DNA from: Chrysophaeum taylorii
Taxonomy: Eukaryota > Sar > Pelagophyceae > Pelagomonadales > Pelagomonadaceae
Assembly (NCBI GenBank): GCA_029834535.1
Contig: JAQMWT010000342.1
Location: 1-64,000 of the forward strand
Direction of reading: 5' to 3'
Length of the DNA: 64,000 nt
In this document: in pieces, positions 1-64,000 of the stretch
How positions within the stretch are numbered: position 1 is the first letter of the stretch
Layout of the letters: each line of letters begins with the position of its first letter
Position numbers and translations under genes: made by a program
The notes under the pieces: generated by a model
Told to the model about the DNA's origin: nothing
Seen by the model: the letters and a program-made list of their open reading frames with translations, nothing else
The model's database searches: none

Positions 1-173
1 GAGAAGTCGAAGTATATTATAGGTACATAGTCCACAAAATTGAACTTCTCTAACCACAGAGTAGGGTATTTGATTCAGTAGCTCTATGCTTTCCTCTCTA
101 ACATCTTCATCCGCAGATAATCATCTCCTACTAAAAGAAAAACAAATACCCTTATAACGCCAAGGACAGCTCC

Positions 174-746
174 ATGAGAAGCATGCACCCTTCGATAAGA
201 AAGTCCATGCCAGGGGCACCCTTGCATTTCGAGATGCGCAACAACGAGCTACCAATTTTCACAACATTCACCATTCCAGTGATTCTCAAGCATAAAAAGC
301 TGTTCAGGTTATTGCCAGTCCTGGACACCACCCATCTGACGTACCCTACCGTAAGTTCTTTGTGTGGATGTACGATTCATAAAAAACGCTTTCCTCATCC
401 ACACCACCTTATCAAGCAACCATCATTCGAAAAATTTTTCAACCTGGTGAAGCCTGGCATGTGACGGTGGTTACGTCTATCTGTGCTGCTCTCGGAATGG
501 GGATCCTTTCGAAATATCATTGTTTCAAGTGTCTCATTTCTAATTTTCTGTTAGTGTACTTTTGTCGTAGCACTAACTCAGCGAATTTTGTAACGCCTTG
601 AGTTTGTCCGTAATTTTTGCTCTACTTATGTTCATGTACAACTAAAACAAATCTATTGTGATTCCTTTAAACCTATTTATCTCAGCATGTTACAACCCCC
701 TTCCGTGTGGAACATGTATTAATATGTCCGCGTTCCCCCTTACTGC
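174..746 (+). pseudogene. Degenerate copia integrase N-terminal and core region
   Basis: Frames around 340-560 contain a Cys/Lys-rich stretch followed by a GEAWHV-like block, resembling the copia integrase zinc-binding end and the start of the catalytic core. The same nucleotide pattern recurs at 26690-26760 in another copia remnant. The reading frame is broken by stops. A TAA at 720-722 separates this part from the open frame starting at 747, although codons 723-746 still read as integrase (VPPYC before MSFNH). It is not a working gene. Confidence 0.55.
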
Positions 747-2762
747 ATGTCTTTTAATCATGAAGTCGAAGCCGCTGTTGGTCACATAGCCACTGCCGCG
801 TCTACACGACTCCGGCATATGCTTAATGTGTCCTATAAAGGTCCCCTAACAGATCCGGCACCACAATACCCGTGGGCTGTTATACATGCTATCCAATCAT
901 ATAACCTCCTCCCTAACGTTTCCCTCGAACGTATTTATAATAAAGTCCTAAGCCCCCAACAAGTTTTGTTAGACCAATGTAATGTTCCCCAACAAGACTA
1001 CCTCAAAGCTTTTGGTTCTGTTTGTTATCTGCATTTGGAACCTAACGAGTTTCATAAATATGAACCCCGATGTCGTCCCTACATCTATTTATGCGATGCT
1101 AACGTTATAAGCCCTTTAATAACAACCCATCTTAATCATTTATCCGATGTTGTCCTTAATCCTGAAAACGGTCAAGTCCGTGTTTCCTCTAAACTGACTT
1201 TTCCTCATCTTATTTCTAAATTTCCCCCTGATTATGAACAACATCCACCTCCCGCACCTTCACCCGACATTCCCTTCTCTGTTCACAGCACCCCCAATGA
1301 TGCGGCGCAGAGGGGGAATGCTATACCTACCGACACTGACCATGAGAGGGGGACTCCTTCTTCTCATCTCCATGCTCCCTCTCCCGCTCCCGCATGTGCT
1401 CCAGCTGCTTCTGCACCCGCTACTTCCGCCACCACACCTACATCTGAAGTGTCTTCCGACACTCTGCCACTTTTACCATCTTATCGGTCTCTCTATTCCC
1501 AGGATGTCCTCCGTCTCACCCGTGGTCCTCATCACCCTCAGCCTCGTCGCAAAACCAATCTCAAGGATGTTCTTACTCGTATTGCTTCGCCTACTGTTGC
1601 CGCTTATAAACAAGCCGGTGGTACGCTTGCCGATTTCAAGTATGACCTCTCTAAGCAGTACATAACATTCTGCGACCCCACCCTCCACTCCCTTCATATC
1701 GCTCATGGCATCCACTGGACGGCTATACCTCCAGAGGGGAAATTTGCACCATCCCTTCATCACCATGTGCACCAAGCGATTTCACAGTCCTCTTCAGTTA
1801 TGTGTCATAGGAGCCATAGCCACCCATCGCCTGATGCTCCTCATGTTCACTTCTACGACGACGTCAACCTTGCAGACTTTCACCTTCCTCAAGCTCTCGT
1901 TCATTTAATTTCTGAACATGCTCACGCCTTTCAAGTTCCTCCCGCTCAATGTGCTTATGCTTTGTTCACGCCCCACTCCATTTTGGATCATAATGACGCT
2001 TCTTATGGTGCTTCCGAGCCTCATCTCTCCGCCGTCGAAGACTATATCACCGTGCAATCGCATTACATTGAAGCCCACCTTGGTGATGCTCCTCTACTAG
2101 TCGTTCAACTCATCGAAGATCCCGGTCACGCTCATCTGCCCGATAATGTCGCTTCTTACACAATTACTCATCTGACGACGACTCATGACCCCAGCACGGT
2201 TGGTTCGGACGAATACAAGATTCAAGCCAAAGATATCAAAATTGATGAATATGAGTTGAACTGCCTCAAAGATCTCTCAGACGCTGATCGCAAAGCTTAT
2301 GTTGCTGCCATCTCCAAAGAGATTTTTGACATTGTTAAGTTTGGCTGCTTTGAACTAGCGCTGCCAATGGTCAACTCAAAGCCTATTGACACCCGTCTCG
2401 TCCTACGTATAAAAACCAACGCTGCTGGTCAGTACATTAGACATAAAGCACGCCTGGTCCTACGAGGACTCTTAGCCTCTCTGGGCACCGATTTCTTCAA
2501 CACATTCAGTCCTATGGCACAGCTTACCGGCATCCGTTGTGTTTTGGCGCTAGCAGCTCATCTGCGACTTCCCGTCTATCATGTCGACGTCCCTAACGCT
2601 TTTGTTCAAGCTCCCATCGACTCTCATGTCTATGTCAAACTGCCACAAGGCATTTACCTTCTCGATCCCGAAGATACTAAATACCAAGGCCGCCGTCTCC
2701 CAAAGCTACTTAAATCTCTCTATGGATTGCGTCAGAGCCCTGCCCTGTGGATCAAACTATAA
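747..2762 (+). pseudogene. pol: Copia pol fragment: integrase C-terminus, linker, RT fingers
   Basis: A 671-residue open frame. Residues 1-100 match the end of a copia integrase core (VEAAVGHI, then a PWAVIHAI block and FGSVCYL). Residues 150-300 are a Pro/Ala/Ser-rich linker. From about residue 500 comes the copia RT start (IDTRLVLRIK, HKARLVLRG, VYHVDVPNAFVQAP, KSLYGLRQSPALW). The frame ends at 2762 because one A is missing compared with copy B near 2752; the next frame, from 2747, continues the RT without loss. The ATG at 747 is simply the first one after an in-frame stop and is not the natural pol start. Confidence 0.85.
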
Positions 2763-3270
2763 ACGGCTTCTTTGATTCATTAGGCTACGCACGATTTCGA
2801 ACAGACACATGCATTTACGCTAAAGTCCAAGCTGACGCTACATTTCTAATTTGCACGCTCTCAGTAGACGACGTCGTCATTACTTGTACTTCGGAAACTC
2901 TACGTCGTGAGTTCCAGCAAGCCCTGAAAACGGAATACTCAGTCGACACCTTCGAGGAAGTCCATACTCTCCTAGGCATGCGCATAACGCGTACAACTGA
3001 TGGCTCTATATCACTGGACTGTCAGGCTAAGCTTGACGCATTGTTCGAAGAGTACCCCATTTTAATGCAGTTACGTCCCACTTCCACACCGATGTCACCA
3101 TCAACCACGTATAAATCTGGAGAGCCATCTTCTGATATGGACAAGTTCATCCTTCACACCTCCACTCTACTCGGCAAGCTCACGTTTGTCCAATTGGCCT
3201 GTCGCCCCGATCTATCACAAAGTCTTAGTCGTTGCTCTCGAGGAATGCATAATCCAGCCTTTCTACATGT

Positions 3271-4487
<1,217 letters not shown>

Positions 4488-5326
4488 TCAAGTACTAACA
4501 GGAACGCTCCGCTACTTGCGCAAGCCCGAAAATCGCAATCTTCGCCTCTGGTACTACTCTGGCTCTTCCTCTCTAATGGATCATCTTCGACTTCTTATCG
4601 GTAATCGTACCGACATGGCCACCATGTCGGATTACACTAAAGAACAAGTTAATTCAGGTAATTTTGATCCACTGGTCGCGTTCGTCGATGCCGATAATGC
4701 ACCCTCTTATGAACAAGACCGCAAGTCTACAACCGGTTACGCTATCTTTTGTTTGGTTCTCTCATCACTTGGAAGTCTAAGTTGCAGCCTATTACAGCTA
4801 CTTCTACGCATGAGAGTGAACTTATCGCCCTTTATATGTGTGCCGATGATGTGGTCTGGTAACGAAAATTGTTAACAGAAATGGCATTCGCTATAAATCC
4901 TCACTTCTATCTCCGCCAACCTTCAGGGAAAGACTTGCTACTAGATTATGATGCTCACGACAATCCCCTCCCATCGGACATGTCGTTCATACGTAACAAT
5001 CCTATACTGGGAGACTCTGCCTCTGCTATTCATCTTTCCAATAATCCCGATAGTGCGACTAAGGCCAAAGCTATTAGCACACGCTGGTTCCGTATTCGCG
5101 ACTACGTACAGTTAAAACGTATACGTCTACATCATGTTTCCGGTACCCAAAATATCGCCGATGGATTTACTAAACCCTTTGGAGCTCCGCTCTTCAGCAG
5201 ATTTCGCACGTTACTCGGCTTACAACAACCCATAGCTCAACAAGATGGTTAATCCTTACCCTTCATTATGTCCGAAATGACTTTAAACTAACCCTGTTAT
5301 GTAAAGGAATACTGGCTCGCGAAAAT

Positions 5327-7009
5327 GTGAAATGCAATGAAAGATGTGATGTGGATATTCTTTTTACGATGAATCCCACTAAAAACAAAGATGCTGCGAG
5401 CCGGCGCCATTCTACCCTGAACCGTGATCGTGGTGGTGCACCGTCACTATCCCCACCTTTTAATGCTCTAACTCCAAGCGTTGCACCGACTAGTTCCCCT
5501 AATCGGAAGCATCAAACCTATTTTTCGGTGGCTCAAGGACATCAATCTACGCCCGTTACGCCTAAGGCACCCAAGGCAACTGTCCAACAACCGTCTAAAT
5601 CGCAAACATCAAAGTCTGAGCAACATGCATCGCACTGCTTCGATGTACCGCGCCCTTTCTTTCTGTTGACTTGTGTGATGTGTAATTTGTCGAACCATGG
5701 GATAGCGTTAATTCGCAACAATCAGCATCCCTTCCAACTCTCTTGTTATAATGATCCAGCTGCCCACATAAGAGCCATAATCCTCCGTCTTGGAAAGTCC
5801 ATTGCCATTAACAAGCTGCTCAAAGAGGCAATCATGCAGACTGCAACATCCCTTAACGTTGATGCTTCTAAAATTCTCGTCAATCCAGACGCTAACACCA
5901 TGCTCTTACTGCAGCTGCCCTTCATTTCGAGCGTAAATCTTGAGATTCTTGTAGCAGCTTGGTCTTTGTTACAATCTGTGGAAGATAAAACCTGCGTAGT
6001 TACCAATCCTGAAGGAGTTACTTAGAGTGCTCATCGAACGCTTTGTTAACGATGTTTCTCATCAACTTGACGCAACTTCTTCCGAGACGGTACCGCCAAT
6101 GCTACACTACTTTTGCCAACTTCCACCTAATCAACAATTAGCATTTAAAAACGTGTTATAATCCAAGTTGGCTACCCATCCCATATCACTGACATCTTCT
6201 CTAATAATACCTCTTCTGAAGATGTGTCACCAGCGCCGATCGATAATGCACCCGCTGAGCCCACGCCAGATAAAGCTAACGACAATATGGCTGAATTTTT
6301 ACACCAATTAAAAGAAGAGATTCGGTCTTTATCTCTACGTCTCACTAACACCGAACAGCAATTGATGGCACGAGAACATCAACTATCGCTTGCTCTAACT
6401 TCTCTCGCACAGATGCAAGACACCTACGAAACTCTTAATTCCCAAGTGACCGAGAACATCAAACATGTTTCCTTGTTAGATAACAATTTGTCAAGTCTTC
6501 AAATGCATCAGAACACCATAATCCCGACCTCTGCTGTGTTTGTCCATATCATTTCTCGGTCGCTTATCTCGTCTATTGGACAGCTCCCTCCAGATACGTA
6601 TAATGAGGCACAGCGAGTTCTAATCGACGCAGCAGCTCATAACCTCCACACAGCTATGTCTGATGCACATGATCGTGTTATTCCTGCATTGGATCTACAC
6701 GCTCTTACACCAGATGCTGCTATGTCTTTCCTTTCGTCTGTTGTGTCACCCTTGGTCACCTTGAGTGACGCAATGACTACGCACAATACCAACACTGCTA
6801 ACGACCTATCCTCCGATGATCATAATTCGTCTTCTCCAGAGTTAATGGAATTGGACAATAATAGCGAGGATGAATTGGACCACACATCTGATGTTGTGGT
6901 TGTCAGTCACATCGCGGTCTCCTCGTCGCATGGCGACAAGCTTGATGATCACTCTCCGCCGACCCACCTTTCGGCGCCCCTCGTCTACAGGCCCGTGATT
7001 CCGGACTAG
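5327..7009 (+). pseudogene. Extra ORF downstream of copia pol (ORF3), copy A
   Basis: It begins 75 bp after the RNase H stop in another frame. The first 232 codons (5327-6025) match copy B (58954-60519) but lack exactly 144 codons between two GTCTGAG repeats; the single remaining copy is at 5614-5620. A frameshift ends that part at 6025. The remainder, 6224-7009, encodes a heptad-rich helical stretch (around ELKEEIRSL to AQMQDTY) and an acidic Ser/Asp-rich tail, then runs into a SINE-like insert at 6900. I do not recognise a family; a structural (gag-like) or nucleic-acid-binding role is only inference. Confidence 0.6.
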
Positions 7010-7070
7010 CTCCTGTCGGTCCGGCCTGGCTCCCATGCTCGGGAGAGGTCTGAAGTTAGTTAGTCAGTTA
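6900..7070 (+). mobile_element. 5'-truncated SINE-like element in ORF3 of copia A
   Basis: It matches the 3' half of the family at 22027-22407, ending in TTAGTTAGTCAGTTA. Copy B reads straight across this point (GATGTTGTGG then ATACCGAT), so the insertion is exact and only a GG duplication is visible. 5' truncation and a simple-repeat tail fit target-primed reverse transcription. Confidence 0.75.
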
Positions 7071-7638
7071 GGATACCGATATTGCTTCTTTGCGCAACAT
7101 CACAACACGCTCGACGTCATAATTAATTTGTCCTGCTCTGTTGTTGTTTGTCCCATTGTTCACTGTTCTCATGTATATTGCACAAGTTCCGCTTCAAGAT
7201 CGTCTGAAATGCATAAACCGTTTTCACACGTTGAGGGGGCCCAGAGAGCTACACTATTATGTGTGCGACACTGGAACATTTCACACCTATCTCTACACGA
7301 GGGTTTTCTCTCCGTAATACGGCTTTCCCTCTTCCCTTCCTTACCCTTCCGCAATTATATATTTTCACGACTATGAAGAACCCAGTCTGAAGCTCTTTTC
7401 CAACATGGAGTAGGCCTCCAGGTGCGTACCGTCAGGTACGGGGTGTTCTGTTTAATTAACATAGGCTTCGTTCCTCGTTATCAGTGTAAACGCTTCTATG
7501 GGACCTAATGTCCTTAAGGAGTTCGGGCTCAAATCCCTACCTTGTGTAGTAGCATGTGACAAGCGGAAAGGTCTGTACACGCCTAAGACTGCACGCAGTC
7601 TCTACCATGTACCCGGAGAGGGTCAAATCTCTCCACCT
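7071..7638 (+). repeat. 3' non-coding end of copia A, putative LTR region
   Basis: Non-coding DNA shared with 57553-58080 (-). The shared block ends at CTCTCCACCT. No second copy of it lies in the window, so the LTR borders cannot be set, and a TG...CA frame was not found with confidence. The small ORF starting MGPNVLKE lies in it and has no coding look. Confidence 0.5.
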
Positions 7639-7640
7639 AT

Positions 7641-8012
7641 TTGTTTTCGTGTGATCAAGCTCACGCTATTCCGTTGCTTATTGATAACGCTAGCGCACTA
7701 CACGTCGCTAATCATCCTAAAGTCAGTGCTCCTTCTCGTCATTCCAACTTACGAGAATTTCGCATTCGTGACTACCAAGCTAATTCGATCATTAGACCTC
7801 TCTGGTGTCCTACTCTCTACCAGGTCGCTGATTATTTTTCGAAGCTCCTTCCTCGCAACTTGTTTCACAAGTTCAAAAACGCCTACGGCGTTCACTCCAC
7901 TTCATCCTCCCCACCATCACACCAAGTTACTCTTTCGGCTACTCTTCCACCGTACGACTCTGTCCAGAACACTCTCTACATCCTTGTCGATGGTAAGGCG
8001 CTTCCTGCTTAG
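7641..8012 (+). pseudogene. RNase H C-terminal fragment of a second copia family
   Basis: 123 codons with the typical last copia RNase H blocks: LLIDNASALHVANHP, LREFRIRDY, then a V..VADYFSKLLPR block equivalent to the usual VADxxTKxL. The sequence differs clearly from element A, so this is an older element truncated where copia A ends at 7638. The remainder after ADYFSK is Ser/Pro-rich. An inverted-repeat-rich repeat starts about 50 bp downstream, as it does after the RNase H of element D. Confidence 0.75.
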
Positions 8013-8049
8013 TTTGATCCAGATTTCGCTCCCCGCGTTCAATCTGTGA

Positions 8050-8596
8050 GGGCGTAGAGATAGAAAATCCGAATTAGGGTTAGTACCCCCTACTCTAGGG
8101 TTAGTTCACTTAACTTTGCCACCTTTTGATTTAATTCATTTTATTAAATTTAAGAAAACGCTGTGTTATTCACACCGGCTGTCCTCGATTAAGAGACAGA
8201 TTCGAGGACAGACTACCACTGTTCTCACGCTCTGCTGAAGGGTAACACAGTTGTGATTGCTGTCCTCTAATTCCATTTAGGGTTAGGACCCCCCCCTTAA
8301 CCTCACTCTCACACTAACAACCCCAAAATCGCTGTGTCGAACACCGTGCTGCTGCTCTTTGTGTCGTCGTTAGAGGACAGGACGAAAGGCAGCACTACCA
8401 CTGCCACCATTCTCTACCAGAGGCACAGTGATTTTTACTGTTCTCTAGGTTTGGACCCAGTCCGGTACTGATAGAGAAACGTCCTCCGAAAGACATCGAT
8501 CTCGATCGACGTCTCGGACAAAGACTCGGGATTTCCAGAAAAGAGCAATCTCCTGAAGTTCCTGAAAGTTTTAAGACCGTAGTCAAGTCTCATCGC
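8050..8596 (+). repeat. Repeat family rich in CTGTCCTC inverted repeats
   Basis: No gene. Related blocks lie at 23100-23310 (+) and 40535-40665 (-). Visible inverted pairs are CTGTCCTCGA/TCGAGGACAG at about 8180-8213 and CTGTCCTCTAA/TTAGAGGACAG at about 8261-8380, the latter enclosing a C-run and TTAGGGTTAG. Two of the three copies abut copia RNase H fragments, so it may be LTR DNA of that family. The inverted orientation next to element D argues for an independent small palindromic element instead. Confidence 0.55.
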
Positions 8597-10737
8597 TTGC
8601 TACTGGTGAACAAGTGTGAACAAAGTGTGAAAGGCAACCAACAACGCGCAATACGCAACCCGAAAACGACTCACGACCCACAAGTCGCGAGTCTGGAAGT
8701 AGCGACGCAATTCGCTACACAACAAGCTCACTGGCACCAGCTCCAAGCTAAGTTGCAACAGCTCAAAGCTAATTTCTCAGATCAACTCGCCGCCGATAAT
8801 GCTGCCTTAAAAGCCAAAATCACCGCTGATTACGCCGCTGAGTACGCTGTTCTAAGAGCCAAAATCACTGCCGCAATCGAAGCTCAAGACGAGCAACTCG
8901 ATCAAGACGAGCAACTTGAACAAGCTCCCCAACCAGCTGTTCTTACGGCAACCCCCCTCAAGCAAAAGCGAACTTCTCACGAAGTCGCGACCCAAGACCT
9001 GATCATCTCGATGGTCACCCCCCCCCATGCCGACAACCCCACCGGATGTAAAACACCCCACGACAAAGTCTCAGACCCCATTGCCTTCCCTCCGGACCCA
9101 GGCATAGCCAAGGTTACTCCACAACCTGGCACACCCCACATTCACGAGGACACTCCACCTTGTTCGAATATCGCACCAGCAATGTTGAACACACCACCGC
9201 CAATAAACATTACTCCCTTCACTCCACCAACCCCACCGGAGCCTCCACCTCCTTCACTGGAGCCTAACTCCCCACTATCGGCGACTCCCGCTACACCACC
9301 TATACAAGTTCTCCTTGATGATCATGCCACCTACGGCCATGACGGCCCCGGCACCTTCATCCCTGACCAAGCCCCCACCGCGGCTCAAGCTCCTGCCGCC
9401 CCACTGTCCGATTCCCTTGTCCGATATCCATCAACTTCCGCAAGTCACTCTCCTCATGACTTTCCTCTCCATCCACAAGACCATGCCACCTACGGCCACG
9501 ACGGCCCCGGCACTTCCATTTCTACCACAGCTCCTTCCGCGGCTCCAGCTACTGCCGCCCACCATCGGACCCTCCTGACAGACCTTCAACACCTTTCGAA
9601 AGTCGCTGTTCCCCCGATTTGCCCCTCCACCCGCGTGACTATGCATTCCACGACTACGACCATTCCTCCGTCCCCACTCAAGCAACACTCCACCTCCTTT
9701 CTCCAAGTTCCAATGCACCTCCGTCTGCGCTCCAACGCGAGTTTGCCACAACTATGGCTGCACTCCGCTCCCAAACCGCTGAATTGGCCGCAACTAAGGC
9801 CACGCTCATTCGCAAGGATGACGCTTTGTCCTCCGCAGCCAACAAACTCACCACCACCGACGCCGCCCTGGCTGTCTCCACTGCCCAGCTCGCCATCCAA
9901 GCCGACGAACTGGTCTCCTCCCAAGCTGAACTCCATCTCACCCACACCCAGCTCAAAGCACACTCGAAACTGCCCACGCTGATGACACCCGCAGCTCCCA
10001 CCTTGAAACCAACGCCGTCCTCCAAACCATTCTTACCTCATTGGATGCCACCCACCCCACCCAAGATGCTGCATCGCATCTTTCACCTCCTTTCCCCATC
10101 CACAACCAACCCTCATCCCCTTCCGAACCAACCTCCAATGCCTCTCCCCCGATTCTCCCCGAGTATCATCACCACCTCCACGGATGCCCTGGACCCGGTT
10201 CTCCTGGTTCACCACCTACTCCACCTATCTGTTCTCAATCCCCCGCCATCTCTGACCCCTCCTCCTCTGCCAAATCACTCTTCGCCTCTCTGGCACCCCC
10301 TAAACCCCTTTGCACCCGCTCGCCTTATGAGCCACTTGGCTCATTCCAACTCGACCACATCCCCGCGTCCGAGTTGCGAGGGCGTACATTCAACACCGGC
10401 GACCGTACCCCTACCACCAGCGACGATCACCACGTGCAAAGTCCCACCAAGAAACAAGACCACCAACATCAAGAGTCGACAAGTTCCGAATTATCAAAAG
10501 ACAGCTCTTTCCCTGATGGTCATGCTCACCATCATGCTGTCAAGGCAAGGGCTTCTTCTCTCTACGGGCACAACGGCCCAGGAAGCAGTCTTGTCGAAGG
10601 AACACCAAGCCACCTCGTTCCCACTTTCGACAAGTCAAAGAACAAGACGCCTCGAGATATTCCCGAGTATTATGCCTACATCGACTATGGCAACCACACC
10701 CAAAAACCTAAGACTCCACCGTATTCTATGCCCCAGG
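8597..10737 (+). pseudogene. Long Pro/Thr/His-rich low-complexity ORF, 5' part
   Basis: Three overlapping + frames (8597-9982, 9619-10035, 10041-10781) read as one protein broken by about two frameshifts. The first 120 residues are Ala/Gln/Lys-rich and helical (two AALKAKITADYAAEY-like units). A Pro/Thr-rich region follows with a repeated HATYGHDGPGT motif (residues near 250 and 300, and a weaker YGHNGPGS near 10560). A second Ala-rich coiled-coil stretch lies at 9750-9960 (AELAATKATL). The frame at 10041 continues past the transposon at 10738-12149 when that insert and one 12-bp repeat are removed. No family recognised; gag-like retroelement protein or repetitive host surface protein are both possible. 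Confidence 0.45.
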
Positions 10738-12149
10738 GACCGGGTCGCTCTTGGGATAATGGTTTACGTACCCAGGGATAATAAATTTTGGGTACCCCTA
10801 TGGCACTATAAGAAGTCCAATGTTGGGATCAAGTGTTTAACGGTGCTACGTGGCTGCAACCCTGCCCTGACTCGCTTGAAACCGCTCTAGAAAGAGGGAC
10901 GCGCACAGTGGTGGCGGTGCGGGTGCTTGAAGGTTTTGGTGTGGTGTGTGGGCACGCGCACAGAGGTGGTGTGGTGTGGTGCGGTGTGGTGTGGTGTGGT
11001 GTCGTGTGGTGTGGGGTGGGGTGGCAGCAGAGCCTGGAATGGCAGCGCGCTTAGTTGCGGCCGCGGCCGCGGCCGCGATGTCGAGCAGGCTTCGCGCTCA
11101 ACGCCTCTCCGCCGTGCGCTTTGGCACCGCGACCACGGCCGCGCTTGCGGAAGGGCAGGATAATCGTGTTTTCCGGGACTTGAGCGTGCTTGAGGCGGAT
11201 TGCGAGAGCGAGAACGTGCTTGCACTTGTAATAGTGCCAGAATTTGGGGCAGCTGCACGTGTAGAACGTGGGCGATTCATGTCCGGGTCCAGCCTTTTTG
11301 AGGGCGTGGGCCGCCCCGACGATGCTCAGAGCCTCGTCCAGGGACTTCCCGTCCAGGGTGCGAGACAAGCCACCGTTTTCTGCGACGACGACAAAGTCAC
11401 GGAGAAATCGAAGGGTCTGCTCGCTCATGGTCGCCTTGACAGAAATGCCCTTTACTGCTTCGTGTCCGGACGACGAGAGTAAGACGAAGGAGTCGGACTT
11501 GACTTTCTTGAGGAAGTCGCCATCGAGCTTGCCAGCGTGAATGTACTCCTGCGCCTCCTTCCAATCCCTGCCGTTGATCTGCGGGTGCTGAGCAAATAGC
11601 CATCGTTTTGGCTCTGAGACTCGAGGTACCGGACGATGCTTCTCCAGGCTGGAACTACGCCAACGACCTCGAGGGCAGTGCCATCCTCCTTGATGAGGTT
11701 GTTGCAGGATTCGTTGCTGTTGTCGTCGCGCGGCGTACCGGGAGCACCCGTTCGAGCCCGGATCCAGCCGGCCTTTTTCTCATACTTCGCCAGACCGTAC
11801 TCCGGGCACCAGAATTCGATGAATGCGGGGCACTTCTCGGTCCACTCGTCGGTGAAGCGACGCAGGAGTACCTAGTCGAGACCGCCGCCGATCGTGACGA
11901 CGCTAATTTGCTCCATCTCGAGCACACAGGACGTTCCGTCGCACTCGTTCTCAGTGAGCATCTTCAAAGCAGCGACAAATATCTCGTTGAGTGGTCGCAG
12001 CGGTCGCTCCGCCGTGCTGAACACTGATTTTTTTAGTCGCGTGCATCAGGAGTGACGTCACGACTTCCAGACTTCTTATAGTGCCATAGAGGTACCCAAA
12101 ATTTATTATCCCTGGGTACGTAAACCATTATCCCCCAAGGGAATTTTCC
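10738..12149 (-). mobile_element. Mutator-like transposon with 65-bp inner inverted repeats
   Basis: GGGATAATGGTTTACGTACC starts an inverted repeat at 10753-10817, matched by 12070-12134 with one mismatch in 65 bp. A 12-bp direct repeat CTATGCCCCAGG lies exactly 15 bp outside each arm (10726-10737 and 12150-12161). Removing the insert plus one repeat (1424 bp) rejoins the surrounding reading frame in phase, so this repeat is the likely target duplication. It is longer than the 9-10 bp usual for MULEs. Inside is a minus-strand transposase remnant with a SWIM zinc finger. A GTGGTGTG-rich stretch (10965-11030) and a GCGGCC run (11056-11078) also lie inside. Confidence 0.75.
11051..12030 (-). pseudogene. 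MULE transposase C-terminal remnant with SWIM zinc finger
   Basis: The 125-codon frame at 11051-11428 contains CSCPKFWHYYKCKH, a CxC-x8-CxH SWIM finger, which Mutator-like transposases carry at their C-terminus, followed by a Gly/Arg tail. Upstream on the same strand (about 11990-11640), other frames read FTDEWTEKCPAF and NSNESCNNLIKE, the typical block where MULE transposases have a W-rich stretch and TNNxxExxN. The DDE catalytic part is absent, and frameshifts and a stop are present. It is a non-autonomous or decayed copy. Confidence 0.75.
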
Positions 12150-12649
12150 CTATGCCCCAGGCACAAGAGCCGCAGGCCACTTACAACATCCCCTCTGATT
12201 CAGCCCCCCGGTATGATGCATACAGCGAAGAAGCAAGACCCACTTCACTAGTCTCGAAGACGGTCTCCTCGACCATTCCACATCAGCCGCCTGATCCAAG
12301 CACCACCAATGACCCAGCAATGCCGTATCCACAAAGACAAGACACGCGGTTAACGGTCCCACGGTCAACATACTCGCAGGCACTCACCGCACCTGCAGGT
12401 ATCAGCTCAGATTCACAAGGCATTCCCGCCTTATTCGACATCTCTCGATCAGCAGCTCCCGATCACTTCGAAGCGCGTTCCGCCTCGCCGCCTTCTCCCC
12501 ACGAAGACAGGCGCGCACTGCCGTTTACCCGCGCTCGCTGCTGCACCCACCATCCACCTTCTCGGTCGGATGCACAGGATGACAACAGGTTGCATGGACC
12601 CATCTGCGACCACCATGTGTCTTCCACGAGCACCAGTCGCAGCACCTGA
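12150..12649 (+). pseudogene. Continuation of the Pro/Thr-rich ORF after the MULE
   Basis: The frame resumes with MPQAQEPQ, in the same phase as the frame left at 10737 (MPQ on both sides, from the duplicated 12 bp). Composition stays Pro/Ser/Thr/Asp-rich. It ends in a stop at 12647-12649. Confidence 0.45.
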
Positions 12650-12747
12650 TCACCCGCTCCCTAACTTTCGGTCAGAGGACGCAATCCTTCCTTTCGGCTG
12701 CCGATCCTTATGTCTCACCGCGACCAAACTTCTGGAATGCTTTCCCC

Positions 12748-14283
12748 ATGGCTGCAATAACAGACACAGATTTCGAGAGTTCTGAACGACCCGATCAGCC
12801 GCTAACTATGCACGATTCCATTGCGACCACTTCGGTCCTTTATGTCCCCTTGCATAGCTCTCTTCTGGACGCCACACGCTTGCGCTGCCTCCGGGAAATC
12901 GATGTTGCGCTCTCAGGAAACATTCTCCGCGCACTATGCATCGACTCGCTCCAACTGAACCACTTCTGTAAGCATTTTCGCATCACTGGAATGCACGACA
13001 AACGTTCCACGCCAGCTGCCGGCTCCACCACAAACATGCACCTAAGTCACGTACGTTGCCTCCCTCAAGAGCGTCTTATCGCTCAGCACGTCACTCCTCA
13101 TTTGAGGACGCATGTCACATGCCCGCACCTTCGAATGCACTACACGCCTATGGGCAAACCTGGTCACTACGGCACTCACTGCTCTGGTCCCCGCATCTCC
13201 ACCATTGAGGATGCACCCAGCATGACTGACCCTTCCATCGCCCTTGGTTCTACTGCACTCTCCTTCGGCGAACCCCTTATCGAATTCCCGCACTGGACCC
13301 CAACCATTCCGGGCCGGATACTCTCCACCACGGGATCTCAGCTCACGCGCCCATATGCCCTACCTTGCAGACAGGTCAGCCGCGCACAACACCCCTTTTG
13401 GCACTGACTTCGGACACTCGCATCACGCGATTTTGCTCTTGGAGCATGACACGCTTTTCGATGCTCTCCGCGTCACCGCCTTTAACACCAAGACACTCGC
13501 CATTTCACCGACGCTCCGCGCCGCCACGTGTCTCACGACCTTCCGATCACCGACATAAGTCGACCGCGCCCACTCGCGCACGCCTTACGAGGGCCCATTT
13601 CAATTGGTGATCCCACAGGTCTTTCGATGCATTCTCCGACGTCCGACTATGTTACGAGTCACTTTATGGCAATCCCCAATGCCAAGACGCCCGAAGCTGC
13701 GCAATCATGTCTTTGGAACTCCACAGCCACAGAAACTGCCAGACAAGAAAGCACTCAGCTCTCCACAGCTGCTCAACAGCTAATTCTAGTCTCGCACATA
13801 GCAACGAGTACTATCTCGCAGTCTCTATTGGATGACAAGACGAAAAATAAAACCACAAAAGCTAAATACACCAATCTGCCCATTGATGTAACAGACGAGA
13901 CAATGCAAACCAACTGCACAGCACGGTTCCAGACTATGCAGACGATGCCCAGGTCCAACGCTCAATTGCTCGACCACGCACACGTTCTGTCACCCGACCT
14001 TGCACTGCTACTGGCTCCTGTCTCATTCATAGGTGATGCACCCCATCCGATGGATCACTCCTTCAGATATGTCCCGCTCGCAGAAGCACCACCACAGCAC
14101 ACAAAGGTACATCATGAAGACACGGGTAAGCGCACCACGATCATGCGCACAAGCTCATTGCGCCTATCCGATCGCGACGAGACGAAGCTACAGCTTTGCT
14201 TGATCCCATCGCCTCTGGAAGACAAAGGCCGCCTTTCAGCCTCCCAGGCACCTGACCCTTCCCTATCGCTGCAATCCGTATGA
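12748..14283 (+). pseudogene. Decayed His/Thr/Pro-rich reading frames
   Basis: Successive + frames 12748-13407, 13244-13558 and 13528-14283 share the His/Thr/Ser/Pro-rich composition of the frames before them and probably extend the same large ORF with frameshifts. No motif, membrane segment or family is recognised. Minus-strand frames here have no better coding look. Confidence 0.3.
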
Positions 14284-14395
14284 GCACAGACGATCTCGCC
14301 TCCCTGCACGACTCCAGATCAGGCACAACAAGCCAATGTCAGCACTCTGCAGAGTTATGCGCACCCCCCGCTGGAATCTTACCAGCACGGCTACC

Positions 14396-15490
14396 TCAGC
14401 CAGTCAGGTCACTGCACCACCTCGGTCTCCCCTGACACCAGGTCGACGACGTATCGCTCATTCGCGACCACCTCAAGTCGTCTAATGGACGACGTCGGTC
14501 CTCAACCCATTCTTGGAGCTCGGATCCAGACAAAGGAAGATAAAAGTAGAAAGCCCCCTTTTTCGTTTGCCATGGAGTCTCAGACTCAGCAATTCGGTGG
14601 TTGGTCCGGAACGGTTCGCCTTTAACAAGTTTCTCTCGAGCATATCGCAGCACGTCGACGGAGCTTTTCGAGAAGAGAGACGCCGCCATGACTTGATGCC
14701 GACTCACCGTCCTCGACGCCACCACCCGGATTTTTCAGATGCTCGAGTGTGGATGCAACACGGACATCGCCCTTGATCAAGCCCTCTTCATCCAAAATGG
14801 CCTCGAGAGCGTCACAACATGGCGGAAAGAAGCTTTTGCTTTGAATTCTTGAACTCGCGACCGCACCGCCCAACAAACCGCTCTTTTGGCTGCTTCATCC
14901 GGCAACATCGTCATCAAAGCCGAACGCTCGTGCGACGGGAGTCTCGATGCGAAGTCGGCGAGGAGGAGGTCGCGTCGCCGATGTCGTCCTCGTCTTTTCG
15001 CCGCGCGCTGCCATAAGTAGTGGTCGGAGAAGCTCTAATCATCGACGTTGGGGAGTCAGGTCCGCCGCATCATCATCTTCTTCTTCACCACCGGTGCTTT
15101 GGTACGCGCAAAGTCGAACAGCATCAAGTTCGGCGGTTGCCTGTACGCGACGGATTTCTTCTTGCTGGGCAGTGATCTTTTCCTCTTTCTCGTCCAGCTC
15201 GCAATACAGGCGGTTGACTGTCCTGCGTTGCAGCGAGCGCCGCGGCGAGTCGAGGGCCACGCTTCGGAGATTCTTCGACCGGTCGCGCGCAACGACAGCG
15301 TTCAGTAGTTGCCAGTCGGACAAGACCTGTCGGCAGGTGCCGGTGGACAGCCTTGACAGGTGGCGCGTCGACGTTGAGCTCGAACGTTCGCGGCACGCGT
15401 CTTTGCGCGCGTTCGACAAAAGCGTAGCGGGTCGCGATGGACAGCCTTTAGTTAGCCAAGCTGACTCGTCCAGGGCGGCCTCAAACGTGC
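14396..15490 (-). pseudogene. Candidate gene fragments, unrecognised
   Basis: On the minus strand, 15490 to 15039 reads as one frame with a Glu/Lys/Gln-rich helical stretch (LYCELDEKEEKITAQQEE) and an acidic end. Further on, 14876-14622 (CDALEAILDEEGLIKG) and 14725-14396 (VDVLRYAREKLVKGEPFR) look protein-like in different frames. A GGTGAGTCGG donor-like site lies between them. This may be exons of one host gene or a decayed one; no family is recognised. A + frame at 14947-15498 is Ser/Arg-rich and looks like a shadow. Confidence 0.3.
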
Positions 15491-15649
15491 CGAGCTAGGG
15501 TTTGGACGGATTTTCCGACGACGACGGCTTGTTTTTTCAAACGACTGCCGCTGGTCTCGATGTGCCCCGGCGCGCGCCTCGTATAGCCCAAGGCAAGAGG
15601 TTCGGCGACGCGTTCCCACCTCGCACGACCGCACTCGGCGCAGCAGCCC

Positions 15650-16600
15650 GGCTCCGGAGAAGCAGGGAATAATGCCTCAGTAGTATTCCTTCCGCAAGGC
15701 AGTGGTATTAAGTCAGTCAGTCACTGAAGGACACCACTATCCGTCGTCTCGTCTCACCGGGTGAGTCTGGCAGGGTAGGTTCAGGGAAGAAGTTAAGGTT
15801 AGGTTCCCCTAGTTGGGTGGTTGAGGTCATATTGAGCTTCTAGAGTGAAAGGCGGGGTACCAGTTCGCAAACCTTAGTGTGACTGACTATAGTGTATTAC
15901 AAGTCAGCCTCCGGGGTGAATGAAGAGGTTTTGCGTACATGGAGATACGACAGCGGATGAGTCGACCGTTAGTTTTTTAACGGTCGTATCAGCAATTTGA
16001 GCGTCCTATATCAGTAATTTGAGCGTAGACCTACGACGACAGCAACCTAAGAAAATCCCGAGCAGTATCATCATCATCATCATCATCATCAGGGAAATGA
16101 GAGGATCTCATTATGATGATAGACGGAGGTCGCTCTTTGCTGGGCATGTAATTATTATAAGTTATGAAAAAAGGGCTTGCGCAAAGATTTCTTCAAGTAG
16201 TACTAGTGCCGACCGAATATAGCGCGAAGATTTAATCAGCGAGTAAACGAGGAGTAATGACAAATAATGCAGCAAGGTTAGATAGGCTTTAGGTTACTAA
16301 TAAGAGCACGTATTTTTTTGCCTAATTTTTAAATCGCTCGCTCGACGTTGGAAAGATGATGATATCGGTAGGCAAATCGGCAAGTTTCGTCAGCAGAGTC
16401 TCGAGGTCTGTTGGGAACTAGAACGTGCGGATGATCGATCGATCGATCGATCGATCGTTGCAGGAAGATGACCAGCAGGTGGGTGATATAGTTGCGCGCT
16501 CTGAGTAGTGCGCTGTCCTTATTAACTCGTGACTTTAGACAAGAGCAGCAGAAATGAGGTACGTTTTGAATATGCTTAGAACATCAACGACGAAGCAGTT
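15650..16600. other. No gene seen; two short microsatellites
   Basis: AT-richer DNA with frequent stops in all frames. It contains an (ATC)n run at about 16064-16091 and (GATC)n at about 16433-16457. A short near-repeat (AGCAATTTGAGCGT / AGTAATTTGAGCGT) occurs at about 15990-16025. Confidence 0.5.
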
Positions 16601-16633
16601 TGATAATTGACTACTAGAGTAGTAAACCTTCAA

Positions 16634-16879
16634 TTAGGAAGTCGGCCTATTTTTTCGTCTTTCTCGCCTCGGCGTCTCAGGGCCGAGCGTGCCGGTGTCG
16701 GCCAACTGGACCGCGCTGAGGGCGTCAGGTTTGGCCTCCTCGATGGCGTCCTGCAGGGTCTTGACGCGGGCCGCTTTTTTTTGTCGGCCTTGGGCTCGGC
16801 GATACGGTCTGGATCGTTGGCGACGCCGCAGTGCGCCTCGACGATGCCGAATTTCGTCGCCGTGTAGAAAATTTCCCAT
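16634..16879 (-). CDS. Possible exon, basic protein fragment
   Basis: 81 codons starting MGNFLHGDE with a Lys/Arg-rich helix (QKKAARVKTLQDAIEEAKPD). Codon third positions favour G/C on this strand more than on the opposing + frames, which is the only argument for coding. No family recognised. Confidence 0.2.
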   Translation of the reverse strand: MGNFLHGDEIRHRRGALRRRQRSRPYRRAQGRQKKAARVKTLQDAIEEAKPDALSAVQLADTGTLGPETPRRERRKNRPTS

Positions 16880-17436
16880 TATGTCGAATCGAATCGAATC
16901 TTGCGATTTATTCTTTTACTGCGGTGCGCGTAGAGGGGCCCAAGGCGCGTCGTTTTTATGCGCACATAAAAACCACCACTTGTTGCCCACATTTCTTTCC
17001 TTCTTTCTTTCTTTAATCCCCTCGAACAAACTAACGCTTTAATGGCTAGTAAAGTCTGAAGTGTAGCCACAACGGGAGCACGCGTAGCAACGAGTTCCGA
17101 GAAAGGAAGGTCCGTACGCGCGAAAGAGGTAAGAAGGACAGTGAAGGTCGCATTAATTAATTAAGAGAGACCACGTTGGAAGTTAGAGGCGAGGCGTTGT
17201 CTAGACTCTTGACAACTGCGAAAACGAGCGAGAGTCAGGAGCCTCTATGGATTTGAGGTTTAACAACGTTGGGTTTGATAGCACCGCGCTCAAAGTTGGG
17301 TCGTAGACAAGAAGACCCGCTAGGGGGCCGGATTCAAGTTTTCATATTGCAATAAAAAAATTCGATTTCGTCGCGATTTCGGTCGTGTTAGGAGGCGACG
17401 AGCGGTACTGACGGCGCGCCTACGCTTGGTCGCGCG

Positions 17437-17883
17437 ATGGCGCAGCGCCCAGAGTTCGAAGAGGACCGTTCGCGCGTCGGCGTGACCATGGTCTCCGTGC
17501 CGAAAGCTCAACCGAAAGCTCAACCCGTGCTACGGACATTCTACTCGCAGCCGACGCTGGGGAGTCGCCATTTTACGACGCAGTCGACGTGGATCAAATG
17601 GCTGCGGCCGGCGTGGACATGTTCAGGCCGCTCGGTGAGTTTTCGGGATTGAGTGGAGTTGACGCGGGGACTCCCCGCTGACGATGAAAAAGAGCAACAC
17701 CACCAAGAGTGTCGGGACGCTGGTGACTTCGTGGACTTGGTGGACGATCCCATACGCGACATCGAGGCATCGTTAAAAGAAAGTGGCAGCATCGACCGCG
17801 AGCAGCGGACCGTCGTGGACGCTAAAAACCAGGCACTTAGTACGTGTTATTCCCTCCGTTGTTGTTGTCGAGTCTTCTGGTAG
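17437..17883 (+). CDS. Possible host exons, unrecognised
   Basis: A frame reading DILLAADAGESPFYDAVD (about 17530-17600) and a following frame from 17653 (GDFVDLVDDPIRDIEASLK) look coding. Between them GGTGAGTTTT could be a splice donor, but no matching acceptor was settled. It overlaps the minus frame at 17773-18177; at most one of the two is real over the shared part. Confidence 0.25.
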
Positions 17884-18177
17884 TATCGAAGCAGAGACGG
17901 ACGCGGCGGGCAACAGCACGAGAGCGACACGACATTGAGGAGGATGGCTTGCAGTCGAACCCGCCTCACCAAACGACAATGTGTCGTCGTCGTCGTCGTC
18001 ACTGCAGAGGTCGACGACGACGTCGTCGTCGTTCATTTTTTTATCATTCATGAAGTCCTCGTCCTCGTCGTCGAATTCGTGGGACTCAGCCAAACAGAGA
18101 CGCCGCCGTGCTCGCGCCGTCCGCGGCGTTGCCGAAATCACTGGACGCGCACTCGGACTCGCTGCATCGGACCCCAC
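17773..18177 (-). CDS. Possible acidic protein with SUMO-interaction-like motif
   Basis: 134 codons containing FDDEDEDF and then VVVDLCSDDDDDD, a hydrophobic core followed by acids as in SUMO-interacting motifs. The run derives from a CGTCGT simple repeat, so it may be chance. No start context or partner supports it. Confidence 0.22.
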   Translation of the reverse strand: MGSDAASPSARPVISATPRTARARRRLCLAESHEFDDEDEDFMNDKKMNDDDVVVDLCSDDDDDDTLSFGEAGSTASHPPQCRVALVLLPAASVSASILPEDSTTTTEGITRTKCLVFSVHDGPLLAVDAATFF

Positions 18178-18706
18178 GGCTCGTCGCCACTTCGAAAGTT
18201 ACGGTTACAGCGCCATGCACACAAGCCCAGTCCGACTTCGTCGCCTTCACACAAAACTTTGAATCCGCCTGCTTCTTTCCCTTCTCATAACCGTAACAAG
18301 GCAGCTCCGCGCTCATCTGGCACCTTTGGCCTGCGCTGGGGCCAGCCTTCGAGAGCTCCGACGAGACACCTATAACACTCCCCAAAAAATCTCCGCCTAA
18401 ATCTAACAATATATGCCGCGTTTGGCTATAATTGACGTTTTCAGCCTACCATGCTGTAAAATCCCAAATGTAGGTAGGTGGTACCTACATAAACGTATCG
18501 GGTTAGCGTTGACGTATTCTTATTAGGGAGCTGCTGCTGGAGTACCCGATCTTTTCCAACGACTACGACAGCTTCATCGAAGCTTCCGTTTGAAACGGAC
18601 ACGGATCATATGGTGCTGCTGGCGGCGCGCACTGTGTTGACCGCGTTGGGCGTCCGTCAATCGTTCTCGTTGATGGCACCTGCGCGGTGCGCTGTCTCGT
18701 ATCGCG

Positions 18707-19039
18707 TTGTTTCATCATGGTGCTCGCAGACTCGCCGTGACGCGCGCTTACCGCGGCGGGCAGTTGTATTCGACAACGAGGAACGTCGAGTCGGTGCTTG
18801 CAATGGTTCGGAGGGAGATCGCTGAGAAGGAGCAGAAGCGCGAGGAGTGGACAGCCAAGTTCAAGGCAGCAACCGATGATCCCGTTGACAAAGAATTCTA
18901 CGCTGCGAGGTGCGAGTGGGTCTCGAAGGTCATCGCTGGGCTCCGCGCTGAAGAAGAGGCGCTGATGCTTGCGCTGTGAGTGTGTGGTTGAAATACTCGG
19001 CACGGTTCTCGATAGAATTTGGCGCGCCATCAAAACGAC

Positions 19040-19097
<58 letters not shown>

Positions 19098-20846
19098 GTC
19101 TCGCGGTTCGAGAGAAGCAACAACCAGTTGTGTCTCGCGGTTCGAGAGAAGCAACAACCTCACCGCAGGCGAGATCCTTCAACCTGGTGGAATCGCCGCG
19201 ACGACCTCGACCAGTTCGCCGCCGAGGTCGTCGAGTTGCGCCAGACATGCTGCGCGCTGGAGGACAATTGGGATGCGGAGGGGTTACACGAGAAAGTGCA
19301 ACACGCCGGGCACGGCGTGCTGGTGCAAGAACCGTCGATCGCGATCGACAACGACTCGCAGGATTCAAAGAATAAGGCCGTGATCACTCGAATCGAGCAG
19401 CGCTCGGTGGCGCGGCACGCGATCGAAGCCACCAACAACCGCAGGAACGTCATCGTCGTGGGCGACCCTGGCACCGGAAAGACGCGCGGCTCGATGTTTT
19501 TTGCCATGCAAGAGCTGCTAGCGGCAAATAAGACCGTGATGCGCGTTGGATTCAAGGAGTCCGAGATCATCCTCTTCAGACCCAACAACGAGGGCAAATA
19601 CGAAGTGTGGACGCGGCAGGACGCGTGGACGTGGCGCGATACGAACGTCTCGAGAGACCGTGAGGCGTTCGTACTCATAGACCCGCCCGAAAATGGACAC
19701 TACGAGGACATGGCCAGGTGCCGCACCATAAAATTCGCTCCGACCGACGAGGAGCAGCATTACAAGAATGCGGACAAGGACAAGATCGTCCTCTTCACCG
19801 GACCGCCGACCAAGGAGGAGTTGTGCGCCATGATACCGACGCTCTGGACCGCGAATACGGCCCCCGGAAAGACGTTCGACTCGCTCGAAAGCAAGAAAAA
19901 AGAAATCTTGCAGCGGGCGCTGCTGGTGGGCTGCGCGCCTCGGTACGTGTTCAGCGAAGACGCTTTCCTCGGACGCGCCCAAAGTGTCAAGGCTGTCGCC
20001 GAAAGAACCGTTGGGGAGCAGCATTGCACGGACGAGAATTCTGTCGTCGACGTACTGGGTTTTTATGCGAAAAAAGAAATCTCGTCGGTTTGCTTCACCA
20101 TCGCTCCGACCCCTGGCGGCGGCGCTTTGACGTCGCCGACGTGGCGGGACAGGCACACGATCTATGTCATCGAGTCGATGCACGAGCTTGCCCGGCTCTC
20201 AATCCATCCATTTGTCGTCGAGGAGCTCCAGCGCGCTCACGAATCATTCCTCGACTCTTATTTTTTCCCCGCGTTTCGCCATGATGTCTGCACCTTCGTG
20301 CTCTCCGTGCTGCCCTCCGACTGGGAGCCGGGACGTCCTCTAGACGCTCTCGAACTTGGACGCACGGTGATAAATTATCGAGGGACCGAACGGTTTTTGA
20401 AAGCGCTTAAAAATCACGACAACGACGGATTGATGTACGCGAGCCCAAGCAGAAAGTTTCCGGTATTCATCGACTTTGCTTACGGCGGTCCGACTTTATG
20501 GTTCAACGTCGACGGCGCGCAGAATAATGAGCTCGAATCGGAAGCGGTGCTGCGCCTCCTCGAAGGTATCGGCGTCGTGGAAACGTGCGGCCAAGGCCAG
20601 TGGCAGACTGTTCGCGGCAAGGAGACCTTCAAGGCCACCTTGGTCTTCCTTTACGTTCCTCCGTTGCCGCCGAGGTGCACCATACCCCCCGAGTACGAGG
20701 ACCTGATCAATCGGCACGTCGAGGTCAAATATTGGTGCCTTGTTGATATTCTCGAAGAGGTGACAAAAAAAGTCAAAAACATCGCCAAGAACTACAAGAT
20801 TGGCGAATTCCTTTTCTGGCCGCGACGTCGAGAAGAAGACGCCTAG
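18707..20846 (+). CDS. Crinkler/RHS-type P-loop NTPase (exons 18707-18975 and 19169-20846)
   Basis: Exon 1 encodes a helical header (EIAEKEQKREEW, then DPVDKEFYAARCEWV). GTGAGT at 18976 and CACCGCAG at 19161-19168 bound a 193-bp intron, and joining restores one frame (codon CT|G). Exon 2 carries Walker A GDPGTGKT (19461-19484) and strand-like EIILF. A D..G..YED block follows, then a PTKEELCAMIPTLW segment, the arrangement of the NTPase of Crinkler-RHS-type proteins (oomycete and chytrid Crinklers, trypanosome RHS). About 650 residues are visible. No nuclease-like C-terminal domain is evident. The true start is unclear: an in-frame stop lies at 18671 and the first in-frame ATG is at 18803, so an upstream exon may exist. 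Family members are effector-like or linked to retroelement insertion; a role here is inference. Confidence 0.62.
18976..19168 (+). other. Spliceosomal intron carrying (GTT)n and a 34-bp duplication
   Basis: GT-AG borders and frame agreement define it. It holds about 18 GTT units (19041-19096), then two copies of a 34-bp unit starting TTGTGTCTCGCGGTTCGAG (19094 and 19128). The unit ends in AAGCAACAACC, complementary to the GTT tract, so the transcript could fold back. Reading frames through it (poly-Cys, poly-Val, poly-Gln on the other strand) are artefacts. Confidence 0.65.
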
Positions 20847-22013
20847 CGCGCCGCCGGGTGAGTCAATCCACGAGTCATCATATCACGCGCTCGTCTTCTT
20901 CGTTATGGCGCTCATCCTGGGCTTCCGATTGCATTTTTTGTTGAACCCGAGAAAATTGTTTCTTTGAGTCGCGCGCACTCTATCATTCGGATAATTTATT
21001 TTTTTTTTCAATCGCGGCAAAGCTTGGTGGTGGTGGTGGTGGTGGTGGCACGCGTTTATAACAAACTGTTTTGACACAAAGTCCTTCTTCTCGTGGTGGC
21101 AGTCGTGAACCACCAGTACTTCCTCGACCGACGCTCGTGATATGCCGCCCGCACGGGCGCATCTCCTGGATGCCTCGAAGAACAACTCTCTTCGCGCTTG
21201 GGGGTGACGACCGCGACGACGCGTGCTCTATTCTCGAGGCAGCGGGAGTCACCAACTCGTCGCTTCTTTAAGGTAGTTTTTGTTTCTCTTCGGCTCCAAC
21301 AACAACAACAAAGGCGTATGTGATTGGTACCAATTTTTTTGAACACCACTGACGCGGAGCACGAGGTCGACGTTGGCCATGTTGGCGGCGTCCGACAACA
21401 ATATGACTCTCCTTCCCGGTAGGAGGAATAGCAGGTGCAGCAGCAGGTTGTCTCTGCGTCTGTCCTCGAAAGACATCACCAGCTCGATGGAGGACAGGAC
21501 ACAGAGTTTGCTGGATAGTGTGCGTGTGGATAGTAGAGTAAATAACACTTACGCTCACTTGCGCGCTGACCCCGGGTTTCCTTTTTCTACAAATTACACC
21601 TTCTTCTGGTTGGGAGCCTGGCTACTTCGTAGTAGTTTTGGAACGAAGTGTTTGGACGGTGGTCGACCCAAAGCGGCGACAGGGGTATGTAAATTTACGT
21701 ACGTACGGTCGTTTTAACGGCACAGAGGCAGCAGCAGCTGAAACTCCGGGTTTCGGAAAATGGTTGTGGCAGGGTCGGTCAGAAAAGCTCCAAAGTAGTC
21801 TTCATCTTGCTGACGAGAAACCCATCCTCCGCTCTCGCAGTCACAAACCATCCTGAAAAAAACGGTAACTTACCCACCACTCGCAGACCGTTGCTCTGCT
21901 GTTCCGCACCCTTCCAAAAATCGCACGGATCCGTCAATTCAGAACTCATAGGCCCCGAAGGAGTGCCCGACAAAAAAAAACGGGAATTTCGAATGCACCC
22001 CGCCCGCGCGCGC
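20847..22013. other. No gene recognised
   Basis: Short overlapping frames on both strands with no motif. Contains (GGT)n at about 21025-21048 and ends in a CG dinucleotide run (22003-22022). The minus frame at 21249-21548 is the most protein-like, but nothing supports it. Confidence 0.4.
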
Positions 22014-22026
22014 GCGCGCGCGATTT

Positions 22027-22407
22027 ACCCTGATCGCCGACCGCACGGTTGCGATGGAGGACGGTGCCTCATGAATCCTGAGCCTTGCGAGGGCATCCGC
22101 CCTCCCGGCGTAGGTTGGCACCTATTCGCCTCCCGGGCGGGCCGGTTGGCAGCCGGAACGTTCGCGGTGGGCCGGGGTATGGCCGCGGGGCGCAGACGGA
22201 AACGTCAACGACGACGAGTTGGTTGCCAGTCACATCGCGGTCGTCTGTCTCCTCGTCGCATGGCGATTGATGGTCACTCTCCGCCGACCCACCTTTCGGC
22301 GCCCCTCGTCTACAGGCCCGTCATTCCGGACTGCTGGCTCCTGTCGGTCCGGCCTGGCTCCCGTGCTCGGGAGAGGTCTGAAGTTAAGTTTAAGTTAGTT
22401 AGTTCCC
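22027..22407 (+). mobile_element. Full-length SINE-like element, 381 bp
   Basis: It is flanked by 13-bp direct repeats GCGCGYGCGATTT (22014-22026 and 22408-22420, one mismatch). It starts ACCCTGATCGCC and ends in TTAAGTTTAAGTTAGTTAGTT. Relatives are at 62889-63248 and 58539-58906 (full length), and at 6900-7070 and 37853-37996 (truncated). The last 75 bp resemble the LINE tail at 35299-35372. Typical tRNA-type A and B boxes were not recognised, so the source of the 5' part is unknown. Confidence 0.78.
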
Positions 22408-22420
22408 GCGCGTGCGATTT

Positions 22421-22894
22421 GCCGATCCGCAGGTGCAGCCAAAAATCGAGGAGGAGGAACAGTATCGCTGATTTCGACCTATTCCTCGGATCTCGGACCC
22501 ACCCGATGAAGAAGACGGGGCGGGTTCGCGCGCGTCGCACCCCCCGGGGACACCGTCGTCGTCGTAGGAAACGAAGATGGTGGGTGAGGTGCCACTGGAG
22601 GACGAGAACGACGTAGGCACAGGCGGCCAAGAGGGCCGCGTTGCCCTCGTATTGCGAGGACGTCTGCGTCTGGTTCGCTTCGGCGCCACGCGCGAGTCCG
22701 AATCCGTAGAGACGTTCGCGTCGAGAGCATCTTTCGCGGAGATCGCGGAAGTAGAAATTTTGGGCCGTATCGACCATTCGGCGATACAGAGTTCGCCAGC
22801 GCGTCGCGAGGTCGTCGTAGACGTGCTTGCAGTTTTCCTTGTGGTGGTCATCACGAGCAGCAACGTGGTTGGAGCGAAGAAAAATAGGGACCAA
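22421..22894 (-). CDS. Possible gene fragment interrupted by the SINE
   Basis: The minus frame from 22894 reads KHVYDDLATRWRTLYRRM then NFYFRDLRERCSRRE, which looks coding (helical, Arg-rich). It becomes low-complexity and then enters the SINE-like element. No family recognised. Confidence 0.28.
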
Positions 22895-23099
22895 CGTCCT
22901 GGAAAAGAGGCGGAAATGTAGTCCGAGTCGCAGAGACTCGGTTGCCGGCCGCGCGGCTCGCGCGCAAAGGAAAAGTCTCTTTCTCCTCCTCCTCGCGGTG
23001 GTGGTGATTGGAGGACAGGAAAAAACAGCTCCTTACTCTATTGTGGAAAGGGTAAGGAAGAGACAGCGTTCTCAACGGACGGACGGAATAAGGGTTAGC

Positions 23100-23310
23100 A
23101 GATTTCTGTGCAGAGAGAAAATCTCTAGTACTCCCTATTATAGGGTTAGTTTTACTTTAGCACCTTTAATAAGAAAACGCTGTGTTATTAATTCACACCA
23201 ACTGTCCTCGTTCTAGGAGACAGATTCGAGGGCAGACAGACTGACTACCACTGCTCTCACGCTCTGCTGAAGGGTAGCACAGTAGAAATTACTGTTCTCT
23301 AGGTTTGGTC
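23100..23310 (+). repeat. Second copy of the CTGTCCTC inverted-repeat family
   Basis: Matches about 8100-8270 and 8430-8450 (AACGCTGTGTTATT, CTCACGCTCTGCTGAAGGGT, ACTGTTCTCTAGGTTTGG), with the middle section missing. The hairpin CTGTCCTCG...CGAGGGCAG is kept. Confidence 0.65.
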
Positions 23311-23582
23311 GGAGAGGTAACACTCTGAATAATGCTCTTGGCGAGAGTAAAAGGGAAACTTTGAAGGAAGCGAAGGTGAGGTAGAAGGTAAGAGGCGAGG
23401 ATATATCCTCTCACATATAGCAGCAGCAGCAGAAACGTCGTCGTCATCATCCTCGGGGTGTGAGTCGGGTGAAGGATTGACGCGGAACAGTGCTGCGTGG
23501 TTAGGGTAAGAGAGCTAGAAGTTGATTCAAAATCTGTGGGATGTATGAGACTGCTCGATTGCAGTTCATCTAGGTGGTCCTC

Positions 23583-23776
<194 letters not shown>

Positions 23777-24584
23777 GATCTTGGAGCGACTCAGCTCGCT
23801 CCAAAGATGGGTGATTTGAATCAACTCCTTCCTGAATTGAATGAGCAAATCATCAGGCACTCCAAACATTACATCATATTAGGGTCATTCAGAGCGATAA
23901 TGAGTCTATTTAGGAGTTCTCGCACACTTTGAAGAATATAAGGTCAAACATTATTCGTGTTGTTAAGGAAAATAACCGATTTTCCATGTTGTTGACATTT
24001 GGAACTGCCTTGTCCAAGTCGTCAGAGCGTAAATCGGCATTTGCATCTTCCATGGGATGATTAGAAGACGTCAATGTCTTGGTTGGAGGGTGTAGCTGGT
24101 ACAGAGATATTTGGCGCAGGGTAGTTTAGCGACGTTTCGGTCGCAGCGGTAAGTTCTGCGCGAGGGTATTTGGGCAAAAGCTAGTAGCTTTCCAAAGTCA
24201 TATCCCTCAGTATCGGTGAACGTACAAGTAGATTGCATCTCTCATCAAACACAGAAGGAGGGGGCTTTTTATCATCAAACGCGCGAATTATATATTCCAT
24301 ATGTACAAATGGCTTATATGTTTTGATAATCAACTGGTTTTCATAGCACGGGTGCGTACGCCACCGTCACTAGAAAAAGCGATTCAGGTTTATTAAAGGA
24401 TAGGGAACATGGGGAGAATCGGCGACAAACTTAAAGACGGAAGAATCATATCGGTAGGCAGCAGAGTGAGGTGTCCTGTACCAGTGCACGCAGGTCCAGA
24501 AAAGAAGAAGAAAATAGACTCGAAGAAGAAGAAGAAGAAGAAGAAGAATTGTAGCTCGTAGATGAATGACCAGCAGGGGAGGAC

Positions 24585-25238
24585 TCACACAAGGGAACGC
24601 AGTGGTGGAGGTGTGTTTCGGGCAAAAGAAGACGAAACTCTGTATAGAGTTGCTGCTGAGATAGGTATGAATGCGTTAAGTAAGTGGGTGTCGAGCTGGC
24701 CAACGAGAGTGCTCGAGCACGCTTTGAAGGAAAAAGGAAGCTCATCCATCTTCTTCTTGTAAGTGGTTATACAGATTTGATATGGCTTGCCCTGCTGATC
24801 AAGAGATTGGAAAGGCAATGAAATGATGATACTTGGCGGATTCTCCTTTTCGGCACGACGGTAACAGGTTGTTGCACGAAGAGCAGGGGCATAGGGACAA
24901 TAAATATTAATTACGGGAGTTAGAGGTGGAGGACGAAAGCGCTCGTCTAGACCTTGCTCGAGGTGTTCGAGGTTATAATATAGGACGTCAGTCAGCAAAA
25001 AGTGACTGGTGAATTCAGCTTTCTTCGCTGAAGAAGAAGAAGCGGAGGTAGATAATAGTCGCGTAATATCCTCACGGCTCGGCGCTTCCTGCAACAAGCG
25101 GGAATGACTCCACGGGAGCGAGAGAGCGAGGGGGGTCGCGACGGGCGGACGTGATTGTGAGGGTTCGCCATTGGCTGGTATGGCATTGGCGGCGACGTCC
25201 AAGTAATGGGGGAGTGATAAAAAGTAAGGGCACGACAT
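24585..25238 (-). CDS. ORF downstream of RNase H in copia C (ORF3-like)
   Basis: 217 codons, open, starting about 30 bp after the RNase H end. It has a Pro/Ser-rich N-terminus (EPSQSRPPVATP), then AEFTSHFLLTDVLYYNLEHLE and a Tyr/Cys-containing middle. Position and size class match ORF3 of A and B, but I could not align more than scattered residues. A CTT/AAG microsatellite (24522-24548) follows its end. Function unknown. Confidence 0.5.
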   Translation of the reverse strand: MSCPYFLSLPHYLDVAANAIPANGEPSQSRPPVATPLALSLPWSHSRLLQEAPSREDITRLLSTSASSSSAKKAEFTSHFLLTDVLYYNLEHLEQGLDERFRPPPLTPVINIYCPYAPALRATTCYRRAEKENPPSIIISLPFQSLDQQGKPYQICITTYKKKMDELPFSFKACSSTLVGQLDTHLLNAFIPISAATLYRVSSSFARNTPPPLRSLV

Positions 25239-25259
25239 TGCGGGGTTAGCGATTAGTTC

Positions 25260-25906
25260 TCGTCTTGGTCTGAATGTCAGGAGTATGATGCATACCTAGA
25301 ATTGAGCGGAACGTAGCAAAGTCGGTGGTATTGTGAAGCCATCAGCTACGTTTAATTTGCCAGGAACATGATGGAGACGCGAATCCTTTTTTAATGCGAC
25401 ATGCTCGCGACCAATCAGGACTGTTGGGAGTATGGACAGCTGCAGCATTGTTCAGACATCCTCTGCGATGGGATTGTTGTCTGCGTCAAAATTAGATGGA
25501 GGATCAGCCTGCGTGTTAATGTAGAACGTCGGATTAACCACAAAAGAGAGCTCAAGAAGGAGTTTACGGAGCCAGACTGCTTCGTCAGCACAGGTGCTTA
25601 GCGCAATGAGCTCCGCTTCGTTGGTAGAAAAAGAGACGGTCGGTCGTTTAATTTACTTTCCCAGGCTATATATTGAACAAGTAGAAAACAAAATCAGTAG
25701 TGGACTTTCCGTCTTTCTGTTCGAGTGAAGGGGCATTGTCAGCATCGACCGTAGCAAACAGTTTGCGAGTAGCAACATCTTTATCCCGGTAGTCGATAAT
25801 GGTAGATAGGTCAACAACTCGATTTGAGCAGATGATGTACTTTAGGTGGTTTGCGATAGTGTAGTGCCTTTAGGATGGAACCAAAAAGGCGAAGGGCTCT
25901 GTTTGT

Positions 25907-25951
<45 letters not shown>

Positions 25952-26480
25952 GAGGTACCGTAGGAGGTGGCAGAGCATCAAGACATGCACGCAAGCAGGA
26001 GAGTGCATACCTCTGGAACATCGCCTTCGAGTTTGCGAGAAATCTGGTCGGCAAGCAACTTGCACGAATACCAATTTGCATAGCAATGTAGCAAAGTGAT
26101 TGTGTGGATATATATTTCCACGTCAGTGGAAGGAGAGCCATCCTTGTAGGTGAAGATTGACGACATAGGATATTCGAGAGGAGTTAGGGTCTTCAGTATT
26201 GGGTGATCATCGAACAGAGCATCTATAACTTGGCTTGAACGTCTAAAGATATCCAGCCATTCGGTGTCTGTTTTGCAGACGCGCATTCCCAGAAGAAGTG
26301 TGTGGACTGGCTCGAATTGCTCAACAGAGAACACTGTTTGTGTAGAGCTTCCAGGAGGAGTTTCTGTGCGCGCAGATTATCATCGTTAGCAACTATGACG
26401 ATATCATCAACAGAGAGGCTGCTGCAGATCAGCAAACGAGCGTGTGTAGAGAGATGCAGCAAATCGCTCTCTCATGGCAC
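25260..26480 (-). pseudogene. pol: RT palm and RNase H of copia C
   Basis: Frames at 26462-26223 (SLSVDDIVIV), 26334-25978 (LLLGMRVCKT, DALFDDHPIL) and 26086-25811 (VQVACRPDFSQ, CSRGMHSPA) match A and B block by block. From 25750 to 25270, broken frames give FATVDADNAPS and other RNase H pieces. A CAAG microsatellite sits in the connection region exactly where A and B read RYLRKPENR. Many frameshifts are present. Confidence 0.8.
25907..25951. repeat. (GCTT)n / (CAAG)n microsatellite inside copia C
   Basis: About 11 units, grown from the GCGCAAGCCCGAAAATCG motif in the RT-RNase H connection of the related copies. It reads SKQA repeats in the coding direction. Confidence 0.9.
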
Positions 26481-26539
26481 TGTCGAATATCAAAAACGCA
26501 AAAGAACGAGCCAATCGCTTCCACCGAGTACACCATTGC

Positions 26540-27040
26540 CGCGACAACGTGGCCGCCAAAGCTCCCGGCGGCGTAATTGCACGTCCTGGCATCCGATCTT
26601 CCTTATCGTGATCTCTGTATCGACTGCATCTGCCACAATAAGCGTCGTCGTCGCCAGGATGATCAAGAAAATCAAACCAAGCCCGATTTTGAACAGATTC
26701 ACACAACCCGGTGAAGTCTGGGCTTGGCGGCTACGTCGTTATTATTCCTTCAGAATGGGGTGGCTTCCCCCACTTGGTATTAAAGGAACGAACTTCCTAC
26801 TCGCTTCCTTTGCACGCACTACCAACGCAACGCTTATCCTGAAGTGCTGTACGCTGGTCCGACCGAAAAGTCGTTAAACTATGGCTCCCCAGCCACTGCA
26901 GGTCCGGACGAGTAGTATAAAGTCCAAGAGGCAGACATAGCTATCGACCAGTACAAGCTCAAGTGCTTACAAGGACTTACTCCTGAAGACCGTAGGCAAG
27001 CCTACATCAAGGCGATCGCGGGGAATCGATTTTTTGACGG
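26540..27040 (+). pseudogene. Copia integrase-to-RT remnant, + strand
   Basis: Broken frames read IDCICHNKRR (integrase zinc end), QPGEVW with GGYVVIIPSEWGGF (start of the integrase core, matching 440-520), and further on YKVQEADIAIDQYKLKCLQG with DRRQAYIKAIAG (start of RT, as DRKAYVAAISK in A). The long intervening region is missing, so this is an internally deleted copy. The orientation is opposite to the adjacent element C. Confidence 0.6.
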
Positions 27041-27149
27041 GCATATGATGTTTTCTCCGAACGCTGAATTTGAGTTCGGTGGACGAGTCTAAGGAGGGAA
27101 CATTGGCGTCGTCGGTGGAGTCGACATCTGTATGTACATTGTCTTCTAC

Positions 27150-27720
27150 AGCTGTCGAGGTAAGTGCTTCTTCTTCTTCTTCTTCTTCAGGTGCAGTTCT
27201 TGAGGAGCGGTAGTTTAACGACATTTCGGTTGGCAATGTGACTCGTGCATGCATCAGCTTTGAGAGATAGTGTGTCTGAGCTGTGACTGGAGGGAGACAG
27301 TTCAGGAGTGAGAAAAGTGGATACATAATTCTTCTTCTTCTTCTTCTTCTTCTTCTTCAAGATGGCAATGTCATGTTGAAAGGTAGGGTCCAACATGAGA
27401 GACTTCATGTCGACAACTATGTGGCAAATGTGTGGTGTATAGAGAGTATGATAAGTGCCCGCAGGCAGGCAGGGCGTTGCGGAGAAGATCACAGCACAGG
27501 TCCTTCTTCAGCGAGGGTAAGAAGATTGTTGCTTGAGGACGAGTATGGTTATTTACTCTCTAATGAGCTCAGCGCGCGTTGGGTAGTAGCGAAGCCATTG
27601 CGCGGATCGCGTAGGATGATGTTGGCATATCCACGCATGGTAGGCAGTGGTGCAAGCATGGAATGGACTTTAGAACCGAGTTTGCGGTCGCGTAAATAGC
27701 CAAGATACCGACTGTGAGAG
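27150..27720 (-). pseudogene. Possible copia linker fragment with AAG microsatellites
   Basis: Minus frames contain GYANIILRDPRNGF and Ser/Thr/Asp-rich text resembling the copia integrase-RT linker. The frames are interrupted by CTT/AAG runs at 27168-27189 and 27330-27358. The assignment is weak. Confidence 0.3.
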
Positions 27721-27754
27721 AGAGAGATTATGGTCTTCTAGGAGGGCAAAATAT

Positions 27755-28821
27755 CCTAACTACTAATCGACAGATGTTTGTCTGTCTGTTTGTTTGTCTG
27801 TCTGTTTGTCCCTCGATTTAGGGTAAGGATCAGGTAGGCGCGAGAGTAAGGATCAGGTAGGCGCGAGAGCCAGACAGTGATCCTCCAACCCGTCCACGGC
27901 GACCTCGCAGACTATTTCCACGACGCGCGGCGGCTCTTTCAGCGAGCCATTCTCACGCCCCGTCGAAACGATGTTGTCGATGCTGACAACGCGCGCGTGA
28001 CCGCGGCCTTTTTTTCGGAGACGAGTCGTCGGAGTTCTTTTCGGCCGACTAGGTTGGGTCGGAAGACGACGCCTCGCTCTCAAGAGTCAAGTTTTGAACT
28101 CCCTGACAACCAACGGCATGCTGACTTTGATCGCGAGCTTAAAGTCTTCGCAACCTCGACCCGTCGCTCGGCCACTGCAACGGTACCAGATACATGATCG
28201 ATCGTGTCGTTGTCACCGAGGCTCCTCCAACCTGTATCCCTTAAGGCCCGCCGACGCCAAACGATCACCAAGAGGCAGGGCCAGACGCCCCGCGAGGTCG
28301 GCGTCCTCTTGGCGAAGCCCGTCTTCTGTCACGTCCAGCTCTACGTGGCTCTCTGTCTATCGGCAACCCCGAGGATATCCTCTTTTTGGTCGACGACTCC
28401 ACCCTACTCCACACGTGCTGCGCAATACCGATAAGCCCCCTCCCGGCGTCTACACGCGCCCTGTAGGTGAACTTTCTGGGACCAGGTGAACTTACTGGGG
28501 TTTGAGATTGGGATTAGGGATTAGGTGAACTTAGTGACCAGGTGAACTTACTGGGACCAGATGAACTTACTGAGGGTTTTAGAGTAAACTCAAGGTTAGC
28601 GGCGTGTGCGGATCAAGGCAGCTTCGATTGGTGGAGGCGGGAGCGACGAGCTCGAAGGAGTGGGGTGTGAGCACGAGTGGGTTTACGCCGAACTTACTGG
28701 GGTTAGAGATTTGGACTAGGTGAACTTACTTATTCAAAAAAATTCAAGAAACTTACTGGGACCAGGTGAACTTACTGGGGTTAGAGATTGGGACTAGGTG
28801 AACTTACTGGCCTGCACTTGT
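27755..28821 (+). mobile_element. Helentron-like element, copy 2, with helicase remnant
   Basis: It starts CCTAACTACTAATCGACAG after a T and ends GGCCTGCACTTG before T. Internally, broken frames read as the end of a Pif1-like helicase: RAILTPRRNDVVDADN (about 27945), RNLDPSLGHCNGTRYMI (about 28155-28200) and KPVFCHVQLYVALC (about 28320-28355). Those are the late motifs of Helitron helicases. Units containing AGGTGAACTTACTGG follow. The Rep nuclease part is absent, so it cannot move alone. Confidence 0.75.
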
Positions 28822-29340
28822 TTGTCCTTAAACGAAAGTCGGCCACAAGATGGGTCGTAAGTGACACATATGATAAGCGCGCACTGTTTTTTTTTAATTT
28901 AGTGGATGGCAGGAAGCGTGCCACGAGCTGTGTCAACTTGAGGGTATGCTTGCACGAGCCAGAGATAACCTTGGAACGACGTGGAGCGTTTTTTTTGTCG
29001 GCGGCGGAATTATTGGAGGCGGTGAGCGCGCGCGGGTAAATCCAAGGGCATCGATGGAGGCTTGATTGGCTTTGTTCTCAACTAATAGGTTACCTTCGGA
29101 GTGATGTCCACCAGTAAGAAGGTGAATATTGTATGTAGATGAGGAGTTTGTAAGAAATAATCAGGGTGCGGGTTGGTTAGTTTTGAAAATCGTAACATAA
29201 TAGGACTGTTAGGTGAGATTATAGCGAACAGGTTGTATAAGGTGATGAATGCCGTGAGGCAAATGGGATTAGAAGACCCCTGTAGTGGTTGAGTAGAAGA
29301 TCTCCTAAAACCCACGATGATAAGTGTATTCATTCATTCA
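28822..29340. other. No gene recognised
   Basis: The + frame to 29039 contains RRGAFFLSAAELLEAVSARG and could be a C-terminal exon; nothing else supports it. The rest is AT-rich and non-coding in appearance, ending in a short ATTC tandem at 29329-29342. Confidence 0.3.
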
Positions 29341-29359
29341 TTCAGAGTGGGACTGGTGA

Positions 29360-30470
29360 CTAAATTGTTCGAGAGCCTTGCTGTGAGCGAAGCCTGCGAA
29401 ACAGGAGATTTTTAAACGTCTCAAGCTCATAGAGACTTAGCCGATGTGCGCGAATATAAAGGAAAGGTTTAAGGCGAGAAGATTGATGGTGGATCATCAG
29501 GGTACCCAGACGCGAATCCAATCTTTCGCTAAGTCCGTAGGTAACCGCGGAGATGAAATTGATGTCGTCCCCAATGTCTAAGAAACACTTAGAGTGCTGG
29601 TTGGTCCAGGAAAGCATATCAATGCCGCCCGTGATATATCTGCGAGCATCACAAATCCACCTTTCTCTAGACTGGTAGTCGCCGCCACACAGATAGGTTG
29701 GAAATCGATCGACCACATCAACGGTATAGTGAAGTGTGGCGCGAATGAGGAGGTTATCCGCTGAAATGTGATCCCGGTAGTAAACCTGCTTATGGGGAGG
29801 CCTCATCTCCGCGGACCAGGGGTTTGAGGAGTAAGTTGATGACAGCGAGCATGCTATCAAAAAAAAAATAGAGCATCGTCACGTAGTAGGAGACAAACCA
29901 AATCGGATGTCTTGGTGCCCTCGAGTAAATTCCGATTGGTAAGAAAGTGGGGTAAGTTCGATGATGTCGCAGTATAGCTTCCGTCTTTCTTCTTGAGCAA
30001 ATCGGTGAAGGTGGTTAATAATAAAAGGGATTGAAAAATGACAACATCAGGGAATCGTCGTCTACGTAACGTATGCGCAGAAGAGTATCATCATCATCAT
30101 CATCAGACTCGACGACAACTTTGATGTTCAAGCCACCAAGTCATCATTGGCTTGTGACAGAAACGCAGGGGTTGATAGCCCCAGAACATAATAACATAAC
30201 AGATGGCTTGCGGGAACTGCTATGTTCAGTCGATAAGAACACTGGTCGAGAAAAAACGGGTGTTGTGCTTTACATCCTCGTTTTGCTCACGGAGGTTGAG
30301 CAGGAGAGTACGAAGCCAAGGGGAGCTTATTGAGGAGGTAGTTGTAGTAATGACATAAGTCACGGTTTTCGTTACTATCCCTTCAAAGGAAAAGAACGTA
30401 ATTCGATGTTTCTGTCGCGTGCAAGGACTTATGGTAAACGTCGGGGAGCGCTGGTAGATCACGGTCTATA
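29360..30470 (-). pseudogene. Unrecognised retroelement-like reading frames
   Basis: Minus frames read PWLRTLLLNLREQNED (about 30320-30275), then LLRIRYVDDDSL (about 30085), then a 166-codon open frame (29860-29360) with CGGDYQSRERW and MLSWTNQHSK. YVDD suggests a reverse transcriptase and LSWTNQ recalls copia RNase H, but the order and spacing do not fit a family with confidence. A TCATCA run lies at 30088-30104. Confidence 0.28.
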
Positions 30471-30899
30471 AAGTGGATGGGCACCCGTACGTCCTTGTCA
30501 ACGAGGCTTGTTACGTGTGAAATATTCGGTTGTTCGCTGTCATTTATTTAGGGTGACAGTCAGTTGGGCCTTTTTCCACTCGGGTAGGATGAACAAATGT
30601 CGGAACAAAGCATAGTCAATTTTCGTGACATAACCGATGCCACTGATTAGGCAGCAGTGGAGAAACAATGTTCTTCGTTAGCATTATGACTCGCGCGGAT
30701 AAGGAAATGGACATTTCTGGAAATTCCAGATATTTCCAAGAGCCTCTCATCCGAGGCTGGAAAAAAAAAAAAAAGTGCGTCAAATCACGAATATTCAGTA
30801 TGTAGTGTGCGCGCAAGACCTCGACGTTCGCCCACTAAGAGACCGCTTAGTGAGAGCGCCGGCGTGCACGTTCGTGTTGGTGTCATGGGCCACACGCTC

Positions 30900-30912
30900 T
30901 AGTCCCCCCCCG

Positions 30913-30950
<38 letters not shown>

Positions 30951-31245
30951 TGTCGTGTCGTTCGTTCACAAGGCGCTGAGTGAACCTCCTTACAGGGGTC
31001 GTCAACCTTTCAGTAGTGACAAAGGGTTGTTGTTGAAAGTGCTGGCGTTCTTTAGCGAAGAAGAGGCGGTGCTGGACGCCAATGGAACCTTTACACAGAC
31101 GGACGACCCCGTCCAAGTTATTTGACGGTCGCGGCGAACGTCGAGACAAAGCTGACGCTCAAGGCGGCGGACCCATCGTGGTCTAGAGTTTCAACGCGCA
31201 TGAACATCGGGGAGGGACTAATAATAATCTGCCGGGTGAGAGCCA
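30900..31245 (+). CDS. Possible host exon, unrecognised
   Basis: After a (GGTGTC)n tract (30913-30955), the + frame reads KGLLLKVLAFFSEEEAVLDA then FTQTDDPVQV. A one-base shift leads to VAANVETKLTLKAADPSW and ends in ...IICR followed by GTGAGA, a plausible splice donor. No family recognised. Confidence 0.28.
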
Positions 31246-31299
31246 CGACGACGACGACGACGACTGAGGTTCGCAGGTCTCAAAGCCTCGAGCGTTGCG

Positions 31300-33150
31300 A
31301 CTGAAACGCTGCTAGCGTTGCAATCGCGTTTTACAACCATTTTGGGCGGCTCACGTGGCCGAAAATCTCCTCTCCAGCAGTTTCCGGAAACTTCCATGGC
31401 AAAATATGGAAAAATCCATTCCAGGTCGGCTGTTCACTCTTTCGGAAATAATTCATGGTTAGCGTCGTAATATGTGACACCTTTTATTGAGCTGTGGCGG
31501 TTTACGGGGGCTCACATATTTTCTGCGAAAAATCAAACGTAGTCACGAGTGAAATAGAAGCACAGCTGTAAAAGGTAAAGAAATTGGAAATGGAGGGGAA
31601 GGTTGTGATCCCTCACATACTTGGTAAGAAAAGCATTCTCGCGGGTAGAAGGAGGAATGGTTGCAGGTTCGGTTGATCGAGCAGCTTGCAACGATGACCT
31701 GGGAGGGAGAATTATAAATAGGGGCGTTGATTCGCCGTTGTCAGTTCCTAAACCATTGTGAATGGCGAGAGTGAAGTGGATTTATTTTGTGCAGTGGATT
31801 TATTTTGCGTCTGTGCTGAAATTATTTTGGTGCGCAGTACTTTTGCGACACACGGCTGCAGAAAAAAAAGAGAGCGCATCTTCAGTTTATCTCGAGATAG
31901 CTGAGCAACAGCATCTCGTAACCGTGAAGTTTTCGTCAAACAAACCACCTCGATGCATCCAGTAGCAACTAACTAACTCCCAGAGAATGTCCGCGACGCA
32001 ACCAATGCCAGATCTTCGGTAGCTTCGAGCGGGCGCCAGGCGAGTTCGAGAAGCTGGGTCGTTAACCGAGGTGACGTCGACCCGATCGTCGGGTCCTTCC
32101 CCGAGGCGTAAGACTTGAGTTTGAGGCATGCCCAAGCAGCCGACAACGCCCCTCTCGATGTTCGCCGGATCGACCGCGCAGCGTCTCTCGGGACCTGATG
32201 CTTAAGTGTCGCGTCTCGACAGTCGCGAGCAGGGGCCTCACTCCCGACCGAAGAGGGCATGCTCGTCGACGACAGGTTTGACTTTGACCAGGGCCTAGTC
32301 GTTCGCGCGGCTCTCAGAAGAGGGCCTTCTCGACGACGGCGATGATGTGAGCAGGCGGTCAATACGTTCTAGGCTTCGTTGTCGTTCAGCAAGCTCCGAC
32401 GCTGCTCGCGAGGGGATCAAAAAAAGTCACGTCAGCCCCGACTCCATCTCCTGAGCTCCCACCTCTTGAGCCAGATCGACCGGATCCTGATTCTCCCCGA
32501 CCCCGCGAACAGTTTCGAAAAAGAGTTTCAAAGCAGATTGCCGCATCGACGCCTTGATAAGGAGGTATCATCACTCCAGGATTCGGCAATCGCGCGACAC
32601 ACCCTTTCGTTGTGGTGCATCTTCAAGATTTATTTGCCCGTCGTCAAACCGGAAGTCGGTCATCCGTGGTGGTCGGGTCTTTCGTCTGTGGCCTAAGCTG
32701 TCGCTTACGCCACCAAGGTCAAATCTCTTTGTGCAGCCCCCGCACCTTGACCCCAACTGAATCATCAGTTACCTAACTCCCACTCGCCCTGCTCAGGACA
32801 GCTTTTTCCAGACCATAGCTGCGTCCCTCCTGAGAGAGAGAGAGAGAACCAGCGCCTCGCAGCCCAAGTCTCGCGTTCCCGCCAACATGCATCAACTCGC
32901 AACATCGAGCACCGCGCGTTCAATGTTACGCCTCGCGCGACGACCACTTGGGCTTCTTCTTCCTCTTCGAGAGTTAACGGAGCAACTTGAACCGTATCTC
33001 CGAGCGAACGATCCTCGACTATATCGAGAACCGTGGTTCTGCATAGCTCCTACTCGCCGGACATCATCGATGACCCGCACACTCGCCCGTGGCACCGCGC
33101 GTACCAGCAACTCACCGCGCACCTGCCAAGATCTTCAGTTTGGGTCCGTC
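31300..33150. other. Mostly featureless; one weak minus frame
   Basis: No convincing gene. The minus frame 32362-31973 (129 codons, LTTQLLELAWRPLEATEDLA) is the best candidate but is unsupported. Short duplications are present, such as GTGGATTTATTTTG twice at 31774-31804. Confidence 0.3.
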
Positions 33151-33589
33151 CAAGAGTTACAGCGGTGGGAATTTTCACTTCAGCAAGAGACCGCGAACCA
33201 CTTCACCAGCAGCCACGCAATATTCGTGAAGTGATTTGAAGTGAACGCGTACCTGGTTAAAGCGAACCTTTGTGAAGTGAACGCCACCGCCGGTCCCTGT
33301 CGCGTCAGTTCCGTCCCCCCCGCGCGTTATTGCTTGCCTCCTAGGTCTGGTGCTCTTACATTCATTCGCGTTAAATTCGGGGCAAAGTCACCGTGGATGG
33401 GGTTCAGTGTTTCTTACTACTTTAGGCGACGTGAACGAACGAACGACCGACCGACCTCGGTATCTTCGTCTGGTTCTTCCTCGTCATCCTCCATCTCCAA
33501 AGAGCCTTCGGGGAAGGAATCATGGTGGTGTGTCCCGGCGTTTTCGAAAAACTTGGTCTCGCGTCACGCGAGGTCGTCCCTCTACTTAA

Positions 33590-34804
33590 TCCGGATCGCC
33601 GCCGCCGCAATGAAGAAATTCTTGTTCATCATGGGCAGCATGCTGGCAACAACTTTGTCCGTCTCGTCCGCGCCGAGCAGCAACGTGTTTCCCTCAGTCA
33701 AGGACAACAAGATTTCCAATGCTCAGGCAGCGCTCACAGTAGTAGCTCTGCGCGCCGCCATGTGTACACTACCAATTGAAAAAAAAAACCTGAGCGGAGG
33801 CTTTCGCCATGTCCGGAAGGAAGGAAGGAAGGAACGCATACTGCTCCTTGGTGAGCGGTCGATACAGCTTGCCAAACGTCGAGCACAGCAGCCAAGTCTG
33901 TTGTGAAGCTGAGACTTCATCCCTCTTCTCAAGTTCAGGATAATGTTCTTTCCAGTTGAGCGATCTCGACAGCCTGATGATCCATTGAGGCTGTGAAGAC
34001 CTGTTCAAACTCCACGGTGAAATCGGGCATCTGGTTCTCAGGCATAGCAAAAGAAGGCTATGCGTCGCCACCAATGTCGTCCTCCCAAGCGTCGGGTGCG
34101 TCGAGTGCCGCCAAGAGACTGCGGGCAGGCGCAGACTCGGAGGAACTCCTTGTCTTTTGCCTTTTCGTGGTGGAATGCAGTCCGTGCGTAAATCGCATAT
34201 TCTTCCTTGAGCAAGCAACTTCCTGGCTCGAAATCTCTGATTACACGACCGGCGCCGGCAGTTGATAGTCCGAAAAGTCAAGAAGGAAGGCAACCAGCTC
34301 GCGATCGTTGAATTCGTAGTCGAAGTGACGCACGTAGTTTTCATTATTCCCGCAAAACCGACGCTCGCATTCGAGTATAGCCCGCTCAAGACAGGTTTTT
34401 GCCGGTCTCGCTGAGATCGTCAACATCGAGACAGTCTTACGTGGCACGGTTTTCGCAGTTGTGTTCGGGCGATAAATGACTTCTAGCGTCCCAGCTCGCA
34501 GAGACTCGATCATGTTGTGCTTGATCAATGCGGCGCACGCCCCCAGGTATAAGTGTTCATGTTGCACGAAAACAACGGCCGCATCCGTTATAGCAAAAAT
34601 CGCCTCGAATTCAGCCAACGCCACCCATTGCTCATCACTGATTGTCCAGGGGAGTCCAATGTTGGTGGCCGTGTACAGTTTGAGCACGCGGTGCATACGC
34701 AGCAAGGAACGAATAAGTCGGTATTGCGCCCGGAACCTCGTCTTATTGAGGTCGAGCTTGAGCTTCGGCGATTTATTTCCCCGGCTATAATGGCAAAAGC
34801 GCAT
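33590..34804 (-). pseudogene. hAT transposase core and C-terminus, copy A
   Basis: From 34804 the frame reads PKLKLDLNKTRF and LIRSLLRMHRVLKLY, as in the TRW-type block of hAT transposases, then ISDEQWVALAEFEAIF. It shifts frame near 34390 and continues to 33769. Beyond it, other frames keep the dimerisation end (SIGNLVLTEG-like region). More frameshifts than copy B. Confidence 0.75.
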
Positions 34805-35298
34805 GCAGATCCTTCAAAAGTGTGTGCCGTAAGAAGAAAAGTACGTGGCTCCATCGTGGGCACTGTTCAGCAGCTCCTGGCCTGCTGGGAATGGATTAAT
34901 CACCTGCTTGCCTCTGGATCGTGTCAAGTCGCCGCATGCCGCTGCCGAGATTTTTGAGATATATCATGCATGTCACACACGCTTGGACCTCAACAAAAAA
35001 TTCTTCGGCGACGCCAAGTGCAGCCCGGCCTCGTGAACAATGGTTGCGGCCGCCAAATCGATATCGATTCCCGCACGCTCCGCGACCACAGAACGGAGCA
35101 GAGAAGCCGTGCCGGAATCGGTTCCGTCGTCAGCTGGAACGAGGCCCACGCGGGAACACCGTCTCAACGCCACTCCAATTGGGCCAGATGAAGGATAGGC
35201 CAATGGCCTGTCGCTTGAACTTATCCTTCCTTGAGTGTCCCGCCGTCATGCAGCACCTGGGCGAATGGAGTGCCGAAAGCCGCCGCTTCATAAATAAC

Positions 35299-35880
35299 TA
35301 ACTAACTAACTTCGGACCTCTCCCGGGCATGGGAGCCAGGCTGGGCCGGCAGTAGCCGGTCCAGGATCACAGAGCAAAAATCACACAGCTGGGGTAGAGG
35401 CGAGGGATGAAAAGCCGTTGATGGCGGACCGCCACTGCGCGCGGTCTTGTGCGAGGTCGTGCCACGAGTTGAAGGGGATGTCGCATTTCCGGAGTGCCTT
35501 GGCGAGCGACCTCCCGTACGTCATCTGCGGAGCCCCCGGTGGGCGCTTGGAGCGGACCCAAGACGAGAGCATCTTGCGAGGGAGTCGGGAGAAGGGCATG
35601 CGGGCGACGTGACCGGCCCAGCGGAGCTGGCGGCGCGTGACGTAGACGTCGATGGACTCGAGGCCGAGGCGCCGCAGCAGGATCTCCGTTGAGATGTGGT
35701 GGGACCAGGTGTGTTTCCGGGTCACACGACACATGACGCGGGCGCACTGCGCGTGGAAACACCGCAGCCGGCGGAACAGGACCTCGGTGAGGCACCACGA
35801 TTCCGCACCGTGAAGGAGGATGGCCAGGACGAGCGAGACATAGACGAGGCGCTTGGCGCGAGCAGAGACGGACTTCGTAT
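35299..35880 (-). mobile_element. 5'-truncated LINE inside hAT copy A
   Basis: Copy B of the hAT has no insert at this point. The minus frame to 35381 reads ILLHGAESWCLTEVLFRRL, MCRVTRKHTW, LRWAGHVARMP and a final QWRSAINGF block. This is the well-known C-terminal end of many LINE reverse-transcriptase ORFs (L.G.E.W.L...LRW.GHV.RM). About 80 bp of 3' UTR follow, then a GTTA tail (35291-35310). Its last 75 bp resemble the end of the SINE-like family. Confidence 0.8.
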
Positions 35881-36167
35881 CGACGTGTATCAAGATTCGA
35901 ACAACAAAACAACGATATTCAGCGTCCACCCATTCAAACGGCGCCTTTCGAGTCATGAACGAGGGCGCTTGCCTTTTCCGCCGCCACCGCCGCGGTAATA
36001 CGCCGCCTCAATTATTTGGTTGCGATGATCTTCGTCGTCAGTGAAAGGTGCGCTTGGAAAAAATCCGCTGCGACGTGTACGCGTAGTGCCGAGCCGAGAA
36101 CGTCGCCATCAGGGACGAGTGCTTTGCCTGGCTGGGCATGGCCATGAAGTATTTCGTAACATCCGAT

Positions 36168-36429
36168 TTACCCTTCGAGGCTGCTGCCACAACGCCCACG
36201 GCCGTCATAAAAAACGCCCTCTTTTTCTTGATCTGTCTTCTGTGGGCTGTTGACGTCCCAGCTCGTCGAATCCTCCTCCTCCGGATGCGCAGCCTTGAAG
36301 TGGGCCGGCCCCAAGGGGGCTTGGTCGTCTGTCTGCCACGTGCCTTTCTTGAAGTCTCTCGTCACCACCTTCAGGCGCTCCCAGCACCGGATACACACAT
36401 GCGTCGTCGCCTTCCCACTGGTCAGTCAA
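36168..36429 (-). pseudogene. BED zinc finger end of hAT transposase, copy A
   Basis: Minus frame with CIRCWERLKVV then AHFKAAHPEEE: C-x2-C ... H-x4-H, a BED-type finger, as at the N-terminus of hAT transposases. Copy B has the same at 55557-55760. Confidence 0.65.
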
Positions 36430-37399
36430 CGCGGTGGGTGGTCAGGATGATTTTCCTTCAGTCGACGCACGCAGTCCCACCACCACACCTTGGAAAAAAA
36501 ACCTGGTTGTTGATCGTCCACGTTTGGTGCCGGGCGTGTTCCACGTCACAACATCGACGTCGCAATCGGCTCGTTCTTGTGAACTTCCTCCTTCTGTTAA
36601 CACCGCGTTTAAATTCCTCCTCATCATCAACATTATCCTCCACCTCCAGGTAGTGCGGCTCGACTTGGCTCATCAGCAGCAGACGGGGTCAGGGTCAGGC
36701 CGTCAGCCAAAGTGAATGAACGTGAAGTGAACATTGGACTTGGGACGAAAAAAATTTTCACCAAATTCAGCGAACCTAGTGAAGTGAGCCCAGTGAATTC
36801 CCAACGCTGAAAAGCTATACGATTCCCTCCTCCTCACGCTGTCTCGTCGGACCAATCACGTCATCCCCGGCTCGCCTCACAAAACACTCAGGGCTCTCAC
36901 CATTTCGGATCATTTCGGATCGCCAATGCATCATGTGCATCTCACGACACGCGATACTAAGCCATCGGATGATTCCACTAGTGATCTTGCCGACGAACAC
37001 GAGGCGCATCCGGTGATGACGAACCGTTCCGCGACATCATTCAGGGCGCCTTCGATACTCTCGCTGACGACTCGTCTGATCACGAACCGCATGCCACGCG
37101 CGCCGAACCGTCGAGGATCCAAAAAGCGTCGATCCACGTCGGGATCTCGCGGGTGGTAACAAAGCGAAAGCCGAGACAGTCCTGTCCGACCTCCCTCGCT
37201 TCGCACGAGACCCCGAAGACAACCCATCGACACGGAGATCGATGCATTTCTTGCAGCCGACGGTTCGTTGGAATACGATGACGACGGCGTTGACGACACG
37301 AGCCCGCACACCTTCAGCATCCTCCCTAGTCATCACATTTGACCCGCTCTCAACGCACGCAGCAGCCTGGAGATGGTCCCGACGTAAAATCCGGTGAAT

Positions 37400-38330
37400 A
37401 TTCACCTGACCGGATATTATTCGAGTTAAAAGGGATGTCGGATGATGAGAAATGCATGCACCTGGAAGGTATCATCAAAGAATTCGATGGTATTATATAT
37501 CACCGACAAAGGAGTCATACGACTATCCCTCGTACCAGAAAGCAGATCCGCGCTTCCTACTCGCTTGGTCCTCAAAGTAAAAAAAAAGGAAAATTTTAGC
37601 GCATATCTCAAACACAAAGCCAGATGTGTGGTCAAATGCTTTTCCTGGCTCGACTCGGACTCGACTTCTACACAGTGTATACTCACCGACAACAATGTCG
37701 TGGCCGCAACACGCTAATCGCTGTTGCCACGGCTGCATGCGCATCATTGTGATGAACCACAAGCATTCATCCAGAAAAGTCTTATTGGGTGCATCTTCAA
37801 AGAGGTATACAACAAATGAAGCCAGCGATCATCGAGAAATTTGGACACTAACCTAACTAACTAACTAACTAACTAACTTCAGACCTCTCCCGAGCATGGG
37901 AGCCAGGCCGGACCGACAGGAGCCAGTCCGGAATCACGGGCCTGTAGACGAGGAGCGCCGAAAAAAAGGTCGGTCGGCGGAGAGTGACCATCAAGCCTAA
38001 AGGCAAGAAAGCCTTTCTACTGATCAAAGCCCTCTACGGACTCCAATATAGCTCTCTTCTCGAAGCACTTGATGATGAACAAGTTCCTGACAGAAGACCT
38101 TGGCTTCACCTGCAGCAGGAATGATGCCACACGAATCAATAAGTGGTGTGCACCCACTGCGTTTGTCGATGACGTGTTGATAACAGGTACAGACACAGCG
38201 CTCATTCAAAAAAGTAAAAGACCGCACTCTTCAAAAGGATTTGGTGAGGGTTTTATATGGGCAGAAAACGTCAATCCTTTTTCTCAAATGTACGTACGAT
38301 TCGGTTAATAAGGGGGTGTTCACAACGAGC
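37400..38330 (+). pseudogene. pol: RT fragments of copia D
   Basis: Broken frames read LKGMSDDEKCMHLEGIIKEF, PTRLVLKVKKK, YLKHKARCVVK (as HKARLVL in A), then LIAVATAACAHHCDEPQAFIQ. After the SINE-like insert they read LLIKALYGLQ and AFVDDVLITG, the active-site block. Several frameshifts. Confidence 0.7.
37853..37996 (-). mobile_element. 5'-truncated SINE-like piece in copia D
   Basis: CTAACTAACTAACTAAC tail followed by the family 3' sequence (CTCCCGAGCATGGGAGCC, CCGGAATCACGGGCCTG), ending after ACCATCAAGC. An AAAAAAA expansion interrupts it at 37960. Confidence 0.75.
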
Positions 38331-38468
38331 GCTCGACACAAAGTCAGAGAGCTCCTCTCTAAACTCAATATTTGGGACAACTCTCGCCTAAACGTATCCC
38401 GCACCATTCAGATTTCAAAGACCGACAGAAGGTGACTCACACTTCGCTGACTCCTCTATAAGCAAAGA

Positions 38469-39782
38469 CAAGTGCAGGCTCCCCACACACACCCCCCTCT
38501 TAGCAGTCGACATTTAAAGACAAGCGCAGGCCAGTAAGTTCACCTAGTCCCAATCTCTAACCCCAGTAAGTTCACCTGGTCCCAATAAGTTCACCTGGTC
38601 AGTAAGTTCACCTAGTCCAAATCTCTAACCCCAGTAATTTCGGGGTAAACCCACTCGTGCTCACACCACTCCTTTGAGCTCGTCGCTCTCACCCCCGCCA
38701 ATCCAAGCTGCTTTGATCCGCACGCGCCGCCAACCCTTGAGTTTACTCTAAAACCCCCAGTAAGTTCACCTGGCCCCAGTAAGTTCACCTGGTCACTCAG
38801 TTCACCTAGTCCCAATCTCAAACCCCAGTAAGTTCACCTGGTCCCAGTAAGATCACCTACAGTGCGCGTGTAGATGCCGGGAGGGGGCTTATCGGTATTG
38901 CGCAGCACGTGTGGGGTAGGGTGGAGTCGTCGACTCAGAAGAGCATATCCTCGGGGTTGCCTGCTCGACAGAGAGCCACGTAGAGCTGGACGTGACAGAA
39001 GACGGGCTTGTGGGCAAGAGGACGCGGACCTTGCGGGGCGTCTGGCCCTGGCTCTTGTTGATCGTTTGGCGTCGGTGGGGCTTGAGGGATACAGGTTGGA
39101 GGAGCCTCGGTGACAACGACACGATCAATCATGTATCTGGTACCGTTGCAGTGGCCGTACGACGGGTCGAGGTTGCGAAGACTTTAAGCTCGCGATCAAA
39201 GTCAGCATGCCGTTGGTTGTCAGGGAGTTGAAAACTCGACTGTAAAGGGCGAGGCGTCGTCTTCCAAAAGACCCAACCTAGTCTGCCTAAAAGAACGCCT
39301 CGTCTCCGGGAAAAAAAGGCCGCGGTCATTCATGCGCGCGTTGTCAGCATCGACAACATCGTTTCGACGGGGCGTGAGAATGGCGCGCTGGGTAAAAGAG
39401 CCGCCGCGGGTCGTGGAAATAGTCTGCGAGGTCGCCGTAGACGGCTTGGAGGATCAATGTCTGGCTCGCGGGCCTACATGATCCTTACCCTAAATCGGGG
39501 GACAAACAAACTCGCCCCACGGGCGGGGCCCGTCCTCTCTTCGCCTGCCCCACGACTCGGCGATGACCCCGACTAGGTCCCGCGTACTTATCTCCGCCCG
39601 TCAGGCACATCCCTCCTACCCCACAAACCCACCCACGTCCTTCATGCTCCCCACACACACACAACCCCTTCTTAGCAGTCGACATTTAAAGACAAACATA
39701 CAAACTCTTAGCAGTCGACATTTAAAGACAAACAAACAAACAAACAGACAAACAGACAAACATCTGTCGATTAGTAGTTAGG
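38469..39782 (-). mobile_element. Helentron-like element, copy 3, with a second nested 3' end
   Basis: Read on the minus strand it starts CCTAACTACTAATCG (39782) after T and ends GGCCTGCGCTTG (38521) before T. Helicase remnants read RNLDPSYGHCNGTRYMI and KPVFCHVQLYVALCR. Directly beyond, 38469-38520 is a short piece joining the TTTAAATGTCGACTGC block straight to another CCTGCACTTG end. This indicates a strongly deleted Helentron into or next to which copy 3 inserted. Confidence 0.7.
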
Positions 39783-39789
39783 ACCAGAG

Positions 39790-40540
39790 ACTCTTTTCAA
39801 TCAGTGTGTGACTCACTGATATAGCATAACGGTCAGACCAGACATAACGACCATACTCAACCGCACCTGCAAAGGCATGTGCACTCGCCTGAACGGCTGC
39901 ACATGGTTTGGTGAGAAGTGGCGGATAGGTATTTATTTACACACAACCCCGGACCACGGATTGGTTTACAAAGTAGATGGCTCACCTATGTGTCATCTGA
40001 CATCATCAAAGTGCTGTACTCCAAATAAATACCCAGAACTGAAGAAGCATTTCGTCTTGCCAAATAATAGCCTTTAGTGATGCCGACTTCGCGGACTCTC
40101 AAGACACTCGCCTGCGATCCACGACTTGGTATTGTGTCAACGTATTCGACTGCCTTGTCTCGTGGTCCTCCTCCAAGCGACAGACCAAATCAACACTGCA
40201 CGCAGAGATCATCGCTGCTGCGTCCACCGCAGATGAAGCAGTATGGTTCTTATGGAATCGGTGCCATTTATGTTCGGGTTTCCCACCTGTCACGAGGTCC
40301 CAGCCATACAACCACTGCTAATTGACAACGAGGGAGCTGTATCGACAGTCAACCACCCAAAAAACACCACAACAGACAAAACACGCGGACTTCTAAGAAT
40401 CTTTCGCATTCGCGATTATCAGGGCGACCCGAGAGGGTCGCATACGCTGTTTCTGGTGTCCTACCAAGACAAACATAGCAGACCGACTTTTCTCCTCGAA
40501 GTTCCTAGAGACAGTAAAAATTCACCGTGCCCCTGGTAGA
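39790..40540 (+). pseudogene. RNase H of copia D
   Basis: Broken frames read AFSDADFADSQD, LVSWSSSKRQTKSTLHAEIIAA and DEAVWFLWNRC (copia RNase H core), then LLIDNEGAVSTVNHPK and LRIFRIRDYQ with an NIADRLFSSKFL end. These are the copia RNase H blocks in order. Stops and frameshifts are present. Confidence 0.75.
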
Positions 40541-40665
40541 GAATGATGGCAGTCGTAGTGTATTATTTATCGCCCTGTCCCTAACGACGACACAAAGAGT
40601 GTTCGACACAGAGATTTTGTTGGGTATGAGGGGGGGGGGGGTACTAACCCTAAATCAAATTTTCT
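40535..40665 (-). repeat. Third copy of the CTGTCCTC inverted-repeat family
   Basis: The reverse complement matches about 8275-8430 (TTAGGGTTAGTACCCC, GTGTCGAACAC, TTTGTGTCGTCGTTAG, CATTCTCTACCAG). It starts directly at the end of the RNase H of element D, in the orientation opposite to the 8050 copy. Confidence 0.65.
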
Positions 40666-41059
40666 AGCTCCTGTCAACCGTTGACTTTCCGCGACTCGCA
40701 GAACGATGATTCCTTGCGAACGTGGATCACAACAAGCAAAAGGACATCATCACGCACGAAGACGAAGGTTCATTTCGTGCTTATCTCAGTTCTTGGACAC
40801 TCCGCCGAACCTGCTCCTTTCATCACGACCTCTATGATCCATCCGCAAGTTCTCCGTCACACCACATGGTCAGCGAATGAAAAAAAACGACGCACCAGCA
40901 CCCGGATGGAGTCTTTTCATCAATTTTACGGACTCTGAAGAGTTCAAAATTCTTTGTTGCAGTTGAACTTCAAGTGGTTTTTTTGTCGAAATGGTATTTT
41001 TTATTATTGAACTTCAAGTTCAAGTACGCGCGCGTTGACGTGACAGCCGTGCGGCAGCA

Positions 41060-41247
41060 TGCGTACGACCTACGGGCGGGGCCCGTCCTCTCTTCGCCTG
41101 CCCCACGCCTCGGCGATGACCCCGACTAGGTCCCGCGTACTTATTTCCGCCCGTCAGGCACATCCCTCCTACCCCACAAACCCACCCACGTCCTTCATGC
41201 TCCCCCCACACACACAACCCCCTCTTAGCAGTCGACATTTAAAGACA
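41060..41247 (-). mobile_element. Internal fragment of the Helentron-like family
   Basis: Matches 39515-39690 nearly base for base (GGGCGGGGCCCGTCC to GTCGACATTTAAAGACA) without either terminus. Confidence 0.7.
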
Positions 41248-41340
41248 GCTGTTGTTGCCTCTACTTATGACCCAAAACGTCTTTCCTATACAACGTTTAC
41301 AAGCGATCCATAATGGATGTTCTAAAGCGATGCCAATTCG

Positions 41341-42096
41341 TTGTTGTTGAGCACACGGCGTCGTCCGAGCGCTTTCTCCGATGCTGCCGCTTTCTCCGAT
41401 GGAACGCGCAGATGCGGCTCGTGTGCATCTGCGGTACTGGAGACGCCGCGCCCCGTCGCGCGGAAGGCGCTTCAAAAACTCTGTGTCAGGCGCGTTTACG
41501 TCCCCGGATGCTGTGCAGGTCAACCACTATTCTTCCGCATCAGCCTACGCAGGATGGGCGTCCTTAATCGTCTGGATACGTGCCGCAACAGTCGTGTTCG
41601 TGCCGGCAGCCGTTCTTTCGACGCGCGGCCTCGTCACTCTACCCCGGCACTCGCAAGCGACGCTGTCGGCACGCGCGTCAAGATGACGGTGCTGCAGGGC
41701 TCTGTACGACGTCTTCTCCGGCAGTCTGTTCTCGCGTGCTCTGCCGCGGAGGTCACGGTGCGCTCGTACACTGTCGAAGAGGCAGCTCGGGTGCAGTGCT
41801 TCCAAGAGGCCTTGGTCGAGCGATGCTGTGGATCGCGGGTGCCGGCGCTCGGTCGAGGATACGCATCGCCGTTTGCCTGTTGGTGGCAAAAGTTACCGTC
41901 GTTTGTTCGGACCAAAAAGCTTCGTCGTGCTTTCGAGACGTTTGTTTTCAATGTTGCTCGGCGCTCGAATGTGGGGCTTGGTTGCCCTCATGCATGTTCG
42001 GTTTCCACTACTGCTGCCGTCTGTGTGCTGTTGTTTGTGGTCCTTCGTGTTGTTTTTTTCGTTTCTGTTGCCCTCATCCATTGTCTGAAGTCTTGA
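41341..42096 (+). CDS. Cys/Arg-rich ORF of 251 codons, unrecognised
   Basis: The longest open frame between 41300 and 42200. Its middle (LLRQSVLACSAAEVTVRSYTVEEAARVQC) looks protein-like, and a hydrophobic segment near the C-terminus (AAVCVLLFVVLRVVFFVSVAL) could be a membrane anchor. Overlapping frames are also open because of GC bias, so coding is uncertain. No family recognised. Confidence 0.33.
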   Translation: MLLSTRRRPSAFSDAAAFSDGTRRCGSCASAVLETPRPVARKALQKLCVRRVYVPGCCAGQPLFFRISLRRMGVLNRLDTCRNSRVRAGSRSFDARPRHSTPALASDAVGTRVKMTVLQGSVRRLLRQSVLACSAAEVTVRSYTVEEAARVQCFQEALVERCCGSRVPALGRGYASPFACWWQKLPSFVRTKKLRRAFETFVFNVARRSNVGLGCPHACSVSTTAAVCVLLFVVLRVVFFVSVALIHCLKS

Positions 42097-42621
42097 CCGT
42101 CATAACACGTAATATTATCACGATTTTGTGCCATACTATGACATATTATGTGATAATGTGATGGCTGTGACCATGTCATTATTATTGCGCAGGGTTCGTC
42201 TTACATTTAAGTCCTTCCGCTCGCGAAGACATGCGCTGACGAGCAGGCTTTGTACCACCACCACCGGAGGCGACGATAGTCGAGGACTTTTTTTGTTCCG
42301 CGGGCGGGGCGGCGCTTGGTTTCGTGAATGCCGAGCCACGCGCTCTGGCGGCACTCGGAGTCGACTGACGGAGCGCTGATGGTCTACGCGTACGGTGCGA
42401 AGTTAGCGTCCCGTGTCGACCTCGTGCAATGATTGGCAGACGAAAAAGTCATCATCGAATTGGCTTCGCTAAAGGCCACAGACGCTCCACGCGAGCCCTC
42501 CGTGCGACTACATTTGCGGCCTCTGCACGCAGGCCCGAAGGAGCGACATTGCCGCCGCAAATCTTGTTGAGGTCACTTGTCGAGCAGCAAGTCTTGTGTA
42601 GACATGGTTTTCGTATGTAGT

Positions 42622-43847
42622 CCTTACTACTAATCGACAGATGTTTGTCTGTCTTTAAATGTCGACTGCTAAGAGGGGGGTTGTTTGTCTGTCTGTTTGT
42701 CTTAACTACTAATCGACAGATGTTTGTCTGTTTGTTTGTCTGTCTGTCTGTCTGTAAATGTCGACTGCTAAGAGGGGGGTGTGTGTGTGGGGAGCATGAA
42801 GGATGTGGGTGGGTTTGTGGGGTATGAGGGATGTGCCTGACGGGCGGAGATAAGTACGCGGGACCTAGTCGGGGTGTCTGTCCCTCGATTTAGGGTAAGG
42901 ATCAGGTAGGCCCGCGAGTCAGCCAGGCATTGATCCCCAAGCCGTCTACGGCGACCTCGCAGACTGTTTCCACGACCCGCGGCGGCTCTTTCAGCGCGCC
43001 ATTCTCACGCCCCGTCGAAACGATGTTGTCGATGCTGACAACGCGCGCATGAATGACCGCGGCCTTTTTTTCCCGGAGACGAGGCGTCGGAGTTCTTTGC
43101 GGCTGACTAGGCTGGGTCGGAAGACGACGCCTCGCTCTTTACAGTAGAGTTTTCAACTCCCTGACAACCAACGGGATGCTGACTTTGAGCGCGAGCTTAA
43201 GGTCTTCGAAACCTTGACCCGTCGCACGGCCACTGCAACGGTACCAGATACATGATCGATCGTGTCGTTGTCACCGAGGCTCCTCCAACCTGTATCCCTT
43301 AAGGCCCGCCTACGCCAAACGATCAACAAGAGCCAGGGCCAGACGCCCCGCGAGGTCGGCGTCCTCTTTCCCAAGCCCGTCTTCTGCCACGTCCAGCTCT
43401 ACGTGGCTCTCTGTCGATCGGCATCCCCGAGGATATACTCATCTGGGTCGACGACTCCACCCTACCCCACACGTGCTGCGCAATACCGATAAGCCCCCTC
43501 CCGGCGTCTACACGCGCACTATAGGTGAACTTACTGGGACCACGTGAACTTACTGGGGTTTGAGATTGGGACTAGGTGAACTGAGTGACCAGGTGAACTT
43601 ACTGAGACCAAGTGTGAACTTACTGGGGCTTTTAGAGTAAAGGGTTTTTAGAGTAAACTCAAAGGTTGGCGGCGCGTGCGGATCAAAGCAGCTTAGATTG
43701 GCGGAGGCGAGTGCGACGAGCTCGAAGGAGTTGGTGTGAGCTAGGTGAACTTACTGACCAGGTGAACTTATATGAAACTTACTGGGACCAGGTGAACTTA
43801 CTGGGGTTAGAGATTGGGACTAGGTGAACTTACTGGCCTGCACTTGT
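42622..43847 (+). mobile_element. Helentron-like element, copy 4
   Basis: Starts CCTTACTACTAATCG after T (42621) and ends GGCCTGCACTTG before T. A second start motif at about 42701 shows a nested or tandem 5' end. It has the best helicase text of the four: QTINKSQGQTPREVGV and KPVFCHVQLYVALCRSA (about 43320-43430), with CNGTRYMI upstream (43240). AGGTGAACTTACTGG units fill 43525-43840. Confidence 0.78.
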
Positions 43848-44270
43848 CTCGTTTAACTGAATGATATTAGATCGTGGCATTTATGAGTGGAGCATGCAGA
43901 GGAGGTGAGAGCGCTCGCGAGAAGCCTGTGTCGTCTTCTTGAGCCGCAAAAAGAGTGATGAGATGAGGGGTTTGGTGGTTTTTTAACGCCCTTATTTCAA
44001 GCGATTTTCGCGCTTGGGTGATACGTTCGGTTGTCTATTATAAATAGTGCCTGGCACTCGTGAAATGCAATTCTGGCCTATTGCTGCTCGGTATATGCAT
44101 TCTGGCCTATTGCTACTCGGTATATGGTTGCTTGCTGGGGACCCGCTACCTTCAAGGAGGGGGGGGGTGCGTGTCGAGTCAACGCGCAGACACCACAGAA
44201 TATTGTAACGCCCAAAAAAATAATAAGAGCCGAGTCCGTTATAATAAAAATAGGAGTTCATGACACTAGT

Positions 44271-44272
<2 letters not shown>

Positions 44273-44317
<45 letters not shown>
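44273..44317. repeat. (CA)n(GA)n microsatellite
   Basis: About 14 CA units followed by about 8 GA units. Confidence 0.9.
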
Positions 44318-44318
<1 letters not shown>

Positions 44319-44387
44319 TGAGAGATTGAGTTTGGAGGGTGCTACGGTGCTTAGTCCGAGCCCCCGAGCTAATCACGGACATACCCG

Positions 44388-44434
44388 ATGCTCCCCACAC
44401 ACACCCCCCTCTTAGCAGTCGACATTTAAAGACA
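44388..44434 (-). mobile_element. Short Helentron-family fragment
   Basis: GCTCCCCACACACACCCCCC to GTCGACATTTAAAGACA, an isolated piece of the internal block, as at 38480 and 47440. Confidence 0.6.
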
Positions 44435-44478
44435 TACCCGAAGTGGCAGCAGGTCCTTGAAGACCAAGTCCCGCCACA

Positions 44479-45388
44479 GTGACAGGTCGCTCCGCGCAAC
44501 CCAGACTCATCTCATCTGTCGGAGGAGGAGGCATAGCACGTGATGCTATGCTGAACTCTTTCACGGCCGCAGTTGATGGCTTGAGGGGTGTCGGAAGAGC
44601 AGAAGCTGTCGGCGTTGCGGTCGAAATTATCGCGCCCGGGTGGACCCCCATGACCAAGCAGGCCTGGTATCCGAGTGGTACGTGCCCCGACAACACTTCC
44701 TTGAAGACGGAGATAGGGCGGCGGGCTAAAATTCATTCTCGGAAAGGAAGCGCCGCGCGCCTCGAATTGGAACTGGCAGGCATTGGTTGACTGGCTGGCG
44801 AGGCACGAATTACCGAACGACGAGGACGACGACTGGAAGGAAGCCGGCGCCGACACCGCGTACACGGTCATACGGGGACCAGCTGCGCTCGGTGTTCCTG
44901 CCGTGCCGGTACGGACGCAGCCGTCGCACTCTCAGATCAGCCCGAAATAGCCGCCACCTCCTGCGACTCAGCACCGGGCCCGCCAGCACAGCCACCCGCG
45001 GATGGTCAACGACTTTGTCAAGCTGGGGACCGACTTTCTCTTGCGGGACCAGACGGCGACGCGGGCCGAGCCGGACGCTGAGGACACCAACTGGTTCTGG
45101 AAAAAGGCGGCCGCTGCCTTCAACAACACGCTCGACGCCAGCTCGACACGAACCTCTTCCTTAGCAAGAACGGCTAAAAACCCCGAGGATCTAACCGATC
45201 TCACTCCGTTCCCCAGCCCTGGCCATGTCGCCAGCGCCACCACGACCAAGAAAAAGTTTGCCGACGACCTGCGCGCCCATATGCGCCCATATGACCTCTG
45301 CGCCCCTCTGAACTCCCGTTCCCGACCAGAAAAAATGTGTATCTTAAAGCTATGCGCTCGCACGTTTTGGCGGACACACAGGGTTTAG
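44479..45388 (+). pseudogene. Candidate gene fragments, unrecognised
   Basis: Successive + frames look coding: 44479-44790 (LNSFTAAVDGLRGVG), then a frame with NWNWQALVDWLARHELPND ending near 44950, then 45002-45388 (VNDFVKLGTDFLLRDQTA, TNWFWKKAAAAFNN). The shifts between them suggest a decayed gene or missing splice sites. It may be the front part of the hAT gene that follows at 45838; this is inference. Confidence 0.33.
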
Positions 45389-45589
45389 GTGGACAACAGG
45401 CAGCGGTGTGGGCCCGTGGCGTGCCGCTGCGACCCGCTCGTCGCAATCCACGAGCGCAATGAGGCGATGACGTTTTACAACTCGCGAGACGGCCTCGAGC
45501 ATCCTTTTCCGCTCGAGCCTCCTCTTCCGCTCGCCGTCATCGAAGTACTTAGCAGATTTGACCATTTCGCTTTTAACTTTGCCCTCTCT

Positions 45590-45668
45590 GGTGGAGAACG
45601 GGTGCGCAAAGTTGCAAAAAAAGGGACTTAGCAAATTTTGCAACTTTAATCTGGTGGAGAACGGGCCT
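45590..45668. repeat. Palindrome flanked by a duplicated 14-mer
   Basis: AAAGTTGCAAAA and TTTTGCAACTTT form a 12-bp inverted repeat (about 45607-45650), flanked on both sides by TCTGGTGGAGAACGGG. No gene. It could be a tiny insertion with inverted ends. Confidence 0.6.
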
Positions 45669-45837
45669 TAAAGACTATTGAACAGCTTAAAACGTTTTTT
45701 ATAACGGGCCAAAATATAATTTCGTTTTATACTGGCATTATTATAATATTATATCGTTTCGTTTGTATTTTTTCAATTTTCGCTTTGAAAACCCTCTCAG
45801 AGCGTCAGTACTTGGTTGTCCAGTACTATTGAGAGGC

Positions 45838-47114
45838 GGCTGCGTCGACGAAGGTTGGTCGCAAAAAGAGCATCGTCACGGACTACGTCGTCAAGGGACC
45901 TACTAATTCCGAGAATCAAACGACGTATTCTTGTGCGGCGCATGGCTGCACCTATTCGAAGGAGACGCAGACATGGACGGCGTCGTACTGGGCGGATCAT
46001 ATTGTTGGGTGCAAGTTTACTACTGATGAGGTCAAAATCGCCGTCGCCAAGTCCACCAATACGACGAGGACGCGGGCCTTTTTGAGCACTATGGAGAACA
46101 GGGCCACGGAACTGGTGACGTGCGCCATGTCTGAATCGATCCCCTCTAAGCGAACAGCCGAGTCCGAGCCAGCCGCGAGCAGTAAGAGTAAGCAGGCCCG
46201 GGTCACCGACTGCTTTGACCGTTGTGGCGACGCGCGTGCACAGCGCATCACCGCGACGATCACCTAGTTCGTTGTCGGATGCGCTCTCCCGTTCTCCATC
46301 GCGGTAGGTTGGTCTCCTGGACTCGCTGCATATCTTCGCCTGGCTGGTAGACCCGTGCACAACGCCGACGTATGATGAGCTTTTTAACGTGACAGACTGG
46401 GAAGACGACGGCATCAAGATAATCGAGCGGTTCTACCCAGACTCTACTGATCACGAGGTGGCCTTCACCGAGCTCAAGCAGATCGCTCTCCTCCGGGGCC
46501 AGTGGGGCGCGCTCATCGAACGCAAGCAGTCCCTCATCAAACCTCCCGCCGACATGCGATTCAAGAAAACGTCCACCGAGCGCGAGATCTTCTAGCTGTC
46601 GCGGATGATGTCCGTCGCCGACGACTGGCGAATCACCGGAATCAAGCAATTCCCAAAGATCACCCCCATCGCCGTCCGCATCGACGAGATGACTGTCCAG
46701 TCTGCCGACGTCGAGCGAGTCTGCAAGACCCACAAGCTCATCCACACCAAGACGCGCAACCACCTCTACACCCTCACCGTCCATCGCCTTCTCTTTACCT
46801 ACGTCAACCTCCGCCTCCTCATCAAGTGCACCGAGGCGCTCGGCGACTTCCTCATGCAGACGTTGAGGAGCAACTGCCACGACGACGAGGACGAGCCCCC
46901 TCTCGACCAGCCGGGCGCTCCGACTACGAAGACCCAGCAGCAGTCAGTCACCGATGACGCCTCCTTCGTCGCCGCAGTGCTCGACGACCAGAGCATTTAT
47001 TTCCGAGACATAAATTTGGGCTGTTGGCTGTTGCTCACGTCCTTGTGCGAACGTGAGGGCCGCCGCTTCGCGTCGAGTGTGCTTATGGCGCTGGCATCGC
47101 GAGCGTTCGCGTGA
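45838..47114 (+). pseudogene. Transposase of a second hAT family
   Basis: Order on + : a BED-like finger (CAAHGCTYSKETQTW with ADHIVGC, about 45935-46015), a linker, then QARVTDCFDRC leading to a stop at 46265 and VVGCALPFSIAV. After a frameshift come LHIFAWLVDPCTTP and FYPDSTDHEVAFTELKQIA. The C-terminal dimerisation block is TVQSADVERVCKTHKLIHTK with RNHLYTL and LLFTYVNLRLL (46680-46820). These are the usual hAT landmarks. It is unrelated at sequence level to the hAT pair at 33160 and 53170. Element ends were not found. Confidence 0.75.
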
Positions 47115-47420
47115 CAACGCAGCGTGTGCGAGCATCTCGTTTGTCATCGCCGACTTGGTTGTCATCCCGCATCAGTTTCGCCGGTGGTGGTGAGAGCATT
47201 GTCGTCTTTGGTTTCGGTCGTGGCTGGTGTCTCACTAGGGATTTGCGCCGTTGTGTTCCGCGTCCTTGCATTGTGATCCTCGTATTCAGTGGACGTAGGT
47301 GCACGCTTCGCAAACCTCATGAGGGTTCCTTTCCGGGAGCAAGCGTCACCCGCCGTCCTCGATCGCAACCAATGGTTAGCGATCATAGGGTTAGGGCTTG
47401 TGTTGTGGCTAGCACCACCC

Positions 47421-47546
47421 AGACATTTACCTCCTTCATGCCCCCTACACACACCCCCCTCTTAGCAGTCGACATTTAAAGACAGACATTTACCTCCTTC
47501 ATGCCCCCCACACACACCCCCCTCTTAGCAGTCGACATTTAAAGAC
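47421..47546. repeat. 63-bp tandem repeat from Helentron internal sequence
   Basis: Two copies (47421 and 47484) of a unit running from AGACATTTACCTCC to GTCGACATTTAAAGAC; a third begins at 47547 and decays. A related ACCAGTCGACCTTTAAAGAT lies at 47890. Confidence 0.85.
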
Positions 47547-47941
47547 AGACATTTTCCTCGTACTAACAACTCCCGCACCCAAATAAAAATGTGAACAATC
47601 ATCCGGACAAAAAAATAAAATCGCGAAAGCGATTAGCGCGCACAAACATCCCGAAATTTTGTATTTGTACTAACAATTACGTCCGTTTCGGCGTCCGTTG
47701 TGAATACTTTTCAGTATGTGAGGACACCGGACACTCTAATCAGCGTGCACGAAGCCGGGGCTCAACTCGGGGTTAGCACGAAGAGTGTACATGGTGAGCG
47801 TGGCGTACGAAACCTAAACCCCACAAATTTGTGTGTTGTTTTTTACTGGAAAAAAAACGAAAAAAGAACAGGTTTAAACTACCCCTGTAAAAAAGCTTAC
47901 CAGTCGACCTTTAAAGATACCCTTGTAAAAAACCGAGAGGT

Positions 47942-50900
47942 ATGGTACTCAGGAGGAACTACATTTGTAGAGCAGCCGTCCGTCCTCAACGGTCCTTTGT
48001 GTTTAAACGGACCTCAGCGAGTTTTTTACGGACGATGAAGCGCGCACATGAAAAAAAAAGGCGCCGTAACGACGATCGAAAGAACAGGCACGTCGACGAA
48101 CCATCACCTCGCGGTCGACGGATGGCCGACCCTCTGCGCTGCGATGATGCCCGTCCTCGACGAGGATGGGACGGGCGGCCGCCGTCAGCACTCAGGAAGC
48201 GACGCGCGGACTCGCCATCACCCTCCTACGAGCGCCACCAAAAAGGGCCAAAGCCGTCGTCGTCGTGGCTTCACGAAGCTGCTGGTCGAAGTCGAGACGA
48301 CCGGCGGCGCGATCCAAATCGAGACCGTTCGCCGATTCGACGACGAATCCCCGACCACGCGGCAAACAACCAGCGGAGCCGCGAGGACAACGACGGTCGA
48401 GGCTTGCCGCACCGTTCTCGGTCTCCAAAGCGAAGACGACCTGGCACGCACGACCACTGGCGGCGCGACGGTGGTCAGAGAGACTGGCGCCGTTCTCAGC
48501 GGCCGGCGCGACGACGAGGGGGTGAGACTCACCGCGCTGGGCATTGCCTCTACTCCGAAGGTCGCGGCGCCGACACTCCCTCGAGCCACGCGCTAACCAG
48601 CAGCGCCGAGGCACCACGATGGCAACAAATAAAGTGGGGGAAGCAGATGACGGACCGCGGTGCGACTCCCGAAACGATTCTCTCACTCGTTGCGGCTCGT
48701 GGCGACGAATTCAGCGCTCGCAACTTGGCGACTGCCGCACACCGTGTTGCCAAGTTTGGAGGCCGAAACCGCGATGTGCAGCGCGATCCCCGTGTGATGG
48801 ACCTCGCGAACGCTTGTCGACGCTGCATAAGATTATTCGATCCTCGGGGGCTTGCCAACACAGCATGGGCCTTCGCGACGGCGCGCCTTCAGGTACCCGA
48901 GCTCTTCGCGGCGATCGCCGGCGCGGCTTCATCGCGGCTTGGCGAGTTCAATCCCCAGGAGCTCGCCAACACCGCGTGGGCCTTCGCGACGGCGCGCATC
49001 GAGGCACCTGAGCTCTTCACGGCGATCGCCGGCGTGGCTTCATCGCGGCTTGGCGAGTTCAAGCCGCAGGAGCTCGCCAACACCGCGTGGGCCTTCGCGA
49101 CGGCGCGCATCGAGGCACCCGAGCTCTTCGCGGCGACCGCCGGCGCGGCTTCATCGCGGCTGGGTGAGTTCAAGCCGCAGAACTTCGCCAACACGGCGTG
49201 GGCCTTCGCGACGGCGCGCATCGAGGCACCCGAACTCTTCGCGGCGATCTCCGGCGCGGCTTCATCGCGGCTTGGCGAGTTCAATCCCCAGGAGCTCGCC
49301 AACACGGCGTGGGCCTTCGCGACGGCGCGCATCGAGGCACCTGAGCTCTTCGCGGCGATCCCCGGCGCGGCTTCGTCTCGGCTTGGCGAGTTCAACCCGC
49401 AGGACCTCGCCAATACGGTGTGGGCCTTCGCGACGGCGCGCATCGAGGCACCTGAGCTCTTCGCGGCGATCGCCGGCGCGGCTTCATCGCGGTTTGGCAA
49501 GTTCAATCCCCAGAACCTCGCCAGCACGGCGTGGGCCTTCGCGACGGCGCGCATCGAGGCACCTGAGCTCTTCGCGGCGATCGCCGGCACGGCTTCATCT
49601 CGGCTTGGCGAGTTCAACCCGCAGGACCTCGCCAATACGGCGTGGGCCTTCGCGACGGCGCGCATCGAGGCACCCGAGCTCTTCGCGGCGATCGCCGGCG
49701 CGGCTTCATCGCGGCTGGGTGAGTTCAATTCGCAGAACATCGCCAACACGGCGTGGGCCTTCGCGACGGCGCGCATCGAGGCACCCGAGCTCTTCGCGGC
49801 GATCGCCGGCGCGGCTTCATCGCGGCTTGGCGAGTTTAATCCTCAGGACCTCGTCAACACGGCGTGGGCCTTCGCGACGGCGCGCATCGACGCACCCGAG
49901 CTCTTCGCGGCGATCGCCGGCGCGGCTTCGTCTCGTCCTGGCGAGTTCAACCCTCAGGGGCTATCCAACACGGCGTGGGCCTTCGCGACGGCGCGCATCG
50001 AGGCACCTGAGCTCTTCGCGGCGATCGCCGGCGCGGCGTCATCGCGGCTGGGTGAGTTCAACCCGCAGGACCTCGCCAATACGGTGTGGGCCTTCGCGAC
50101 GGCGCGCATCGAGGCACCTGAGCTCTTCGCGGCGATCTCCGGCGCGGCTTCATCGCGGCTTGGCGAGTTCAATCCCCAGGAGCTCGCCAACACGGCGTGG
50201 GCCTTCGCGACCGCGCGCATCGAGGCACCTGAGCTCTTCGCGGCGATCGCCGGCACGGCTTCATCTCGGCTTGGCGAGTTCAACCCGCAGGACCTCGCCA
50301 ATACGGCGTGGGCCTTCGCGACGGCGCGCATCGAGGCACCCGAGCTCTTCGCGGCGATCGCCGGCGCGGCTTCATCGCGGCTGGGTGAGTTCAATTCGCA
50401 GAACATCGCCAACACGGCGTGGGCCTTCGCGACGGCGCGCATCGAGGCACCCGAGCTCTTCGCGGCGATCGCCGGCGCGGCTTCATCGCGGCTTGGCGAG
50501 TTTAATCCTCAGGACCTCGTCAACACGGCGTGGGCCTTCGCGACGGCGCGCATCGACGCACCCGAGCTCTTCGCGGCGATCGCCGGCGCGGCTTCGTCTC
50601 GTCCTGGCGAGTTCAACCCTCAGGGGCTATCCAACACGGCGTGGGCCTTCGCGACGGCGCGCATCGAGGCACCTGAGCTCTTCGCGGCGATCGCCGGCGC
50701 GGCGTCATCGCGGCTGGGTGAGTTCAACCCGCAGGACCTCGCCAATACGGTGTGGGCCTTCGCGACGGCGCGCATCGAGGCACCTGAGCTCTTCGCGGCG
50801 ATCTCCGGCGCGGCTTCATCGCGGCTTGGCGAGTTCAATCCCCAGGAGCTCGCCAACACGGCGTGGGCCTTCGCGACCGCGCGCATCGAGGCACCTGAGC

Positions 50901-53071
50901 TCTTCGCGGCGATCGCCGGCACGGCTTCATCTCGGCTTGGCGAGTTCAACCCGCAGGACCTCGCCAATACGGCGTGGGCCTTCGCGACGGCGCGCATCGA
51001 GGCACCCGAGCTCTTCGCGGCGATCGCCGGCGCGGCTTCGTCTCGGCTTGGCGAGTTCAACCCGCAGGACCTCGCCAATACGGTGTGGGCCTTCGCGACG
51101 GCGCGCATCGAGGCACCTGAGCTCTTCGCGGCGATCGCCGGCGCGGCTTCATCGCGGTTTGGCAAGTTCAATCCCCAGAACCTCGCCAGCACGGCGTGGG
51201 CCTTCGCGACGGCGCGCATCGAGGCACCTGAGCTCTTCGCGGCGATCGCCGGCACGGCTTCATCTCGGCTTGGCGAGTTCAACCCGCAGGACCTCGCCAA
51301 TACGGCGTGGGCCTTCGCGACGGCGCGCATCGAGGCACCCGAGCTCTTCGCGGCGATCGCCGGCGCGGCTTCATCGCGGCTGGGTGAGTTCAATTCGCAG
51401 AACATCGCCAACACGGCGTGGGCCTTCGCGACGGCGCGCATCGAGGCACCCGAGCTCTTCGCGGCGATCGCCGGCGCGGCTTCATCGCGGCTTGGCGAGT
51501 TTAATCCTCAGGACCTCGTCAACACGGCGTGGGCCTTCGCGACGGCGCGCATCGACGCACCCGAGCTCTTCGCGGCGATCGCCGGCGCGGCTTCGTCTCG
51601 TCCTGGCGAGTTCAACCCTCAGGGGCTATCCAACACGGCGTGGGCCTTCGCGACGGCGCGCATCGAGGCACCTGAGCTCTTCGCGGCGATCGCCGGCGCG
51701 GCGTCATCGCGGCTGGGTGAGTTCAACCCGCAGGACCTCGCCAATACGGTGTGGGCCTTCGCGACGGCGCGCATCGAGGCACCTGAGCTCTTCGCGGCGA
51801 TCTCCGGCGCGGCTTCATCGCGGCTTGGCGAGTTCAATCCCCAGGAGCTCGCCAACACGGCGTGGGCCTTCGCGACCGCGCGCATCGAGGCACCTGAGCT
51901 CTTCGCGGCGATCCCCGGGGCGGCTTCGTCTCGGCTTGGCGAGTTCAACCCGCAGGACCTCGCCAATACGGTGTGGGCCTTCGCGACGGCGCGCATCGAG
52001 GCACCTGAGCTCTTCGCGGCGATCGCCGGCGCGGCTTCATCGCGGCTTGGCGAGTTCAAGCCCCAGGAGCTCGCCAACACGGCGTGGGCCTTCGCGACGG
52101 CGCGCATCGAGGCACCTCAGCTCTTCGCGGCAATCGCCGCCGCGGATTCATCGCGGATTGGCGAGTTCAAGCCCCAGGACCTCGCCAACACGGCGTGGGC
52201 CTTCGCGACGGCGCGCATCGACGCACCCGAGCTCTTCGCGGCGATCGCCGGCGCGGCTTCGTCTCGGCTTGGCGAGTTCAACCCTCAGGGGCTTGCCAAC
52301 ACGGCGTGGGCCTTCGCGACAGCGCGCATCGAGGCGCCTGAGCTTTTTGACGCGATTACCTTGGCAGCCCGGTCACAGCTGGGCAAATTCAATCATCGGG
52401 GACTTGCTAGCACGGCGTGGGCCTTCGCGACGGCGGGCATCGAGGCACCTGAGCTTTTTGACGCGATTACCTTGGCAGCCCGGTCACGGCTGGGCGAATT
52501 CAATCCTCAGGATCTTGCCAACACATCTTGGGCATTTGCCTGCGTCGACTGGAAAAAGGACCCCGAGTTTTTCACCGAGCTCGCTTACTTCGCTGTCACA
52601 GATCTCGGTGCCCTCAATGATCGTGAACTGTCGCAGCTCCACCTTGCTTCGTTGCATTTTCGCCTCGAGTGGCCCGACCAGAGCTCCCCGCTGTCAAACC
52701 ACCAGGAGATGCTCCAGGTGGCGTTTCAACGTCAGGACCCCATACCGTCCCAGCTCCAACGCGACGTTGCGACCGCGCTCGACCGAGTTGGCTGGATGCA
52801 CGTCTTCGAGCACGTGACCGAAGAGGGACTGTCGCTTGACATGGCTCAACCCGACACCAAGCGCGCGGTCGAAGTCGACGGGCCACACCACTACCTCAAG
52901 AGAACGAAGGTTGAGGACGGGCCTACGCGCTTCAAGTCCCGACTGCTACGGCGGCTTGGCTGGGACGTATTCCACATTTCGTTCTTTGAGTGGGCCGCCC
53001 TCGACGGCGAGCGAGAACAGGACTCTTTTCTCCGGGGCAAGCTGCAAATAATGCTATCAGCACCAGCGTAG
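47942..53071 (+). CDS. Giant RAP-domain protein with about 33 repeats of 37 residues
   Basis: 1709 codons, uninterrupted. Residues 1-34 lack acidic residues and are Arg-rich (MVLRRNYICRAAVRPQRS), as in organelle-targeting peptides. Residues 35-200 are Arg/Asp/Ser-rich with RSRSPKRRRPG-type text. From about residue 300 to 1530 come helical repeats with consensus LANTAWAFATARIEAPELF plus AAIAGAASSRLGEFNPQ. The last 80 residues are a RAP domain (KRAVEVDGPHHYLK, SRLLRRLGWDVFHISFFEW). RAP proteins with such repeats bind organelle RNA and affect its stability, processing or translation; that role here is inferred. ATG 47942 is favoured over 48035 because it supplies the possible targeting peptide. 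Repeat number is high for the family. Confidence 0.85.
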   Translation: MVLRRNYICRAAVRPQRSFVFKRTSASFLRTMKRAHEKKRRRNDDRKNRHVDEPSPRGRRMADPLRCDDARPRRGWDGRPPSALRKRRADSPSPSYERHQKGPKPSSSWLHEAAGRSRDDRRRDPNRDRSPIRRRIPDHAANNQRSREDNDGRGLPHRSRSPKRRRPGTHDHWRRDGGQRDWRRSQRPARRRGGETHRAGHCLYSEGRGADTPSSHALTSSAEAPRWQQIKWGKQMTDRGATPETILSLVAARGDEFSARNLATAAHRVAKFGGRNRDVQRDPRVMDLANACRRCIRLFDPRGLANTAWAFATARLQVPELFAAIAGAASSRLGEFNPQELANTAWAFATARIEAPELFTAIAGVASSRLGEFKPQELANTAWAFATARIEAPELFAATAGAASSRLGEFKPQNFANTAWAFATARIEAPELFAAISGAASSRLGEFNPQELANTAWAFATARIEAPELFAAIPGAASSRLGEFNPQDLANTVWAFATARIEAPELFAAIAGAASSRFGKFNPQNLASTAWAFATARIEAPELFAAIAGTASSRLGEFNPQDLANTAWAFATARIEAPELFAAIAGAASSRLGEFNSQNIANTAWAFATARIEAPELFAAIAGAASSRLGEFNPQDLVNTAWAFATARIDAPELFAAIAGAASSRPGEFNPQGLSNTAWAFATARIEAPELFAAIAGAASSRLGEFNPQDLANTVWAFATARIEAPELFAAISGAASSRLGEFNPQELANTAWAFATARIEAPELFAAIAGTASSRLGEFNPQDLANTAWAFATARIEAPELFAAIAGAASSRLGEFNSQNIANTAWAFATARIEAPELFAAIAGAASSRLGEFNPQDLVNTAWAFATARIDAPELFAAIAGAASSRPGEFNPQGLSNTAWAFATARIEAPELFAAIAGAASSRLGEFNPQDLANTVWAFATARIEAPELFAAISGAASSRLGEFNPQELANTAWAFATARIEAPELFAAIAGTASSRLGEFNPQDLANTAWAFATARIEAPELFAAIAGAASSRLGEFNPQDLANTVWAFATARIEAPELFAAIAGAASSRFGKFNPQNLASTAWAFATARIEAPELFAAIAGTASSRLGEFNPQDLANTAWAFATARIEAPELFAAIAGAASSRLGEFNSQNIANTAWAFATARIEAPELFAAIAGAASSRLGEFNPQDLVNTAWAFATARIDAPELFAAIAGAASSRPGEFNPQGLSNTAWAFATARIEAPELFAAIAGAASSRLGEFNPQDLANTVWAFATARIEAPELFAAISGAASSRLGEFNPQELANTAWAFATARIEAPELFAAIPGAASSRLGEFNPQDLANTVWAFATARIEAPELFAAIAGAASSRLGEFKPQELANTAWAFATARIEAPQLFAAIAAADSSRIGEFKPQDLANTAWAFATARIDAPELFAAIAGAASSRLGEFNPQGLANTAWAFATARIEAPELFDAITLAARSQLGKFNHRGLASTAWAFATAGIEAPELFDAITLAARSRLGEFNPQDLANTSWAFACVDWKKDPEFFTELAYFAVTDLGALNDRELSQLHLASLHFRLEWPDQSSPLSNHQEMLQVAFQRQDPIPSQLQRDVATALDRVGWMHVFEHVTEEGLSLDMAQPDTKRAVEVDGPHHYLKRTKVEDGPTRFKSRLLRRLGWDVFHISFFEWAALDGEREQDSFLRGKLQIMLSAPA
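48850..52540 (+). repeat. 111-bp coding tandem repeat with higher-order 666/999-bp structure
   Basis: About 33 units of 111 bp. A rare unit (ending GAGTTCAATTCGCAGAACATC) occurs near 49725, 50391 and 51390, i.e. 666 and 999 bp apart, and its neighbours recur in the same order. So blocks of six and nine units were duplicated recently. The last four units (from about 52120) are more diverged. Confidence 0.9.
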
Positions 53072-53579
53072 TAATTGATTCCTTCCAAAGATTCGTTGTC
53101 ATCACCTTCCCTTCCGCGTTTGTTCATTCTCCCGGCTTCTCGAGCCTAAATGATGGTTGCAATAATTACCAACGTTGGGAATTCACTTCAGCAAGTGAAC
53201 GTGAACCACTTCACCAGCCACGCAATATTGGTGAAGTGATTTGAAGTGAACACGTCACCCTACGTGGCCATCGTGAACCTTTGTGAAGTGAACGCCACTT
53301 TTTTTTTTTTTTAACGCCAGCGCCGGTCCCTGCCGCGCCCCGTCAGTCCCGTGCCCCCCGCGCGCTATTGCCTAGGTCTGGTGCTCTTAGATTCATTCGC
53401 GTTTCGGGACGAAGGAGGAGTTGGTGGATGGGGTTCGGTGTTTCTTACTTTAGGCGATGTGAGCGACCTCGGATCGTCGTCTGGTTCTTCCTCATCAACC
53501 TCCATCTCCAAAGAGTCTCGGGGATGGTGCTCTCGGCGTTTTTGAACTCGGTCTCGTGTCCGAGGTCCCTGTACTTAAT

Positions 53580-54733
53580 CCGGGCCGCCGCAATGAAGAA
53601 ATTCGTGTTCATGCGCAGTAGGGCAACTTTGTCCGTCTCGTCCGCGCTGAGCAACGTGTTTCCCTCAGTCAGGACAAGATTTCCAATGCTCAGGCAGCGC
53701 TCACAGTAGCTCTGCGCGCCATGTGTACCAATTGAAAAAAACCCTTAGAGGAGGCTCTCGCCATGTCCGGAAGGAAGGAACCCATACTGCTCCTTGGTGA
53801 GCGGTCGATACAGCTTTCCAACGTCGAGCACAGCCAGATCTGTGAAGCCGACTTCATCCTTCTTCTCAAGTTCAGGATAATGCTCTTTCCAGTTGAGCGA
53901 TCTCGACAGCCTGATGATCCATTGAGTGAAGACCTGTTCAAACTCCACATTGAAATCTGGTTCTCAGGCATAGCAAAAGAAGGCACGTCGCCACTAATGT
54001 CGTCGTCCCAAGCATCGTCGGGTGCGTCGAGTGCCGCCAAGAGACTGCGGGCAGGCACAGGCTCGGAGGGCGGCGCAGGCTCGGAGGAAGTCTTTGCCTT
54101 TTCGTGGTGGAGTGCAGTCCGTGCGTAAATCACATATTCTTCCTTGAGCAACTTCCTGGCCCGAGCTCTCTGATTGGACGACAGGTGCCGGCAGTTGATA
54201 GTCCGAAAGTCAAGAAGGAAGGCAATCAGCTCGCGATCGTTGAATTCGTAGTCGAAGTGACGCACGTAGTTTTCATTATTCCCGCAAAACCGACGCTCAC
54301 ATTCGAGAATAGCCCGCTCAAGACAGATTTTGCCGGTCTCGCTGAGGTCGTCAACATCGACAGTCTTACGTGGCATGGATTTCAAAGTTATGTTCGGGCG
54401 AACAATGACTTCTAGCGTCCCAGCTCGCAGAGACTCGATCATGTTGTGCTTGATCAATGCGGCGCGCGCCCCCAGGTATAAGTGTTCATGTTGCACGAAA
54501 ACAACGGCCGCATCCGTTATAGCAAAAATCGCCTCGAATTCAGCCAACACCACCCATTGCTCATCACTGATTGTCCAGGGGAGTCCAATGTTGGTAGCCG
54601 TGTACAGTTTGAGCACGCGGTGCATACGCAGCAAGGAACGAATAAGTTGGTATCGCGCCCGGAACCTCGTCTTATTGAGGTCGAGCTTGAGCTTCGGCGA
54701 TTTATTTCCCCGGCTGTAATGGCAAAAGCGCAT
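53580..54733 (-). pseudogene. hAT transposase core and C-terminus, copy B
   Basis: A 347-codon open frame from 54733 (PKLKLDLNKTRFRARY, ISDEQWVVLAEFEAIF, ICLERAILECERRFCGNN). Near 53950 the true text moves to another frame (FEQVFTQWIIRLSRSLNW). The end, in yet another frame at 53710-53590, reads YCERCLSIGNLVLTEGN with LLRMNTNFF, equivalent to the hAT ERxFSxAG...L..N dimerisation block. So two frameshifts disable it. Compared with copy A it is more intact. Confidence 0.78.
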
Positions 54734-55230
54734 GCAGATCCTTCAAAAGTGTGCCACCGTAAGAAAAGTACTTGGCTCCATCGTGGGCACTGTTCTGCAG
54801 CTCCTGGCCAGCTGGGAATGGATTGTTCACCTGCTTGCCTCTGGATCGTGTCAAGTCGCCACATGCCGCTGCCGAGATCTTTGAGATATCATGCATGTCA
54901 CACACGCTTGGACGTCAACAAAAAATTCTTCGGCGACGCCAATTGCAGCCCGGCCTCGTGAACAATGGTTGCGGCCGCGAAATCGATATCGATTCTCGCA
55001 CGCTCCGCGACCACAGAACGGAGCAGAGAAGCCGTGCCGGAATCGGTTCCGTCGTCAGCTGGAACGAGGCCCACGCGGGAACACCGCCTCAACGCCACTC
55101 CAATCGGGCCAGATGAAGGATAGGCCAATGGCCTGTCGCTTGAACTTATCCTTCCTTGAGTGTCCCGCCGTCATGCAGTACCTGGGCGAATGGAGTGCCG
55201 AAAGCCGCCGCTTCATAAATAACACTCCGT
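54702..55230 (-). pseudogene. Middle part of hAT transposase, copy B (decayed)
   Basis: Minus frames 55128-54898 (ERARIDIDFAAATIVHEAGL) and 54905-54702 (CDMHDISKISAAACGDLTRS) link the BED end to the core. Both occur in copy A at 35203-34973 and around 34960. CDMHD recalls the catalytic-domain block (CDNA/CDSH) of hAT transposases. Stops separate the frames. Confidence 0.5.
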
Positions 55231-55389
55231 AACGACGTGCTTCAAGATTCGAACAACAAAACAATGATATTCAGCGTCCACCCATTCGAACAGCGCCTTT
55301 CGAGTCATGAACGAGGGCGCTTGCCTTTTCCGCCGCCACCGCCGCGGTAATACTACGCCTCAATTATTTGGTTGCGATGATCTTCGTCG

Positions 55390-55791
55390 TCAGTCAAAGG
55401 TGCGCTTGGAAAAAATCCGCTGCGACGTGTACGCGTAGTGCCGAGCCGAGAACGCCATCATCAGGGAAGAGTGCTTTGCCTGGCTGGGCATGGCCATGAA
55501 GTATCTCGTAATATCCGATTTACCCATCGAGGCTGCTGCCACAACGCCCACGGCCGTCATAAAAAACGCCCTCCTTTTCTTGGTCTGTCTTCTGTTTCTT
55601 GGTGAGCTGTCAACACGTCCCAGCTCGTCGAATCCTCCTCCTCCGGATGCGCAGCCTTGAAGTGGGCCGGCCCCAAGGGGGCTTGGTCGTCTGTCTGCCA
55701 CGTGCCTTTCTTGAAGTCTCTCGTCACCACCTTCAGGCGCTCCCAGCACCGGATACACACATGCGTCGTCGCCTTCCCACTGGTCAGTCAA
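55390..55791 (-). pseudogene. BED zinc finger of hAT transposase, copy B
   Basis: The frame at 55760-55557 shows CIRCWERLKVV ... AHFKAAHPEEE (C-x2-C and H-x4-H). Further on, another frame reads GKSDITRYFMAMPSQAK, a region often following the BED finger in hAT proteins. Confidence 0.65.
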
Positions 55792-55909
55792 CGCGGTGGC
55801 TGGTCAGGATGATTTTCCTTCAGTCGACGCACGCAGTCCCACCACCACATTTTGGGACGAAAATTTTCGGTGAAGTGAAGTGAAGCGAATTCCCAACGCT
55901 GATAATTAC

Positions 55910-57552
55910 AATAACAACCAACTTGAAGGCGCCGCCTCCCAGCGCGCGGCAGCCTTCGCTATGTGGTTGGTTCTGCCGACTACGACGGGCCTTCCCCATT
56001 AAACTTTCCTCGAAAGTCGTCGCTTAGATTGGCGAGGCGTCCTCCACCCGTTCGATCGCGCGTTCTAGCCGTGGTTGGCGTGGTCGCTGGAGCTTGGCCG
56101 CAAAACTCGTCGCGGCGCCATCGGCGATGTGGTGGCCCCAGAGCAGCTCTCGACGCTAAGAAGAAGGCGGCGTGGCACTCGAGATGACGGAGCTCCGAGG
56201 TCTCGTTTAACGGTCTCGTTTAACGGTCTTGTTTAACGGTCTCGTTTAACGTCGCCGACGAAGTGCATAGACTGCCCCACATCGAACGTGCGACGCATGC
56301 CGCGACACCAGGAGCGTGGTCTCCGGATCATTGGCGTCAGTAGAGCAGCAGCGACGTGGTGGATCGTGGACAGTCAACGGTTTTGCCCGTATCTCGAGGA
56401 GGAACTTCGACCTCGTCGTAGAAGGCCTCGTACTCGGCGGTCGCGACGAGTTGTGGCGATGTTTGGGAACGAACTACTTGGCGCCGGCCACGACATCTCA
56501 TCCGTGAGACTCAGTGGACGTCTCATGTCGGTTTGATCAAGGACGTTCGATTCGATGATGCCGTCCGTTCTTCGAATAATAATTGAAGTCCTGCGCGCGT
56601 CGTCAATTGCTTTTTTTTTGGGGGTTTTACGACGACGAGTGAGCATCTCTCTTCAGCCTTGGGCGCCATCCTTGACGCGCCGAGTGGATTTTCATCAAAA
56701 AAGTGGCGAATATTGAAAAAAAAAACGAATTTTTTTTTTTTTTTATATGGGGAAATCGCAATTAGGGGAAGGGCGGATTAGATAGATCCAACTATTCCGT
56801 GCTTTAATTAGAGCTTCACCACGACTTATTTTAGTTGGGGCAACGTCGATGGCTTAGTTTGATTCAAATGATATCAAACTACTTTAAGCCCAAGTGGTTC
56901 AAACTAAGCTGGTGCGTTTTGGGACGTGCACCAAAATAACCCGCACCCTAGTAGTTTTTTCGTGCCGTGCCACCCGTCGTCACATCCGCACGGCACGGCG
57001 AAACCGTGCCGCCCCAAAAGCTGCATGACGCAGGTCACAGAAGTTATGTACTAAACTCGCTAGGCCGCCCACGCGCACTTGTTATAGGTCTTCGGGTGGT
57101 GGCTCTCCGTTCGGTTCCGAGGGGATCTCCGACGTTTTCTCGAGGCGCCCTCCGCGCAGGAGATATCCGTACTGCGCGCGGGCTTATTCGATGGACTCGC
57201 GATTCATGCGGGATACGACGAGAATGTCGTGTTCTTCGCATAGTCTTCGGACGCGACGATGAGCGGCATCGCGCATTAACCCTAACGATTGTCCGGGAAA
57301 AAACCTAGTACGTGTTGTATTAGTACAAGTTGCAGGAGGTCGACACGCGACAACGTAGCCTGTTCGCGAGGTTGACAGGTCAGGGAGGTGTGGGAGCGCC
57401 ATGGAGGCACGGCGGGAGTCTCTCGGGTCTACGATGGAGTTCGGGACAGCGACAAAGACGATATTCAGCTAGCGTTCGAGAAAATGAATGAAGACCGGAG
57501 GAAAAGGCCCGTTAGGAGGACAGGCAAGTCTCGCGACTGCACCGACACTTCG
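55910..57552. other. Gene-poor stretch with weak coding traces
   Basis: A 13-bp unit GGTCTCGTTTAAC is repeated four times at about 56203-56254. A + frame at 56316-56507 (RNFDLVVEGLVLGGRDELWR) and a minus frame at 57402-57085 (RRVRRLCEEHDILVVSRMNR, then one stop, then YLLRGGRLEKTSEIPS) look protein-like but unsupported. The + frame at 57388-57552 (DKDDIQLAFEKMNEDRRKR) is cut by copia B and may be an exon. A and T runs lie at 56699-56745. Confidence 0.3.
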
Positions 57553-58085
57553 AGGTGGAGAGATTTGACCCTCTCCGGGTACTACATGGTAGAGACTGCG
57601 TGCAGTCTTAGGCGTGTACAGACCATTCCGCTTGTCACATGCTACTACGCAAGGTAGGGATTTAAGCCCTAACTCCTTAAGGACATTAGGTCCCATAGAA
57701 GCGTTTACACTGACAACGAGGAACGAAGCCTCTGTTAATTAAACAGAACACCCCGTACCTGACGGTACGCACCTGGAGGGAGGCCTACTCCATGTTGGAA
57801 GAGAGCTTCAGACTGGGTTCTTCATAGTCGTGAAAAGTATAATTGCGGAAGGGGTAAGGAAGGAAGGGAGGAACGAGAGAAAGCCGTATTACGGAGAGAA
57901 AACCCTCGTGTAGAGATAGGTGTGAAATGTTCCAGTGTCGCACACATAATAGTGTAGTTCTCTGGACCCCCTCAACGTGTGAAAACGGTTTATGCATTTC
58001 AGACGTTCTTGAAGCGGAACTTAAATGCAATGTACATGAGAACAGTGAACAGTGGAACAAACAACAACAGAACAGGACAAATTAA

Positions 58086-58538
58086 TTATGACGTCGAGCG
58101 TGTTGTGATGTTGCGCAAAGAAGCAGTATCGGTATCCACAACATCAGATGTGTGGTCCAATTCATCCTCGCTATTATCGTCCAGTTCCTTTAACTCTGGA
58201 GAAGACGAATTATGATCATCGGAGGATAGATCGTTAGCAGTGTTGGTATTGTGCGTAGTCATTGCATCACTCAAGGTGACCAAGGGTGACATAACAGACG
58301 AAAGGAAAGACATAGCAGCATCTGGTGTAAGAGCGTGTAGATCCAATGCAGGAATAACACGATCATGTGCATCAGACATAGCTGTGTGGAGGTCATGAGC
58401 TGCTGCGTCGATTAGAACTCGCTGTGCTTCATTATACGTATCTGGAGGGAGCTGTCCAATAGACGAGATAAGCGACCGAGAAATGATATGGACAAATACA
58501 GCAGAGGTCGGGATTATATGGTGTTCTGATGCATTTGA
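58086..58538 (-). pseudogene. C-terminal part of ORF3, copy B
   Basis: Separated from the main ORF3 by the SINE-like insert. It reads MSDAHDRVIPALDLHALTP and an acidic Ser/Asp stretch, ending ITTRSTS. Copy A has the same text before its own SINE-like insert at 6900. Confidence 0.65.
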
Positions 58539-58906
58539 ACTAACTAACTAACTAACTTCAGACCTCTCCCGAGCATGGGAGCCAGGCCGGACCGACAGGA
58601 GCCAGTCCGGAATCACGGGCCTGTAGACGAGGAGCGCCGAAAGGTCGGTCGGCGGAGAGTGACCATCAAGCTTGTCACCATGCGACGAGGAGACCGCGAT
58701 GTGACTGACAACCAACTCGTCGATAACCTTCCGTCTTCGCCCCCCGGCCATACCCCGTCCCACTGCGAACGTTCCCGCTGCCAACCGGCCCGCCCGGGAG
58801 GCGAATAGGTGCCAAGCTACGCCGGGAGGGCGGATGCCCTCGCAAGGCTCAGGATTCATGAGGCACCGTCCTCCATCGCAACCGCAGTCGGCGATCAGGG
58901 TAAGGG
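58539..58906 (-). mobile_element. SINE-like element inside ORF3 of copia B
   Basis: Tail AACTAACTAACTAACTAAC on the left and ACCCTGATCGCC start on the right. Copy A lacks it at this point (CTTCAAATGCATC). The visible duplication is about TTCAAA, with extra ATATT at the 5' end. Confidence 0.82.
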
Positions 58907-58953
58907 TAATATTTTGAAGACTTGACAAAATGTTATCTAACAAAGAAACATGT

Positions 58954-60519
58954 TTAATGTTTCTCGGTCACTTGAGTATTAAGGGTTTCGTAGGTTTCTT
59001 GTATCTGTGTGAGAGAAGTTAGAGCAAGCGATAGTTGGTGTTCTCGTGCCATCAATTGCTGTTCGGTGTTAGTGAGACGTAAGGATAAAGACCGAGTCTG
59101 TTCTTTTAATTGGTGTAAGGATTCAGCCATATTGTCGTTAGCTTTATCTGGCGTGGGCTCAGCGGGTGGATTATCGATCGGCGCTGGTGACACATCTTCA
59201 GAAGGGGTATTATTATTAAAGGTATCAATGATATGGGATGGGTAGCCAACTTGGATTAACACGTTTTTAAATGCTAGTTGTTGATTAGGTGGAAGTTGGC
59301 AAAAGCAGTTTAGCATTGGCGGTACCGTCTCGGAAGAATTTGCGTCAAGTTGATGAGAAACATCGTTAACAAGGCGTTCGATGAGCACGTTAAGTAACTC
59401 CTCAGGATTGGTAACTACGCAGGTTTTATCTTCCACAGATTGTAACAAAGACCAAGCTGCTACAAGAATCTCAAGATTTACACTCGAAATGAAGGGCAGC
59501 TGCAATAAGAGCATGGTGTTAGCGTCAGGGTTGACGAGAATTTTAGAAGCATCAACGTTGCGGGATGTTGCAGTCTGCATGATGGCCTCTTTGAGCAGCT
59601 TGTTAATAGCAATGGACTTTCCAAGACGGAGGATTATGGCCCTTATGTGGGCAGCTGGATCATTATAACAAGAGAGTTGGAAGGGCTGCTGATTATTGCG
59701 AATTAACGCTATCCCATGATTCGACAAGTTACACATCACACAAATCAACAAAAAGAAAGGGCGCGGTACATCGAAGCAGTGCGATGCATGTTGCTCAGAC
59801 GCGAGATGATCCTCAATAATTTGGCGAATCCTGTCAGTTTTAAGCTCATCTTCAGTACAGATGATGAGCACGAGGGGTGTGCCCGGCATCTCAGTTTTGT
59901 TATAGCACTTTGTACACGCCACATGTACTTTGACAACCCCTTTAATGGGTGGAAAGCGGTGAAAGCGAATACCTTCATTAGGAGATATAGCGGGGGCATT
60001 CCGAATGCGCTTTGCTTTGACGCACAGCAATGAACTAAGATATTGGATGTCGCACACAAAGTCTGTCTGTTGTGCTTCGGTAAGCAGCTGCTGCACAGAC
60101 TTAAGCCAACACTGAGGATTCTTACGCTGAGGGATGAGAAAGTTCGGCGGGGATGCACCAAGGGCGGATGTGTTCCCTGACATCATCGCAAGTGCGTCAA
60201 ATTTGCAATGTTTAGGCAGGAAATACTCAGACTTTGATGGTTGCGATTTAGACGGTTGTTGGACAGTTGCCTTGGGTGCCTTTGGCGTAATGGGCGTAGA
60301 TTGATGTCCTTGAGCCACCGACAAATAGGTTTGATGCTTCCGATTAGGGGAACTAGTCGGTGCAACGCTTGGAGTTAGAGCATTAAAAGGTGGGGATAGT
60401 GACGGTGCACCACCACGACCACGGTTCAGGGTAGAATGGCGCCGGCTCGCAGCATCTTTGTTTTTAGTGGGATTCATCGTAAAAAGAATATCCACATCAC
60501 ATCTTCCATTGCATTTCAC
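58954..60519 (-). CDS. ORF3 downstream of copia pol, 521 codons (most complete copy)
   Basis: Starts 75 bp after the RNase H stop. Residues 1-90 are basic and Ser/Pro/Lys-rich. Around residues 205-250 is CTKC ... DHLASEQH, a C-x2-C...H-x5-H pattern that could bind zinc like BED or GCM/FLYWCH-type fingers. Residues 270-400 are predicted globular (HIRAIILRLGKSIAINKLLKEA). Residues 455-515 form a heptad-rich helix (SLHQLKEQTRSLSLRLTNTE). The frame ends early at 58954 by a one-base difference from copy A, and the C-terminus lies at 58086-58538. Copia elements normally end after RNase H, so this is an added gene. Function is unknown; a gag-like or DNA/RNA-binding role is inference. Confidence 0.7.
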   Translation of the reverse strand: MKCNGRCDVDILFTMNPTKNKDAASRRHSTLNRGRGGAPSLSPPFNALTPSVAPTSSPNRKHQTYLSVAQGHQSTPITPKAPKATVQQPSKSQPSKSEYFLPKHCKFDALAMMSGNTSALGASPPNFLIPQRKNPQCWLKSVQQLLTEAQQTDFVCDIQYLSSLLCVKAKRIRNAPAISPNEGIRFHRFPPIKGVVKVHVACTKCYNKTEMPGTPLVLIICTEDELKTDRIRQIIEDHLASEQHASHCFDVPRPFFLLICVMCNLSNHGIALIRNNQQPFQLSCYNDPAAHIRAIILRLGKSIAINKLLKEAIMQTATSRNVDASKILVNPDANTMLLLQLPFISSVNLEILVAAWSLLQSVEDKTCVVTNPEELLNVLIERLVNDVSHQLDANSSETVPPMLNCFCQLPPNQQLAFKNVLIQVGYPSHIIDTFNNNTPSEDVSPAPIDNPPAEPTPDKANDNMAESLHQLKEQTRSLSLRLTNTEQQLMAREHQLSLALTSLTQIQETYETLNTQVTEKH

Positions 60520-60593
60520 ATTTTAGCGAGCCAGTATTCCTTTGCATAGCAGGGTTAGTTTAAAGTCATTTCGGACATAATGAAGGGTAAGGA

Positions 60594-62000
60594 TTAACTA
60601 TCTTGTTGAGCTATGGGTTGTTGTAAGCCGAGTAACGTGCGAAATCTGCTGAAGAGCGGAGCTCCAAAGGGTTTAGTAAATCCATCGGCGATATTTTGGG
60701 TACCGGAAACATGATGTAGACGTATACGTTTTAACCGTACGTAGTCGCGAATACGGAACCAGCGTGTGCTGATAGCTTTAGCCTTAGTCGCACTGTCGGG
60801 ATTGTTGGAAAGATGAATAGCAGAGGCCGAATCTCCAAGTATGGGACTGTTACGTATGAACGACATGTCCGATGGGAGGGGATTGTCGTGAGCATCATAG
60901 TCTAGTAGCAAGTCTTTCCCTGAAGGTTGGCGGAGATAGAAGTGAGGATTTATAGCGAATGCCATTTCTGTTAACAATTTGCGTAACCAGACCACATCAT
61001 CGGCACACATATAAAGGGCGATAAGTTCACTCTCATGCGTAGAAGTAGCTGCAATAGGCTGCAACTTAGACTTCCAAGTGATGAGAGAACCAAACAAAAA
61101 GATAGCGTAACCGGTTGTAGATTTGCGGTCTTGTTCATAAGAGGGTGCATTATCGGCATCGACGAACGCGACCAGTGGATCAAAATTACCTGAATTAACT
61201 TGTTCTTTAGTGTAATCCGACATGGTGGCCATGTCAGTACGATTACCGATAAGAAGCCGAAGATGGTCCATTAGAGCGGAAGAACCAGAGTAGTACCAGA
61301 GGCGAAGATTACGATTTTCGGGCTTGCGCAAGTAGCGGAGCGTTCCTGTTAGTACTTGAACATGTAGAAATGCTGGATTATGCATTCCTCGAGAGCAACG
61401 ACTAAGACTTTGTGATAGATCGGGGCGACGGGCCAATTGGACAAACGTGAGCTTGCCGAGTAGAGTAGAGAAGGTATGAAGGATGAACTTGTCCATATCA
61501 GAAGATGGCTCTCCAGTTTTATACGTGGTTGATGGTGACATCGGTGTGGAAGTGGGACGTAACTGCATTAAAATGGGGTACTCTTCGAACAATGCATCAA
61601 GTTTAGCCTGACAGTCCAGTGATATAGAACCATCAGTTGTACGCGTTATGCGCATGCCTAGGAGAGTATGGACTTCCTCGAAGGTGTCGCCTGAGTATTC
61701 CTTTTTTAGAGCTTGCTGGAACTCACGACGTAGAGTTTCCGAAGTGCAAGTAATGACGACGTCGTCTACTGAGAGCGTGCAAATTTGAAATGTAGCGTCA
61801 GCTTGGACTTTAGCGTAAATGCATGTGTCTGTTCGAAATCGTGTATAGCCTAATGAATCAAAGAAGGCGTTTATGGTTTGATTCCAAAGGGCAGGGCTCT
61901 GACGTAATCCATAGAGAGATTTAAGTAGCTTTGGGAGACGACGGCCTTGGTATTTAGTATCTTGGGGATCGAGAAGGTAAATGCCTTGTGGCTGTTTGAC
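60594..62000 (-). pseudogene. pol: RT palm and RNase H of copia B
   Basis: From the deletion junction near 62003, the frame runs through KSLYGLRQSPALWNQTIN, TLSVDDVVIT, LLGMRITRTTDG, VQLARRPDLSQ and RYLRKPENRNLRLW. It continues through FVDADNAPSYEQDRKSTTGY, THESELIALYMCADDVVWL and ADGFTKPFG to the stop at 60594, without internal stops that I could find. It preserves the part that the Helentron splits in copy A. Confidence 0.88.
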
Positions 62001-62700
62001 ATAGGACCAGGCGTGCTTTATGTTTAATGTACTGACCAGCAGCGTTGGTTTTTATACGTAGGACGAGACGGGTGTCAATAGGCTTCGAGTTGACCATTGG
62101 CAGCGCTAGTTTAAAGCAACCAAACTTAACAATATCAAAAATCTCTTTGGAGATGGCAGCGATGTAAGCTTCGCGATCAGCGTCTGAAAGACCATTGAGG
62201 CAGTTCAACTCATATTCATCAATTTTGATATCTTTGGCTAGAATCTTGTATTCGTCGGGACCAACAGTGCTTGGTTCATGAGTCGTCGTCAGATGAGTAA
62301 TCGCGTAAGAAGCGACATTATCGTGCAGATGAGCGTGATCGGGATCTTCGACGAGTTGAACAACTAGTAGAGGAGCATCACCAAGGTGGGCCTCAATGTA
62401 ATGCGATTGCACGGTGATATAGTCTTCGATAGCGGAGAGATGAGGCTCGGAGGCACCATAAGAAGCGTCATTATGACCCAAAGTGGAGTGGGGCGTGAAC
62501 AAAGCATAAACATATTGAGCGGGAGGAACTTGAAAGGCGTGAGCATGTTCAGAAATTAAATGAACGAGAGCTTGAGGAAGGTGAAAGTCTGTAAGGTTGA
62601 CGTCGTCGCAGAAGTGATGAACGTGAGGAGCGTCAGGCGATGGGTGGCTATGGCTCCTATGACACATAACTGAAGAGGACTGTGAAATCGCTTGGTGCAC
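61954..62700 (-). pseudogene. pol: Linker and RT fingers of copia B, truncated by deletion
   Basis: 248 codons matching copy A's 1780-2460 (DREAYIAAISKEIFDIVKFG, PIDTRLVLRIKTNAAGQYI). After KARLVL the frame is lost because 170 bp (A 2461-2630) are missing, including the catalytic VYHVDVPNAFVQ block. Confidence 0.85.
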
Positions 62701-62888
62701 TTGGTGATGAAGTGATGGTGTAAATTTCCCCTCTGGAGGTATAGCCGTCCAGTGGATGCCATGAGCAAGATGAAGGGAGTGGAGGGTGGGGTCGCAGAAA
62801 GTGATGTACTGCTTGGAGAGGTCATACTTGAAGTCGGCAAGCGTACCACCGGCTTGTTTATAAGCGGCAACAGTAGGCGAGGCAAGAC

Positions 62889-63248
62889 TAACTAACTAAC
62901 TTCAGACCTCTCCCGAGCATGGGAGCCAGGCCGGACCGACAGGAGCCAGTCCGGAATCACGGGCCTGTAGACGAGGAGCGCCGAAAGGTCGGTCGGCGGA
63001 GAGTGACCATCAAGCTTGTCGCCATGCGACGAGGAGACCGCGATGTGACTGACAACCAACTCGTCGATAACCTTCCGTCTTCGCCCCCCGGCCATACCCC
63101 GTCCCACTGCGAACGTTCCGGCTGCCAACCGGCCCGCCCGGGAGGCGAATAGGTGCCAACCTACGCCGGGAGGGCGGATGCCCTCGCAAGGCTCAGGATT
63201 CATGAGGCACCGTCCTCCATCGCAACCACAGTCGGCGATCAGGGTAAG
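62889..63248 (-). mobile_element. SINE-like element with perfect 13-bp TSD
   Basis: GGCGAGGCAAGAC flanks both sides (62876-62888, 63249-63261), and copy A has a single related site. 360 bp with a GTTA tail on the left. This is the cleanest member of the family. Confidence 0.88.
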
Positions 63249-64000
63249 GGCGAGGCAAGACGAGTAAGAACATCCTTGAGATTGGTTTTGCGACGAGGTT
63301 GAGGGTGATGAGGACCACGGGCGAGACGTAGGACATCCTGGGAATAGAGAGACCGATAAGATAGTAAAAGTGGCAAAGTGCTGGAAGACACTTCAGATGT
63401 AGGTGTGGTGGCGGAAGGAGCGGGTGCAGAAGGAGCTGGAGCACAGGCGGGAGCGGGAGAAGGAGCATGGAGATGAGAAGAAGGAGTCCCCCTCTCATGG
63501 TCAGTATCGGTAGGCATAGCATTCCCCCTCTGCGCCGCATCATTGGGGGTGCTGTGAACAGAGAAGGGAATGTCGGGTGAAGGTGCGGGAGGAGGATGCT
63601 GTTCATAATCAGGAGGAGATTTAGAAATAAGATGAGGAAAAGTCAGTATAGAGGAAACACGGACTTGACCGTTTTCAAGGGTTTATAACGTTAGCACCAC
63701 ATAAGTAGATGTAGGGACGACATCGGGGTTCATATTTATGAAATTCGTTAGGTTCCAAATGCAGATAACAAACAGAACCAAAAGGTTTGAGGTAGTCCTG
63801 TTGGGGAACATTACATTGATCTAACAAAACGGGAACATTACATTGATCTAACAAAACTTGTTGGGGGCTTAGGACTTTATTGTAAATACGTTCGAGGGAA
63901 ACGTAAGGGAGGCCCACGGGTAGTGTGGTGCCGGATCTGTTAGGGGGTGACCTTTAGAGGACACATTAAGCATATGCCGGAGTCGTGTAGACGCGGCAGT
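63249..64000 (-). pseudogene. pol: Integrase end and linker of copia B
   Basis: Minus frames match A's 790-1590. The 63917-63675 frame has SLERIYNKVLSPQQVLL and FGSVCYLHL, with a 24-bp tandem duplication (LLDQCNVP twice). The frame 63517-63239 covers the Pro/Ala-rich linker. A deletion near 63680 and the SINE-like insert break it. Confidence 0.78.

Follow-up and report, generated by a model that had tools for sequence, protein, structure and literature searches.

An additional gene-like frame after RNase H and a putative C5 DNA methyltransferase in a 12.2-kb Ty1/copia-type retrotransposon lineage of Chrysophaeum taylorii

Three copia-type elements, designated A, B and C, in a 64,000-nucleotide stretch of Chrysophaeum taylorii DNA (the window) each contain an open frame 3' of RNase H; we conclude that this frame, ORF3, is on balance a true third gene in a lineage of 12.2-kb Ty1/copia-type LTR retrotransposons. 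The order of parts was 5' LTR, primer site, gag-like/protease region, C5 DNA methyltransferase (DNMT), integrase, reverse transcriptase (RT), RNase H, ORF3, polypurine tract and 3' LTR, and we hold the anatomy described below with high confidence. The putative DNMT is a more surprising feature than the extra frame. Genome searches covered the assembly from which the window comes (70.8 Mb, 697 contigs), and all copy counts given here are lower bounds.

Elements A, B and C in the window

The presence of an open frame 3' of RNase H in all three elements had been claimed in a first-pass annotation of the window, and both frame analysis and homology agreed with it. The features assigned to the elements were as follows.

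Element A
383..5252, plus strand: integrase, connector, RT and RNase H
5324..6899, plus strand: ORF3, with residues 110-241 deleted (~130 codons) and a frameshift
6897..7071, no strand assigned: fragment of a 366-bp repeat close to the ORF3 end
7241..7635, plus strand: 3' LTR, 93% identity to the B 3' LTR
Element C
23510..25295, minus strand: decayed ORF3 belonging to a diverged family, with its most intact frame at 24585-25295
25326..26441, minus strand: decayed RT and RNase H
27482..30214, minus strand: decayed putative C5 DNA methyltransferase with stops and frameshifts, 28-58% identity to the A/B-family DNMT
Element B
57556..57966, minus strand: 3' LTR, 411 bp, TCCAGAG...CTCTCCA
57967..57976, minus strand: polypurine tract region, GTTGAGGGGG
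58086..58539, minus strand: ORF3 C-terminal part, residues 542-684 of uninterrupted copies plus stop
58541..58906, no strand assigned: 366-bp repeat inserted in ORF3
58954..60522, minus strand: ORF3, first 522 codons, with the ATG at codon 16
60594..62051, minus strand: RVT_2 reverse transcriptase and RNase H frame
61954..64000, minus strand: C-terminal part of integrase with the connector leading to RT, interrupted by the window edge and the 366-bp repeat

In element B the RT/RNase H frame stopped at 60594, and a 522-codon stop-to-stop frame (60522-58954) started 71 nt downstream in a different reading frame; relative to other copies, the RT frame had 168 bp absent near 62002. In element A the RNase H stop was at 5252 and ORF3 homology began at 5324, and a GTCT simple repeat, along with other insertions, broke up pol at about 3272-4476. 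The gene previously drawn in A at 5327-7009 stood, but its end did not, for position 7009 falls in the 366-bp repeat and homology resumes at 7071. In element C the frame 25295-24585 lay about 30 nt 3' of RNase H, and the homologous gene ran on, decayed, to about 23510; the decayed DNMT of this element had been absent from the first-pass annotation. The RVT_2 profile (PF07727) matched above cut-off in both B (1.4e-18) and A (5e-24). Integrase was encoded ahead of RT, with a weak rve match (0.0026, below cut-off) and an SH3_retrovirus profile match of 9e-6, just under cut-off. No gag was seen in the window for A or B, as had been remarked before, because the window edge truncates both elements within integrase; element C gave no match to the gag of the A/B family, which was the only probe.

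Other features were also present in the window. The 366-bp repeat (CCCTGATCGCCGACTG...TTAGTTAG) was dispersed in the window and in the loci fetched from the genome, and had inserted into several element copies. Its window sites were 58541-58906, 62887-63250 (in B pol), 6897-7071, 22025-22405 and 37859-37996, and Rfam gave no window match for it at the gathering threshold. Additional short pieces of copia pol (29-38% identity) lay at 7671-7892, 37469-37798 and 40064-40249. An open frame of 1718 codons, matching FAST-kinase-like and RAP domains, occupied 47915-53071, a stretch of about 68% GC, and a frame at 11051-11779 contained CSCPKFWHYYKCKH, by eye a SWIM-type zinc finger, possibly of a MULE-type transposase. 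Across the genome PF00504 (light-harvesting family) gave 84 matches, with near-identical light-harvesting genes in tandem arrays at about 1.2-kb spacing on contigs C88 and C539; so many light-harvesting genes indicate a photosynthetic eukaryote. No match was obtained for phycobilisome linkers or, in a search lacking a working control, for cryptophyte phycoerythrin.

Position of ORF3 within the full-length element

Copies with both ends gave the length of the element. The copy on contig C509 measured 12,173 bp with the target duplication GGTGC on each side, and that on C668 measured 12,190 bp with its two LTRs identical at 397/401 positions; the LTRs of the C311 copy were more diverged than the C668 pair. 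A 5-bp target duplication was found in one of the five copies with both flanks (C509, and not C668, C9, C166 or C603). The 5' half was read from pieces of C668, C311 and C439. In element coordinates, the C668 copy was arranged as follows.

1-401: LTR
880-1470 and from 1471: gag-like frames
to 3630: frame containing DTCAS
3631-5343: 570-codon frame
5307-7117: integrase frames, with RT and RNase H next
9618-11672: ORF3
11790-12190: LTR

An LTR of the B type was also present upstream of gag in C668 (locus L033) and C311 (L032), and a 5' LTR was found at six of the eight places predicted from the DNMT (none at C35 and C61). The sequence GGTTATGGGCCCAG followed six LTRs on their 3' side, those of L032 (C311), L033 (C668), L047 (C21), L010, L015 and L027, of which the last three are nested or truncated copies. 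This candidate primer site may match an internal part of initiator-Met tRNA; a matching 23-mer had four exact occurrences in the genome against none for a reversed control, and no tRNA was called at the single locus read. At the other end, GTTGAGGGGG or a close variant of it stood directly ahead of the 3' LTR in other copies.

A DNA search of the genome returned at least 90 matches (of 2019 candidates 40 were scored, one of them the window itself), and 39 genome places besides the window matched at 86-97% over long stretches of DNA. Searching with the ORF3 protein returned at least 69 (65 of 798 candidates scored), of which 31 were free of stops by hand count and 38 contained them; an uninterrupted 684-codon frame, stop to stop, was present in 6 of 20 fetched loci. 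In 15 of these 20 loci the homology was unbroken and stopped no more than 4 nt from window position 57556, and the outer flanks differed among loci. The LTR was broken or cut in L016, L018, L023 and L028, and in L027 the 5' LTR adjoined ORF3. The end of ORF3 lay about 120 bp ahead of the 3' LTR. Since many copies with different flanks have ORF3 ahead of both the polypurine tract and the 3' LTR, it lies inside the element. The first-pass annotation had named a location outside the LTRs, or identity with a neighbour's gag, as the outcomes that would speak against it; ORF3 was instead inside the LTRs, in A and B as elsewhere. Nesting of elements was also seen, with element ends beside inverted 5' parts of sister elements in L010 (4197-8291) and L015 (5198-6291).

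Upstream of the DNMT, a long gag-like/protease frame followed the 5' LTR in C668 and C311. It contained a DTCAS stretch, by eye a variant aspartic protease motif; Pfam gave no match for the 5' frames, and we named them from position and motif. No CCHC knuckle pattern was present in the nine stretches scanned. Like Ty1/copia elements (Pseudoviridae), the lineage combines an RVT_2 reverse transcriptase with an integrase encoded ahead of it, LTRs and a polypurine tract, and its primer site may, as in Drosophila copia, match an internal part of initiator-Met tRNA. It differs from them in its length of 12.2 kb, in the extra gene after RNase H, in the absence of a CCHC knuckle from the stretches scanned, in the DNMT between the protease-like stretch and integrase, and in LTRs that start with TC rather than TG. 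Sireviruses are a copia lineage of long elements whose additional gene, placed between RNase H and the 3' LTR, has been proposed to encode an envelope-like or membrane protein. The present lineage shares that position and a long element with them; in contrast, its ORF3 gave no envelope-like match, encodes CxxC pairs and a coiled coil and had no relative in our searches, and a DNMT is present. A literature search for extra frames in copia elements found nothing.

Conservation and predicted properties of the ORF3 and DNMT proteins

Codons ahead of codon 16 of ORF3 diverged among copies and MNP was kept in those covering it, which suggests the ATG at codon 16 as the start. Between subfamilies, measured relative to the diverged L026 copy, dN/dS was 0.09-0.11 with synonymous sites near saturation and one of seven pairs undefined; among close copies it was 0.15-0.48. 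In our judgment ORF3 is very probably a selected accessory gene. One of the two proposals made for it at first pass, that of a new accessory gene, fits its location inside the LTRs, its conservation across two or more diverged families and the purifying selection acting on it.

Evidence from a diverged family came from locus L052, in which RNase H was followed by an inserted repeat and then by frames homologous to ORF3. Alignment of ORF3 with L052 by hhalign gave E 1.8e-6 over 153 columns, with a score of 52.5 versus 26.6 for the best of 60 shuffles and 15.4 for the reversed sequence; a single tblastn match also linked L052 with L020. Points common to the B and C families were two CxxC pairs and a C(x6)H ahead of [IL]RA. 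The C frame itself (P0007) gave no significant match to ORF3 by blastp or hhalign, and homology emerged only with the better preserved L052. The coiled-coil frame of L052 was likewise not significant by hhalign, and a piece of L022 scored 27.7, barely over the best L052 shuffle. P0007 found 41 matches in the genome including itself, the others at 35-59% identity. These alignments show that, at the level of protein homology, ORF3 is common to at least two diverged families.

The structure model of ORF3 had a mean pLDDT of 38.7, and its only confident part was the coiled coil, a predicted helix at 458-521 (block-mean pLDDT 50-92) in keeping with the coiled coil proposed earlier. Other descriptions from the first reading needed adjustment: the suggested C2H2-type site is better read as CxxC...CxxC...C...H, and the basic start is so only mildly (+9 in 85 residues), the end of the protein being acidic. 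Hydrophobic stretches began at residue 256 (256-274, hydropathy 2.03) and at 337 (1.74). With the model, Foldseek found nothing at E<=0.001, and its highest-ranking rows, tRNA-splicing endonuclease at E 0.03, do not bear interpretation. No relative of ORF3 was found among 5.8 billion proteins, and a pattern search of viral contigs gave 27 matches, none of them a relative. Pfam returned nothing above cut-off (weak coiled-coil matches, e.g. FAM76 at 6.1e-4), and a profile search of PDB sequences only weak coiled coils.

We also considered a USP/OTU-type cysteine peptidase or deubiquitinase, an idea that arose because ORF3 conserves a CW..S..QQLL stretch and an HG...ND stretch besides its two CxxC pairs; C138 and H269 were invariant in nine aligned sequences. 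It was rejected because the candidate Cys and His are not kept in the diverged family: in L052 the His column held no His and the Cys box was not seen, with the CxxC pairs and C...H kept. Profile searches of ORF3 for a peptidase gave nothing, and a literature search on retrotransposon deubiquitinases found nothing relevant.

The 570-codon frame had no direct Pfam match at E<=1. Its relatives were the MMETSP proteins P0005 (41% identity, 2.8e-75) and P0006 (31%, 9e-18). PF00145 matched P0006 at 1.2e-10 and P0005 at 4.4e-4, the latter just short of cut-off. The alignment keeps PC, which we take to be motif IV in the nomenclature of C5 methyltransferases, together with EMTPP and QxRERW. Although the structure model of P0005 was poor (pLDDT 36.9), the best 50 of 1059 matches in a fold search of that model against the PDB all fell within the C5 methyltransferase family, with E-values of 1.2e-5 to 9.6e-4. 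In a profile search of PDB sequences M.HhaI aligned in register at E 1.4, and an unrelated ribosomal protein ranked higher at 0.3. Taken through the intermediates and the fold search, the evidence supports assignment of the 570-codon frame as a C5 cytosine DNA methyltransferase. By hand count, 52 of 83 DNMT protein matches in the genome were free of stops, and DNMT and ORF3 lay on the same strand, in order and 4.3-6.3 kb apart on 14 contigs; on six others (C10, C110, C114, C212, C297 and C314) they were on opposite strands, in reversed order or far apart. In one pair of copies pN/pS was 0.064, with 30 synonymous versus 6 nonsynonymous changes, showing that in this pair the DNMT is under purifying selection.

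A profile search of the genome with PF00145 gave at least 57 matches (123 of 474 candidates scored). Several of these lay in open frames longer than 1000 codons, which suggests further DNMT-bearing elements.

DNMTs have been described in LINE, DIRS and Gypsy elements, and that work presents SymbioLINE-Dnmt, SymbioDIRS-Dnmt3 and KnitGypsy-Dnmt3 as carrying, like the present lineage, a C5 methyltransferase in the retrotransposon coding region, in many copies and under purifying selection (PMC5890265). They differ from it in being LINE, DIRS and Gypsy rather than copia elements, and the same paper gives Symbiodinium Copia elements as free of any DNMT (PMC5890265). A passing remark in a 2025 paper places some DNMT3 in 'LTR Copia and DIRS' elements, citing PMC5890265 (PMC12344493); the excerpts of two other papers describe no copia DNMT (PMC9998398; PMC6338049). 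Among the literature matches listed, no title or abstract opening reports a DNMT in a copia element. A DNMT in a copia element is thus probably, though not certainly, novel.

Possible roles of ORF3 and the DNMT

Because ORF3 is in another reading frame with stops between it and RNase H, it would be expressed separately from pol, presumably by translation from the conserved ATG, which lies some 45 nt inside the frame. A basic start, a zinc-binding centre and a coiled coil would together make an oligomeric nucleic-acid-binding protein. We infer zinc binding, nucleic-acid binding and oligomerization from the predicted protein; for the first two we relied on motif and charge, as there was no homologue or confident fold outside the coiled coil. 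We propose that ORF3 would most likely package or chaperone element RNA or cDNA, replacing the CCHC nucleocapsid not found in gag. It is that missing knuckle which leads us to favor a nucleic-acid-binding, oligomerizing accessory protein, and a nucleocapsid-like or cDNA-handling role is our first choice over a DNMT or chromatin partner, though a tentative one. The DNMT would probably methylate newly made cDNA or the new insertion. Equally tentatively, we suggest that a copia lineage may have independently captured a DNMT and evolved a zinc/coiled-coil partner gene, the two jointly handling and methylating the element's own cDNA or insertions.

A rather unlikely role for ORF3, although it heads the alternatives, is that of a chromatin or DNMT partner bringing the DNMT or the integration complex to particular chromatin, and so giving control over methylation or over where insertion occurs. 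The ordered occurrence of ORF3 and DNMT on 14 contigs and in two diverged families, and the purifying selection on both, would be expected of such a partner. That co-occurrence, however, simply follows from their sharing one element; moreover, the insertion flanks look mutually unrelated, and Pfam searches gave no similarity to a chromatin reader. We consider it improbable that ORF3 encodes an envelope-like or membrane protein. Its place after RNase H resembles that of the sirevirus 3' gene and it has two hydrophobic stretches, but the better of these, at residues 256-274, holds a conserved CxxC pair and forms two strands in the low-confidence model, a coiled coil and acidic tail follow downstream, and there was no Pfam envelope match.

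The relocated gag proposed at first pass is very improbable. The position and unusual composition of ORF3 would suit a displaced gag, as would 5' frames with neither a CCHC knuckle (nine stretches scanned) nor a Pfam gag match, but a long gag-like/protease frame occupies the usual upstream place, between 5' LTR and DNMT, in C668 and C311, and this speaks against relocation. The missing knuckle would also be consistent with a narrower event, in which only the zinc/nucleic-acid-binding part of gag may have relocated to ORF3. Finally, an origin of ORF3 in a neighboring tandem element or host DNA, which frequent nesting (in L010, for instance, the 3' end adjoins an inverted 5' half) might bring to mind, has next to no probability and is refuted by the place of ORF3 ahead of the polypurine tract and 3' LTR amid differing flanks.

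Retrotransposons with their own DNA methyltransferase are rare, and a copia lineage with a DNMT and a second selected accessory gene would add a further case bearing on why mobile elements methylate DNA. ORF3 represents a CxxC/coiled-coil family with no relative found, which may substitute for a nucleocapsid. Many copies of the element are present in the 71-Mb genome, some with near-identical LTRs; if the proposed activities are correct, an element present in scores of copies may help to write the methylome of its host.
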